Source of the DNA: Mytilisepta virgata
Taxonomy: Eukaryota > Mollusca > Bivalvia > Mytilida > Mytilidae
Reading direction: 5' to 3'
NCBI GenBank assembly: GCA_028015205.1
Contig: JAPWFG010000015.1
Location: forward strand, 6,572,001-6,636,000
DNA: 64,000 nt
Shown: positions 1 to 64,000 of the stretch, in pieces
Numbering within the stretch: the first letter of the stretch is position 1
Layout: each line of letters opens with the position of its first letter
The notes under the pieces: model-generated
Seen by the model: the letters and a program-made list of their open reading frames with translations, nothing else
What the model was told of the DNA's origin: nothing
Database searches by the model: none
Translations under genes and position numbers: made by a program

Positions 1-507
1 AGCATTAGACGTGTGATAGCCAAATCAGAAAGCTGGCAGACAGAAAAGTCATTTGAATTTACAATGTCTGGTAGAAGACTTTTCACTCTACCTTTTCGCA
101 TTGCTGACATTGCAGGACAAATATGCATTATAGATAGAACAAGTAAGACAACAGGAAGGGTAATTTCTCTAAACTCACTGGGACATCGAATGTGGGAATA
201 TAGTGAGCCACAGGGAACAAATGCAGACGTAAAACCATTTCTCCCAACTGCAATTGCAACAACAGCCCGTAATATTATTGTTATCGATGCACCGAATAGT
301 GGGTTACACATGTTAAACACTGCAGGCAATATTCTTATATTTCAGTGTTTGTCAGAATTTGGAATTGACCGTCCATTCAGCCTAGATGTTGACCTCAATG
401 GACGATTATGGGTTGGAACTGCCTGTGAAACATCTTCTGAAGACCAAAGAGCTATGATATGGGTTATAAATATGAGTTTAAATGATAAGGTATATGAGGT
501 TTGGTGA
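1..507 (+). CDS. TRIM-like / NHL-type beta-propeller protein, C-terminal end (partial)
   Basis: The frame is open from base 1, so the start lies outside the window. It stops with TGA at 505-507. The 168 visible residues contain propeller-like blades: short strand patterns such as ICIID, NIIVID and RLWVG spaced about 45-50 residues apart. This is the pattern of the C-terminal region of the large TRIM-like (RING/B-box/NHL) family in bivalves; those proteins are often intronless ubiquitin-ligase-like or immune-related factors. No RING or B-box is visible. AATAAA follows at 518-523 and again at 651-656. It lies on the opposite strand to the cubilin-like gene and may be nested in one of its introns. 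The family call is moderate; function is inference. Confidence 0.6.
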   Translation, partial: SIRRVIAKSESWQTEKSFEFTMSGRRLFTLPFRIADIAGQICIIDRTSKTTGRVISLNSLGHRMWEYSEPQGTNADVKPFLPTAIATTARNIIVIDAPNSGLHMLNTAGNILIFQCLSEFGIDRPFSLDVDLNGRLWVGTACETSSEDQRAMIWVINMSLNDKVYEVW

Positions 508-2145
508 AAGAAATGTAAATAAAATCATTTATATGAAACTTAAACACTAAACCATTCAAAAAATCCTTGATGATTATTCAAATACACAGGTAGCTGGATT
601 TTTGCTAATAGAAAATGAACATATTTTCTTTAAGAGACATAAAAATATGAAATAAATTGAGGGCAGGCTGAGCAAAGGGAGCTGCAAAATTAAATGAATC
701 TGATGGCAAGCAAGAGATTTTCTTACCTTAACATAGAATTGAGAATGGAAACGGGGAATGTGTCAGAGACAACAACCCGACCAAAGAACAGAAAACAGCT
801 CAAGGCTACCAATGGGTCTTCAATGCAGCGAGAAAATCACACATCCAGAGGTGGGCTTTAGCTGGCCCCTAAACAATAATGTTTACTAGTTCAGCAAAAT
901 GGACGGCACACTTAACTCCGAAACCTTTTTTATGAAAATTTTTACAAGTGTTTAATTTTGTGACATAAATGGTAGGAAATTCAGACATGTTGTAATCTTT
1001 TGCAATACATGTATATTAAATTAATTAACTCATTTCAGTAATGGAAAAAAAGTCGATTTATGAATTCTAGATATAAAATCCCTAAATAATGTGAAGAAGT
1101 CAAAGTTGAGCCTTCAACATGGAGCAAAAACTTTGTGTCTGCATGCATGTGTGTGTGTGTGTTTTATTATTTATATTATTGTAAACTGTACTGGGGGAAA
1201 TGTCACATATAAAAAGGTTAAAATAGTTGACATAATTCTTTTGATACATTTTCTTTGAAATAACTATAGCAATGTACGAAGTATTTCACAATTTAGCAAT
1301 GAAATTATATCAAAAATTGGAAATGTTTTCTGTTTGCCTTTTATTACATACTGTTCATAGAACTTTTGTGGTAGAACCAGAGGTTTGAATTCTGAAATAG
1401 GAGGATCAGTAGGTATCTTTCCATGTTATTATCATAAAATTATCTAAATACTAATAAAATACTAATAAAATATATTTAATTTTTTCATATAAATTCTTCC
1501 AATGGGGCAGCATTGGTCATTTTATGTGTCCCTCTGGATTCATCTGTATTTACAAAGAAAAAGAATTTAACTAAATCATATACAATCTCATAACTGTTAA
1601 TGCATGAGTAACGGACAAAAAAGACAAGGAAACAAAACTAAATACAAAAAGAAAAACATTTCTGCCCTGAACCTTTTTATTTTAATGCATTCAGACATGA
1701 AACAGACAGGAAATTGACAGGGATTAATGAGACAATTTACATCAACTTAATACAATAAACTTAATCCACTATATCCCACTTTATACACAAGGAAACAAAT
1801 CTTCTTTTTTTTCAGCTTTTATTTTATTTTTTAATTTAACATCTTAACCCTGATTCAGTTATATGAATATGATAAGAAAAAGATGTGCACTAAAATAAAA
1901 TATTTAAAAAAAACAAGAATATATTTGTCAATGGACACTTTGATCTGTCAACTGTGACACTGAAGTCAGCTCACCACTTTGACAGCAAAACTGTTGCATC
2001 ATATGTAAAATTCCAAGGTTCTGTACTGTGAGATCACAGTAAAAGTGATATTAAGTCATTGACTGTATACCACTTTTAAATATACAGTCAATACATTTTG
2101 GCTGCTCATATAGAATACTTGCAGAATAAAAGAACATAAACTTAC
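508..2145. other. Non-coding stretch left of the last visible cubilin exon
   Basis: Contains poly(A) signals for the TRIM-like gene, one dispersed repeat (735-925), a short GT tract near 1149-1162 and AT-rich DNA. I looked on the minus strand for the second half of CUB3 and found none. Confidence 0.6.
735..925. repeat. Dispersed repeat A, copy 1
   Basis: About 190 bp closely resembling 36239-36471. Shared blocks include GAGAATGGAAACGGG, GAGACAACAACCCGACC, AACAATAATGT and AACTCCGAAAC. It is non-coding. Two copies 35 kb apart show it is interspersed. I do not know a family name. Confidence 0.75.
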
Positions 2146-2336
2146 CACAACATAGTCATACTGACAGTTAGTATGTTCTTCTAAGTCCATGGCACTGAAG
2201 GTCAAGGTTATCTGGTCTCCTTGGTGAACTGTAATTACCCACACACAGCTGCCATCATGATTATATGGGTTTGGATAGTTAGGGGACATAACTGTACCAC
2301 TTGCATCTGTCAGAGTACCTCCACATTGTGGTCCAG
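2146..2336 (-). CDS. CUBN-like: Cubilin-like exon 19: CUB3, first half (last exon seen)
   Basis: Phase 1/0. [44 protein letters not shown], then a consensus GTAAGT donor. Reading through the donor adds 29 residues and a stop at 2056-2058, with no CUB sequence. The partner exon for the second half of CUB3 is not in the window. Confidence 0.9.
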
Positions 2337-5300
2337 CTGTAATTATATAACAAAGTTCGACGTGATACTTGGTAATACATTGATGGTGTAATTTTCAGTC
2401 CATTTGTAATGGTACCATGAAGCCTGTATTGCTTAACCTGAACTAGATAAAATAGACTAAAGTTAAAAGAACAAATACTTTGAAAGTGATTATGATTTGC
2501 TGTTTGATCCTGAAATCCTTTAGCTTTTTTCAATCAAATTTTAACCTCCAATTATTGGAATCTCAAACATAAGCCTGCAACATAGCAAATATTGATGATC
2601 AATTTTAACAATGTAAATAATAATCCTAACCCAAATATCAAACAATTACATCGTCCCCTGTTAGTGAGTGACTGCTCACATTAAGCTGGCATTTAAGGAT
2701 GCTCGCTGGTCATGTTTTGGTCTTTTTGTCAGATTTTCGGAATCCTCTGCTTTTATCCATTTCTTAAACATTAAATTTTTTGCCCATGAACCCCCACTTT
2801 TTCTTTTATAATTCAATCATATATACCTTAAAATGGTATTTGACAAAATTTTATCAAATACTTATTATTTTTTCATACATCTTTGAGAGTCTGAAGTTGT
2901 CAATGCAAAGACAATGAAAAATCCAGAGAAAACCCATTTCCTGCAAATTTTCAAGGCCTTATAGCTCTAAAATGAGCACATGAACCTATATTTTTTTCTT
3001 GCTTATTTGTTTACTATTCATATGTTCTCTCAAACTAAAACACCTATTTCAAATCCTATTTATTTCCTATTAGACCAGCGATCATCCGTAATTACTACGA
3101 AAGACAGGAAGGTTATGATGGATATTAAAAAAAAATAAAAATTCTTGACACAAAATCTGTTTGTACATTAAACTAGAGGCTCTCAAGAGCCAGTTCGCTC
3201 ACCTGGACTTAACTTTTCACCTTCAACAGGACTAAAAATTTAAGTGTTGCAGTCAATTTGGCTGGTTTTTCTATAGGGTTCTATGTTAAAATAAGTTTGG
3301 CTGTGGCAGCCATCTTGGTTGACAGTCCAGGTCAAAGGACACATTTCTAAAAGAGAACCATCTAAGGATCATTATTGCTAAGCCTTGTTTCAACTGGCTA
3401 AGAGGTTTCAGACAAGAAGATTTTTGAATGAATTTTCCCATAGGATCCTGTATGAAACTAATCTTGGTTGACAATCCGGGTGATCCGACACAATTCTGAA
3501 AGAGAACCATCTAATGACCAAAGCTGCCAACTTTAGTTTCAATTGGCTCAGAAGTTTCAGATGAAAAGATTTTTGAGTGAATTTCCCATAGGGTCCTATG
3601 TTAAACTAAGTGCAGCTGTGGTGGCCATTTTGGTTCACAGTCCACGAAATCAGACACATTTCTGAAAGAGGACCTTCTAAGGACCATTGCTGCCAAGTCT
3701 GATTCCAACTGGTCAAGTGGTTTCAGACAAGATGATTTTTCAATGAATTTTCCAATAGTGTCCTGTGTTCAACTAAGTTCGTCTGTGGCACCCATCTTGG
3801 TTAACGTCCCGGTCATCAGACACACTTCTGAAAGAGGACCATCCAAAAACCATGGCAACAAAGTCTAGTTCTAATTGCCTTAGTGGTTTAAGACAAGAAT
3901 ATTTTTGAGTGAATTTCCCATAGGGTCCTATGTTAAACTAAGTTTGGCTGCGGCGGCCATCTTGGTTTACAGTCCAGGAAGCTAGAAAAATTTCTGAAAG
4001 AGGACCTCATAAGGACCATTGCTGCAAAGTTTAGTTCCAATTGGTCATGCGGTTTCAGACAAGAAGATTTTACAATGATTTTTACCATAGGGCCCTATGT
4101 TAAACTAAGTTTGGTTGTGGCGGCCATCTTGGTTCACAGTCCTGGTCATCGGACATATTTCTGAAAGAGGACCTCCTAAGGACCATTGCTGCCAAGTCTG
4201 GTTCCAATTGGTCAAGTGGTTTCTGCAAGAAGATTTTTTAAAGAATTTTCCCATATGGTGCTATGATAAACTAAGTTTTGGCTGTGGTGGCCATCTTGGT
4301 TGACAATCGGGTCTTCGGACACAATTCTGAAAGAGAACCATCTAAGGACCATTGCTACCAAGTCTAGTTCTAATTGGCTTAGTGGTTTCAGACAAGAATA
4401 TTTTTGAGTGAATTTTCCATAGGTTCCTATGTTAAACTAATTTCGTCTTTGGCAGCCATCTTGGTTAACAGTACGGCTCATTGGACAAAATCCTAAAAGA
4501 GAACCTCCCAAGGACCAATACTGCCAAGTTTGGTTACAATTGGCCTTGTAGTTTCATAGAAGAAGATTTTTAAAATTCATACCCCCTTTTTTTCTATTTT
4601 TAGTAACAGAAGCCTTGTCGGTTGGAAGTCGTGGATGCCGGACATAATTTGGGAAGGGGCTCACCCAACGACCATTCCCCAAAAGTTTGGTTCCAATTGG
4701 CTTAGTGGTTTCAGAGGACAAGATCTTTAAGTTTATGCCGGACGTTGTCTTCAAAGGGCAAAAACTCCTATAAGGGGTCAATCAATGATTTTGGTCTTGT
4801 TGACTTAGTTGTAGATCTTACTTTGTTGAACATTTTTGCTGTTTATAGTTTGTCTTTATCTATAATAATATTTAAGATAATAACCTAAAACTGCAAAATT
4901 TCCTTAAAATTAACAATTCAGGGGCAATAACCCAACAAAGGGTTGTCCGATTCATCTGAAAATTTCAGGGCTGGTAGATTTTGACCTGTTGAACATTTTT
5001 ACTCTGTCAGTTTTGCTCTAAATGCTTTGGTTTTTGAGATATAAGCCAAAAACTGCATTTGACCCCTATGATCTATTTTTAGCAATGGCGGCCACGTTTG
5101 TTGATGGATCAAAACTTCTGATATAATTTATAAACTAGATACCCTAAGAAACATTCAGTTAAAGTTTGAAGGTATTTTGCCCAGTAGTTTCAGAGAAGAT
5201 TCTTGAAATAGTTTACGACGCTGACGACGACGGACGCTGACCATGACGGACGCCAAGTGATGGCATAAGCTCACATGGCCCTTTGGGCCAGGTGAGCTAA

Positions 5301-8300
5301 AAATTTGAGATTTTTATGAGATTGCGTCATTTTGGTGATGGTTTATTGGCATACAAATGTAATAAATATGGTACTTTTCTTTATTTTTGGCAAAGTAGGT
5401 ACTTAAAGGTTATTTTTACAAATACATGATTTTTGCTTCCTTTGGGTTTTATTTTCAACCATATTTTAGGCCAAATACGGGCCTTAACCTTAGTACTGCA
5501 GGATGTCGATATACTGATTGCCAAAACAACTTTATTGTACTGCCAGTCGTCGATATATTGAGCACTTCCGGTAGTTCCATTCAGTGCAGGTCGTCACTAT
5601 ATCGACTTTCTATATTAGGTAGCCTTTTCAAGTTCTAGCCAATGAAATCAAACAGATATATTTACATTTATTTGATATTACGTTAGAAAAAGGATTTCCC
5701 TATAGAAAACAGTTTTTATTTGTCAATTCCAACATCCTATTCTAAAATGATTTTGATGACAAATGTTAACCTTGTAGTCTGTTTAAATCGAGTTTGAAAC
5801 AATGGAAGTATACCAAGAAGCTAGCGGACAGCGACACGCTTTTAGAGAAGCTTAACCCTGAAAATCTAGATTTTGTAAGAGACATGTTTCTTAAGAATGA
5901 TTCTGAAGAATATTTAGGTTTTGATGAAGATGACTCGGAAAATGATGAACAAATCGCAACGTTTGAGGATACCTGGATATGTAGAAACCTTCGACGCTGA
6001 GAAGAAATTATTTCATTAAAACTTTGATTTGGGAGAAAATCCGGAGATTGTTGATTTTTTTCGTTTATTATTGATGAAATGTCATTAATAAATAAGTTTT
6101 AAAAAAAATCACTACGCTCAAGACTTTTTTCAGTCTGGGCAAGGACAACAAAAATCAATTCCACACTCGTAGAAATTATGCATGTTTACTTTGTATACCT
6201 GCATGACATGCATGGATTCATAAAGTAAAATTATAAAAAGAATAATGGATAACAACTTTTCAGTTTTCTTATTGCTAATTACTGTGAAAAACAATAATTA
6301 ATTAAAATTAAACAAAAACAACAATATTTTCATACTTTTATTTGATATATCTCAATAAATACTTAATCATATGTCACTTGCTTTGTATCTGGAAATTCTG
6401 CATTCAATTTTGAAAAAAATACATTTAATGTTATTTCATAAGATGAACAGAAATTATTGAAAAACAAGAAAATAATAACATAGTGTAAAAGTGATAAATT
6501 TTTACAAAACAACTCGGCACAGTGAGATGCAGAGGCTAATTAGCATCATGGCACAGCAGTTTACTGATAATCTAAATATAGCTGGCAGTACTAGGGTTAA
6601 AGCCCCTTGTCCTTTCAACAGTTTACAATAAATCTGATATCTATATTACAGTAAACATCTGTCAATCTATTTTTACCACTCCTGTAAGTATCAGGTAACA
6701 CTCTTGTCCATTTAATAAATGAGTTTGAGTTTTCCTAGGCAAACATTCTGTAATTATCGGGACCAAAGTTTTTGTTCCAATTTTTCGATAAATCAATGTT
6801 TATGAAACCAGATATTTTTTACCATGAAAGCAAAGGAAATATTGATGGGACTTTCAAAACTGTTTGACCCATTGGTAGTGTTCAAGCGATCCAAATTAAA
6901 GCTACCAAAGTTTGACAGTATTTACATTGAAAAACATGGAGTAACATCAATAAATAACACATACGTAATATCAGGCAAAGAAGTACAACATTATTACTTA
7001 CCCGAGATTCCAGCATATGTTAGCTGAAATCCTCGTCTTGTAATACTGTGGTCAGAAGTAAAGAAAACAGAACCATCAGGCCCTGATGTCATCACTGGTT
7101 CTGGCAGTGTACTGCCATTGCAATATCTTCCTAATGTTCTATACATATTGCCGAGACCATCGGCGATCTGAAATAAGACCAGTACAGTGAGACAATACAT
7201 TGCAATATTTTCTTCAAAAATCATCCTCATAATCTAAAAACATTTCAGTAAAAGTTATGAATCTGAAAAATTAATACTCTTATGTGTTTTGTAAGTCACA
7301 CTTCTTTCCATTGGCTACATTTTCCCAACAATTCCACAAGTGATATGTTGTAACAAAATTTCCAAAACTAATGAGCTTTCATCCTTGAATTCACACATGT
7401 CAAGCAAATGTAGAAGTATAATAATCACCTACTTTAAAACTTTATCAACAATAAATTGTCACAAATTAGCTACAGAATATTTGGTATAAAATTGTGATTT
7501 AGAGTCTTACCCTCACGGAATCATGACTACAGTTGGGATGGCTTTCTAAGTCCAGCACGGCAAAGCTAAAGATTATATTGTTCCCGGGGTTGACAGAAAT
7601 CTGCCAAACACAATCCCTATTGTTGGGATAGTTGCCAGGGTAACCAGGACTCTTAATGACACCATGGTTTCTGCCACTGATTCTACCTCCACAGACTAAA
7701 GAAACGAAATAAAAAATTGGAATAAAATAAACTGTATCTGTATTTTGCATAAGGTTTTTAGTCTACATATTGAGTTTTAATGTTAAAGTGATATTCTGCA
7801 TGACGATAAGAAAATTGTAGATTTTATTAGTAATTTTAGTAAATTACCTTTGATCCAACAGACTGTATCATGGACTAGCACTGATGGATGGATGAATTAT
7901 TGTTTAACATCCAGTGGCAACCATTGGGAGCATATCAGGACGAGAACATGTTGATATGATATCAATATGATCCCTGCTTTGTACTAGACCACCGAGGCCG
8001 TTGGCTTGCTCAATGCTCAATTAACAGCTCAATGTCAAGGACAACATCATGTCATCATGCATTGAAGTTTGGTTTCTCATATATTTTGCAAAAATCGAAG
8101 CAAAGGAATCCTTATTTTGTGTTTATCCTAGCAAAAAAACACCGATTCTTAGTGGTTCAAACATGAGATATTAAGAATCTAACACAGTGCAAGATTAATA
8201 TGTTCTTACATGAGTTTGAAGTGAAGATTGGAAAATCTTTAATGACTTTTTAAAATTCATGATTTTCTCGAGTGGAGTCCTTCTCTAATGAGGCTTTAGC

Positions 8301-11300
8301 CAGTCAGAGAACAATTATTCTTCCTAAAAATGGAGAATTTACGGAAGAAATAAGTACTTATACACTCGTTCAAAAGTGAAGAACCAGAAAATCTCGTTCT
8401 GCTGTGCTCCACTCTGGAAAGATGTGAATTTAAAAAATTTGTTGAAGATTTCCTGGTCTTCAATTTCAACTCGTGTAAGAATTTATTAATCTTAGAAAAG
8501 GGTGTCTGAAAGAGGTTTAAGAGATGGTGTTTGATTCTGTTCTTCACTTTTCTTTACGACCTGACTTTGCATAAATTCCTTTGTGTATTGATATTACAAT
8601 GCATGTCTCATTTGTATGATGTAATAAACCTGAACAACACAGGTACATGTACAAGAAAAATACACCAAATAAATTGGATATCAAAAACAAACAACCATTC
8701 GAGTTAAATCTATTATAATCAAAGCATCAAGATATACACTTTACTGCTTTTTAACACTGAAATAACACAATATCAGTTCAAGGTCAGTACTTTAAGTTAT
8801 CCCTGGCATGTTTGGAAGTTTGGAAGGCAAGGAATGCTTTATTCCATAAAACTTTTTGACTGTAGTCGGTGTTGATATTCGACAAAATCTGAAGGGCATG
8901 TATTTCAGTTTTATCTCATTTAAGGATCTATATAGAAACCCACAGACAGTTTCAAAATCATTTCCTGGAAGACAGCACATTTTATGTCTCCTTTGGCTAA
9001 CACAATGAAATCTCAAAACAGTAAAAATCAGAACTGCCTTGTTTCAAAAGTGAGAAAACCTGTTAATGTCATTACAATGTATAATAAATTGTCATCTGAG
9101 ACTTCAGATTAAATATGCTGAAAAAAGTAACCTGGTGAAGCAGCCCTCCAATTGACTGTAAATCCATTATGTGCTATAGATTCATCACTATGGAACCATA
9201 AATAGACTTCATTGGTTGTACTGTTTATAGTGCCACCATTAGGCAGCGCATTGCCACAATACTTTCCAATCCTATGCTGAGAAGCTGTTGGTCCATCATG
9301 AATCTGTAGGTAATCGTAGTTACAATTTGTATGACTCTCTAGGGTGAAGTTAGTAAAGGTCAAAATCAAAATCTGAAAAAACAAAAAGTCAATACCTTAT
9401 ACTAAATTTATACTAAAGATTGAGTCTTTCAATGAACACATGAGCCAGCTGCTTGAAGACTGATTAATTTTTACATGATGGCAGTACTTTAAACATCAAC
9501 AGACAATGAAGGGATTCTTATCCATAATAAATTTCTTACTAAGTACCTTTATCTGCTAGTGTAATTTTTTTGACAAACCTTTGTAGGAGGCACACTGATT
9601 GTCCATGCACAATCCACACCATGTGGATAGGTAATACCAGGTGTAGCAGGGTAGGTCAGGGTACCAGTACTTCCTGTTAGTGATCCACCACAAGCTGGGT
9701 AAAGAAGAAAGATGGAATAAATTTGAATATACTAAATTATTTATAAAGCAGGTGTCGTAAATTATATCAAATAAGCCACAATTTTTTTCCTCCATGAGTA
9801 GCTATGTGGCTAAAAGAACTCGTTGAAGAAAATTGGCTGTTAACGTATGAAAAGTATAAAGGAAGTCTGTCAATCCAGGAACAGTTGTAGTAATTATTAT
9901 CATATGGTACTACTGTGGATTCATTTATTTTCGTGGATACCAATTTTCGTGGATAGAGGAAACAAGAGGCTCTCAAGAGCCTGAATCGCTCACCAGGTAA
10001 ACAATGCACTATAAACTAAATCTCATCATCACCATTCACTAAGGATACCATGTTTACTTTAAAAACCAAATATTGTTGAAATCCGAGCAAGTGTAAAAAA
10101 ATGGCGGGAAAATGGCATCATCATCACCATTCAACTCGGGATACCATGTTTATCTTGAAAGTAGCTTTCATCTTCATTTTCTTTCTATAATTCAGAAAAA
10201 AATAGCAAAAAACAGCATTTTGACCCCTATGTTCTATTTTTAGTAAGAGCGGACATGTTTTTCGACCAATCAAAAATCCAAGCATTAAACTTTTTGCAGG
10301 ATACCCTAAGGAACAATCTTACCAATTTTCATTTGATTTTCAATAGTAGTTTCAGAGAAGAAGATTTTTGAAATAATAACATAAAAAAAAAGCCAAAAAT
10401 GTCAAACAATGAGTGCTGACCACAGCCAGTTTCAAAACTAATTTCACAAAAAATATATAAATATATACATCTAATGAAAGTTATTTTTAAGTACTATTGT
10501 ATATTGAGGTAACATTGAATTTATATTTTAATAAATAGCCATTTAAAAACAAATTTACACGCAATCAAAAGCTTTTTTTCATTTTCTACAGTTTGCCATC
10601 TATAAGGCATCAACAGTTATTTTGACATTTAAGGGACAAAACTTTAACTCCTAAAGGGCTCATTTAAACATTTTGCAAACTAAGGGAAATGCTGTGAAAA
10701 TGGTCAATTTTGATGTTCTAAGGGGAATAACTCCTAAAAGGAATGATCATACAACTTAATAAGTACAAATTTCAAAAAAAAATCAAGAAAAAGGGCAATA
10801 ACTCCTACATGGGTGGTAAAATCTTCTTCAAAATTTCAAAGCAGACTAGATCTTGAGGTGTTGAACACTTTAGCTTCCCATCAGAATTTTGATATCTGTC
10901 ACCATTTTTGAGTTATTTGCAAAAAACTGCAATTTACCCCTATGTTCTATTTTTAGCCATGGCCGCCATGTTTTTTTACAAATCAAAAATCGAAACGATA
11001 GTTTAGTAGCACTCATGCCAAGGAACAACTACACTAAGTTTGGTTGCAATTAAACTTATGGTGTAAGAGGAGTTAACGATTTTATTACAATGAATAAAGA
11101 CTGCAAAAATGGTCAATTTTGACGATCTAAGGGGAATAACTCCTAAAAGGAACGAACCTACAACTTCGATCCTGTTACAAATTTTGTAGATCTTTGTGTG
11201 CCTAGCAATATGAAATTTAAATTTTTCAAATTTCCTTTATAGTATCCAAGATATTGAGCTTAATAAGTGCAAAATTTGGAAAAAATGCAGAAAAAGGGCA

Positions 11301-14300
11301 ATAACTCCTACATGGGTCGTTGGATCTTCTTCAAAATTTCAGGGCAGGTAGATCTTGAGGTGCTGAACACTTTTCCCCTCTGCCAGAATTTTGATATCTG
11401 TTATGGTTTTTGAGTTATTTGCAAAAAACTGCAATTTACCCCTATGTTCTATTTTTAGCCATGGCGGCCATGTTCTTTTACGAATCAAAAATCCAAACGA
11501 TACTTTTGTAGCACATATACCAATTAACAACTGTACGAAGTTTGGTTGCAATTGGTCTTATGGTGTCAGAGGAATTAACGTTTAAAAAAGTTTACGGACG
11601 ACGGACGGACGACGGACGCCAAGTGATGGCAATAGCTCACATGACCCTTCGGGTCTGGTGAGCTAAAAAGGCATTTCGTGGGATACCTAAATTTGTAACG
11701 GAACAATTAAAGCTTGTCATGAATTTAACAAGATTAACAAAATAATTATTTACTCATTAGGTTAAACATGTGTGAAATATATTGACAAAATTGCAATCAC
11801 TTGTCACCAAATACCTCGGGGCATATACATACATATTTTTAATCCGATTACGATCAATAATTTCTGCTTTATTATCTTTTGACAAGATGTTTTTACTGTA
11901 ATTTAGGAGAAAGTCTGTATTGTTTAGGTCTACTTAGGATTAAGATTTTTCTTGAATGTTTGAATAAAAAAAAAACGGAAGTGAATTCCGCGACAATTTA
12001 CACAGTCAAAATCTTTTTAAAGAAAATTGTTTGAGCGTTTATATGTTACCAAAGACAAAATGACATGAAACACTGTATCCTCTGTGGATATAGCTAACTC
12101 ATCATATGTCAGAATTCAAGTACATGCTGTAAAAACGCAATTGTTCAAAACTCCGTGGTTTCAAACTTCAGTGCATTTAAACAAGAGTAAAAATATTATT
12201 TTTCGTTGGATATTTAAATTCGTGGTTTACTGGGACCCACAAAAACCACGAAAATTGGTATACAACGAATATTAATGAATCCACAGTATTTGATATTATT
12301 GCAAATGTCCTGGATGTTCAATACATTGTAATGCAGAGGTGTTTACCCCTTTCTGGTGTTTTCAGTGATGTTAATGATTTTTGTAAGTAATTTGGGCCCT
12401 TTGTCAGTAATTTCAAATTTCTGCATGAACACTACCATAGAGACCCGCCATCAAAGCATCTTATATTGTGTTAAGACTAGAAACAATCCGAGTTTTTATC
12501 ATCAAATGCTTTTCATAACTGGAAAATCAAGCGCAATTACAAAGCTTTATACGACCAGGAATTAAAAAAAAAATTAGTACAAAACCGGAAAGTGTAATTT
12601 CCATAGGTAAATCCGTAATCCGTATTTTGAATCTAAAATCTGGGACAATTACAGAAATTCCGTAATAGTAAACACCTCTGGTAATGGCAATGATCTCGGT
12701 AATTTTCAGCAAACTTCGGAAACGGTATATACTTAACTTATTTTTACAGAAGCAGCATGCATACAAACAATAAAATGGCTTCCAACTTTGGCAAGATATA
12801 TCTATGCAATTCCTGTTTGATATCTTTGGTTTCATTCATTTTCCATCCGTAGGAAACATAATTTGTTGTCACAATCTATTACGGTACAGATATCTTAAAG
12901 TTGAAAAGATGGATTTTGTATACCTTGTCTTTGTTCTTCACAGTTTGTCCCACTATATGAACTTGTACACTGACAATTGTAACCATTCACACCATCAACA
13001 CAAGTACCGCCGTTCTGACAAGGGGAACTAGAACACTCGTTGATGTTTGTTTCACATGTTGTTCCACCAAAACCTGGGTTACACACACATGTGAAAGATG
13101 ATCCTGAATTCTTTAAAAAAAAAAAAAAATGCAGTATCAGAGGATCATTCATGACTTCTACTTTTCAATATCAAAGCACAAATTTCAACTAGAAGTATTG
13201 TGAGCTCACAAAAGTATATCCCGCCTCTATGATTACAATAATATAAAGAAATATACAAGTCCACGTTAGTCTATGGGAATCCCCAAAAATTTCAAAAGAT
13301 ATACAAAATGTGTATTATTGAAATGGTGGCACAGTGTTGATGTCAATACATCAAAAAAATTGCAGTACAATACAAATAAAAATTTGCATCCACAAAGTGT
13401 TACTGTAGTATTACATGCACAAAAATATTAAAGTCCCATAACTCCTGTAAAAATTTGTCAATTCAAAATTGTGGTGTAATAGGATCAAGTACATACGGTG
13501 ACTAAGTTCTACAAAATTTTAACGAAATCTGATCAGCGGTCTCAGAGGAGTTCCGCTGACAAAGTGTTCCTATAGTGTCATATGCAAAATTAGAGGATCT
13601 CAAGAGCCTATATCACTCACCTGGATTTAACTTTTTACCTTGAGCAGGAATAAAAATTTAAGTGTTGCAGTCAATAGGGTTCTATGTTAAACTAAGTTTG
13701 GTTGTGGCACCCATCTTTGTCGACAATCTGGGTGATCGGACACAATTCTGAAAGAGGACCATCTAAGGACCAAAGTTTAGTTCCAATTGGCTCAGTAGTT
13801 TCAGACAGGTAAATTTCCCATAGGTTCCTATGTTAAACTTTGGCTGTGTCGGCCATCTTGGTTCACAGTCCACGAAATTGGACATATTTCTGAAACAGGA
13901 CCTCCTATGGACCATTGGTGCCGAGTCTGGTTCCAATTTGTTAAGTGGTTTCAGACAGGAAGATTTTTCAATGAATTTTCGTATAGGGCCCTATGTTAAA
14001 CTAAGTTCAGCTGTGGTGGCCATCTTGAATGAAAGTCCGGTTCATCGGACACAATTCACAAAGAGGACCATCTTATAAATACCACTGCTACCAAGTCTAG
14101 TTTTAATTGGCTTTGTGGTTTGAGAAAAAAGAACATTTTTGAGAGAATTTCCCAGAGGGTCCAATGTTAAACTGAGTTTGGCTGTGCCAGCCATCTTGGT
14201 TAACAGTCTGGTTCATTGGACAAAATTCTGAAAGAGAACCTCCTAAGGACCATTACTGCCACGTTTGGTCACAATTGGCATTGTAGTTTCATTGAAGAAA

Positions 14301-17300
14301 AAATTTGAAATTCATCTCCCCTTTCTTCTATTTTTAGTAACAGCAGCTGTGTCGGTTGGAAGTCGGGGATGCTGGACATACATTTGCAAGGGGGCCACCC
14401 ACAGACCATTCCACAAAAGTTTGGTCCAAATTGGCGAAGTGGTTTCGGAAGAAAAGATCTTTAAAGGAAAGTTTTCTCCGGATGCTGTCTTTAAAGGGCA
14501 AAAATTCCTATAAGCGATCAATCAATGATTTTGGTCATATTAACTCATATTTAGATCTTACTTTGTTGAACATTTTTGCTGTTACAGTTTGTCTTTATCT
14601 ATAATAATATTCAAGATAATAGGCTAAAACTGCAAAATTTCCTTAAAATTAACAATTCATGGGTAATAACCCAACAAAGGCTTGACGGATTCGTCTGACA
14701 ATTTCACAGCAGGTAGATCTTGACATGATGAACATTTTTATCCCGTCAGTTTTGCTGTAAATTCTTTAGTTTTTGAGATATAAGCCAAAAACTGCAGTTT
14801 AACCTCTATGTTCTATTTTTAGCCATGGTGGTCATGTTTCTCAACGGACAAGAAAATAAAAAACAAATTTTATTCTAGATACCCTAAGGATCATTCAGAC
14901 TAAGTATAGCTGTAATTGGTTAAGTGGTTTCAGAGGAGAAGATCTTTGAAAAAGTTTACGATGGACAGACGACGGATGCCAAGTGATGGCAAAAGCTCAC
15001 ATCCTTTTAGGACAGGTGAGCTAATAATCAGGTTGAAAACTGTCATTGTATACCACAAAGAAAGTAAGTAAAACAACCATATATATTTTACAACTTACTT
15101 GGCATAATGCACCATTCCTGCATGGATTGCTAGCACAAGCACCTGAATTGGGTCCCTGCTGAACACAACCACTGGCCCCTACACCATTTCCTACATAACC
15201 TTGATGACAGGTACACACTCTTCCTCCAAACCCTTAAAAAAAATAATGCCTAAGGCCATGTAAAAAAAATCATTAGATTCTCAGGCCATTGAGGCAGGGC
15301 GGCTCTTTTTTTTTTATTATTATTTTCAAATTCAATCTTCGACCTCCCAATGAAAGCGTCGGCGGTTAGCCCTGAAATTTTCCAAAGGCTGCTTCATCGT
15401 TCGTTTTAATCGATTCCAGCAACTCCCCCAATGTGCACTCCGTCATGTAATCACAATGTATCGTCCATGGTATGACGGTTTTTCCTCCAGAGAGGACTTG
15501 GCATGACACTAAAGATGATGCCATGCTGACGGATGTTTAACAAACAATGTATATTTAAATCACGACACCACGTGATAAAGCGTGTTTACGAAAACGTTTT
15601 GCTGATTAAGATCGCGATCCTAAAAATTACCGGTAACGGAAACAGACGCGAAAAAGTTCCGGGCAGGACTCGGAACTGCCGATTTTTAATTTTATTTTTC
15701 GTATGATAAAAAACAACGAATGCGGCGGGTTTAAGGGACACGCGGCGGGGCCTGAGAAGCTAATAATATATTTTTTTTGGCCTAAATTAATACATGTACT
15801 ATAAGGTTACTCTGGTTCAATTCCTACCCTGGATAAAAATTTCTAACAAATTTGAAATTTATCTTCTACTGTAATTTGAATTGGATATGCTAGTCCATCA
15901 GATGAGGACAAAATATGGCTGTTTCGTATTAAAGGAGAGCAATATCTTTGCCACATGCACTTTCCATGACTATTTTAAGTGAAGGCTATGGTAAAATGGA
16001 GTAAAAAGGGTCACACTTGTACATACCAAATGAAAATCAGTCTAAGTTTGTATAAGTTGTTTCCACATCCACTATGAAAAAGCAAGTTTATAAAAACTTG
16101 AACTGACCTCTTTAACTGTCAGTATTATTGTTCAGAAGTTTGACCTTCCCGATTCTTCACAAAAAAAACCCAACTCATTTATGTCTAATTTTAGTAATGA
16201 CTGGCTTATGACACTCTGATGAGGGAAGAATACTAGTTGAAATTATTGCCCTCAAGTTGGATCAAATTTATTTGAGATTGATGCAACCGATGCCTTTTCC
16301 ACAAAAGTTTATCTTTCATGTAACAATATCAGAATATCTGGAAATCCCTTCAAAAACACTTGAATACACGACTTTTTCATTTTTATTGTTTTTTATTTAT
16401 TAGATTAATATTATTCTGTGCAAGTATTATGTTTTTTTCTTTAGTTGGGGTTTTATGCTGTTTTCAACACATTTGGCTATTTCGTGGCAGCCAGTTTTTA
16501 TTGGTGGAGTAAGCCGGAGTATCCGGAGAGAACCATCGACCTTCGACAATCCTTGTCAATTTAGATCAGAGTGAAAACACCCCACCAAAGGTGAGATCCG
16601 AAAACCTAAGTGTTGACAGGCTAGTGATCATTAGTAGTCATGACGAACCACCTAGACCACTCGGCCACCGAGACCACGCAAGTATTATGGTGGGTTATAA
16701 TATCAGAAAAGAATTTCCACCAAAAGAAATCAATCTTTCACAGATGTGTTAAGTATCCAAAGAAGCATTTTAAACTTGTAATTTTCTATTTTTAAACATT
16801 AATTTTACCTTGATTTTCTGAACAAACAGCCATAGGATGGCATCCTCCATTATTGTTTCCACATAATCCAACCCAAGTACATGTGACACCGTCTCCTTGG
16901 TAACCTAAAATAAATGTGCTGTCATTTCAATTCATTTAGTATACAATAAAAACTTTTACAACCAAATGGATTTTCCATCCACAGTACATGTGACCCCATC
17001 TCCTTGGTAACTAAAACTAAATGTGCATCCATTTCAAGAAATTTAGTATAAATCAAGATGTCTGACAACAACACTGATTTTCCTGTATCAGTAATTAGTG
17101 CCACACATCCACTGTACATTACCTAACAAATAATCAGATCTTCTTCATTTTCAAGTTTTGGCAATTTCCAACAAATTTTGACATCAAGTACAGCTTCGAT
17201 TGAAAGTTCATGGATAGACAAAAAAATTCATAACACACTCCAGCAAGATAAAAAACCATCAAAGAGTTTGAGAAAATGAAGATCTGAACAATGAAAACAA

Positions 17301-20300
17301 TTGTTATATAAAGACTTTCATGTCAGTTTAAAATAACCAATGTATTCCAGTTTGGGCAATAGAGAATCCCATTATATTTCTGTATTTGGGCAGATTATCT
17401 CATTCATTTCTATACCTGCAGGACAAGGACCACATCTTCTTGATCCACGAGTATTGACACATTCCACTCGTGGTACGACAGAACATCCACCATTGTTGTT
17501 GGCACACTCATTAATATCGGTACATGAAAACCCATTTCCGACATAACCTGATGGACATTGCCCACAGTGGAATGTTCCTGGAAGATTGATACATGGAACT
17601 TGTGGATCGGTGGAACAAGCATTTGGTCTCTCTGAACATTCGTCCACATCCACAACACAGGCAGGATCTGATCCCGACTTTTTCCACCCAGCATCACATA
17701 TACATGTGTACTTTGGCTGAAATCAGTAATATTTCTATCTATATTTTTTTTGTACACACAGCTTAAATCTAAAACAATTTTTCAACTAACATTTATGGTA
17801 TCCAGACATTATCATGGCTTAACTTGTATTTCTTTTTTGACCAAAAATGGTCTTATCCAAACTTTTAAAAGAAGAAGTTGTGTTGATACATCTTTCTCAA
17901 GTTAAAACACTTTTTATTGTTTGTATGCTTGTCCATGAATCTGAAGTTCGGTATACTGTATTTCCAATGATTGCCGAGGTCACCGTCATTGCATTATATG
18001 GAACTTTTGTAGGACATTTTGACATAATCATAAAAAAGATGAATAAATTCAGACACGAAATTCCATAATGTAAGCCTGATAAAAAATTTAAAATGTTGTT
18101 AAAAACAGCCTGTATAGTGAAACAAGAGGCTCAGTGGGCTGAGCCTGTATCGCTCACATGGTCATTTTGTTTCACGGACCGGGAAGATTTATGCAAACTT
18201 TGTAAAGGACCTTCCATAGATGCTCCATACCTAAAATCAGTTCATTTGGCTTTACGATTTCAGAGACGATGTTTTAAATTTCCACCAATCAGAACAATGT
18301 AAATGCTCATGGCAGCCATTTTGATTCACGGACCAGGATGATTTTACATTTGGACCAATCAGAACATGAAAATGCTAATGGCGGCCATTTTGTTTCACCG
18401 ACCGGGATGATTTATGCAAACTTTGTAAAGGACCTTCCATAGATGCTCCATACCAAAAATCAGTTTATTTGGCTTTACGGTTTCAAAGAAGAAGTTTTCA
18501 ATTTGGACTAATCAGAACATGTAAATGCTAATGGTGGCCATTTTGTTTGACGGACCGGAACGATTTATCCAAACTTTGTAAAGGACCTTCCATAAAAGCT
18601 TCAGTTCAATAGGTCCACGTGTTTCAAAGGAGAAGATGAAAATGTAAAAGTTTACAGACGGACAGACGAAAGACGACGGACGACGGACGCCAAGTGATGC
18701 TTAAAGCTCACATGTCCTTTTAGGACAGGTGAGTTTAAAACAATGATAAAGGTCGGTGAGCTGTCGAATGGGCAATAAAGTAAATAAACCAAAAGCAAAA
18801 ATGACAAAAAATCAAAACAACAATAAAAAGATAAAAGGATAAACATAAATTTGTGAATACGTATACATCTTTGATATTATCCACATTAAAACTGAAAACC
18901 TACACATACAAACAAACAAACCAATCAACATCAAATAAAAGGCTATGTTCTCTCCCAATTTAACTTTGGTGAATCAATAACTTAACATTGATTAATATTT
19001 CATCTCTGCAAAAACTATTATTATAACCGAGATATCGAAAAATATCTAACCATAGTCAAGTTAGGAAGAGTTACTCAAAAGGTAGTTGGGACAAAATAAT
19101 TATACTCATTAACATCAATGCAATATTTATCATAATCCTATATATACCATGTTTGGTTGTGTACGCTGTACATTTACACAGGTTCCATGGCCACACATCT
19201 CCTGATTGGAGGCTCCCGTACAATCATCATGTCTCTCTGTACACCGTACACCATGCCAATTAGCTGTACATTGGCATCTAAACAATAAAAATAGAGAATA
19301 ATTTACCCAGAGTAAAGATTGTGAGTTAAAAAATTTTTGTGTGTGTATTTTTTCTACTTAGACTGACAGAGTAGACATGAAGCAATGACACATTGAGAAC
19401 GTTAGGTATGATACACACACAAGATCAGTATAAAATGGTCATGGATGAGATTTTACTTGATTAGAGGTCAGATTTCGAAAATTAACATGGAATTTTTAAC
19501 ATTGGAAATTTTATGTTGAAATTTCATAGGAATGCAAACATTCAAGCATTGTTAGGACAGAATCGAGAAGATAGCATGTGTATGCAGATATTTCAATGTG
19601 TTGTATTTACTTAAAATTATCAATGAGAAAACATGTTGGATTATCTACCCATACCAAGTAAAATGGGTTTCAAGGGAGATAAAGACAGTTTAAAGTGACA
19701 TTTCATATTAAATTACTTGTATCTTCTTCCAATAGTTGGTAACTTGCAACAAAATCATGTAATACATGTAGTTTACAAATAGAAAACTTTATAAGTGACA
19801 CATGAAATGTAGGACCCTTCATCAGCCTCTGATATTACTATCAGTATCTGCTTACATGATCCTAACATTAGTTTTAATTTGTTCTTCTCAGACCTATTTC
19901 TGACAGCTTTGAAAGAAAAAGGTCAGAACTGATACTTCGTCATCCATTTCACAACCTATAACAAAGGACATCCAAAAGACGAATTTAGGCTTTAAAGTGG
20001 AAAAAGCAGGTCTGTGTTATGTTCAATTGTTGTTTGCTATCGCGGGCTGTTTCTGTTCACTGAGAAAAGAGGTATACATACTGAACCAGAAGCCATATTA
20101 AACTGCATGCTTAGAAAAAGAATTATGCCGAAAAACTGAATAGAAACAATGATGTTTATAATTTTTTTTAATTCCTATTCAACTTCAGAATTTTTCCATA
20201 TTTGGATTGTTGGTGTCTTCCATTAAAACAAAATAAACAATGGAACCTTACCATTAAGTAAGAAACTTATAACTTACCTAAATCCTCCAACAGTATTAAC

Positions 20301-23300
20301 ACATGTGGCACCATTCTGACAGCCTAGATCAGTTCCTGCATAAATTCCACATTCATTGACATCCTGTTCACATGTCACACCCTATAATTAGTATAAACAT
20401 TGGATCATTAATTTGATGTATTGTACAACAATCATAAACATGATTGAAACACACCTATCACAGGAATGATTAATCATCCTACAATCATAAACAAAAACCC
20501 AAATCATATTCTCTTGACCATATATTGTTTATTTTAATGCCTGTTATAAATTGAATGGGGTGATATTGGTGTATTGGGGTTGATATGGGATGTGATATTA
20601 AAAACCCATATGATATTCTATATTTATGAGTGTGGGGGTAATCTATTTCTGCTAAGACCGTATATCTTAAGTTTTTTTGTTTGTTTGTTTAGTTGGGGTT
20701 TAACACCGTTTTCAGCACATTTGGTTATTTCGCGGCAGCCAGTTTTTATTGGTGGAGAAAGTCGGAGTACCCGGAGAGAACCACCGACCTTTGGTAGGAA
20801 AATTGGCAATTCTTGTCAATTAAGGTGGGAGTCGAACACACCCCCCCACAGATGAGATTCGAACTCACAACCACAGTGTTGACAGGCTAGTGATCATTAG
20901 TTGTCATGACGAACTACCTAGACCACTCGGCCACCGAGGCCCCCTTAGGTTTTTTTCAACATACTAATATCCTATACAATTCCTAGACAGAGGCCCCCTT
21001 AGGTTTTTTTCAACATACTAGTATCCTATACAATTCCTAGACAGAGGCCCCCTTAGGTTTTTTTCAACATACTAGTATCCTATACAATTCCTAGACAGAG
21101 GCCCCCTTAGGTTTTTTTCAACATACTAGTATCCTATACAATTCCTAGACAGAGGCCCCCTTAGGTTTTTTTCAACATACTAGTATCCTATACAATTCAT
21201 GTAATAACTAATTTTCAGACAACATGCAGTCAATACAAGTTAAATGATAGATTATCTTCCACCCTTACTTCAGTCTTCACGAATTTTGTTGGAACGTCGG
21301 ACAATTCCAAGGAGATTGGGACTGGTCGTCCCAAATTTTCAACATTCCCGGCCCGAAATTCCGACATTGGTTTGAAAATTAAAATCGCAATTGAAACATC
21401 CGGGTCATTCAAATGTTTGTAAATGTCAGCTAATTTTTTTTCAGTCCAGCAAATCTAACGTTGTTGCCTGAATAAATGTCCAGAAAAATCTCTGAAAAAA
21501 TGATGATAAAATACTGATGCATATAATCCCTTTTTTGTGTTGGCCATCAAAAACAAATAAAATAGCAAAAACAATTTGTTTTCATTGAACAGAAATGGTA
21601 GCAATGAAATGAACAACTACTTTACTGTAAACGGACACAAAAAATTTCCAAACACCTTATTCTTGAAAAATAAGATATGGGGAGGCTTAAATTTTGAGGG
21701 GTGGGCAAGAATGATTTTTCCTAACATTACTTGTGAGAATATATCTTGTTACTTTATATAACCCACTTAAGAAAAGATCAATTTATTAAAAACATGACAT
21801 CACTTGATGGTATTTTTCTTCTTGATCAAATAACAGTTAAGTTCTATGACTTACCCTTGTTTTCATAAAGATAAATATTAACCATCCAATATCAAAATAC
21901 ACAAGCATAGCCATGATAAAAGCAACATAAAATCCTATCCAATTATCTTGACAACACGAAAGCATTAGTTTTTTGGCTCTGATATCTTTATATCAGATAA
22001 ATGTGTTTGCTTGGGCTCCTTATGATTTGACAAAGATGCAATTTTAATTAATTTTCCATTAAGTATGTCACTCCACCCTCAAATAACTTGTCTTAAGACA
22101 GGTACTGCAATTTGATACTCTAAAACATTTTTATTCTTTATAAAGTAAAATGGTCTTAAATATATTTAAATGATGCAATTCTATTTAAAATCTTGCTTTG
22201 GTATTACATCTTGAAAATAATACTGTTGTTGTAATATTTTACACAATCAATGTTTCATGGACATATGTACATGACAAAGTTTGACAGATAAGAATGTTTC
22301 TTCAAAATAAAGTTCTTTAAATAATAAAACACTGGTCCATTAACACCACTTTTTAGACATAAAAAGTTTACACAGTATATGAAGAATATCAGTGAACTTG
22401 AGCCAAATGATCTAAAATAAATAGATTTGCTACCATTTTGACTTTGAATTTCCTAATATTAAGAAATTCATTCAAATTATCTTGACCATAGACAAACTGA
22501 TTTTCACTTATGTTAGCCGAAATCTGTTCCTTCAACTCACAGCTATCTCAAACTTCATACAGAATTTAAACTTATCTGAAATAATTGATTTTCAAGTATC
22601 AGTAACCTTGATGTCTCACCTTTATATCAAAATGGCTCTTGTCCGATCACCACACATTCAACCATTTTACTTCAGGCAGACAAGAGAATCTAAATGCGGC
22701 CTTTTCAGCATACATTTGTAACTGGTTGTGACAACATTGTCCAGTATCTTGAATCTCTCAATTAAAGGGCTCATACAATTAAACCATCTACATACTTAAT
22801 ACAAGTTTCTAAATTAAATATAGGTTTAAAGGGAATTAAATCATATTTAAGAAGCACAAATTTAAACTTAATATTACATTATCATACTCAATGGTCATAG
22901 GTTAACGGCAATGTGGGCTAAAAAGACATACCTGCCATGCTTCCGGACACCAACATGTATATTTATTGTAGCCATCAATACAGGTTCCACCATGTCGACA
23001 TGGATTACTACTACACTCATCAATCGCCAGAGTCTGCAGATGGAAAAAAAATATAGATACATTGTGTCTTTGTTGATAAAGCTAAAATATTACTCTGAAG
23101 CTTAATAATTATGTAGAACTTTTAAAAGGAATAAAATAAATAGTAAAGGACAAAAAGGATAAATTTTTTATGCAAAATCCTAAGACGGAATCAAAACAAA
23201 CAGTGCCTTTATTGATGTTGCCTCACTTTAGACAAAAGAAGATGGTATGATTTCAGCCATTATTTGGCCCCGACATGAAAAATATAAATTTAAGATTTCA

Positions 23301-26300
23301 GGTTCGAATTTGTATAATTTTTATTATATAATGATCGAATGTTCACAATCTATCAATCATTCTATAAAAAACTTTCCGTTCATGCAACAGCGGCATCATG
23401 ATTGTCTGCAAAATCAAGGATTTGAAGAAAAGGGAGTGTTTTCACAGATGTTGGTCATAACAACTACGAGCAACAGCCTCGCCTGAAAAGATTTTTTAAT
23501 AAAATGTTTGTCTGATATAAAGACACATTTTATTGAAATAGCTTTTTGGGTTTTGGGCAAGGCTGTTGCTCATATCAAAATTTTAATTCAAAGGTCCAAA
23601 AATGAATGAAATTTAGTGTTTTTAATTCATTTTTTGAAAGCATATTGCTATTATTCAAGAAATTTCTTGTTGAAAACAAAACAGTTTCCTTAAAATGCAA
23701 CATTTTAAGAGTACATGTACTTAATTTTAGCTGAGAGTACTTTTTTATTAATTTTTAATTGGGAATTGGAGGAGCAAAACATTAGGCCAAATCATACCAT
23801 TTCCTTTGGCCTTCATTTTTCAGAATATGTGACCTTTCAACATCACTATTTGCTCCATGCAGTCCTTATATCAAATTTTGCATTAAATTTAAAAAGTCTG
23901 TTTTATCTCTTTTATAACAGGTTCTGACACTTCATGTTTGTCTGGGAAAGGGGAGATAACTGAATTTTACAGAGTGTCAATTATTTACCTGTTGGAGATT
24001 CCTCAAATTTCGTCTTACTGTGTTTATCTATGTTAAAAACAAAATACAATATATTATTCCAAACAGAAGCACACAAAAATATTAAATGATTGGCTATAAT
24101 CTAATGCCACAATGGTTATATCACAGACACAGCCAGGGACATAAGACTTAGTATAGAAATTTTCAAAACAAAAAACTAACACATAGTAACTCCTTTCCAA
24201 TTACAGTTTAACACGGTAAATGTAATAAACCTATCTGAGCAGGATTATCATAATTTGTTATGCAATATACATTTTCACTGGATGACCATGAAAATCAATT
24301 ACTAAATTGATGCCATGAGAGCTGATGACAAGTGTTAAGTGCCTCTTCACGATTTTGAAAATTTTATTTTTTCCATAAAATTAATACTTTTGCATTAGGA
24401 TACAAATTTTTCTTCCAATATTGCTGGCAAATATTTGTGATTTGAAAATTGCAAATATCTGTTTACTGACTTTGCTAATAAGTTGTCACCAAACAAGATG
24501 TGCAACTGTCAAATTAACAACTAAAGCTGGCAAATATTAATATAAAGCCTAAATTACCGGTAAAGCATTGGATAATATAAAATGAACTTTGGAATGAAAT
24601 TATGCAAATATACGTGAACAAATTTTTCAGCCATAATTTTACATATATCTATCAGTAAAACATTCGAAACCGTGTTTGGAGTCAAAGGACCACCCAAACA
24701 GCTTTCAATCCCCAAACAATTTGTCAAAACTATTAACTGGATTTTTTGTTCAATAATCAGTTAAAAATGCCAATATCTGAAATAATTACCCTTATGTAAA
24801 CACCACTGGTCCTATTTTGTCGTCTATGATATCTCCTCACCTGTCGACCAATCAGAAGAAATAAAATTTAGTAACAACCAACCAGAACCAATTTCAACCT
24901 TTCATTGATGCACCATGCACAAGATGCACTACATCAGTAAATCCATATATGGTATAATTACATTCAAATAAGAATGGATAAAACATCTAGCAGAACTGTC
25001 AAAAAATAACCTTCAGCAGCAAACTGGGATAATATAGAGCATTTGTCTCCAAAAATGACCTAGCACCCCAACTGGGAATAAAAAACCCATAACACTTGGT
25101 ACAGTAGTCCACCATTCTACCAATTGACCTAAAAGTTTTCTCCACAAGCACAGCATAAGGAGGGTCCTTATAAACCTGTATTTTTATATCTTCGGTGTTC
25201 CTAAGGGAAGCCTTGTTACAAAACAAACTGATAGCTAGGAACCAGAGGAGATTCAGAAAATGGTCTCAGCAGAAAATCATAGTGAAGGGTATGTTACCAA
25301 TAATATTGTACTGGGGCAAGTTAAAAACAAAACAATAGAGTTTCGAAGAAAAAATGTCTCTGTTAACTTTTCATGCTTTCGTAGGGGAATTAAAACAAAA
25401 TCAAATAAGAAGGTGAAAAGAAGCTGTATGACAACAAAACCGATTTTACTTCATCACGGTTTTTAGCCACCTGCTCACTCCAAACCAAACTTTGAAGTTA
25501 ATTACCAGCAAACTCAAACTGACTCAAAAGAACAACTATCCTATTGTTTCATTGTTTCAGCCAAACGAGAATATTTGGCCATGGAAACAATGCAATCACC
25601 AATTAATGCAATAAAACTATTCGACTTACTTCCTCAATCTGGCTGTTAAAATCCTGTTCTTCAATAGATTCAACCTATGTATAAATTGGAAATATATAGA
25701 TACATGCATATATAGATAATATTTTATCTAATACTATATGTACAATACAAGGGGGATAACTGAAATGTTCATGCTTTTTTATTATTTTCTACATGCTCTG
25801 AACAAATTATATGTATATATAATAATAGAAGCAGTAGATTGCCTGTACTGCTCACATGGAAAATTCAAGCAACATGGTTTCCAGAAAAAAATTTAAGAAT
25901 CTAACAAACAAACACTTATCTTAACTTCAGTTATATTTTTCCCATATTTTTGTTTAGTTCACATTTTTAATCTTTTTTCTGTTCCTAGTAATGATGGTTA
26001 TACTAAAGCTTTCTGAACAAAATATGGACCATTAAAGACCACTTCAAAATAATTTTGTAATAATCCCGCATTAGTTTCAAAACCTGTTTTTAAAACATTT
26101 TATGCTGATTATTCTATTATTTAATTTTCATTGATTATACTTACCAACAAAATTAAGGAAATTAATTCCGCAATGAAAATCTCTACTTTTAAGGCAAATA
26201 TGTGTCGAGGGTTGATAAGGAAATATGGAAAATGCCATGTCATAATCTATTTAAAACATATTTTCAGGCCTAAGAAAAGAATCAGAATATAATTTCAAAT

Positions 26301-29300
26301 GGAATTTTTTTTAACAAAAATATCAAAGAAAGAATTTCATTTAACTGAATTAAGAATATAAGTAAATGTGGATTTTTTAGGGCAAATATGCACTTTCGGG
26401 GGCATATATGGATTTTCGAGGGAAAATATGGATTTTAAGGCAAATATATGGATCAAGGGCAAAGATTGGACACCCCTTTCCAGTCATATCTGTCATGCAA
26501 AATCATATGTATTACTACTAAATATGTGATAAAGTGTTATATTATGCCATGCAAATATGTAAATAAAAAGGTCAACACAAAAAATATATAAAAACATATT
26601 GTCTCATACATACATTCACAAAAATTCCCATAATCCAGAGAATGATGTTTTAATAATTTAAACTAGGCATCAAGGAGATGGAATCCATCTCTGTGGGCCC
26701 CACCGTTAATCACTTGTGGTCAAATTAGATCCCACATTTGATCTTGACCTTTGACATAGAAATCTAAACAATAACCGTGACACCCCTTTTGACAGTGGTG
26801 AAAACCATGCAAAGTATCCTCACTTAACTTCAAACCATTCTCAAGTTATAGATCAGACACGATCTTTACCATAGGATATGGAGTTCTCAGCTTTGATCTT
26901 GACCTTTGACCTACAGAGTTGTAGATATATTATGACAAACCCTCTGGTGCTAGTGAATATCCATGCCAAGTATAAACTTTGAAATGATAAAGGTTCTCAA
27001 GATATAGAGCGGCCATAATTTGTTCCAGACAGACAGACTGATCACTATAGGGGGCCATAATAACATCAATGTATATGCAAAACAAAAATCAATGTTGACA
27101 ATTACATCTGGAAACAATACCAATCTTCATCATTTTTTACAAATATTTTGTTTTAAGATTTATTGTTTTTTTAAAGTAATATTAATTTCATACTTTACGA
27201 ATGGCTTGTTTAAAGAAAAAACATGTATTATTATTTACAACTTATAAAAATACGATATCTGCAGACTCAGAAATGAATGCATGCATTTTGTGCAAAACAG
27301 ACAATAAATTTTAATCAATTTGCTTTGTCACTATTAAATTATAACAAAATTTATTTGTTTGAAAAGCATACAATCATGTATAAGACATGTATCTTTCTCT
27401 TGATTTAAAATCTGTAGTTGTCCATTTTTTTATTTAACTGACAAAAAACATCTTTGCTAACCAAATATCATGAATCGCTTCTCTCCTATTCACCCTCGGC
27501 AGATTAAACCAGAATTTTGGGTCCATGCGGTACTGATCTTTATTTGATACAGCTGAGGCTAGCTGCTTCCAATCAGAATGCGTCATACACAGAATCATGC
27601 AATGATCACATGTCAATGTAACATACATTTAAAATATTGTCCCCCATGAAATATTGTTCGTCAGACAAAATTTCATATAAAATATTGTCTGTGGACACTA
27701 TTTCACAATGAAATACTGTCCAGGACAATATTTCATTATGAAATAGTGTCCTTGGCCATGAAATTTTGTCACCTCCTTCTGGAAATATTTCTCTGAAATT
27801 CTGTCCATTATAATACTCCACTATGATATAGTGTATGCGTCGTTGGTCAATAGTGGACGTCACTACTGTTAGATTTCGCCACTCAGGGTTTACAAATTCT
27901 GGTTTAATCTGCCAAGGGTGAAGAGAGAAGAGAAACGTAACCCTTGGCTAGTAAAGATGACCTACAAATGAGTTTTTCATTGCTTAAATACAAGCACTGT
28001 TACCTTCCTATTATTTACATTGGAAACCATTCCTTTGCTCTAGCATAGTATGTGGTTCTACCTTGCTTTTCGGTAGGACATTAATACACACAGACTATAT
28101 ATAACATTATGTAAATACTGAAACTTTACCCTTTGTCTTAAGCTGTTAAGCTGAGATGTTAGACGTGTTACTGATGTCTGAAGTTGTCCAGTAGAACTAA
28201 GACTTTGTTCTATTTGTGTAAGTCTGTTATTCAAACCTTGTTGCTGTAATAAAATAAAAATAAAGAAAATTTTAAAGCTGTAAATTACTAATATAACTGC
28301 CAGTAAGGTACCCCTTGTTTTCAAAGATTCATTTCAGTTACGGTGAAAAAGAAATTTATCTAACACCCCGGCCTCCCTCCTCCATGACTCGCTTAAACTG
28401 CATAAACTTTAATTTTATGTTTTCAGATTTCAGTCCTAATCAAGTGTAATTTAACCAATACATGAACAAATGGTTTCTTTATAGAACTAATATCATTTTT
28501 CAAGACTGACCACATTCTCTATAGAAATAATTCTATTTGTCAGGACTTACCACATTCTCTACAGAAATAATTCTAACTCTTCAGGACTTACCACATTCTC
28601 TATAGAACTAATTCTATTTGTCAGATCTGTAAGTTGAGACAAAACCTGTCCTGTAGGCTGAAGGTTGTTCAGTCTTTGTTCCACCTCTGCCAATCTAGAC
28701 GCTAAATTGGAGGGTGTCTGAAAAAAAAATGAAAATATTGTGAACATGGTAACTTTGTATATCAAATTGATTTTTAAGTTCTTTCGGCTATTATTCAAAG
28801 TTTGATTATTCAGATTTACATTAAATATAAAAGTTTTTGTGGTAGATTGTTGTAAATTTATAAAATGTACTTCTAAACTTGCAGTTCCTTTGAATGAACT
28901 TAGTAGAACAGAGTGTCAATAAATGTTTAGATTGTTGTCTAAGTTTTAAATTTTAGGACACTTAAAATAAATTCTCTGGTTTACAGACAATTCGTTTCAT
29001 AAAAATGGAAAATTATGTAGGTAAGAAAATTATTTTTTTGGGGTTTAATTTCCTGTTAAAAGTTGCAAGGGATTTTCACTTCATTTTAGGTGTTTACTTT
29101 TACTACATACAAATCTAGTTTGAATCCATTCACTTCTACGTTTTAATTATATGTCCGTCCGTCCGTCCTCATTGTAAGCGCTATGACTCCTTCATTTATT
29201 TACAGATTATGATGAGACTTATATGGAAGCTGTGTTTTGGTGGCAGCTTAGATCAAGTCTAAATTCGAGTGCGGTTACATGATTTTTTGGCGGAATTATT

Positions 29301-32300
29301 GCCCTTTGAACTTTAAAATTTTGCTGAAATTGCCTTGTAAGCGATCTCATGCCTACATTTTTTGCGGATTTTGATGAAATTCCTATAAAAGATGTGTTTC
29401 AATGGTTTCTCAATCAAGATCAAATTCGAGTGGCATACTGTTATTTTTGGAAGAGTAATTGCCCTTTAATCTTTGAAATTTTGCTAAAATTGCCTTGTAA
29501 GGAAATAATAAGTGTACTGCTTTTCAATTTAAGCAATGCGTGTTTAGATTGAAATTTATTACACTGGACATGACATGTATAAATTGTGTACAAATTTCAG
29601 AAAATTCAACACATTTAGAAAATTTTCTGAAATATTCAACTTTTTATTTTGTGCATACCTGTTTTTACCCCTGTTGTATCTTAATACATGTAGATGTACA
29701 AGTACTAAGCAAATACTATATCATTTAACTAAAATTCTCCACTAAACGAATGTGGCAGGGGACATTCACTGTTTTTTTATTGTAGACTGAACTGGTAGTA
29801 TTGTCCATGGTATGACCTTTTGGGAGCAAATATTGAATTCAAACTCACTGCCATGATTGTTTATCTGCTGTTTATTTACTTTCAGTTTTTGATCAATTTC
29901 ACAGAATGATTGAAATTGAGTCTGGGTTGGCAGATGGTTGACAAATACTTTTGGTGCCAAATTTCTAATGTTATTCTAATGAAAAAATAGTGGAATGACA
30001 GCGATTTTATTCCAGAAATCAAATAAACCCCGCAACTTTTTTTAAGTTGGGCAGCAGTGTTTAAGAGAACCAGTTATTTAAGCTTGGATGGACTTTTTTC
30101 TTTCTTTTTTTTTTTTTTGGTTTTTTTTTTGGCCATAAAAATAAATTGTCTGGTTACCCGACCAACCCTGTTTTCTGGACTTTAAGACCAGTGGGAGAAC
30201 AACATTAAAATCATTTTAAGAAATGTTTAGTACATTATGGTCCTTTTTCCACATTCTAGTGGAAATATTTCAAATTTTTTGTCAACTTTAGGAGGCAGGT
30301 GCCTGCTGTGACTCCACACCTGTAATGTTTAATTACATTACCAAGGCAGACTAGATGCTTTATGCACCAAAACAAATTCCTAGATTCTCCACAGAACTTG
30401 ACATGTGGTAAATGATTTTTAATTCACCTTTCAAATTTCTGAAGTGAAATTAAAGACAATTAAAGACATTTTTATCCAGTAAATAAACACAAATATGAAA
30501 AACAAATAAAAACAGGCTGATAAGGATGAAGAATCTATGATTTAATATTTATATAAATTGTTAACTTACAGCTGTTGTGGTTACGGTTCTTAGCTGTTCT
30601 ATTGTCTGTTTGTTATTTTTCACCTGAAATTTAGAAACAAATAAATTCTTCTGAACAATAGAGGCAAAATCTCTTTCCTAACTTTATTCACCTCAGCCAA
30701 ACAAAAAACGTTTAATACTAGTAAAACTATTCAATAAACTTTAGAAAGAGGACACATATACCTAAGGAGCAATCCAAACAAGAGGCTCCCAAGAGCCTGA
30801 ATCGCTCACCTGTTATATTTGTGTAGATCTTGCATCAGTGTTTATCTTTGCTATTTAATGTGTACCGTCACAATTTTCTCCTTAATATTGATCTGTATGG
30901 CTAAAATATAGAATCCTGAACCCAAATAGATATAGTTGCTAGGGACTTTCTCATCGGTTGCTATGGACTTTTTCAATGGCATGGACTCTTAGCTTCCATT
31001 TTGACTTAAATAGGTAAATTGTAGGGTCCTGAACCCACATATATATGGTTGCTAGGGACTTTTTCATCTGTTGCTATGGGCTTTTTCAATAACACTGACT
31101 CTTGACCTTTCTTTCTGACTTGTACGGGTAAATTATAAGGTCCTTAACCAAAATATATATGGTTGCTAGGAACTTTTTCATAGGTTGTTATGGACTTTTT
31201 CAATGACCTTGACCTTTCTTTTTGACTTGTACGGGTAAATTATAAGGTCCTTAACCCCAATATATATGGTTGCTAGGGACTTTATCATCCTTTGCTAGGG
31301 AATTTCTGATCAGTTGCTATGGACTTTTACAATGACCTTGACCCTTGAACCTCCATTTTACTTGTACAGCTACCATTTAATTTATATCAAGGTATGCTCT
31401 AAACATCTGTGACAATATGTCAGACCATTATTTTCTGTTTATATGTAACTAATCTTTCAAGGGCAAAAACTCCTGTAAGGGGTCAATTGACGATTTTAGT
31501 CATGTTGACTTATTTGTAGATCTTACTTTGCTGAACATTTTTGCTGTTTATATTTGTCTTTATGTATAATAATATTCAAGTTAATAACCTAATACTGCAA
31601 ATTTTCTTAAAATTAACAATTCAGGGGCAATAACCCAAAAATGGGTGGACCAATTTGTCTGAAAGTTTCATGGCAGGTAGATCTTGACCTCATAAATATT
31701 TTTACTACTTGTCTTAATTTAACTGCTTTAATTTTTGAGATATGAGCAAAATGGTGTATTTTCACCTATGTTCTATTTTTAGCCACCGCAGCCATATTTC
31801 TCGATGGACAAGAAAATAAAACATAAAATTTATACTAGATACCCTAAGGATCTGTCAGCCTAAGTGTGGCTGAAATTGATTCTGTAGTTTCAGTTTAAAA
31901 AGATGACCAAAAAAAATGTGAAAAATTGTCTTTAAAGGGCAAAAACACCCATAGGGGTCAGTTGACAATATTGGTCATGTTGACATATTTGTAGATCTTA
32001 CTTTGCTGAACATTTTTGCTGTTTACAGTTTCTCTTTAACAATAATAATATTCAAGATAGCACCCTAAAACTGCAAATTTTCCTTAAAATTAACAACTCA
32101 GGCTCAATAATCCAACAAAGGGTTGACCGATTCGTCTGAAAATTTCACAGCCGGTAGATGTTTACCCTGTGTCAGTTTTGCTCTAAATGCTTTAGTTTTT
32201 GACATATAAGACAAAAACTGCAGTTTACCCCCTATGTTCTATTTTTAGCCATGGCAGCCATGTTTTTCAACCGACAAGAAAATAAAACATAAACTTTTTT

Positions 32301-35300
32301 CTAGATACCCTAACGATCATACAGACTAAGTTGGCTGTAATTGGTTCAGTGGTTTCAGAGGAGAAGATCTTTGAAAAAGTTTATGACGGACGACAGACCC
32401 CAATTGATGGCAAAAGCTCCTTTTAGGACAGGTGAGCTAAAAACGTAATCCATTAGACAAACAAAACACGGGAAGACAAATGAACAACCACAAGCACAAC
32501 AAATAAACAATGAAAACTAAAAAACAATGAACAACATCTTAGATATTGGAACACTGTAACAGTCAATCAATTTGTGATGATGACCGTAAAATTTCCTAAG
32601 TGATGACATCAATTTATCCCTGATAAAACCCTGGTTAAGAAGCTTTTGTGACAGCAGCAATCCTCTTTGTCGAAAGTCATGGTAACTCACGCATGCCCTT
32701 AAAAATCGGATTAGCTGAGAGACGCCACATGCAGGCAATTCTGGTATATTGCTACTCAAGAAGGGAAAGTTAACAATAGGAAAGTCGAAGTCATAAAGTT
32801 TTGTCTTCAGATGTCCCTCATTGTCTATTTCGAGAAACAAATCCAAATATGAAGCGGACTTTGATGTATCTGTGGTATCCTTAATTTCAAGTTCACTGGG
32901 GTAGATGAGATGTAGAAAGTCTTGGAATTTATCGTTATTTAACAACAAGAGGCTCCCAGGAGCCTGAATCGCTCACCTGGTCCTTAAGCTTTAAGGGAGT
33001 CTTTCATGAGCTATTACCCCTATAATGGATCATCTGACAACTTCGACCCAATTCAGACTTTTGTAGAGCTCAATGAGCTGATTGTTTAAGCAAACAACAG
33101 CTTTTCTCTATTGACAACAACTTAATAAGTACAAATTTCAAAAAAAAATCAAGAAAAAGGGCAATAACTCCTACATGGGTGGTTACATCTTCTTCAAAAT
33201 TTCAAAGCAGGTAGATCTTGAGGTGTTAAACACTTTAGCTTCCCATCAGAATTTTGATATCTGTCACCATTTTTGAGTTATTTGCAAAAAACTGCAATTT
33301 ACCCCTATGTTCTATTTTTAGCCATGGCAGCCATGTTTTTTTACAAATCAAAAATCCAAACGATAGTTTAGTAGCACTCATGCCAAGGAACAACTACACT
33401 AAGTTTGGTTGCAATTAAACTTATGGTGTAAGAGGAGTTAACGATTTTATTACAATGAATAAAGACTGCAAAAATGGTCAATTTTGATGATCTAAGGGGA
33501 ATAACTCCTAAAAGGAATGAACCTACAACTTCGATCCTGTTACAAATTTTGTAGATCTTTGTGTGCCTAACAATATGAAATTTAAATTTTTCAAATTTTC
33601 TTTATAGTATCCAAGATATTGAGCTTAATAAGTGCAAAATTTGGAAAAAATGCAGAAAAAGGGCAATAACTCCTACATGGGTCATTGGATCTTCTTCAAA
33701 ATTTCAGGGCAGGTAGATCTTGAGGTGCTGAACACTTTTACCCTATGCCAGAATTTTGATATCTGTTATGGTTTTTGAGTTATTTGCAAAAAACTGCAAT
33801 TTACCCCTATGTTCTATTTTTAGCCATGGCGGCCATGTTTTTTTACAAATCAAAAATCCAAACGATCTTTTTGTACACATAATGCCACTAAACAAATGTA
33901 CCAAGTTTGGTTGCAATTGGACTTATGGTGTCGGACAAGTTAACGTTTGAAAAATTGTTAACAGACGACGACGACAGACGACGACGACAGACGACGACGA
34001 CGGACGCCAAGTGATGGTAAAAGCTCACATGGACCTTTGGTCCAGGTGAGCTAACAACACGTCATCTATATAATTAAAAGTGACATTAAAGGATTGGTCT
34101 AGTTTCTTTTTGTTTTCATATAAAAGACCTTGAATGAAGTCCGCTTCATATGAGTACAGAAACAGATCAGCGAGGAGAGGAGCACAGTTTGTTCCCACTG
34201 GAATGCCAATTGCTTGTTGAAAAATTTGACCACCAAATTAAACAAATATGTAGTCTATGAGAAAATCTAACATGTTTGTAATTTCATCTTCACAATACTT
34301 TTTGTCAAGAATCAGAGTGGTTCTTCACGAAATAAGCCTTTTCTCTAATTAAAACTAGACATTTAAACCTGCGTTTGCCATTTGTCTTTTAAAAAAAACA
34401 TTGATGAACTAGTTGATTCAATCGATATTTTAATTGAGAATGTGGTATGGTAGTATAGAGTGTAGAAAAGTCAAATGTTTTTATACTGTTGCATGTAGCC
34501 AAAGATTTTGATTTTAGATATTGTAGTTAATTTTTTGAGTTTTTAAGAATCCACATCCGACTGACGGCACTGGTGGAATATGATATTTCAAAGTAATTCT
34601 GAAGGCCCTCTTTAATACATGTCAATAAGCATCAAATGTATGGCACATGCAACGTCTTAAATTCAGCTCCTCAATTTGGCAGTGAATAATTGGTGCAAAG
34701 TTTATATTTTTAAAGTAAATATTATTTTAATTGTACATATCATGTTTTTATGAAGTTTATCGGATTATTTTGAAAGTTAAATGACAATAAAAATTATCGT
34801 TTGCAGACGTTCGTTAATCATGATTGATCATGCGCATATAATGTGATAGAACTAATATCCCTTTTCATTGCGCTAATTACATTATCGGTAATTAACGATC
34901 GTTTATTAGACGATATAACACTTGTGAGCTGATATCAGACAGGTGACAATTTAATTAACGGTCGTTTATTATCATTGCAGACATAATTCCTGGTCTCTTA
35001 AAAACATCTCAAACTCTATTAAAATTGTGATTTAGGTATTCATTTTATATAAATATTCATCCATATTTATTATTTTTGTCCCTTATTATTACATTTAAAA
35101 AAAAATAGACATAGTATTTTTTCTTCTGCGGCCGTACGATCGGTATACTGACAAACAGAACGGAGGACTATTCTGACTCCATAACCTCTATAACCATATA
35201 CAAATGTGAAAAATGTATTTATTTAACATATATCTATTCATTTTTATTGATTTTATTGTTAAATTCAACCATTTTAACCTGCAGGCGTATTTAAGTAGGA

Positions 35301-36993
35301 CATCATTAATATGAACCTTCACAATTTACAAAACATGTTGAATTCGCTAAAAAGGTTATTTTTTCATCATCCTAAACATTTGCTAAAAGGCATTTCTGAG
35401 CACTGGAATTTTGAAAATTCCTGGTTTTGGGTAGGTAACACAAGATTTCCCTACATCAATGCAACTTTGAAATTTGTTGAGCACTAAATAATTTCGTACA
35501 TGTCCCTATAAAACTCATATACAGTCATTTCGGATAATTCTGCATTAACATGAAAATAAAATCAGCAAAGTCATTGTTAACAGCTTTAGTGCAATAAATT
35601 TGTTTTGAATTGTTAAAAAAAAAAAAAAAAAAAAATTTGAATGCGCCAAATTAAACACTGCGCTGAATTACCCGACAACATAGTGTATATACAAAGAGGT
35701 ATTGTCATAGTATTAGTACACTTTCAAGATAGATAAGCCATAAGAATAATTATATTTGCCCAGCCTCTGCGGCTCTGGCACAGGGCCCTGTCCCTAGACC
35801 TAGTCATATGCCATTCATGCCATGGTCAATGCCAATCCCCTCCCCCTTTTCAGTTTTGAAACTTTCTATGACCAAGTCCGTAAACCCAAATATTTTTTGC
35901 TGAAATTACTCATTTCAGTTAACTGTTAAATCTGTGTCCCAAGTGCCCGTTCTGACAGTAGCCTACGCGTGACAAGGGAATTTTCTTCTCTAATTTTGGC
36001 GGGAAATCATTGTTCTGGTTTCTGAAATTTGTGTTCTTGCGAACAGAACCAGTTGATTGATGATATATCTTAAGACCGGAAATCAAAGTCAGATATAACG
36101 GACTACGCTGTACCCTTTTAAAATTTCTGTCGAAAACAGATTTTGTTAGTGATATCAGGATATTTCAATTGAAATAACTAGACGTTTTTTTTTTTAAATT
36201 CTAATCGTTGACCCTTAAATGTACAATAAACTGAATGGAATAGAGAATGGAAACGGGTAGTGGGTCAAAGAGACAACAACCCGACCCAGGAACTGTATGT
36301 GATAGTATTATATGATTCCTGCCCGACCAAAGAGCAGAAAACAGATCAAGACTACCAATGGGCCTTCAACGCAGCGAGAAAATCCTGCACCCGGAGGCGG
36401 GCTCCAGCTGGTCCATAAACAATAATGTATTCTAGTTCAGCAAAATAGAAAGCACACTAAACTCCGAAACATAACTTAATGAACCAAAACACACAAGACT
36501 AACAAAGGCTAGAGGTTCCTGACTTGTGACAGGCGTAAAAATGCGGCGGGATTAAACATGGTTTGTGAGATCTCAACCCCCCCCCCCCCTTATACCTCTA
36601 GCCAATGTGGAATAAACAAACACACAGCGATACACACAGTAAAACTCAGTTCAAAAGATGTCCTAGTCCGATTTTAAAAAGGTAACAGAAGAAACTAAGC
36701 AAAATGACAATGATCAATATGTATTATCAAAGGACTAATAGCAGTTACTGACATGCCACTCTAGACCTCAATTAAACTGATCGAAAGACTATGTCTATAT
36801 CATATAGAAAATCAGCCACAATCCCTCCCGTTAGGGGTTAAGTGTCATGCCATCATAAATTATTCATGTTATACGAGAAGAACATACCCCGTATCATGCC
36901 AACAACTGGTTTTAGCATAAATATGTTTATTTCTGATGCAAAGACCCTATGAGTGAATCAATATTAATTGCAATCTTTTATGACTTGACAACA

Positions 36994-37047
<54 letters not shown>

Positions 37048-40000
37048 AGACCCAGGAAAGGGAAGTGTTCATTGTTAGTTTAAGCTTTATTTAAAGGAAG
37101 TTCAACAGGATAAAACTCTTTAGTGTACATACTGAAGTCGTCATTACTGACAGCCAAAATATCATCCAAATATCTAAAAATGTTATTAAATTTTTGTATC
37201 AAATGTTGCTTCGTTTGGGTCTTTACTGGTTTTAGATAGAAATTCAATTTGATTCGTAACAATACAGAAACAGGTGCGCAAGAAGTGGTGCACAGTCAGT
37301 CCCCATTGGAATTCCGATAACTTGGCGATATACGGAATCTCCATAGCAAAAATTTTATCTGGTAAAAATTCAAGTGCAGTTATAATATCAAAGCAGGTCC
37401 AATTGACATAGTTCTTTTGTTTGTCGTTACTAAAAAATGATCTAAAAGAGTTTGAACATATATATTCACACTCTGAAGTTTTAAATGCCCATGTAATTAG
37501 GTATGTGAATTTTTTCTTAATGAGATTATGAGGCAACGTGGTATATAGGGTAGACAAGGGTGGATACACAAAAATGTCTCGCCTGTCGTGTATTTCTAAT
37601 GAAAGTAAATGCTATCAGACATACATTATAAATTTTAAGCTGTAAATAATGAGATAATGTCAATGCTGATGATCACTGTATGAACGCTTAAGCTGCTGCC
37701 AGGCCTGCTGAAGATAACTATAATAATGTCTTCATACTACAAATTGTATAGGTTATTATTCGCCTTATGAAGATATGCTGGATAACTGTGGTTAAGAGTG
37801 AAATAACTTTAAAAGTGATATACCATTGATATTGATTATTGTAACTAAAGATGGCAGTGGACAATGATAGTATGATTGTTATATTTTAATACAAGAAGAA
37901 TATTAAACACAAGCTTTTGAATGTGCTGAAAAACAGGCCAAAACACAAAAACCTAACTATAACCACTGAACCATGAAAATGAGGTCAAGGTCAGATGACA
38001 CCTATAAGCTGGACATGTACACCTTACAATCCTTCCATACACCAAATATAGTAGACCTATTGCATACAGTTTTCGAAAAACAGGTCAAAACACAAAAACT
38101 TAACTATAACCACTGAACTATGAAAATGAGGTCAAGGTCAGATGACACCTGCCAGTTGGATATGTACACCTTACAACCCTTCCATACACCAAATATACTA
38201 GACCTATTGCTTATACTATCTGAGAAATGGACTTGACCACCAAAACTTAACCTTGTTCACTGATCCTTGAAATGGGGTCGAGGTCAATTGAATACTGTCT
38301 GACGGAGATGAGGACCTTTTAAGGTACGCACATACCAAATATAGTTATCCTATTACTCATAATAAGAGAGAAATTAACATTACAAAAAATATTAACTTTT
38401 TTCAAGTAGTCACTGAACCATGAAAATGAGGTCAAGGACAATGTACAAATGACAGACGGAAACTTCGTAATATAAGGCATCTATATACAAAGTATAAAGC
38501 ATCCAGGTCTTCCACCCTCTAAAATATAAAGCTTTTAAGATGTTAGTTAACGCCGCTGCCGCCGCCTCCGGATCACTATCCCTATGTCGAGCTTTCTGCG
38601 ACTTAAGTCGCAGGCTCGACAAAAAATCAAAACGTTGAACACCAATATGAGCATGTTATTTATGAAGTACTTCCAACGAATTTTTCACACTCCAAAACGT
38701 AATTAATACCACTATTTTCGTACACCTTATTTGAAAAAATTATTACCAGTTTTTTTATTGTACCAAGTGTACTAGTAAGTAGAATAGACAGATTAGTGAC
38801 GGAACAATGGCTTGAAGACGAAATAAATCTATATTTGTAAGGTATTTTATGCAGCTTCGGAAGCCACCACATAGTTGGAATTTTCATGGTATTCGGTTCT
38901 GCTTGTAAAGAGGTAGCAATAAGTTTATATGTGTTAACGATGTCATTTTCCGAAAATTGAGTCAGTTGGAATGTATAGGCGACTTTGTTATTTCCTTTTG
39001 CAGAACCTCAATATAAAATTTACCTTAAACAATAACGATATTATTGGCAGCCTTATCAGCTGGGACGAAAACAAATTCCTTTCCGAGTTCTTTTAGCTTA
39101 TGTTTGATATGAGAAATATGGTTATTATGGTTGTTTTTAGGACTAAAATGTTCTTTAAAATGTTTAATACGAATATCAACTATTTTCATTACTGAATTGA
39201 GGAATCTAAGGATTTTTTGTCAACTTCTCGTTTTATCCATTTTTTGCAGTAAGTATGGAGTGAGTCGTGGATGATGTTACGACACTCATTCCACTTAATA
39301 ATTGACGCGGGACGATATTTAAGTCCTTTCCTAAGGAATGATGAACTCTCGGTCCTGGACGATGTTAAGGTCTCCTGTTATAACATGGGAACTGGGGCCA
39401 TAAATGTATTTGGAATTACTGCAATGTCATAACGTAGGTGTATTATCACTGATATTAATATCTTGTCACACCTCTTTTTAATTAAAAACATATTTCCGGG
39501 TAGATTTTTTGTAAACATAACAAATAAGAGGGCGCTCAGTATTATCAAAATAACCAGGAATTTGTTCTTTAACAGCATGATCATTAAGATACTGGTAATA
39601 CAATGTATATATAAAATCAAAACCTTTATTGATATATTGGATTTTAAGAAAATGTATAGCTATATATATTCTGATCTTCGATGGTAGAGATCATAACGGA
39701 ACGGACAGGGTTATAGCACACGCAAGGTTCGAGACTAGGGTGGATATGATATAGTATATCGGGGCCGAACGAGTCTCGAAAGGTTGTTAAATGCCGTACA
39801 ATATATATATGGATATGAGCCCCTGTGGTTATTATGTATAGGAGATACAATGTATAAGTGTGGATTCGTAGAAAAGAATCAACGAGCCGGAGGCTGCAGA
39901 GTGAAAAAAAATTGTTAAGAGGGAGATTGCGAACAAAAACCTATATCATTGATAGCACAGTTTCAATTTTATGCGACAATCTCGGCGGGTGTCTTTAAGG

Positions 40001-42558
40001 AGGAGAAGACTCATACTTCGCTGGTGCAGCTCATTTTTATGGATGCGTGTTCATTGTGTATCCCCCTACATCAGATATTGCTATTTACTGGTAACCAATG
40101 CATTATCTCAACAATAGAAGTGTATCGTCAATTGCTGCTAGTGTACCGTTAATTGCAGCCTGTTGCCATTTACGATACACCTACATGTATATTATTGCAA
40201 TAGGTACCAGAAAAGAGCAATATATATCTGCTGTAAGGGGATGCACAGTGGAGTTAGTCTTGTTGTGTTTTTTCTTCAACAATTTTTTATTGTCATTATG
40301 TCTTTGTTTGTTTCCTAAGCTTTGTCCTTTCCCTTGGACTTTAGTCTTTTAATACTTAGGGGACAATCCGGGGGACAACCATTCCATTCTGAGTGTTTAT
40401 CATGTACACACCACGTGAAGACCAGACACACCGTACATGTAGGTGTTCAGCCTGTGATCATTTCTTTTAATTTAAATGACAAGTTATAACATACTGTACA
40501 TGTTCATTGTACACAACGGGACCTATTATTTATTTATTAGTCCAGATAATCATGGCGTCTCAAGGGTATAATTATTTTTGATTTTTTTTTATCCCTCATC
40601 CATGGAATATACGTCCAAGTAAAAATTTTCCAAGACGGATTAATCATTTGGACTAACCTATTATGTACCATCGGTATTGTGTACAAGCCATGTGATTTTT
40701 GGAAACGCGTTGAGTTGTAAATTACACATTAAAATGCTAAAAGATGTACAAATGATGTACATTGATGGAATCACGCGTTTCCTGTGACGGTGATAAAATT
40801 AAATGGGGGGTTTCATCTGTTTAAATCTATCTAATTTCTCTTAAATATGACTCCCATGGACGAAGCAATGATATTAAAATATATAAATATTGAAATTGCT
40901 AAAATTCTTTACAAAGCTTAATTTCTGTTGACTATTGTAAAAAAAATGTAAAATAATTTATTATTTTCAGTATTTTGACATTTAAGTCAAAATGTTCTGC
41001 AACTTGCAAAACATTCTTACATAGAATTGAAAACTGATTGCAATAACATAATATATTAGACCAGTAATTAATTATAATACGATTACATGTAACTGTGAAA
41101 TGTTCAATTACATTAAGAATGTAATTAATTTGATAATTTATTCATGTAATTACCATTACACCAGCTCTGTTCGCCATGATCTAATTTGTAAAGTTATCCT
41201 CCTTATTTTCAATATATTTTGATTTTTGAATGAAGCAAAATTCGTAACACATGTAAGAGGTATTTTTCTACAAAATAAGTTCCATAGTGGTGTTTGGAGT
41301 AATGAAAATAATTCAAGATTGTTTTGAAATTTTATGTCAAACAAGCTTCATGCAACTTTTTAGTTAAAATCGCACTGCTTTGTGATGCATAGATGTACCG
41401 TCTATACGGTTATTTATACATGTTATAGTCTGACAATAACTTCGGATATTTTTTCGAACTGAATATATGGAGCTTTACTTAGACGTTGCCGTCGTAATCA
41501 TAAACAGGCGCGGATTCAGACGGGGGCCCATCTGCACCCCCCTTCCCCCGCCCCTACTTAAAAGAAAAGAAAAAAGGCCACGTTTCTGAGAATTCTTATG
41601 AAATTTTAGCATAAATTCGTTCAAAACATTTTTCGCCTCGCTCCGCTCGGCGCTATGTCAATCATTACCAACACTTCACATGCTTCAGCGCCAACCCCCT
41701 GACGTCAAATCCTGGATCCGCGCCTGATTAAAGTACATTAGAACTGCTTACAGTGGTCAACGCAATAGGTTATAAACTCGAGGACGGATTTCTATATGCA
41801 GTTCTACAATAAAACATGTTGGATACTTACAGTTTGGACTACAACACTGAGATCGTCATTTCCTATGTTAATAAATCCACCAGACACGGCTTGAAATGAT
41901 ATATTGTGATTGACACCAGATTTGAACACTAAATGTCCATTTTGTGTCATAATCCGAGGCCTGCAAGAAAATTTTTCAAGTGCCATAATTTTGGGGTTAA
42001 TTTCAATCGACTTACAGAATTATATGAATCTTCCTTTATAATTAAATACAAAATACGATGAAAATATGTAGTTTTGAACTATTGAATATGAGGACCGATG
42101 TAGACATATCCCGTACTAACCCATGTAATCGTATCTTACTGAAACTGAAACTTTAGAGAAAAACTCTCTACCCACAAGTAAAAAACAAACAAACAAACAA
42201 ACAAACAAACAAAAAGCACTGCCCTATTACAATATTTTCTCTTTTCAAATAAATTTAGTAAACAGCGATGATAAGAAAAAATTTGAACAAAAAACTCAAA
42301 CTTTACTTTCAATACAGGTCTGAGCAAACGTGTTTCTTTTAAATTTTTGTAAAGTTACATGGGGGCCTTAAATTAGTCCAATGAGGTATAAAAATGCAAA
42401 CTTTAAAATTAAAAAACACTTTCAACAAATATAAAATCAATATTTTATACTTACAGTTCCGGAGATATATTTCTTTTATGTCGAGTATTTTGCTCTGTTA
42501 GTAGCAGAAACTGGAGAAAAATTCCCCAAAATAAAAGGGGTGTGATACCAGGCACCAT
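2146..42558 (-). CDS. CUBN-like: Cubilin-like endocytic receptor, 5' part of gene (19 exons, 3' end not visible)
   Basis: Exons in transcript order: 42558-42455, 41960-41831, 30623-30570, 28717-28592, 28243-28130, 25674-25630, 24027-23989, 23033-22932, 20381-20278, 19277-19148, 17716-17416, 16904-16809, 15232-15099, 13110-12924, 9694-9579, 9372-9132, 7695-7511, 7167-7002, 2336-2146. All have AG/GT borders and compatible phases and sum to 2565 nt, exactly 855 codons. Order: signal peptide (1-22), RHKR site, conserved N-terminal segment (35-78), coiled coil (79-204), eight EGF modules (205-555), CUB1 (556-675), CUB2 (675-792), half of CUB3. This is the domain order of cubilin, which in vertebrates trimerises through its N-terminus, pairs with amnionless and takes up B12-intrinsic factor, albumin and apolipoproteins. 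Vertebrate cubilin has 27 CUB domains; here only the first 2.5 are seen. Ligands in this animal are unknown. Confidence 0.88.
2337..3174. other. Intron 18, plain part
   Basis: AT-rich DNA with no recognised gene or repeat structure. Confidence 0.5.
3175..5298 (+). mobile_element. HCE copy 1 (hairpin-capped element)
   Basis: Begins AGAGGCTCTCAAGAGCC, whose arms pair (AGGCTCT/AGAGCCT type), and ends with TGGCCC-TTT-GGGCCA followed by GGTGAGCT. The subterminal GCTCACCTGG at the start is the inverse of CCAGGTGAGC at the end. The body has about six modules repeating every 165-167 bp (anchor TTAAACTAAG at 3601, 3768, 3933, 4100, 4266, 4432), then a second module type and a GACGACGACGGACGC tail. 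No protein is encoded; the short frames inside are accidental. Flanks TTAAACT and AAAAATT are poor matches, so it is an older insertion in intron 18. Confidence 0.8.
5299..7001. other. Intron 18, right part
   Basis: AT-rich. Around 5497-5612 are several inverted GTCGATATA/TATATCGAC pieces. A 68-residue acidic frame lies at 5794-6000 (see separate entry). Nothing else recognised. Confidence 0.45.
5794..6000 (+). CDS. Short acidic open frame, unrecognised
   Basis: Sixty-eight residues, rich in D/E near the C-terminus ([17 protein letters not shown]). AATAAA follows near 6088-6093 and then an A run at 6102-6109, which could mark a processed insertion. Acidic stretches of this kind occur near the N-terminus of some transposase-derived proteins, but nothing else supports that. 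It may be chance. Confidence 0.2.
   Translation: MKQWKYTKKLADSDTLLEKLNPENLDFVRDMFLKNDSEEYLGFDEDDSENDEQIATFEDTWICRNLRR
7002..7167 (-). CDS. CUBN-like: Cubilin-like exon 18: CUB2, second part
   Basis: Phase 0/1. [20 protein letters not shown], then [20 protein letters not shown]. It has YC and the TSDHS segment of a CUB domain. The usual C-G after the tyrosine is CNG here. Confidence 0.88.
7511..7695 (-). CDS. CUBN-like: Cubilin-like exon 17: CUB2, first part
   Basis: Phase 1/0. [32 protein letters not shown], then [15 protein letters not shown]. Typical CUB with SPGYPGNYP and the LESHxNC calcium-site segment. Confidence 0.92.
7696..9131. other. Intron 16
   Basis: Contains a probable dispersed repeat around 7885-8010 (GTTTAACATCCAGTGGCAA, then ACCACCGAGGCCG). 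The rest is AT-rich with no recognised feature. Confidence 0.4.
9132..9372 (-). CDS. CUBN-like: Cubilin-like exon 16: CUB1, second half
   Basis: [20 protein letters not shown] then [16 protein letters not shown] and [15 protein letters not shown]. It carries the typical CUB calcium-site acidic residues (E of LESH, D of YDYL, D of HSDES) and the second cysteine pair. Ends in phase 1. Confidence 0.9.
9579..9694 (-). CDS. CUBN-like: Cubilin-like exon 15: CUB1, first half
   Basis: Phase 1/0. Starts [11 protein letters not shown] and ends with [12 protein letters not shown], the first two conserved CUB cysteines. The intron inside the CUB domain is phase 0 and those between CUBs are phase 1, a regular pattern here. 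The donor GTTTGT is weak. Confidence 0.85.
9913..12286. mobile_element. Non-autonomous TIR element split by HCE copy 2
   Basis: The left end CTGTGGATTCATTTATTTTC and the right end, on the opposite strand CTGTGGATTCATTAATATTC, form imperfect terminal inverted repeats of about 40 bp that continue through ACCAATTTTCGTGG. TA flanks both ends. Without the inserted HCE (9965-11664) the element would be about 670 bp. No transposase frame is visible, so it is MITE-like. It sits in intron 14. Confidence 0.7.
9965..11664 (+). mobile_element. HCE copy 2, nested in a TIR element
   Basis: Starts AGAGGCTCTCAAGAGCC and ends with GACCC-TTC-GGGTC then TGGTGAGCT. The 3' stem differs from copy 1 at paired positions. 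The body is of the second module type (GGGCAATAACTCC, CCTATGTTCTATTTTTAGCC, CATGGCGGCCATG). The tail is GACGACGGACGGACGACGG. Flanks GGAAACA and AAAAAGG. Confidence 0.8.
12334..12680. mobile_element. MITE with 13-bp perfect TIRs, hAT-like ends
   Basis: CAGAGGTGTTTAC at 12334 is the exact inverse of GTAAACACCTCTG ending at 12680. Both sides are flanked by GTAATG (12328-12333 and 12681-12686). CAGAGGTG is typical of hAT superfamily ends, although those usually duplicate 8 bp, so the superfamily is tentative. It is 347 bp and non-coding. Confidence 0.7.
12924..13110 (-). CDS. CUBN-like: Cubilin-like exon 14: end of EGF7, EGF8
   Basis: Phase 0/1. [15 protein letters not shown] ends EGF7; [16 protein letters not shown] and [12 protein letters not shown] form EGF8. 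The acceptor TTTAAAG follows a long A run on the plus strand. The last EGF sits directly before CUB1, as in vertebrate cubilin. Confidence 0.9.
13592..15022 (+). mobile_element. HCE copy 3
   Basis: Starts AGAGGATCTCAAGAGCC (one stem mismatch) and ends TCCT-TTT-AGGA-CAGGTGAGCT. It has the 166-bp type modules (13688-14280) followed by the second type and GACGGATGCCAAGTGATGGC. It lies in intron 13. Flanks are CAAAATT and AATAATC. Confidence 0.78.
15099..15232 (-). CDS. CUBN-like: Cubilin-like exon 13: end of EGF6, start of EGF7
   Basis: Phase 1 entry. [18 protein letters not shown] matches cubilin LCTCLPGYTGNGYGPNGC, including the extra GxxxxGC loop. Then [13 protein letters not shown] opens EGF7. 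Donor GTAAGT, phase 0. Confidence 0.9.
15251..15786. mobile_element. Non-autonomous TIR element
   Basis: ATTAGATTCTCAGGCC on the left matches the inverse of GGCCTGAGAAGCTAAT on the right (15 of 16). The arms extend outward through an A-rich stretch to AGGCC/GGCCT, flanked by TA. The interior is GC-richer than the intron around it and has no long frame. Confidence 0.55.
15787..16419. other. Intron 12, plain part
   Basis: AT-rich with no recognised feature. Confidence 0.45.
16432..16677 (-). mobile_element. tRNA-derived SINE, copy 1
   Basis: Same sequence family as 20671-20942. The plus-strand right end CTCGGCCACCGAG is the inverse of a tRNA 5' end with an A box. The left end is the T/A-rich tail. 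Exact 12-bp target duplications GCAAGTATTATG flank it (16420-16431 and 16678-16689), so the insertion is clean and fairly recent. The B box is degraded compared with the second copy. Confidence 0.85.
16809..16904 (-). CDS. CUBN-like: Cubilin-like exon 12: EGF5/EGF6
   Basis: Phase 1/1. Begins GYQGDGVTC, as in vertebrate GYQGDGRVC, then [14 protein letters not shown], the start of EGF6. The 5' part of this exon with its acceptor is duplicated just upstream (16970-17065). Confidence 0.88.
16970..17065 (-). pseudogene. Partial tandem duplicate of exon 12 start and its acceptor
   Basis: Resembles 16865-16960, about 105-113 bp away. GTACATGTGACCCC and TCTCCTTGGTAACT correspond to GTACATGTGACACC and TCTCCTTGGTAACC in exon 12. 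The acceptor TTTTAG is kept but one base is lost at the exon start, so use of this copy would shift the frame. Confidence 0.7.
17416..17716 (-). CDS. CUBN-like: Cubilin-like exon 11: end of EGF3, EGF4, EGF5
   Basis: The largest exon, 100 codons plus one base. [14 protein letters not shown] ends EGF3; [12 protein letters not shown] is EGF4; [14 protein letters not shown] is EGF5; it ends CGPCPAG. Vertebrate cubilin has PKYSCVCDAGW, DINECEINNGGCSV and the unusual GxCPxG loops in the same order. Confidence 0.92.
18125..18735 (+). mobile_element. HCE copy 4 (short)
   Basis: A 611-bp copy. The 5' hairpin is longer here: AGGCTCAG-TGGG-CTGAGCCT. The 3' hairpin is TGTCCT-TTT-AGGACA, then GGTGAGTT. 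The interior has modules with GGACCTTCCATAGATGCTCC and ATGGCGGCCATTTTG. Target flanks TGAAACA and TAAAACA match at 6 of 7. It lies in intron 10. Confidence 0.82.
19148..19277 (-). CDS. CUBN-like: Cubilin-like exon 10: end of EGF2, start of EGF3
   Basis: Phase 2 entry forms the codon for R, then [12 protein letters not shown] closes EGF2. EGF3 begins with HDDC and continues CGHGTCVNV, matching YDDC and CVHGIC in vertebrate cubilin. Donor GTATAT, phase 0. Confidence 0.85.
19278..20277. other. Intron 9
   Basis: AT-rich with no recognised repeat or gene. Confidence 0.5.
20278..20381 (-). CDS. CUBN-like: Cubilin-like exon 9: end of EGF1, start of EGF2
   Basis: Begins GVTC, completing EGF1, then [10 protein letters not shown] and [14 protein letters not shown], a calcium-binding EGF2. 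It ends in phase 2 at AG|GTAAGT. Vertebrate cubilin has DVNECEIYSG at the same place. Confidence 0.88.
20671..20942 (-). mobile_element. tRNA-derived SINE, copy 2
   Basis: On the minus strand it begins GGCCTCGGTGGCCGAG, with A box TGGCCGAGTGG (20933-20923) and B box GAGTTCGAATCTC (20866-20854), the internal RNA polymerase III promoter of a Ser/Leu-type tRNA. It ends in an AAAC-repeat A-rich tail at 20671-20692. It resembles copy 1 throughout. Confidence 0.85.
20937..21198. repeat. Tandem array, 54-bp unit, about 5 copies
   Basis: The anchor AGGTTTTTTTCAACATACTA recurs at 20947, 21001, 21055, 21109 and 21163, an exact 54-bp period. Units are nearly identical. Each unit ends with GAGGCC, the same as the SINE 5' end it abuts, so the array probably grew from the SINE/flank junction. 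Confidence 0.92.
21199..22931. other. Intron 8, plain part
   Basis: AT-rich with no recognised feature. Confidence 0.5.
22932..23033 (-). CDS. CUBN-like: Cubilin-like exon 8: EGF1
   Basis: Thirty-four codons, phase 0/0: [15 protein letters not shown] then CWCPEAWQ. Five of the six EGF cysteines are here; the sixth (VTC) is at the start of exon 9. The same module follows the coil in vertebrate cubilin ([12 protein letters not shown]). Confidence 0.88.
23034..23988. other. Intron 7
   Basis: AT-rich with no recognised feature. Confidence 0.5.
23989..24027 (-). CDS. CUBN-like: Cubilin-like exon 7: end of coiled coil
   Basis: Thirteen codons, phase 0/0, [13 protein letters not shown]. It ends with the NLQQ-type sequence found just before EGF1 in vertebrate cubilin (GLQQ). 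Acceptor ACATAG, donor GTAAAT. Confidence 0.68.
24028..25629. other. Intron 6
   Basis: AT-rich. Short open frames here have no recognisable motif. Nothing else is seen. Confidence 0.5.
25630..25674 (-). CDS. CUBN-like: Cubilin-like exon 6: short coiled-coil exon
   Basis: Fifteen codons, phase 0/0, [15 protein letters not shown], with acceptor ACATAG and donor GTAAGT. Supported by phase, splice signals and coil-like composition, but too short for homology alone. Confidence 0.65.
25826..25880 (+). repeat. Possible remnant of an HCE 5' end
   Basis: AGAAGCAGTAGATTGCC and TACTGCTCACATGG resemble an HCE 5' end (hairpin GCAGTA/TACTGC then GCTCACATGG). No matching 3' end is seen nearby. Confidence 0.3.
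26190..26470. repeat. Short degenerate repeats around AATATGGATTTT
   Basis: Several units of about 25-30 bp with GCAAATATG or AAATATGGATTTT and GAGGG/AAGG (clearest at 26380-26462). Confidence 0.5.
26660..27060 (+). repeat. Dispersed-element-like block with 5' hairpin and GACA tail
   Basis: Starts ACTAGGCATCAAG with the hairpin GAGATGG-AAT-CCATCTC. It contains two TTGATCTTGACCTTTGAC modules about 150 bp apart and ends with CAGACAGACAGACTGATCAC. The design echoes HCE and family B elements, but only one copy is in the window. Confidence 0.5.
27449..27960. repeat. Foldback structure, about 65-bp inverted arms
   Basis: The left arm 27449-27517 includes CGGCAGATTAAACCAGAATT; the right arm 27893-27960 includes the inverse (AATTCTGGTTTAATCTGCC). 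The loop (27640-27830) has repeated small palindromes built on ATGAAATATTGTC/GACAATATTTCAT. Confidence 0.7.
28130..28243 (-). CDS. CUBN-like: Cubilin-like exon 5: coiled coil
   Basis: Thirty-eight codons, phase 0/0, with heptads such as [12 protein letters not shown] and [11 protein letters not shown]. Acceptor TTACAG; donor GTAAAG after AGG. It resembles exon 4, so the longer coil may have arisen by exon duplication (inference). Confidence 0.78.
28500..28620 (-). repeat. Three tandem copies of an exon end plus splice donor
   Basis: A 40-41 bp unit (plus strand CACATTCTCTATAGAA ... CAGGACTTAC) is repeated three times. The first (28592 side) is the real exon 4 end and donor. The second also keeps the GTAAGT donor; the third has GTCAGT. 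The period is not a multiple of three, and the extension hits a stop. Confidence 0.85.
28592..28717 (-). CDS. CUBN-like: Cubilin-like exon 4: coiled coil
   Basis: Forty-two codons, phase 0/0, with leucine heptads ([23 protein letters not shown]). The donor at 28591 sits in a tandem repeat that copies the exon end and donor twice more downstream (see 28500-28620). Confidence 0.8.
28718..30569. other. Intron 3
   Basis: Holds a repeat at 29147-29530 (separate entry). The remainder, including poly-T at 30108-30130, has nothing recognised. Confidence 0.45.
29147..29530. repeat. Repeat with GTCC tract and two modules
   Basis: Starts with GTCCGTCCGTCCGTCC. Two modules of about 175 bp follow, each with TTATTGCCCTTT or TAATTGCCCTTT, ATTTTGCT and AAATTGCCTTGTAAG. 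Probably an inverted, GGAC-tailed relative of the other module elements. Confidence 0.45.
30570..30623 (-). CDS. CUBN-like: Cubilin-like exon 3: start of coiled coil
   Basis: An 18-codon exon, phase 0 on both sides, encoding [18 protein letters not shown]. It aligns with the QKNKEDIIELK stretch of vertebrate cubilin. Acceptor TTTCAG, donor GTAAGT. It lies after the 11.2-kb intron 2. Confidence 0.8.
30781..32438 (+). mobile_element. HCE copy 5
   Basis: Starts AGAGGCTCCCAAGAGCC and ends TCCT-TTT-AGGA-CAGGTGAGCT. The first half has modules with TATGGTTGCTAGGGAC and AATGACCTTGACC. The second half has the GGGCAAAAAC / CTATGTTCTATTTTTAGCC type. Flanks CCAAACA and AAAAACG. It lies in intron 2. Confidence 0.8.
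32517..32947 (-). pseudogene. Reverse transcriptase fragment, C-terminal part (split by HCE copy 6)
   Basis: Encodes [42 protein letters not shown] and [10 protein letters not shown]. This continues directly from the YIDDVL catalytic motif at 34060-34080 once the HCE is removed. The family is the RT common in mollusc and cnidarian genomes with a WLPKLHK block, perhaps Penelope-related; the lineage is not settled. It contains small deletions. Confidence 0.8.
32948..34052 (+). mobile_element. HCE copy 6, inserted in a reverse transcriptase frame
   Basis: A 1105-bp copy with perfect 7-bp target duplications AACAACA (32941-32947 and 34053-34059). The 5' hairpin is AGGCTCC-CA-GGAGCCT; the 3' hairpin is TGGACC-TTT-GGTCCA. 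Removing it with one duplication restores an uninterrupted reading of the RT codons around YIDDVL, so the element's ends (AG...CT) are fixed by the host sequence. The GAC tail is expanded (33963-34010). Confidence 0.93.
34053..34600 (-). pseudogene. Reverse transcriptase fragment, upstream part
   Basis: Encodes [31 protein letters not shown] and NYIDDVL, the RT B and C blocks with the YxDD active site. Upstream traces ([20 protein letters not shown], with a stop) continue to about 34600. Stops and frameshifts show it is dead. Confidence 0.8.
34600..36238. other. Intron 2 stretch
   Basis: AT-rich. Has a 20-base A run at about 35616-35636 and a few TTAACGRTCGTTTATTA repeats at 34895-34975. No gene recognised. 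Confidence 0.45.
36239..36471. repeat. Dispersed repeat A, copy 2
   Basis: The same family as 735-925, with a short insertion (CAGGAACTGTATGTGATAG region) relative to it. Not coding. Followed by a C run at 36581-36591. Confidence 0.75.
36990..37045. repeat. (TA)n microsatellite
   Basis: About 26 uninterrupted TA units. Confidence 0.95.
37080..37600 (-). pseudogene. Second reverse transcriptase pseudogene, C-terminal part
   Basis: Encodes [24 protein letters not shown] out of frame over an [19 protein letters not shown] block, then [16 protein letters not shown] with the YxDD motif. Frames change between blocks, so it is decayed. Same RT family as 32517-34600 but a different lineage member. 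Confidence 0.78.
37668..38625 (+). mobile_element. Family B element, copy 1 (within RT pseudogene)
   Basis: Matches 54755-55799 nearly end to end. The 5' end can pair (GTATGAA...TTCATAC, enclosing CTGCTGCCAGGCCTGCTG). The 3' end is the hairpin GTCGAGC...TGCGACTTAAGTCGCA...GCTCGAC followed by A5-6. The interior has about 150-bp modules (CCATGAAAATGAGGTCAAGG, CATACACCAAATATA). It separates two parts of the RT pseudogene. Confidence 0.82.
38627..39400 (-). pseudogene. Second reverse transcriptase pseudogene, N-terminal part
   Basis: Encodes [54 protein letters not shown] and [20 protein letters not shown], the conserved upstream blocks of this RT family. Stops and frame changes are frequent. 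Confidence 0.78.
39401..41504. other. Intron 2 right part
   Basis: Apart from the small foldback at 40537-40656, I see no gene or recognisable repeat. Confidence 0.4.
40537..40656. mobile_element. Small MITE/foldback
   Basis: TTAGTCCAGATAATCATGGC at the left and, inverted from the right, TTAGTCCAAATGATTAATCC form imperfect TIRs of about 24 bp; TA flanks both sides. Confidence 0.5.
41505..41726. mobile_element. MITE with CAGGCGCGGAT ends
   Basis: CAGGCGCGGATTCAG on the left and CAGGCGCGGATCCAG (inverse of the right end) are terminal inverted repeats; a GGGGG run follows in both. It is 222 bp and non-coding. Target duplication is unclear. Confidence 0.65.
41831..41960 (-). CDS. CUBN-like: Cubilin-like exon 2: conserved N-terminal trimerisation segment
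   Basis: Encodes residues 35-78. It contains [12 protein letters not shown] and NDDLS, closely like cubilin PRMATERGNLVF and NDEDLS. This short region is diagnostic for cubilin rather than other EGF/CUB proteins. Acceptor CTTGCAG, donor GTAAGT, ends in phase 0. Confidence 0.9.
42181..42214. repeat. (AAAC)n microsatellite
   Basis: Seven to eight AAAC units in intron 1 of the cubilin-like gene. Confidence 0.9.
42455..42558 (-). CDS. CUBN-like: Cubilin-like exon 1: start codon, signal peptide, furin-type site
   Basis: ATG at 42558 opens a hydrophobic leader ([20 protein letters not shown]) followed by RHKR, a dibasic furin-type site. Vertebrate cubilin has a comparable RQKR just before the mature N-terminus. 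The exon ends in phase 2 at a GTAAGT donor. The start is chosen because the leader begins right at this Met. Confidence 0.85.
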
Positions 42559-42979
42559 CTTTACTATATACGTTCATACATAACTCGGGTTGTGACTGTG
42601 AAATTGAACTTAGTTTTGTAAGGTATGTTTATATGCTAATGACGTTGGATCTTAATGCATTATCTTGAAATATGTTAATTTATCTAGTATTCACTTATCA
42701 CTTTTAATTATGGAAAAATTATAGATAAAATTTACGTAAAGGTATCACTCCGGGTTTGTCAGTAACAAGCGGAGTTTATCACGTCAATTCCACATTTCTG
42801 TGAATAAATGGAAAACTTCGGTAGAATTAACAACGCAACACAATTGTTCTTAATTTTTTTTAAAAAGATAACTAATTTGCAGACGGGTTATCTCTACATA
42901 TGGTAAATGTCAGTCGATACATTATACCTAGTAGGTTATCGCCGGCAAAATTTCTGTCAAAATTTCAATGATAGTTTTT
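42559..42979 (-). promoter_or_regulatory. Putative cubilin-like promoter and 5' leader
   Basis: Upstream of the ATG on the minus strand there is TATAAA at 42633-42628, about 70 nt before the start codon, in an AT-rich context. No CpG island. This is a weak motif-only call. Confidence 0.3.
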
Positions 42980-43033
42980 AGCTCACCTGGCCTAAAAAGC
43001 CAAGTGGGCTATTCTCATCACTTTCCGTCCGTC

Positions 43034-43064
<31 letters not shown>

Positions 43065-44766
43065 AACTCTTCTGAAACCGCTGAGTCAATTTAAATCAAA
43101 CTTTAGTTGAATTGTCCTTGGATGTTCCCCTTTAAATCTTGTGTTCGTTTTTCCTGGCGCCATCCAATATGACCGCCATGGTCGGACATAATTTAACCTT
43201 GGACCCTATGGGAATTTTAACATTTTCGTTATCTTCTCTGAGACTATTAGGTCAATTTGAACCAAACTTTGGTGGAATGGTCTTTGAGTGGCCCCTTTTT
43301 AAATATGTGTTCGGTTTCCCCGAACGCCATCCAACATGGTCGCCATGGCTGGACTTAGTTTAACATAGAGCCTAGGGGAATTTTACATTTTCGTCAACTC
43401 CTCTGAAATTAAACCAAACTTTAGTGGAATGTCTTTCAATGATACCCTTTAAAAATTGTTTTCGGTTTTCCTATGCGCCATCCAATATGGCTGCCATGGT
43501 CGGACATAGTTTAACATTGGACCCTATAGGAATTTTAACATTTTCGTCATCTTTTCTGAGACCACAAGGCCAATTTGAACCAAACTTTTGTGGAATGTTC
43601 CTTGGATGGCCCCTTTAAAAACATGTTTTCGGTTTCCCCGAAAGCCATCTAACATGGCTGCCATGGCCGGACTTAGTTTAACATTGAACCTATGGAAATT
43701 TTACTTTTTCGTAAACTCCTCTGAAACCACTGAACCAATTTAAACCAAACTTTATTGGAATGGTCCTTGGACGGTCCCCTTAGAAATGTATGTTCGGTTT
43801 TCCCGGGCGCTACATGTATCCAATATGGACGCCATGGCCAGACTTAGTTTAACATTGGACGAACCTTGTAAGAATTTTAACATTTTCGTTAACTTCTCTG
43901 AGACCACTGAATCATCGGTGGAATGGTCCTTGGATAGCGTCTTTTAAAATTTATGTTCTGTTTCCCCAAATGCCATCTAACATGGCTGCCATGGCCGGAC
44001 TTAGTTTAACATAGGACCCTATAACAAATTCATTTAAAAATCTTCTTGTCTGAAACCACTGACCCAGTTTGAACAAGACTTGGCAGCAATGGTCTTTAGA
44101 TAGTCCTCTTTGAGAATTGTGTCTAATGACCCACAGTGTCAACCAAGATGGCTGCCACATCCGAATTTAGTTTAACATAGACCATATGGAAAAATTCATT
44201 TAAAAATATTCTTGTCTAAAACAACTTGACCAATTGGAACCAGAAATAGCAGCAATGGTCCTTAGATGGTCCGCTTTCAGAATTATGTCCGATGACCCAG
44301 ACTGTCAACCAAGATGGCTGCCACAACCTAACTTAGTTTAACATAGGACACTATGAGAAAATTCATTTAGACATCTTGTCTGTCACAACCAAGACTTGGC
44401 AGCAATGGTCTTGAAATGGTCCTCTTTCAGAATTGTGTCCGGTGGCCCTGGCTGTGAACCAAGATGGCACCCACAGCTGAACTTAGTTTAATATGGGACC
44501 CTATGGGAAAATATAAAAAAATTCTTGTCTGAAACCACCGAGCCAGTTGAAACAAGATTTGGCAGTATTGGTCCTTAGATGGTTCTCTTTTAGAAATGTG
44601 TCCATTGACCTGGACTGTCAAACAAGATGGCTGCCACAGCCGAACTTAGTTTAACATAGAAGCCTATGGAAAAACCAGCCAAATTGACTGCTACACTTAA
44701 ATGTGTAGTCCGGCTCAAGGTGACATGTTAAATCCAGGTGAGCAATACAGGCTCTTGAGAGCCTCT
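42980..44766 (-). mobile_element. HCE copy 7, inverted
   Basis: On the minus strand it starts AGAGGCTCTCAAGAGCC and ends TGGC-TTTTTA-GGCCA-GGTGAGCT. Perfect 7-bp target duplications AGTTTTT lie at 42973-42979 and 44767-44773. The interior has about ten modules with CAAGATGGCTGCCA or CATGGCTGCCAT motifs. The GAC tail is CGACGACGACGACGG. It lies just upstream of the cubilin-like start. Confidence 0.92.
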
Positions 44767-45020
44767 AGTTTTTATCATTAATCTTTATTTTCATTGCCAT
44801 TATTACTATCGATAACGTAAATAAACTATATTGCCACCAACAATTATTTTTACACTAGAGCCTCCTGAAACTAGACCCATATATTTTTATATAAAGTCAG
44901 GTCAAGTGTCAAATATACTTGAAAAAGGAGAATTAAAGAAAATATGGGAAAAAAATCCTTACAATAATAATTATAAGTGTATGTGGAAAGAAACTCAACG
45001 AAACAACAAATTATTGATAA

Positions 45021-45176
45021 ATTTATACTTTGTATATAGATGGCTTATGTTACGAAGTTTTCGTCTGTCATATGTACATTGTCCTTGACCTCATTTTCAT
45101 GGTTCAGTGACTACTTGAAAAAAAAGTTAAGATTTTTTGTAATGTTAATTTCTCTCTTATTAGAGTAATAGGATAA
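45021..45176 (-). repeat. Family B fragment, inverted
   Basis: Inverse of a piece of family B: ATGGTTCAGTGACTACTTGA and TAATTTCTCTC match 38340-38490 and 55575-55710. Truncated at both ends. Confidence 0.75.
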
Positions 45177-45224
45177 CGCAACAGTAGCGAATATTTTACA
45201 CTATAGTTACATGAGTTAAAACTG

Positions 45225-45555
45225 AAGGGATGGACAGGGTATCGGAAGAAGGAAGAGAAGGGATGCCGGAGAAAAGCGAGAGAGGGATTGCGGAAGAAAG
45301 GAGATAAAAACAAATGGAAGTTTGAATCTTTTAGTGCTAACTTCAGTAAAAAATCTTTATTACTCCAAAATCATAGATATGGAGATCCAAGAGAAAGTAA
45401 TCAATACAAAAAAAACTATTTTGCTGTAATTTCTGTTGTCTTTCCCCGAATCTGATTTCCCGATTTTGGAATCAAAACCCTCAACTGAGACTCCAAAGGA
45501 GTAAGGGAGAGGGGAGACACGGGAAAAGGGGGGAAGGGAGAAAGGAGTAAGATAC
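45225..45555. repeat. Purine-rich tracts
   Basis: Two almost pure-purine runs at 45225-45308 and 45490-45551 with several GGG/GGGG groups, flanking AT-rich DNA. They could form H-DNA or G-quadruplex; this is inference from base composition. Confidence 0.5.
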
Positions 45556-45882
45556 CCTTGTCCACCCCCTCATATTTAAGAAATACATTGTAATACATTT
45601 TTTTTAAATGCTCTAAAGAAAAGATGCAGAATCCTTGTATTAACGTTTTATAGCTCACTCGCTGTCATTGTTGCAAAGTACAGTATAACACAGAAAAATA
45701 GCAATATTACACAAAAACTCCGAAATTTAGGAAAAATAGACAATAATTAAGAGACCTCATGTAAATTCCCTCTTTCATTCATTCTATACGAAAAATCATT
45801 TAAAACTAGAAAGGTCAATTGCAAGGTCTTTCCCGTGTCGAATTTACCGTTTATCTCAAGTTCGTATTTACATATATAGTTT

Positions 45883-46480
45883 CTAGGATATTAACCATGA
45901 CCTTGACTGTTGACCTTCTATTTTGCTTGTATACTTCGTGTGAACATAATTATATATGGTTGCCAGGGACATTTTCATCATTTTCAAACACCTTCACCCT
46001 TGACCTTCCATTTGCATCTGTAATGCTGAAATATAGGGTCCTGAACATAAATACATATAGTTGCTGGGTACTTTTCCATTGGTTGCTTAGGACTTTTGCA
46101 ATGACCTTGACCCTTGACCTTCCATTTTGACTGGAACAGCTATACTAAAGGGTCCTGAACATAAACATATATGGTTGCTAGGCCTTTTTTAATGACCTTG
46201 ATGTTTGACATTTGACTGTGGTACCAAAATTTAGATCTTTGAAACCGGTCATTTTTGTATTGATATTGACTTCCTGTCTATTATAGTTTGCGAGATATAA
46301 GATAAAATATAAGAGTGTCAACTTAGCCCTATAACTTGTCGTCGTATGGATTCGAACCCAAATGAGATGAACATTTTTCTCAATCATTTGATCTGCTATC
46401 TTTTACGGTTTATGAGATAGCAAGGTTGAAGCTCAGAGGATAAGTCTGACCTTGACCTTTGACCTTGGAGTCTTTTTGAG
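45883..46480 (+). repeat. Partial HCE-related block
   Basis: Modules with CCTTGACCCTTGACC, TATGGTTGC and AGGGTCCTGAACATAAA match the first half of HCE copy 5 (30840-31370). Neither terminal hairpin is seen. Confidence 0.6.
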
Positions 46481-47165
46481 GTTTTTTTTTTTTTTTAATC
46501 TCTGATGAACATTGGTCCAAGTCCCAAGTTGCTACGACTAACCGTTTATGAGTTTTGACCATTTACGTGTTCTGTAAAATATTCAAGGTCCAATATCTCC
46601 TATAAGGAGTCGATATACTGAGTTGACCGAAACAATAAATTTCATCAGGTAACGGTTTCAGAGATCGATAACAAGATTTAAGGTCGTTGTGAAGTCTTTA
46701 TCAAGAAAGAACAAAATTTCTAATTATTTTAATTATTCTTGAGCATTTTTAGTTTTTTTCCGAAGTATTTGGACGTCTTTGGAACCATTTGGTATATCTA
46801 ATTATTTTAATTATCGTTAGTGTTTTTCTGGCTTTTCTCCACGTTCGGGTGTTTTCGCCAACATTCGGAACCATTTAGACGCCTTCGGAACAAATTGGCA
46901 CTCTTCGTTAACTTTCGGTAGTTTCCGGAGGAGTGCTCTTAAACAAGTCCGCGTTCGTGGAAGCATCCTTGTTGGATTACGCAATACCATTAATGTGACG
47001 TCATGGAAATTTTTGGTGGAAATGTCCAGTAAAAACGGATTGAAACATATCGGGGAACGCGGTCGTGAGCGAAGACACCGGGTGCTTTCTTATACGTCCA
47101 CGTTCTGGCTATATATACAGTGCACAACCTCTCATTTTGTCTTGAACCTTTGAAGGATAAAGACC
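46481..47165. other. Stretch before the polymerase pseudogene
   Basis: Has local copies of TTTCGGAACCATTTAGACG-type sequence (46760-46935) and TGACGTCA at 46997. No gene recognised; it could include the terminal part of the same mobile element. Confidence 0.35.
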
Positions 47166-49110
47166 ATGTTCTCTTGTGAGATTTGCAGTAAAGCTTTTAC
47201 CGAGAAGAGAAGCCTGCTTCGCCACCAGAAGACACAAGTTGCTTCGTCTCAGACGGCAACCGTGTCCAGGATCGGTGCAACTTTGAATAAATTGAGCCGT
47301 CACGACATTTTGGAGTTCATCCGGCAGCAGATACCAAGTGGGTGGTCCATTAACTGACAAATGCCACGTTTTATGTCAACAAGTTGGTGGAACACCCAAT
47401 AGGAGCCAGAGTCGTGATACCAGACTTTATTTTGAAAATCCGTGGTATCGTCGCAGTGGTTGGTGGATCCGATGGGCAATGGGCCATATAATGACAACTT
47501 GTGTTTTTTTTCGGTGTTTGGCTGTCCACCTGCCAAGACTCACCATCGACAATATCTTGAACATACAGACATGACCGGCGATGATTTTAAAGGTATTTGT
47601 TTAGACGATTTGGCGTACATCGAACCACTGTTCCAACTAAACATCTGTGTGTACGATTTGCAAGAGATAGAAGACGGTGACATAGCGTCGAGAAGGGTAC
47701 GACGTTCTCCCTACAATTTCCAGGACATCATGAACCTGAACCTGTACGAAAACCATTTCAGTTATGTCAGCGACATGCAGAAATACAGACACAGTTACGT
47801 ATGTTCCAAATGTGACCAGTTGTGGAAGCATGTTGACATGCTTCACAGAAACACGAGACAACCTGCAACGGTGAAGTCCTGTATAAATTTCCCGGTAGAG
47901 TGTACCATACACCACAGACCGCGTTTGAACGTTCGGATGACGAAGGTAAAAGACAGATATTACCCTTACAGAGCCACTTATGATATAGAGGTGATTCTTC
48001 AACCTACAGACAAACCAAGGTCGGATAAATTAGAATGGACCAATCAGCACGTTTTGCTTAGCGTCTCCGTGTGTTCCAATGTAGCGGAGTTTACAGAGCC
48101 AGTTTGTTTCTTGTCCGAAGGAGATAGCAGTGAAGCCGTGGATTCGTGTTTGATCCATTTGACAAAAATCCGTGACAAAGCCTTCGGTCTGTCCGATTAT
48201 TTCACCGTTCCAGACGAGAAGAACAAATTCTGTACGAGTTTATAAAGAAAACATAGTAGGTGGACGCAGCATCGTCTTTCACAGATATCACGAGAAAGAC
48301 AAGACCTTCATCCGTCCTGCGGAATTCGGAGACCCAAAACCGTGTAAGATAATCTACGGCGTGAACGCCAATGCCTTGTACTTGTGAAGCATCATGCATG
48401 ATATGCCAACGGGCCACTTCGTCCGACGCAAGAGCGAGGATGATTTTAAAAGACAGACTCCCGAAGATATGAACGTATGGCCATCGAGTGGTTGGAATGG
48501 GAAGCCAAGAAGACCGGACACCAAATACGTCACCAGGGGAACGACACAGAAAAACTGATCGGACGTGGACGGCTTTTGTAAAGAAACCAATACAGTAGGC
48601 TGCCTGTGGCACGGACATTGTTGTCGTCTGGCTGGTGGAAAGACAGAAAATCCGTTCAACGGAAAGTGCCTGGACGAATTGTACAAGACTATCCAAGAAA
48701 AAATAGAGTACATCATGAAAAACGGCTACCAAGTTAAACAGATGTGAGAGTGTGAATGGGACCGTTTAAAGATAGAAGACACCAAAACTGGCTGGTTGGG
48801 ACAAGAGGACTCCAGGATTGTTCAAGATAGTATTCAGTGGTGACGGGATAATTGCCCTGTGTAACATGAGGTACTTTTTCTTTGGATACGAAAACAAGTT
48901 CAGCTGTTAATGGATCAACAAGAGAACCAACATAAACAAAGAGAAATACATGGACGTTCTCCTATCAAATAACTCTGGCTCCGGAACCAACAGACGGTTT
49001 CCTTCTGTAGACAATCAACTCTACACCTACTTGCAAGAGCGAGCTGGATTTTCATACTTTTACCCAAAAACGTAAAGTTTTGGCGGACGGGGTGTCTACG
49101 ACACCCGTAG
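47166..49110 (+). pseudogene. Decayed type B (protein-primed) DNA polymerase gene, Maverick/Polinton-like
   Basis: Starts with a C2H2-like finger (FSCEICSKAF...LLRHQ), then GARVVIPDFILKIRG, NGPYNDNLCFF, CSKCDQLW and RATYDIE, the last being the Exo I motif of family B polymerases. After about 48230 a block is missing and homology resumes with ENIVGG, NANALYL, VDGFCKETNTV, LLSNNSGSGTN and YLQERAGF, as in the polymerase domain of these elements. At least three frame changes, several stops and an internal deletion show it is dead. The GC content is clearly above its surroundings. No integrase or capsid gene is seen nearby. Confidence 0.78.
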
Positions 49111-49162
49111 ATATTTGGTCGGATGAACGGCTTACCGACTCGATTGTACATATCTACTATAT

Positions 49163-49460
49163 GGACTATTTGGTTATCCCCCTTTTTCATTCTCGGTCGT
49201 CTCTCGGTCTGTCATTGGACTATATAGGGTTACGGTCTTGCATTGTGTGCCAAGGGGCTGTTCCTCCCACTGTTTAAGCCCGAGAGTATAAGCAGTACAA
49301 TGGGACTAATGGATTACCTTCCCTGTCTATCATCGGACTGTATAGTCTAGGGTCCCGCATCGAGTCTCCAGGGTCTCATAATCTCGCTGTATGTCGAAGT
49401 CCGAGAGTATACTCAATACAGAGGGACTATTGTATTATCTCCCCTTTTCCCACCCTTTTC
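49163..49460. repeat. Three direct copies of an approximately 90-bp unit, left of the telomere tract
   Basis: Units begin GGACTATTTGG, GGACTAATGG and GGACTATTGT at about 49163, 49293 and 49424, with CGGTCTGTCATTGGACTATA or related sequence following. The first is the inverse of 49779-49876. Confidence 0.7.
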
Positions 49461-49612
49461 ATCCCCTGTGCTGAGAAGATTCTTACTGTTTCGTTATAAA
49501 TCATCTCTTGATCTCGTTGATGTTACGATGGACTTCAAAGATGGCTGCAGCCATGTAACGGCTAGTGAAACGGAAATTTTAGTCTTTGCGGACGGGAATA
49601 ACGGATTTCAGT

Positions 49613-49779
49613 CCTAACCCCAACTCTAACTCAAGTCCAATCATATAACCCTAACCTTTGTCCTAACCCTAACCGTAATCCTAACAAGAACCCTAACCCT
49701 AACTCTTAAATTACCCTAACTTAACCCTAACCCTAACTCTAACTCTAACCCTAACCCTAACCCTAACCCTAACCCTAAC
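49613..49779 (-). repeat. Interstitial telomeric repeat (TTAGGG)n
   Basis: About 165 bp of CCCTAA units on the plus strand, degenerate at the left (CCTAACCCCAACTCTAACTC) and near perfect at the right (49740-49779). Confidence 0.95.
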
Positions 49780-49876
49780 AATGCAGGAGCCTTACCCTAT
49801 ATAGTCCAATGACAGACCGAGAGATGATTGAGAATGAAAAGCGCAGGAAAAGGGGAGATAATAAAATAGTCCTATT
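49779..49876. repeat. Inverted copy of the 49163 unit, right of the telomere tract
   Basis: CCTATATAGTCCAATGACAG and ACCGAGAGATGA are the inverse of TCTCTCGGTCTGTCATTGGA at 49198-49220. With 49163-49245 it forms an inverted repeat enclosing the telomeric tract. Confidence 0.8.
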
Positions 49877-49899
49877 GTACTGCGTATAATTTCAGACCT

Positions 49900-50124
49900 C
49901 GACATAACTGGGAGGAAAGAACAGCAGAGAGAAGAGAAGCGATGAGCAGCGAAGGGCAGCATGGAGCAAGAGAAGAAAAAAAATAAAACTTAATAAAATT
50001 TAAAAATTTTTAAAAAATTAAAAATTAAAAAAGGGAAAAAACAATAGAAATTAAAAAAAAATGAAAAAAAAAATAACATTTTTAAAAGGGGAAGTTATCT
50101 ACCTTGGACTTCTGGTTCTACCTA
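49900..50124. other. Low-complexity purine then A/T-rich stretch
   Basis: AGAGAAGAGAAGCGATGAGC-type purine run followed by A/T homopolymer mixtures. No gene. Confidence 0.6.
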
Positions 50125-50476
50125 CAGGTCCGAGACCACAATTAATTCATAGTGCATTTTCATATTAAAATAAAATTAAATTAAAAAATTCACACCTGCG
50201 CAATCTTGAAAATCTTTCTCATGTAGAAAGTATACTTACTTCCTATCATAATATCAAAATTTTTAAAAAATTCATCAGTGCTAACTCAAAATATTGGCAA
50301 AAATATCTCCTAGGGTAGCAGAATTCTTGAAGACAGCAAATGACAGCCTAAATATTGACCCTTTTCCATCTGACCAAATCACCACTTTTAATTGTAACAG
50401 CTCATTCAAACTTTTTAAAACATCAACTTTTAACATTCTACTATAAATTTAGAACAAACACCATTTACAAATGCTT
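50125..50476 (+). repeat. Direct repeat, copy 1
   Basis: About 350 bp closely resembling 53269-53620 (shared AGTGCATTTTCATATT, CACACCTGCGCAATCTT, TAGCAGAATTCTTGAAGACA). Reading fragments such as GSRILEDS suggest decayed coding sequence, perhaps a retroelement 3' part, but this is weak. Confidence 0.85.
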
Positions 50477-50953
50477 CAATAAGGGGTAGACAATAAAAAT
50501 GGAAGAAACACAGTAAATTTATATAAGGGATTATATTTGTGGACAACGAAAAGTGAGCGCTAATTGTGGTCTTGAGCATAATAGAGAGGAAAACCTTGGT
50601 TGTTTTCTACAAAACTTCTCATTTGAAAAGAGTAAAAAAAGTTTTGTGAATATCTGTTTATATTTAACAATTCTACACCTATTTCTATAACAGTTGTCAT
50701 GTCCTTTCATGTCATCACTATTTGTCATTGAACTTTGATGCTGCTATTCAATGAAAAAAAAATAATCTTTTTTATTTTTGATATTTTTTATGTTATTTTT
50801 TGTAAGATTATATATCTTTCGTTCAATTAACACCATTTAGAACTATCTGAATTACTCGAATGTTCTTTAAATGGTAAGTCTTCCCTGTGTTCAAACTGGG
50901 TTTTCAGAGATGCTCAGAGCTGTACATATAAAAAGTGAAGCTGTTTTGAAACA

Positions 50954-52386
50954 AGAGGCTCACCAGAGCCTGTATCGCTCACCTGGAGTCTGGTTTTCAT
51001 TGGACAATTAATCAACTATTTGACCAAGTTTGTTGCAATTGGTTCAATTGTTCAGGGAAAATTTGTTGAAGATTTATTTTTCATAAGGTTTAATGTTAAA
51101 ATATGTTCCCTGATGGTGGTAGTCCTGGCAGGAAGTTGACAAAATTGACCAAGAATAAGGGTGAACCTTAAATAAATGTAACAGAACCCGACCTCAAATT
51201 ACACAAACCAATAACTCCTAAACAGAATTTGGGATTCCCTTCAAAATTTCAGGGTATGTAGATCTCAACATGGCAAACATTTTTCAAATTTACATTTCAC
51301 TACTATCTCAAATAGTTTTGGAGATAAATGAAGAAAAATGTTAAATTTTGAAAATTTGACGAAAAAAGGGCAATAACTCCTAAATGGGTTTTGGGATTTC
51401 CTTTAAAATTTCGGGGTATGTAGATCTCAACATGGCAAACATTTTTCAAATTTACATTTCACTTCTATCTCAAATAGTTTTGGAGATAAATGCAAAAAAT
51501 GTTAAATTATGAAAATTTGACGAAAAAAGGGCAACAACTCCTAAATGGATTTTAGGATTTCCTTCAAAATTTCAGGTTAGGTAGATCTTGTCATGCTGAT
51601 CAATTTTATCCCATGTCAGATTTTTTATATCTGTAACGGTTTATAAAAGTTATAAGCCAAAAACAACACATGCACCCCTATATTCTATTTTTAGCTACGA
51701 CAGCCATGTTTTATGTCAGATCAAAATAAATTGAGGATCGTTTGTAGAGGACATGTCATAGGTCATTCCTATTAAGTTTCAAAACAATCGGCCCAGCGGT
51801 TTCTGAGGAGAAGATATTTGAATAAAAAAAAATTTGAAAATTTGACAAAAAAGGGCAACAACTCGTAAATGGGTTTTGGGATTTCCTTTAAAATTTCAGG
51901 GTAGGTAGATCTCAACATGGCAAATATTTTTCAAATTTACATTTCACTTCTATCACAAATAGTTTTGGAGATAAATGACGAAAAATGTTAAAATTTTGAA
52001 AATTTGACGAAAAAGGGGCAATAACTTCTAAATGGGTCTTGGAATCTCCTTCAAAATTTCAGGGTAGGTAGATCTTGTCATGATGATCAATCTTACTACG
52101 TGTCAGATTTTCGATATCTGTAACGGTTTTTGAGTTATTAGCAAAAAACAGCAATTTACTCCTATATTCTATTTTTAGTATACTGGCCATGTTTTTCGAC
52201 GAATCAAAAATCCCCAAATCCGTTCTATGCAGGGTACCCCAAGGAACATTCATACCAAGTTTGTTTCTAATTAGTCAAGTAGTTTCAGAGGAGAAGAGTT
52301 TTGTATAATTGTTAACGACGACGACGACGACGACGACGGACGCCAAGTGATGGCAATAGCTCACATGGCCTTTGGCCAGGCGAGCT
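50954..52386 (+). mobile_element. HCE copy 8
   Basis: Starts AGAGGCTCACCAGAGCC and ends TGGCC-TTT-GGCCA-GGCGAGCT. Interior modules carry GGGCAATAACTTC, GGGTAGGTAGATCT and CTATATTCTATTTTTAG. The tail is (ACG) repeated about nine times (52314-52340). Flanks TGAAACA and AATAAAA. Confidence 0.82.
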
Positions 52387-53268
52387 AATAAAAGGTTATA
52401 TCATTATAATTTCCACTCTCCTGCTATCCTCATATATTTTATTTACTTTATATGCTAAATATTTCCAAATAAAGAGTTATATCTATGAAAAATAAGGCCT
52501 CTTGGCCCTTTAATCATCACGTGAAATTGTGCGACATTTGACTGGTGCCTTCATTTCTGAATAAAACCAACAAAAACGTTCCGAATAATCTATTTAGCTT
52601 GTATCTCTGAGTACTACAATGTAGAAGGAATCATAGTTTACAGGAAATTATGAAATAAAAGTGTTCTAAATTTAAAAAAAAAATACTCTAGGTTCAGATT
52701 TAGCTTTCAGTGACAGTTTCCGTAAAGATCAGGTCAGGGCCAAATAGCTAACATTTGTGGCATTTAGCTTGACAAGATGGGAGTATTTCAGGTTTATAAG
52801 TTAAAACTGTGGCAAATCTATACATCTTTTTCACATAAATATTTGTTTGAACCTCCTAAGCAGATCTAAGACAAGATCCACAATATGCTAACAATTTCAT
52901 ACCAAAATGGCCAATGCCGAGTGTCTAAATGCAATGATTTAGAGATCGCAGGAATTGCATGATAAAAGCTATTAGATAAAATATAATATATAAAAAATGT
53001 TATTTTTGATGTACTGAAAGATTTCAAAAACAATAAACTAATCTGAAACATGCTTTTGAAAAATTCAGAATGACAAAATAGTTGAAAATATGGGAAAATT
53101 CTCTGTTTTCAACCAAAAGGTGATAATAATTACTTAAAACCAAAAACATTAATATAATTTTTGAATAATGAACTATTTTGTTTTATTAAAGGGACTAAAC
53201 AAAACCAGTTTTCACCATTGGAGTGCCTTACAAGGCTATTTCCATGTGTTTCCAATATCCATCTCTTA
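52387..53268. other. Non-coding stretch
   Basis: AT-rich with no recognised feature. Confidence 0.5.
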
Positions 53269-53620
53269 GGTCCGACACCACAATTAATTCATAGTGCATT
53301 TTCATATTCAAATAAAATTGAATTTAAAAAATCACACCTGCGCAATCTTTTGAAAATCTTTCTCATGTAGAAAGTATACTTACTTCCTGTCATAATATCA
53401 AAATTTTAAAAACAAATCATCAGTGCTAACTCAAAATATTGGCAAAAATATCTCCTAGGGTAGCAGAATTCTTGAAGACAGCAGACGATACCCTAAATAT
53501 TGACCCTTTTCCATCTGACCAAATCACCACTTTTAATTGTGACAGCTCATTCAAACTTTTTAAAACATAACTTTGAATATTTCTACTATAAATTTAGAAC
53601 AAAAACCATTTAAAATGCTT
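53269..53620 (+). repeat. Direct repeat, copy 2
   Basis: Second copy of 50125-50476, same orientation, roughly 90 percent alike by eye, 3.1 kb away. Confidence 0.85.
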
Positions 53621-53629
53621 AAAAAAGTC

Positions 53630-53880
53630 CATGCACGTGACTGGCCTCACTTCCGTAAACAAATAACGGAAAAACCACTACTTCCGGTTGCGCATACGCA
53701 TAAATCACTTCCGGTTCCGCCTGACCATGCACATACGACACGTACGGGTCTCAGTACGTGACTGACGTCACTTCAGTAAACAAATAAAGAAAAGTGGCGG
53801 GAAAACCCACTACTTAAGCAAACCACTTCCGATTCCGGTCAGGGACTTCCGTTTCTGGTGACGTCATATCCGTCGCCGCC
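53630..53880. promoter_or_regulatory. Cluster of CRE-like and ETS-like motifs
   Basis: Contains TGACGTCA twice (about 53762 and 53857) and several ACTTCCGG/ACTTCCG motifs (about 53648, 53680, 53705, 53825, 53845). Part is an internal duplication (CTTCCGTAAACAAATAA and CTTCAGTAAACAAATAA). It directly precedes the family C array. A regulatory role is inference. Confidence 0.35.
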
Positions 53881-53889
53881 ACAGCACCT

Positions 53890-54670
53890 CCACAAATAAT
53901 TATCACATACTGTATGTAGATGCGTAATAAGGTCTTAGAATGTTGATTTTTAAAAATTGGGGCCCACAGGGGTCGAATTTCGAAAATTGGAAATTTAAGC
54001 TTGTGGCCTGACATGCTCATTCATTTTTAACTTCATGCATTTAATTTCTATACAGTATTGTCACATACTATATGTAGATGCGCAATAAGGTTTTAGAATT
54101 TTTATTTTCAAAAATTTGGGCCCACAGGGGTCGAATTTCGAAAACTGGAAATTTAAACTAAACTTCTTATTCATTTTTCATTTTATGCTTTTAATTTCTA
54201 TATAATATTGTCACATACTGTACATAAAGATGCGCAATATGGTTTTAGAATTTTGATTTTGACAATTTGAGGACCACGGGGGTTGTATTTCGCAAATAGT
54301 GAACTTAAGCTTGTGCCTTAAACTCCACTTTCATTTTTCATTTAGATTTAGCAAATTTATTTGTATATAATATTGTTCTTTATTTTCTGTAGATGTGCGA
54401 AAATGTTTTTAATTAAGGTTCAATTTTTGTCACCAAAATTGGTGATATTGCTATTTTTGCCTTGTCTCCGGAAATACTCATCCATTTTTTGTTTCAGTGG
54501 TTTCAGTGGTTTTTTGTTTATAATTTTGTTCTTCACTATGTGTAGATGTGCAATAAGGTTTTCAATTTTGAAATTTGATTCAGGGTTCCAATTTTCAGAC
54601 TGAAATTGTGAAATTGCTAATTTTTCACTGTTGATTGTTTTTTGACTTGTGCAGTGCGGGACGAACATCG
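53890..54670 (+). repeat. Family C module array, copy 1
   Basis: About five modules of 150-160 bp anchored by TCACATACTRTATGTAGATG and CCCACAGGGGTCGAATTTCG, becoming more diverged to the right. Homologous to 61890-62380. Confidence 0.8.
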
Positions 54671-54754
54671 TTTATGATGGCACCAATTTCTAGTTTGTAT
54701 ATGGTTTGTAATCTGACTTATTTCGAAAGTACAAACACGATGATCAGAATTAAT

Positions 54755-55799
54755 TTGCCTGTATGAACGCTAAAGCTGCTGCCAGGCCTGCTGAAGACAA
54801 CTATAATAGTGTCTTCATACTACTAATTGTATATGTTATTATTCGCTGTATGAAGATATACTGGATAACTGTGGTTAGGAGTGAAATAACTTTAATAGTG
54901 ATATACCATTGATATTGATTATTGTAACTAAAGATGGCAGTGAACAATGAGCAATGAGTCGTGTAAATACACCAAATATAGTTGATATATTGCTTATTTT
55001 TCAACAAATATAGTCCAAACCACAAAAACATTGAGCAATGAACTGTGAAAATCAGGTCAAGGTCAAATAAAACCTGCCAGACTGACATGTTCATCGTAAA
55101 ATATTTCCATACAACAAATATTGTTTACCTATTACATATATTTTTATAAAAAATACCAAAACACAAAAACTTAACTTTAACCACAGAATCTTATAAATGA
55201 TGTAAAGGTCAGATGACACCTGTCAGTTGGACATGTACACCTAACAATCAATCCATAGACCAAATATAGTAGACCTATTGAATACAGTATTCGAAAAACA
55301 GGCCAAAACACAAAAACTTAACTGTAACCACTGAACCATGAAAATGAGGTCAAGGTCAGATGATACCTGCCATTTGGACATGTACACCTTACAATCCTTC
55401 CATACACCAAATATACTAGACCTATTGCTTATAGTATCTGAGATATGGACTTGACCACCAAAACTTAACCTTGTTCACTGATCCTTGAAATTGGGTCGAG
55501 GTCAATTGAAAACTGTCTGACGGGGATGAAGACCTTGTAAGGTACGCACATACCAAATATAGTTATCCTATTACTCATAATAAGAGAGAAATTAACATTA
55601 CAAAAAAGTCTTAACTTTTTTTCAAGTAGTCACTGAACCATGAAAATCAGGTCAAGGACAATGTACATATGACAGACGGAAACTTCGTAACATAAGGCAT
55701 CTATATACAAAGTATAAAGCATCCAGGTCTTCCACCTTCTAAAATATCACTATCCCTATGTCGAGCTTTCTGCGACTTAAGTCGCAGGCTCGACAAAAA
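54755..55799 (+). mobile_element. Family B element, copy 2
   Basis: Nearly full-length partner of 37668-38625. Same 5' GTATGAACGCT start and same 3' hairpin (TGCGACTTAAGTCGCA inside GTCGAGC/GCTCGAC). It lacks a GC-rich segment (GCCGCTGCCGCCGCC) present in copy 1 near 38550-38570. Confidence 0.85.
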
Positions 55800-55947
55800 G
55801 GATAACATGTCATTCTCCGACAGCGTTTAACAAAATCAAACTTTTATTGTCTAAAATCATAAATTATTTGTTACAAAACAAAAAACAAAAATACAAGTAT
55901 GAACAAAATATTGCTAGGAGTCCCCTTCCCTCAGTTCTAGCAACTGT

Positions 55948-56340
55948 TTAATGAAGGAACCTATTTTTTTCTACTTGCTTAGGTGTTGATGGGCTAAGCA
56001 TAAATTGTACCTTCTCACTATCAAGTAGATCGTTAATACTGTGAGAACAAGCTTTTAACATTACTGGAAAAAAAGTGTCACGCAATTTAGAGTATTTATA
56101 ACAATCAATAACAAAATGTTTTTCATTCTCAGTATTATTACAATACGAACATAATCTATTTTCCCTTGGCAATTTTAAATGTCTTCCCTTTTCAATTAAA
56201 AGATTATGGTCACTGATTCTGAATTTTGTAATAAGCTTCCCTTTTTCAAAGTTTTCTAAGGTTAAGTAATTTTCTATGCTATGTTCAGATTTTGTTTTAA
56301 ATTTTTGTACAACGTAATTTTACTATTGTTATCTAAATTG
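55948..56340 (-). pseudogene. LINE ORF2 C-terminal part with zinc-knuckle (zf-RVT-like)
   Basis: Encodes ITKFRISDHNLLIEKGRHLK and LCSYCNNTENEKHFVIDCYK, i.e. the C-x2-C-x8-H-x4-C motif typical of the end of LINE (CR1/L2/jockey-like) reverse transcriptases. It is separated from its RT domain by the palindrome cluster. Confidence 0.8.
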
Positions 56341-56619
56341 TTAAATTTATTTTCGAAATGTTTTCATAAAAAGTTGTTAAATTTATTTTGAAAGTTGTTT
56401 TACGGTTTTCATTTTTATTTTTATCAGCACAATCCTCCAACATACTTAAATCAATTCTTGTCTCTTCAGATATATTTGTATAGTATACGGATAAAATGTT
56501 TAATTACTCGAGGTATCGAAATTCTTATTTAATAAAAAAAAAAAGATTCATATAAAAACGGATTGATTTCAAAATTTGAAAATCTGATAAAGTATAGTAA
56601 ACTTTGAACTTTAATAATT

Positions 56620-56675
56620 AATAAATAGTTATTGGTCCGAGGCAAGTCAATAGGACCAATAACTAAGCCAATATG
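56620..56675. repeat. Short palindrome P0
   Basis: AGTTATTGGTCC and GGACCAATAACT pair around a 15-base loop. The right arm continues AAGCCAATA, as in palindrome P3. Looks like a shortened copy of the same family. Confidence 0.65.
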
Positions 56676-56900
56676 GAAAACCTTGTGCAATTATACCTTT
56701 ATTGACTAACCAGTCCAATATATCGTACTGACTTGTCCAATATGGTCCTTTAATGCCTAACCAGTCCAATATGTCATATTGACTAGTCAATACGGCATAT
56801 TGGACGGGTATGTGTCGTATTGGCGTACTTTGACATTTTGTATTGTATTGACAGGTTTTATCATATTTAGGCTTGTATTCTATTGTTAGTCAATAATATA

Positions 56901-57046
56901 GTGTTATTAACTGGCTGTTTCTGTATTGGCACTGGTATAGATTCAAGGTTTGCTGTATTGGCCTCGAGACCCGTAGGGTCGAGGGCCAATACAGCTGACC
57001 GAGAATCTATACCAGTGCCAATACAGAAACAGCCAATTCATAACAC
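56901..57046. repeat. Long palindrome P1 (146 bp)
   Basis: Arms pair almost fully: CTGGCTGTTTCTGTATTGGC with GCCAATACAGAAACAGCCA, then GCACTGGTATAGATTC with its inverse, to a core GCTGTATTGGCC...GGGCCAATACAGC with a short CG-rich centre (GACCCGTAGGGTC). Confidence 0.92.
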
Positions 57047-57079
57047 TTTTATTAAATAATCCAACTTTTTCAATACTAT

Positions 57080-57261
57080 AGTATTAATGAATGGGTGTTT
57101 TCATAATGGCCCTGTTATATGTCCAAGGTCTGTAATAATGGCCTGAGGGTTGCTGTAATGGCCCGAGGCAACGCCGAGGGCCATTACAGCATCAGAAGGC
57201 CATTATTACAGACCGAGGACATATAACAGGGCCATTATGAAAACACCCATTTCTTAATACT
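57080..57261. repeat. Long palindrome P2 (about 180 bp)
   Basis: Outer arms AATGGGTGTTTTCATAATGG and CCATTATGAAAACACCCATT are exact inverses. The core GCTGTAATGGCC...GGCCATTACAGC has centre CGAGGCAACGCCGAG. The motif TATTGG of P1 is TAATGG here in every arm. Confidence 0.92.
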
Positions 57262-57638
57262 TTTATTAACCAGTTTGTATATAGCATTTGCATTAATCCG
57301 AATAGCACAAATATAATGGTAAGTAAGCAAAACTTGTGAGAACAGTTTTAAAGATTAATTTCGGATAGTTTTTTTCAAAAATATGTTTTAAAATGTTTTA
57401 GTTTGCTCATCCTGAAATTTCCAAGTGGAGTATTAAAACAAGCAGCCATTTTGAAAAAGCCGTAATAACCGGTTATTATGAAAAAAATTCTGTAATGGCC
57501 CGGTTATTATGAACAAAATGCTGTAATGGCCCTGCTGTAATGCATTCATTTTCCTCATAAAGATAAGGCATTTTTAACGTATTTTACCCTACTGGTTAAT
57601 AAATACTTGTTCTGAATGCTGTATTACATACATCAAAT

Positions 57639-57724
57639 GTGAATATAGGGCCAATATTTCCAATACGGACTGGCAATGATGTGAATATAGGGCCAATATT
57701 TCCAATGCGGACTGGCAATGAAAC
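57639..57724. repeat. Tandem duplication, 42-bp unit
   Basis: GAATATAGGGCCAATATTTC occurs at 57641 and 57683; the units run through GCGGACTGGCAATGA/ACGGACTGGCAATGA. Confidence 0.9.
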
Positions 57725-57900
57725 GACCGGAAATGAAAAGGATGTATTAGCCCTAGGGCTCATACGGTCTTTTTCAGTATTGGACCGGGCCGAAAAGCAA
57801 TATAGATCACGTGATTTATATGACCAGGACGACGTCACCAGTATGACATATGCCGTTTTGATAGTATTAGGGCTGTTTTAATCGTATTATTTAATAATAT

Positions 57901-58043
57901 GATATTATTAATTAACAATTTCCGTATTGGCTTAGTTATTGGTCAGAGTCTTGCTGTATTGGCCTGAGGCGAAGCCGAAGGCCAATACAGCAGGCCGAGG
58001 ACCAATAACTCAGCCAATACGCAAATTGTCAATTAATAATATC
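57901..58043. repeat. Long palindrome P3 (143 bp)
   Basis: GATATTATTAATT at the left is the exact inverse of AATTAATAATATC at the right. Inside are CGTATTGGCT, AGTTATTGGTC and GCTGTATTGGCC with their inverses, around the centre TGAGGCGAAGCCGAA. Confidence 0.92.
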
Positions 58044-58349
58044 TTTATTAATTAACTTTTCATAAACATTACATAGAATTATCTTTTAAATATAGTCTGT
58101 GAAATTGAATCACAATTCTCTAAGAGCTCAAGGGAATCTTATGCACGAACGTGAAGTTACAAAAGTATACTTTTTGTAAAGAATGAAAAAAAAAATTATT
58201 TTCTAGTGAAACTTTTTGAGACAAGTAAAATGAATGGTCACAAGTGCGGTAAAAAATGAATAGTTAAAAAATTTAAGTAGCTTTTTGCACAATCTTTCTT
58301 ACAGTGCGACGTCCCTATAGATTTGCATGTGTGAAAATCCCCGGATGTC

Positions 58350-58418
58350 GGCCAATACGGGAAAACTCGGCCAATACAGACCGGAAGTTCGTATTGGCCG
58401 AGTTTTTCTATATTGGCC
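58350..58418. repeat. Palindrome P4 (about 70 bp)
   Basis: GGCCAATACGGGAAAACTCG and CGAGTTTTTCTATATTGGCC pair around GGCCAATACAGACCGGAAGT. Same GGCCAATA motif as P1 and P3. Confidence 0.75.
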
Positions 58419-58483
58419 TTGTTCGATTATCTGTATTGTATAGACAGATTAACTGTTATTTAAGCAAATAACACAGTGGTTAA

Positions 58484-59760
58484 TTAATAAAGGGTAATAT
58501 GACAGTATATAAAAGTCATATCAGAATTATATGTAGCAACAGGCCTGATCATGATATCAAATAGATTACAGGCTACTTTTACTGGAATAGTATTCATGGA
58601 ATTTGTATATGATTTGATAGAAAATACAACTTTTCTGGCTTTATTTACAAGGTTTTCACTGTAACTAAGATTACCATTGCTTTTACGAAGTGTAACTAAA
58701 ATAGAATATTCTGACACGTTTATTAAATTATGATTTTCATATTTTACTAATAAATCTTCAGTCTTACTATTAGATTGTTTGAAAACCATGGTTTTTGTTT
58801 TATTCACATTTATAGTTGATCATAGTTAGCTGCCATTTATCACAGTATTTTGCTAAATTATCCAAATTATTCTGAAGACCTTCCTTACTCTCAGATAATA
58901 TTAATAAGTCATGAGCAAAAAGTTAACAACCAATTTTTGAATTTATTAATTTTAGAGATGCACTTTTATCATGTAAAAACTCCAAATCAATGTCATTAAT
59001 AAAGACAATAAACGGGGTAGGACATAAGGAGTCACCCTGTTTAACACCTCAGCAGATGTCAAAATATTCTGAATGTAAATCCTGGACCTTAAAAACTTAT
59101 TTAATATGAATATATTTTGTTTAATTACGTAAAAAATTTTCCGACTCCCATTTTGTATAATTTGTACAAAAGTGCTTTTCCCCAGAGTAAAAAGCTTTGT
59201 TTTAGATCAACAAAGCAAGCATTTATTTTCTTTTTATTTCTCTATATGTATTTGTGTTTCAAAATTTTAAAAATACAAATACTGTCCTAAGTTCAGTGAT
59301 TCTTTATAAATCCAAACTGACTTTTACTAAATTGTTTTTTCTAATATTCTTATCAATCTTTCATTAAAACAGCATTAAATATTTTGGGAAGACAACTTAT
59401 TAAAGATATTTCTCTGTAATTATTTGGATCAAATTTTAGGCCAGATTTATGTGAAAGTATAATAAAGGACTTTTTCCAAGATGATGGGTAAATTCCAGTT
59501 TTTAAAATCAGATTAAAGATTTTTACTAAGCTCTTTATAATTACTTGTTTGCTTTGTTTTATTATTTCATTAATGATATTATCAGGACCATGAGCTTTTC
59601 CTTTCCTTAAATTATAAATAATGCCCTTAACTTCAGAGTATGTATTATGGGTGAATCTTTTTCAACATTATAATTCATATTAATTTCTGAATCTCTCAAT
59701 TCTTCTTCGATTTCTAGCATAAATGTTTTGTCTTTACTACCAGGGTTCCCTTGATGTTGA
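58484..59760 (-). pseudogene. LINE ORF2 reverse transcriptase domain, decayed
   Basis: From upstream: GKAHGPDNIINEII, GIYPSSWKKSFIILSHKSG, YREISLISCLPKIFN, GVKQGDSLCPTPFIVFINDI, LFAHDLLILSESKEGLQNNL and NKTKTMVF. These are RT blocks of a CR1/jockey-like LINE. The catalytic YADD is FAHD here, and stops and frameshifts are present, so it is inactive. Confidence 0.82.
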
Positions 59761-59807
59761 ATATGGTTAATTACAGATTTTTCTTCCTGTAAGATGGTTC
59801 ATATATA

Positions 59808-60235
59808 TTAATTATTTTGCATAAATTGTTTCAGCTTTTCCCCCACTTCAACCATTGGTAATTGTGACGAACGTTTGATGTTAATACTACTCCGAAATGT
59901 TCGAGTCGAAAAGTAGTCTGTTTTTGCATATAATGCATCAATATCTTCCCATCTTTTCAAACTTATCTTAAGTCGAGTTTCTTCTGATATCTGTTGAAAC
60001 ATTGGGTTGTTTACTAACATTTTGTAGTGTTTTCTAGAGGCTATTCTAATACATTCATCTAGATATCTCGGAAGCTGGTACAGCTCGGCCTCTATTATAT
60101 TACTTATTATCTGCGCTGAAGTAATATTGTCATTTCTATCACGGCACTGCTCTTGCAAGAATTTGTCCGCTTTACTTAATGTTCTGTTTGTCTGGTATTC
60201 CTGAGCTAGTGGGAGTACCTTATGCACCGTCTCCT
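59808..60235 (-). CDS. BTB-domain gene, last exon
   Basis: Begins after TTTCAG at 60236 in phase 1. The codon joins with the upstream exon (63823-64000) to give EETVHKVLPLAQEYQTNRTL, the end of a BTB/POZ fold as in BTB-MATH (BATH)-like proteins, then a BACK-like helical region (AELYQLPRYLDECIRIAS, RLKISLKRWEDIDALYAK). It stops at 59808 after 141 residues. Such proteins often act as Cullin-3 adaptors; that role is inferred from the family. No MATH domain is seen in the window. Confidence 0.75.
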
Positions 60236-61002
60236 CTGAAATATAACAAATGCGTATATGTTTTAAACTTTTGAGAAACACCAAATCGAAAGAAAATATT
60301 GCGAGAATTGCTCTATAGACTGTATAACGTGTCAAATACACACTGTATGCATTATTTTTTCAATAACCATAGTTTTCATAAAGCAATGATTTTTTATGAA
60401 GCATTGATGTTTTTGTTTGTAGTATGAGTAATTAATCAACCCAGCCTCTAAATCCTAGGTCAGTGGCTCAATAAAAGGTAGACAGGCAACACAAATCAGT
60501 CCTAATAAGGCCTTATTTAGTTATGTCCAGAATGAGAACAAAAACTTGCTTATAATTATGATAGACTGAGTGAAAGGTCCTATACTTCAAAGGCTTAAGA
60601 AATACTTTACGGCAGCTCGTGATTTACTAGAAATTTTACTATAGGTGTGCATATGTTTGTCATTCAGCATTTGTTGAGTGAAGCATAGTAAAGCAAAACA
60701 CTGCAGAAAACCAATAAGTATTTAGTTCAAGGTGGGACCTTGCTCTGGGATTCAATATGTCATATACACATGTATAAGGCTTGAAAGTTTTTCTCTTCGT
60801 AAAAAGTGTTTGCTTCTGTCCTTAAACGTTATCCAAAATACAACATATAAATTCAGAGGTCGACAATCGTAGGGAATAGTGCAGATCATAAAATTAATAT
60901 CGGTGAAAACAGCATTCACTGTAATGGCTCAATCTGGTTACATTTAAGATGTTTTTTAACAAGTTTTTTTTTGCACATTTGATCCTGTTGTTTGGGGGTT
61001 AA

Positions 61003-61022
61003 CCCCCCCCCCCCCCCCCCCT
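61003..61022. repeat. Poly-C run
   Basis: About 19 C residues at the start of the family D array. Confidence 0.9.
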
Positions 61023-61760
61023 CGTATCTCAAGAACTGTAAATGTGTTGACATACTACTGAAAGTACTCATCAAGATGAATTAAAAGAAATAATCTCCAA
61101 TGAATAAACGTTTTGTTTCCTCCGAAATTGCTAACTTTGACCCTTGGTATCTCAGAAAAAATTAAGATAGAAAAAAAATGTTGACATACTAATGGAAGCA
61201 TTTATCAAGGTGAATTTAAAAAAATTCCCCATTTAAATTGGATGAAAAATTAAAAAAAATATCAAGGAACATTGTTTTTTGGTCCCCTTAACCCCTTATT
61301 ATCTCAAAAGCCCTAAAAGATAGAATAAATTTGTGCAAATACTACTAGATGAAACACTCATCAAGATGAATTAAAAGAAAAATCCCTATTAAAATTGGAT
61401 GTAAAAATAAAATTTTTAGGCCTCCTGCAAAATTTTGGCACCTTTATTCCCTTTTAGCTCTGCAACGACAAAAGTTACATACAAATGCCTTGAGTAACTT
61501 TTATTGTATTTCTTATGAAGAACCATTTAAAGAAATCCTCAAAATCGGATAAGAAATAAAAATGTTTCGAAAATTAAGGTGTGTCCCTTTTTCGGTCCCT
61601 TATATCTCTAAAACAGTGAGAGAAAGTAAAAAAAGGACCCATATAGGTCTTTCCATTTTTATCAAGGAACGTTATAAACCAAAAACAAAAAATCGGATAA
61701 AGGTTTTAAAAGTTACACCAAAATAATCAAAAAACCCTTAATGACCCCCAGAAAAAAGGG
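61023..61760 (+). repeat. Family D module array
   Basis: Four to five degenerate modules of roughly 120-155 bp with TATCTCA(A/G)A, ACTCATCAAGATGAATTAAA and AAAATTGGATG. Not coding. Confidence 0.65.
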
Positions 61761-61889
61761 AGGGGCCAGAATTCCCAAAATCAATACAAACCTGTATTTC
61801 TTGTGAGGGACCAACGTGGTAAAATATCAAACATGTGTTCAATAAAACAAAAGGAAATGAGCGGAAACCTAACTTTCTGCGGCTCTAAA

Positions 61890-62380
61890 ACTTGTCTTCA
61901 TTTTTTAATTTATGAATTTTATTTCTGTACAGTAGTGTCATGCACCATATGCAGATGCGCAATAAGGTTTAGATTTTTTTTTAAAATTTTTCATGGGCCC
62001 CGCAGGGGTCGAATTTCGATAAATTGTAAATTTAAGCTTGAGACATAAACTCATCTTTCATTTTTCTAATTATGCATTTTATTTCTATACAGTAGTGTCA
62101 TTTGTAAATGCGCAACGAGGTTTTAGAATTATTTTTCTAAAATCGGGGACCACAGGGGTCAAATAAGGAAACGTTGTAAATTTAAACTTGTGACGTAAAC
62201 TCCTCTTTCATTTTTCAATTTATGCATGTTATTTCTATTCAATATTATTATACACCATATGAAGATGTGCATTAAGCTTTTAAAATTTTGATTTTCAAAA
62301 CTTGCGGCCCATAGGTTTGAATTTCAAAAATGATTTTAAGCTTGTGACCTAAACTTTTTTTTCATTTTACATTGGAGTTA
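61890..62380 (+). repeat. Family C module array, copy 2
   Basis: Three modules (about 61937, 62097, 62247) with CAGATGCGCAATAAGG and CGCAGGGGTCGAATTTCG type sequence, homologous to 53890-54670. Confidence 0.8.
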
Positions 62381-62492
62381 GACATTTATTTTCGATGCCG
62401 ACGATAGCTTTCTTGTTTTGCATGCAGCTACATGTCTTCGTCAAAAGAAATAAATCAGTGTTTGTGTAAGATTTGTGAATGATATTATTTTT

Positions 62493-63676
62493 AGGTCACC
62501 TGGTCAAAGGTTATCTTATCAATTGGCGTTCGTCGTCTGTCCACAATTTTCAGAAAGATCTTCTCTGAACCCTTTGGCAGGTAACCCTCTTTCAGAATAG
62601 AATCATAGAACCCCGCAATTCAAGATGTCCTCCGGATCCGAGGACATAGGTGTGCTTATTAATTCATCATTATATCTTTAACCGGATTTCCAACATTTCG
62701 ATCTCGAGCTCTGCTGATTAGTTTTCAGTCAACGAAATGGCCATAGTGCTTTAAATTTATTGAGGTGTTTTGTGATAAATTTTATTTTAACATTTTAATT
62801 TTCTAACACTGGGGCATTCAAGGGTCAAATATTGTTTAAAGGTTCCTCAGACAGTCCTCGCTAAATTCTATCGATCAGAACTAAAATGGTCGATAGAGTC
62901 GAACATAGTTTAACGTAGAACCCCACGGGAAAATTCACTTTAAAATCTTTTTCTGTGAAACCAGCGAACAATTGGAACCCAACTTGACACGATCCTAAGT
63001 CGGTCCTCTGTCAGAATTGTATCCAATGTAAGATGGCCGAAAATAACCCTATGGGAAAATTCACAAAGAGACTTCTTGTTTGAAACCAATTAGCCAGCTG
63101 CAACCCAACTTAACAGCAATATATGGCCCTCCATAAGAGTTATATCAAATTATCTCCTCCGCAATCTAAGATGACCACCACAGTCGACCTTATGGAAAAC
63201 TTTTCATGAAACCAGGGAGCCAATTGTAACGCAGCAACTTAGGTCATCCTCTACCGGATAACAATGATTTTCAATGAACTCGCCTATCATCCAAAATAGC
63301 CACCAGAGCTGAACATAGAACCCGATAGGACCCAATAGGAAAATTCAATTCAAAGGCTTCTTGCGTGAATCCCGTGAGCCTTAATTGAAACTTACTTAGC
63401 AGCAGCGGTTTTTAGATGTGTCTGTATTAGAATTCTCTAATTACCTCGCTCGCTTGGCAATGTTGGTTATGTGGTACTCTTTCTGACCTATGGGAAACTT
63501 CTTAAAAAAATATTGTCTGATATCACTTCGGAATGCTGCTAGTAGCAACGGTCCTTAGGGGGTTCTCTTTCGTACTTGTATCCATGGCAACCAAAATTGA
63601 CATGTGCAAACAATTTATTCTGTTTTAAGTCTACAAATGATATTCAAATGACCGATAGAGGCTCATAAGAGATTCT
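62493..63676 (-). mobile_element. HCE copy 9, inverted, decayed
   Basis: Plus-strand left end AGGTCACCTGG and right end GAGGCTCATAAGAGATTCT correspond to a degenerate HCE. Modules with CTATGGGAAAATTCA, CAACCCAACTTAACAGC and CCATAAGAGTTATATC recur every 150-170 bp. Hairpins no longer pair well and no target duplication is seen, so it is the oldest copy here. Confidence 0.6.
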
Positions 63677-63822
63677 AGTTACACTGTTTGTCACGAAATC
63701 ATACACTGACAATATTAAAAAGTGGTTTCAAAGGAATGTAAACTGTTGTTCGATTGAGCGACCTGTAGATATAAAAATAGCATTCAGATGTCGTATTTTA
63801 ATTATTTTAATATAGAACACAC

Positions 63823-64000
63823 CTGTAAATTCATCATCAATTCCAGGCAAAGTACATCTTAGAAAATTCACAAAATCCAATATTTTCTTTCCAGGAAGGT
63901 TAATCTCTCGAGCGTCTTTCTCCATAAAGTCTGCTGTCAACATTCTTTCAAATACTGGCGATTCTTTAGCTAACTGATCTCTGTTAACATAAAACTTTGA
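63823..64000 (-). CDS. BTB-domain gene, upstream exon (5' end outside window)
   Basis: Open to the window edge; encodes SKFYVNRDQLAKESPVFERM, LTADFMEKDAREINLPGKK and DFVNFLRCTLPG, the middle of a BTB/POZ domain. Donor AG|GTGTGT, phase 1, compatible with the exon at 60235. Start codon not in the window. Confidence 0.82.

What the first reader, a model, noticed from the sequence alone, without database searches (positions are those of the whole stretch)
32941..34059. A hairpin-capped non-coding element caught inside a reverse transcriptase frame, with exact ends
Seen: the RT sequence reads through YIDDVL on one side and NNDKFQDF on the other, interrupted by 1105 bp flanked by AACAACA on both sides. 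Removing the insert plus one AACAACA gives a continuous frame. This fixes the element as AG...CT and shows that a sequence with no coding capacity has moved. The nine copies in this window can then be bounded by the same ends.
Basis: seen in the sequence. Interest (0 to 1): 0.85.

Follow-up and report, generated by a model that had tools for sequence, protein, structure and literature searches.

The report
Non-coding Helentron inside a retroelement gene
A 1.1-kb stretch of DNA with no genes has jumped recently into an old reverse transcriptase gene of what looks like a bivalve genome; it is a stowaway of a known kind (a non-autonomous Helentron), and the seven-base repeat that seemed to mark its ends is most likely a coincidence.

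Summary
The sequence facts are right: an old reverse transcriptase (RT) frame is interrupted by 1105 bp flanked by AACAACA. The reading of them is not. AACAACA is not a target-site duplication (TSD), and the element is not AG...CT. In 39 near-identical copies from the same 1.03-Gb genome, 0 of 39 show the 7-bp repeat, and matching equals chance (3.74 against 3.80 of 7). Four paralogous empty sites are T-runs without a 7-bp duplication. On the minus strand the anatomy (TT, subterminal inverted repeat folded into a hairpin, GTC microsatellite, repeats, second subterminal repeat, 3' palindrome, TTG) is that of a HINE, a non-autonomous Helentron. The 40 copies compared (best matches to c6) differ by 0.56% on average. 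Helitron_like_N frames are present at 150 scored places, but the partner was not identified.

The parts
32946..34054 (-). HINE (non-autonomous Helentron) c6, 1109 bp, read on the minus strand as TTAGCTC...GAGCCTCTTG; 32944-34052 is an equivalent phase
   Evidence: 39 young copies share these ends; removal leaves the L088-type empty site
32941..32947 (.).
34053..34059 (.). AACAACA, right copy; RT target sequence (TTG codons) plus the element's TT
34022..34052 (-). 5' subterminal inverted repeat plus complementary IR, forming a 13-bp hairpin
   Evidence: DNA fold -12.3 kcal/mol, 0 of 200 shuffles as good; 96.8% of cells paired, 7 cells changed on both sides
33961..34006 (-). GTC-type microsatellite (GAC on the plus strand)
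33121..33948 (-). central repeats: two units of about 325 bp, about 502 bp apart, 85% identical
32971..32983 (-). 3' subterminal inverted repeat, 13 nt, 92% complementary to the stretch at 34039-34051
   Evidence: I6
32950..32965 (-). 3' palindrome, near the element's 3' end
   Evidence: 90.5% of cells paired over 9 copies, covariation not informative; the c6 fold prefers another pairing and is no better than shuffles
34055..34237 (-). RT target gene, N-terminal piece ending YIDDVL
32520..32942 (-). RT target gene, C-terminal piece starting LNNDKF
3171..5298 (-). HINE copy c1 (166-bp core repeats)
9961..11664 (-). HINE copy c2, 93% identical to c6 over 0.94 kb
13588..15022 (-). HINE copy c3
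18121..18735 (-). HINE copy c4 (615 bp)
30777..32438 (-). HINE copy c5
50950..52386 (-). HINE copy c7; its core holds the empty-site paralogue of locus L048
42980..44770 (+). HINE copy c8
62493..63680 (+). HINE copy c9, degraded

Best explanation
The insert is a non-autonomous Helentron (HINE) of 1109 bp, read on the minus strand. It has no protein of its own. A Helentron Rep/helicase made elsewhere in the genome would recognise its two ends (subterminal inverted repeats, 5' hairpin, 3' palindrome), copy one strand by rolling circle and join the single-stranded copy into a T-rich target (consensus TTT^TTT; here TTG^TTG in the RT frame) without duplicating target bases. Shown: the anatomy, the shared ends, the absence of a 7-bp TSD, the T-run targets, the near-identity of many copies, and the presence of Helitron_like_N reading frames in the genome. 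Inferred: the rolling-circle step, the single-stranded intermediate, and that one of those reading frames is the partner.
For: 39 copies at 98-99% identity to c6 (40 full-length places scored of 2926 first-look candidates, c6 among them): TTTTT before AGCTC in 36 of 39; after GAGCCTC, TTGT in 39 of 39, then T in 36 of 39; flanks beyond differ. Reader-register 7-mers: 0 of 39 match fully, own mean 3.74, cross mean 3.80, permutation p 1.0. Four paralogous empty sites (L048 in c7's core; L036 in L060; L060 in L036; L061 in L056) are T-runs of 6, 8, 6 and 9, with net gains of 3, 2, 2 and 1 T and no 7-bp duplication. RT paralogues: of 28 empty ones, 23 by script plus L078 by eye have the 19-nt site; L088 equals the 1109-bp-removal site in 19 of 19 bases. 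The 5' hairpin shows compensatory changes. HINE anatomy in print: PMC7492417 and PMC4067079. Helitron_like_N: 150 places scored of 317 candidates, open frames up to 2892 aa.
Against: The 39 young copies show no such excess (one reaches 6 of 7). In one search one of the seven lengths tested just outside the element (6) gave p 0.02, with 0 of 39 exact. One RT paralogue (L069) has the short, single-AACAACA site, so a pre-existing 3-bp deletion at the c6 site cannot be excluded from the RT alone. 35 of 39 copies have TT on both sides, so a duplication of 1-3 T cannot be told from T owned by the element. Covariation in the 3' palindrome is not above shuffles, and its fold is not clearly better than shuffles in three copies tried (65, 15 and 48 of 200 as good). 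No matching end was found in four sampled 6-kb stretches upstream of Helitron_like_N.
Confidence: 0.91

Rival explanations
1. Cut-and-paste (MITE-like) element AG...CT with a 7-bp TSD AACAACA; the RT copy had already lost one codon at that spot.
For: Exact 7-bp repeat at c6; 7 of 7 also at c8 and 6 of 7 at c4; permutation p 0.0024 for eight copies, 0.02 for nine. One of 28 empty RT paralogues (L069) has the 16-nt single-AACAACA site, and this RT copy has two other in-frame losses.
Against: 0 of 39 young copies show it, matching equal to chance. The two sides have different conserved bases: [TA]G on the 3' side, TT on the 5' side (eight copies). Four empty sites show no 7-bp duplication. The inverted repeats found are subterminal, not at AG...CT.
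Confidence: 0.03
2. Canonical Helitron read on the plus strand: a hairpin followed by CTAA (CTRR) at the 3' end.
For: On the plus strand the right end is a hairpin followed by GGTGAGCTAA. Oyster Helitron-like elements with 5' TC, 3' CTAG and A^T sites are reported (PMC7992393, passages).
Against: No 5' TC (the plus-strand left end is AAC[AT]AGAGG or a variant in 9 of 9 copies); insertion is in T-runs, not at A^T; subterminal repeats and a GTC microsatellite are Helentron/HINE traits.
Confidence: 0.03
3. A HINE as described, whose target choice is also helped by resemblance of the target to the element's own 3' end (CTTGTT), giving pseudo-TSDs in some copies such as c6 and c8.
For: c6 target TTGTTGTT, c8 flank TAGTTTTT beside a CTAGTT end, c4 flank TTGTTTTA beside a CTTGTT end.
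Against: No such matching in the 39 young copies, so chance in T-rich flanks may suffice.
Confidence: 0.03

Closest known systems
[quoted passage not shown] 2020, PMC7492417; abstract, sections 7 and 9 and passages seen)
   Same: 5' subTIR with complementary IR, GTC-type microsatellite, central satellite-like repeats, 3' subTIR then palindrome, no TSD, T-rich targets, related ends with different cores
   Different: This family reads AGCTCACCTGG...; sequence relation to Cg_HINE was not tested, because the paper's supplementary consensus tables could not be read here
DINE-1 / HINE-Mo, non-autonomous Helentrons (Thomas et al. 2014, PMC4067079; sections 5 and 6 and passages seen)
   Same: subTIR 2-4 nt from the 5' end, palindrome near the 3' end, TT targets, Ts on both ends that cannot be assigned, empty sites without duplication
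   Different: Other host lineages; autonomous partners with matching ends were found there and not here
Pearl / CvA / DTC84 elements of bivalves (passages in PMC5139131 and PMC7492417; original papers not read)
   Same: Short modular non-coding bivalve elements with internal tandem repeats; Pearl was later re-assigned to non-autonomous Helentrons (PMC7492417 passage)
   Different: Pearl central repeats are about 160 bp (PMC7492417 passage); c6 has two units about 502 bp apart. No sequence comparison made

Membership tests
HINE (non-autonomous Helentron) | No coding capacity | tested here: met
   Longest stop-free run in six frames of the 40-copy consensus is 77 codons
HINE (non-autonomous Helentron) | Subterminal inverted repeats of about 11-15 bp | tested here: met
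   13 nt, 92% complementary, 32971-32983 and 34039-34051
HINE (non-autonomous Helentron) | IR complementary to the 5' subTIR close by (DINE-1/Cg_HINE type) | tested here: met
   13-bp hairpin; 96.8% of cells paired and covariation score above all 500 shuffles, but pairs with a double change reached by 41 of 500; c3 and c5 have deletions in the 3' arm
HINE (non-autonomous Helentron) | Palindrome near the 3' end | tested here: met
   Recognisable in 9 of 9 copies, with mismatches in c3 and c9; 90.5% of cells paired against at most 65.1% when slid; covariation and folding energy inconclusive
HINE (non-autonomous Helentron) | Microsatellite and central tandem repeats (common, not obligatory) | tested here: met
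   33961-34006 and 33121-33948
HINE (non-autonomous Helentron) | No target-site duplication | tested here: met
   0 of 39 young copies with the 7-mer; four empty sites; 1-3 duplicated T inside a T-run cannot be told from T owned by the element
HINE (non-autonomous Helentron) | Insertion at TT / T-rich sites | tested here: met
   Empty sites T6, T8, T6, T9; TT on both sides in 35 of 39; c6 target TTG^TTG
HINE (non-autonomous Helentron) | Ends shared with an autonomous Helentron (Rep/helicase/endonuclease) | tested here: inconclusive
   Helitron_like_N at 150 scored places; no matching ends in four 6-kb stretches upstream of the domain
Canonical Helitron | 5' TC, 3' CTRR, insertion A^T | tested here: not met
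   CTAA does stand at the plus-strand right end in most copies, but 5' TC and A^T do not
TIR transposon / MITE | Fixed-length TSD and terminal inverted repeats | tested here: not met

The most novel reading that the evidence does not exclude
The family is transposing now: a star-like burst of near-identical copies, moved by one of the long open Helentron-type reading frames still present in this genome, so that insertions such as c6 should be polymorphic between individuals. A live animal Helentron with a known substrate would allow the single-strand, no-TSD integration model to be tested directly.
Probability: 0.4. Interest if true: 0.55.

Novelty: new member of a known kind. Interest (0 to 1): 0.35.

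Why it matters
It corrects a plausible but false duplication call. A coding frame with many paralogues (40 scored of 4421 first-look candidates) works as a ruler: it gives the empty site almost to the base and supports insertion without a TSD. It also points to a recently active HINE family beside long open Helitron/Helentron-type frames; the C. gigas genome paper, by contrast, found no autonomous copies there and infers inactivity (PMC7992393, passages).

Tried and rejected
TSD in other registers over 39 copies (starts -20 to 0 on one side, 0 to 14 on the other, lengths 4-8): the best exact counts were 7, 3, 1, 1 and 1 of 39 for lengths 4 to 8. Canonical Helitron orientation rejected (5' TC and A^T absent). 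Other collections: four end patterns in viral contigs gave 1, 0, 0 and 12 loci, none like the element when read or blasted (one 42-bp match of c4 to L003 not followed). Genome contigs gave none, then one cyanobacterial MAG locus (L014) that I did not examine. Protein-derived RT patterns found nothing in viral contigs. Pfam on eight window frames found nothing at 0.01; four RT homologues gave RVT_1 below its cut-off; no PDB match at 0.01. Text searches for end sequences: none; one search found 102 papers, of which 30 were listed, none about bivalves by title. That no paper describes this exact family rests only on those and on the Helentron, pearl and MITE searches. One search (Penelope-like elements in bivalves) gave two listings, neither read. 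A first structure string for the 3' palindrome was mis-indexed and repeated correctly. An alignment of six hairpins was made but not counted; the count used all eight, in which MAFFT placed c3 and c5 imperfectly. 'Penelope-like' for the RT is recall, not a test.

Full report
What is there. Four joins were compared. Against a profile built from the 120 listed homologues of 7927 hits, the 1109-bp join scores 342.6 bits and the 1112-bp join 336.7.

Why the seven bases mislead. In the window, nine copies share AAC[AT]AGAGGCTC at the left and GTGAGCTAA at the right, with departures in c3 (left), c4 and c7 (right) and c9 (both). So AACAA on the left is element sequence. In HINE orientation (minus strand for c6) the element runs TT-AGCTCACC ... 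GAGCCTC-TTG. Against this, c6 and c8 match 7 of 7 and c4 6 of 7, more than random pairing of the flanks gives (p 0.0024 for eight copies; 0.02 for nine).

The whole genome (1,034,323,453 bases, 109 contigs; the window is G000:C15:6572001-6636000) answered: 40 full-length places, c6 among them, scored of 2926 first-look candidates, the other 39 at 98-99% identity. I fetched these 39 with about 300-bp flanks; 39 of 39 could be parsed. Before AGCTC stands TTTTT in 36 of 39; after GAGCCTC stands TTGT in 39 of 39 and then T in 36 of 39. Just outside the element as I draw it, exact repeats of length 2, 3 and 4 occur in 35, 20 and 3 of 39, no more than cross-pairing gives (they are mostly Ts), and none of length 5 to 8; length 6 had a permutation p of 0.02 on partial matches. 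These copies look too young for duplications to have decayed: mean pairwise difference 0.56%, c6 0.63% from consensus, 78 private against 12 shared variants. They were, however, chosen as the best matches to c6, so the low divergence is partly selection.

Empty sites. Blasting the flanks among the fetched loci and the window found four paralogous empty sites: L048 in the core of window copy c7 (GCCC T6 GTC), L036 in L060 (CTC T8 ATC), L060 in L036 (GC T6 GTTTATC), and L061 in L056 (GGC T9 ATG; here only 15 bases of 5' flank match before the T-run). The occupied sites have 3, 2, 2 and 1 more T than the empty ones, counting one A in L036 as a former T. The simplest account is an element TTAGC...CTCTTG inserted within the T-run. 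A duplication of one to three T cannot be told apart from T owned by the element; Thomas et al. likewise could not say how the Ts are shared between the ends (PMC4067079 section 6). L052 abuts another HINE directly (CTCTTG|TTAGCTC), as expected for insertion into that element's 5' T-run.

The RT site. Searching with the RT's C-terminal flank gave 40 scored places of 4421 candidates, 30 cut out and examined. Of these, L062 is the window itself, L063 carries the same left junction with the right flank about 1.1 kb away (a duplicate or alternative haplotype on C3, 100% over 501 bp of the right flank), and 28 are empty. By script, 23 of 28 have a 19-nt site (commonest GTTATTTAACGACAACACG); L078 also has one by eye. 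L069 has 16 nt (single AACAACA), L091 13, L085 5; L077 could not be parsed. Removing 1109 bp from c6 leaves GTTATTTAACAACAACACG, identical to L088. The usual site has a TCG serine codon where c6 would have TTG, a change expected at a CpG (inference). At protein level 120 of 120 listed homologues have a residue there; a second, truncated RT in the window (about 37155-37345) has one too, by my reading. The c6 RT copy has two other in-frame losses (alignment), so a lost codon is not impossible in itself; the family evidence decides.

Structure. The 5' end folds as a hairpin in three copies tried (13 bp in c6 and c1; 0 of 200 shuffles as stable for c6 and c1, 1 of 200 for c8). Over eight copies 96.8% of cells pair and 7 cells are changed on both sides; no shuffle of 500 reaches these or the covariation score, though 41 of 500 reach the number of doubly changed pairs and 163 of 500 the number of pair types. 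The 3' palindrome pairs in 90.5% of cells but gives no covariation beyond shuffles, and its fold is not clearly better than shuffles (65, 15 and 48 of 200 as good in c6, c1, c8). A GTC microsatellite and central repeats complete the HINE plan described for oyster (PMC7492417 sections 7 and 9) and mite and fly elements (PMC4067079). Cores differ between copies while ends are shared, as reported for Cg_HINE.

Mechanism. Shown: many near-identical copies of a non-coding unit with fixed ends, no 7-bp duplication, T-run targets. Inferred from established knowledge of Helentrons: HUH Rep nicking, rolling-circle copying, single-strand integration. The genome holds at least 150 places with Helitron_like_N (150 scored of 317 candidates, all over the cut-off; open frames up to 2892 aa, a few with a stop inside the match; 0 of 14 control genomes). 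Four 6-kb stretches upstream of such domains showed no matching end (one weak motif hit in L094 taken as noise), so the partner remains unidentified.

Host.

Noticed in passing
37155-37569, minus strand: A second, diverged RT of the same type (YLDDILAVSNDDF by my reading), broken by frame changes, with a (TA)n tract at 36995-37045 just downstream.
   Followed up: partly
L063 (G000:C3:38218500-38220471): A near-identical copy of the interrupted RT with the same left junction on another contig: segmental duplication or unpurged haplotype.
   Followed up: partly
G000, PF14214 places such as C11:28782954, C6:11907952, C7:22365240: Many long open Helitron_like_N frames with repeated scores and lengths (1849, 2398, about 2890 aa), suggesting several recently active autonomous Helitron/Helentron families.
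   Followed up: partly
47442-48245: A 267-aa open frame without a Pfam match at 0.01; unassigned.
   Followed up: no
9900-9960 and 11667-11760; 12246-12288: Copy c2 sits beside a CGTGGAT-type repeat with an inverted relative at 12246-12288.
   Followed up: partly
20936-21198 and 49646-49779: A 54-bp tandem repeat, 4.9 copies, 99% matches; and an interstitial TAACCC (telomere-like) array of about 23 units, 74% matches.
   Followed up: no
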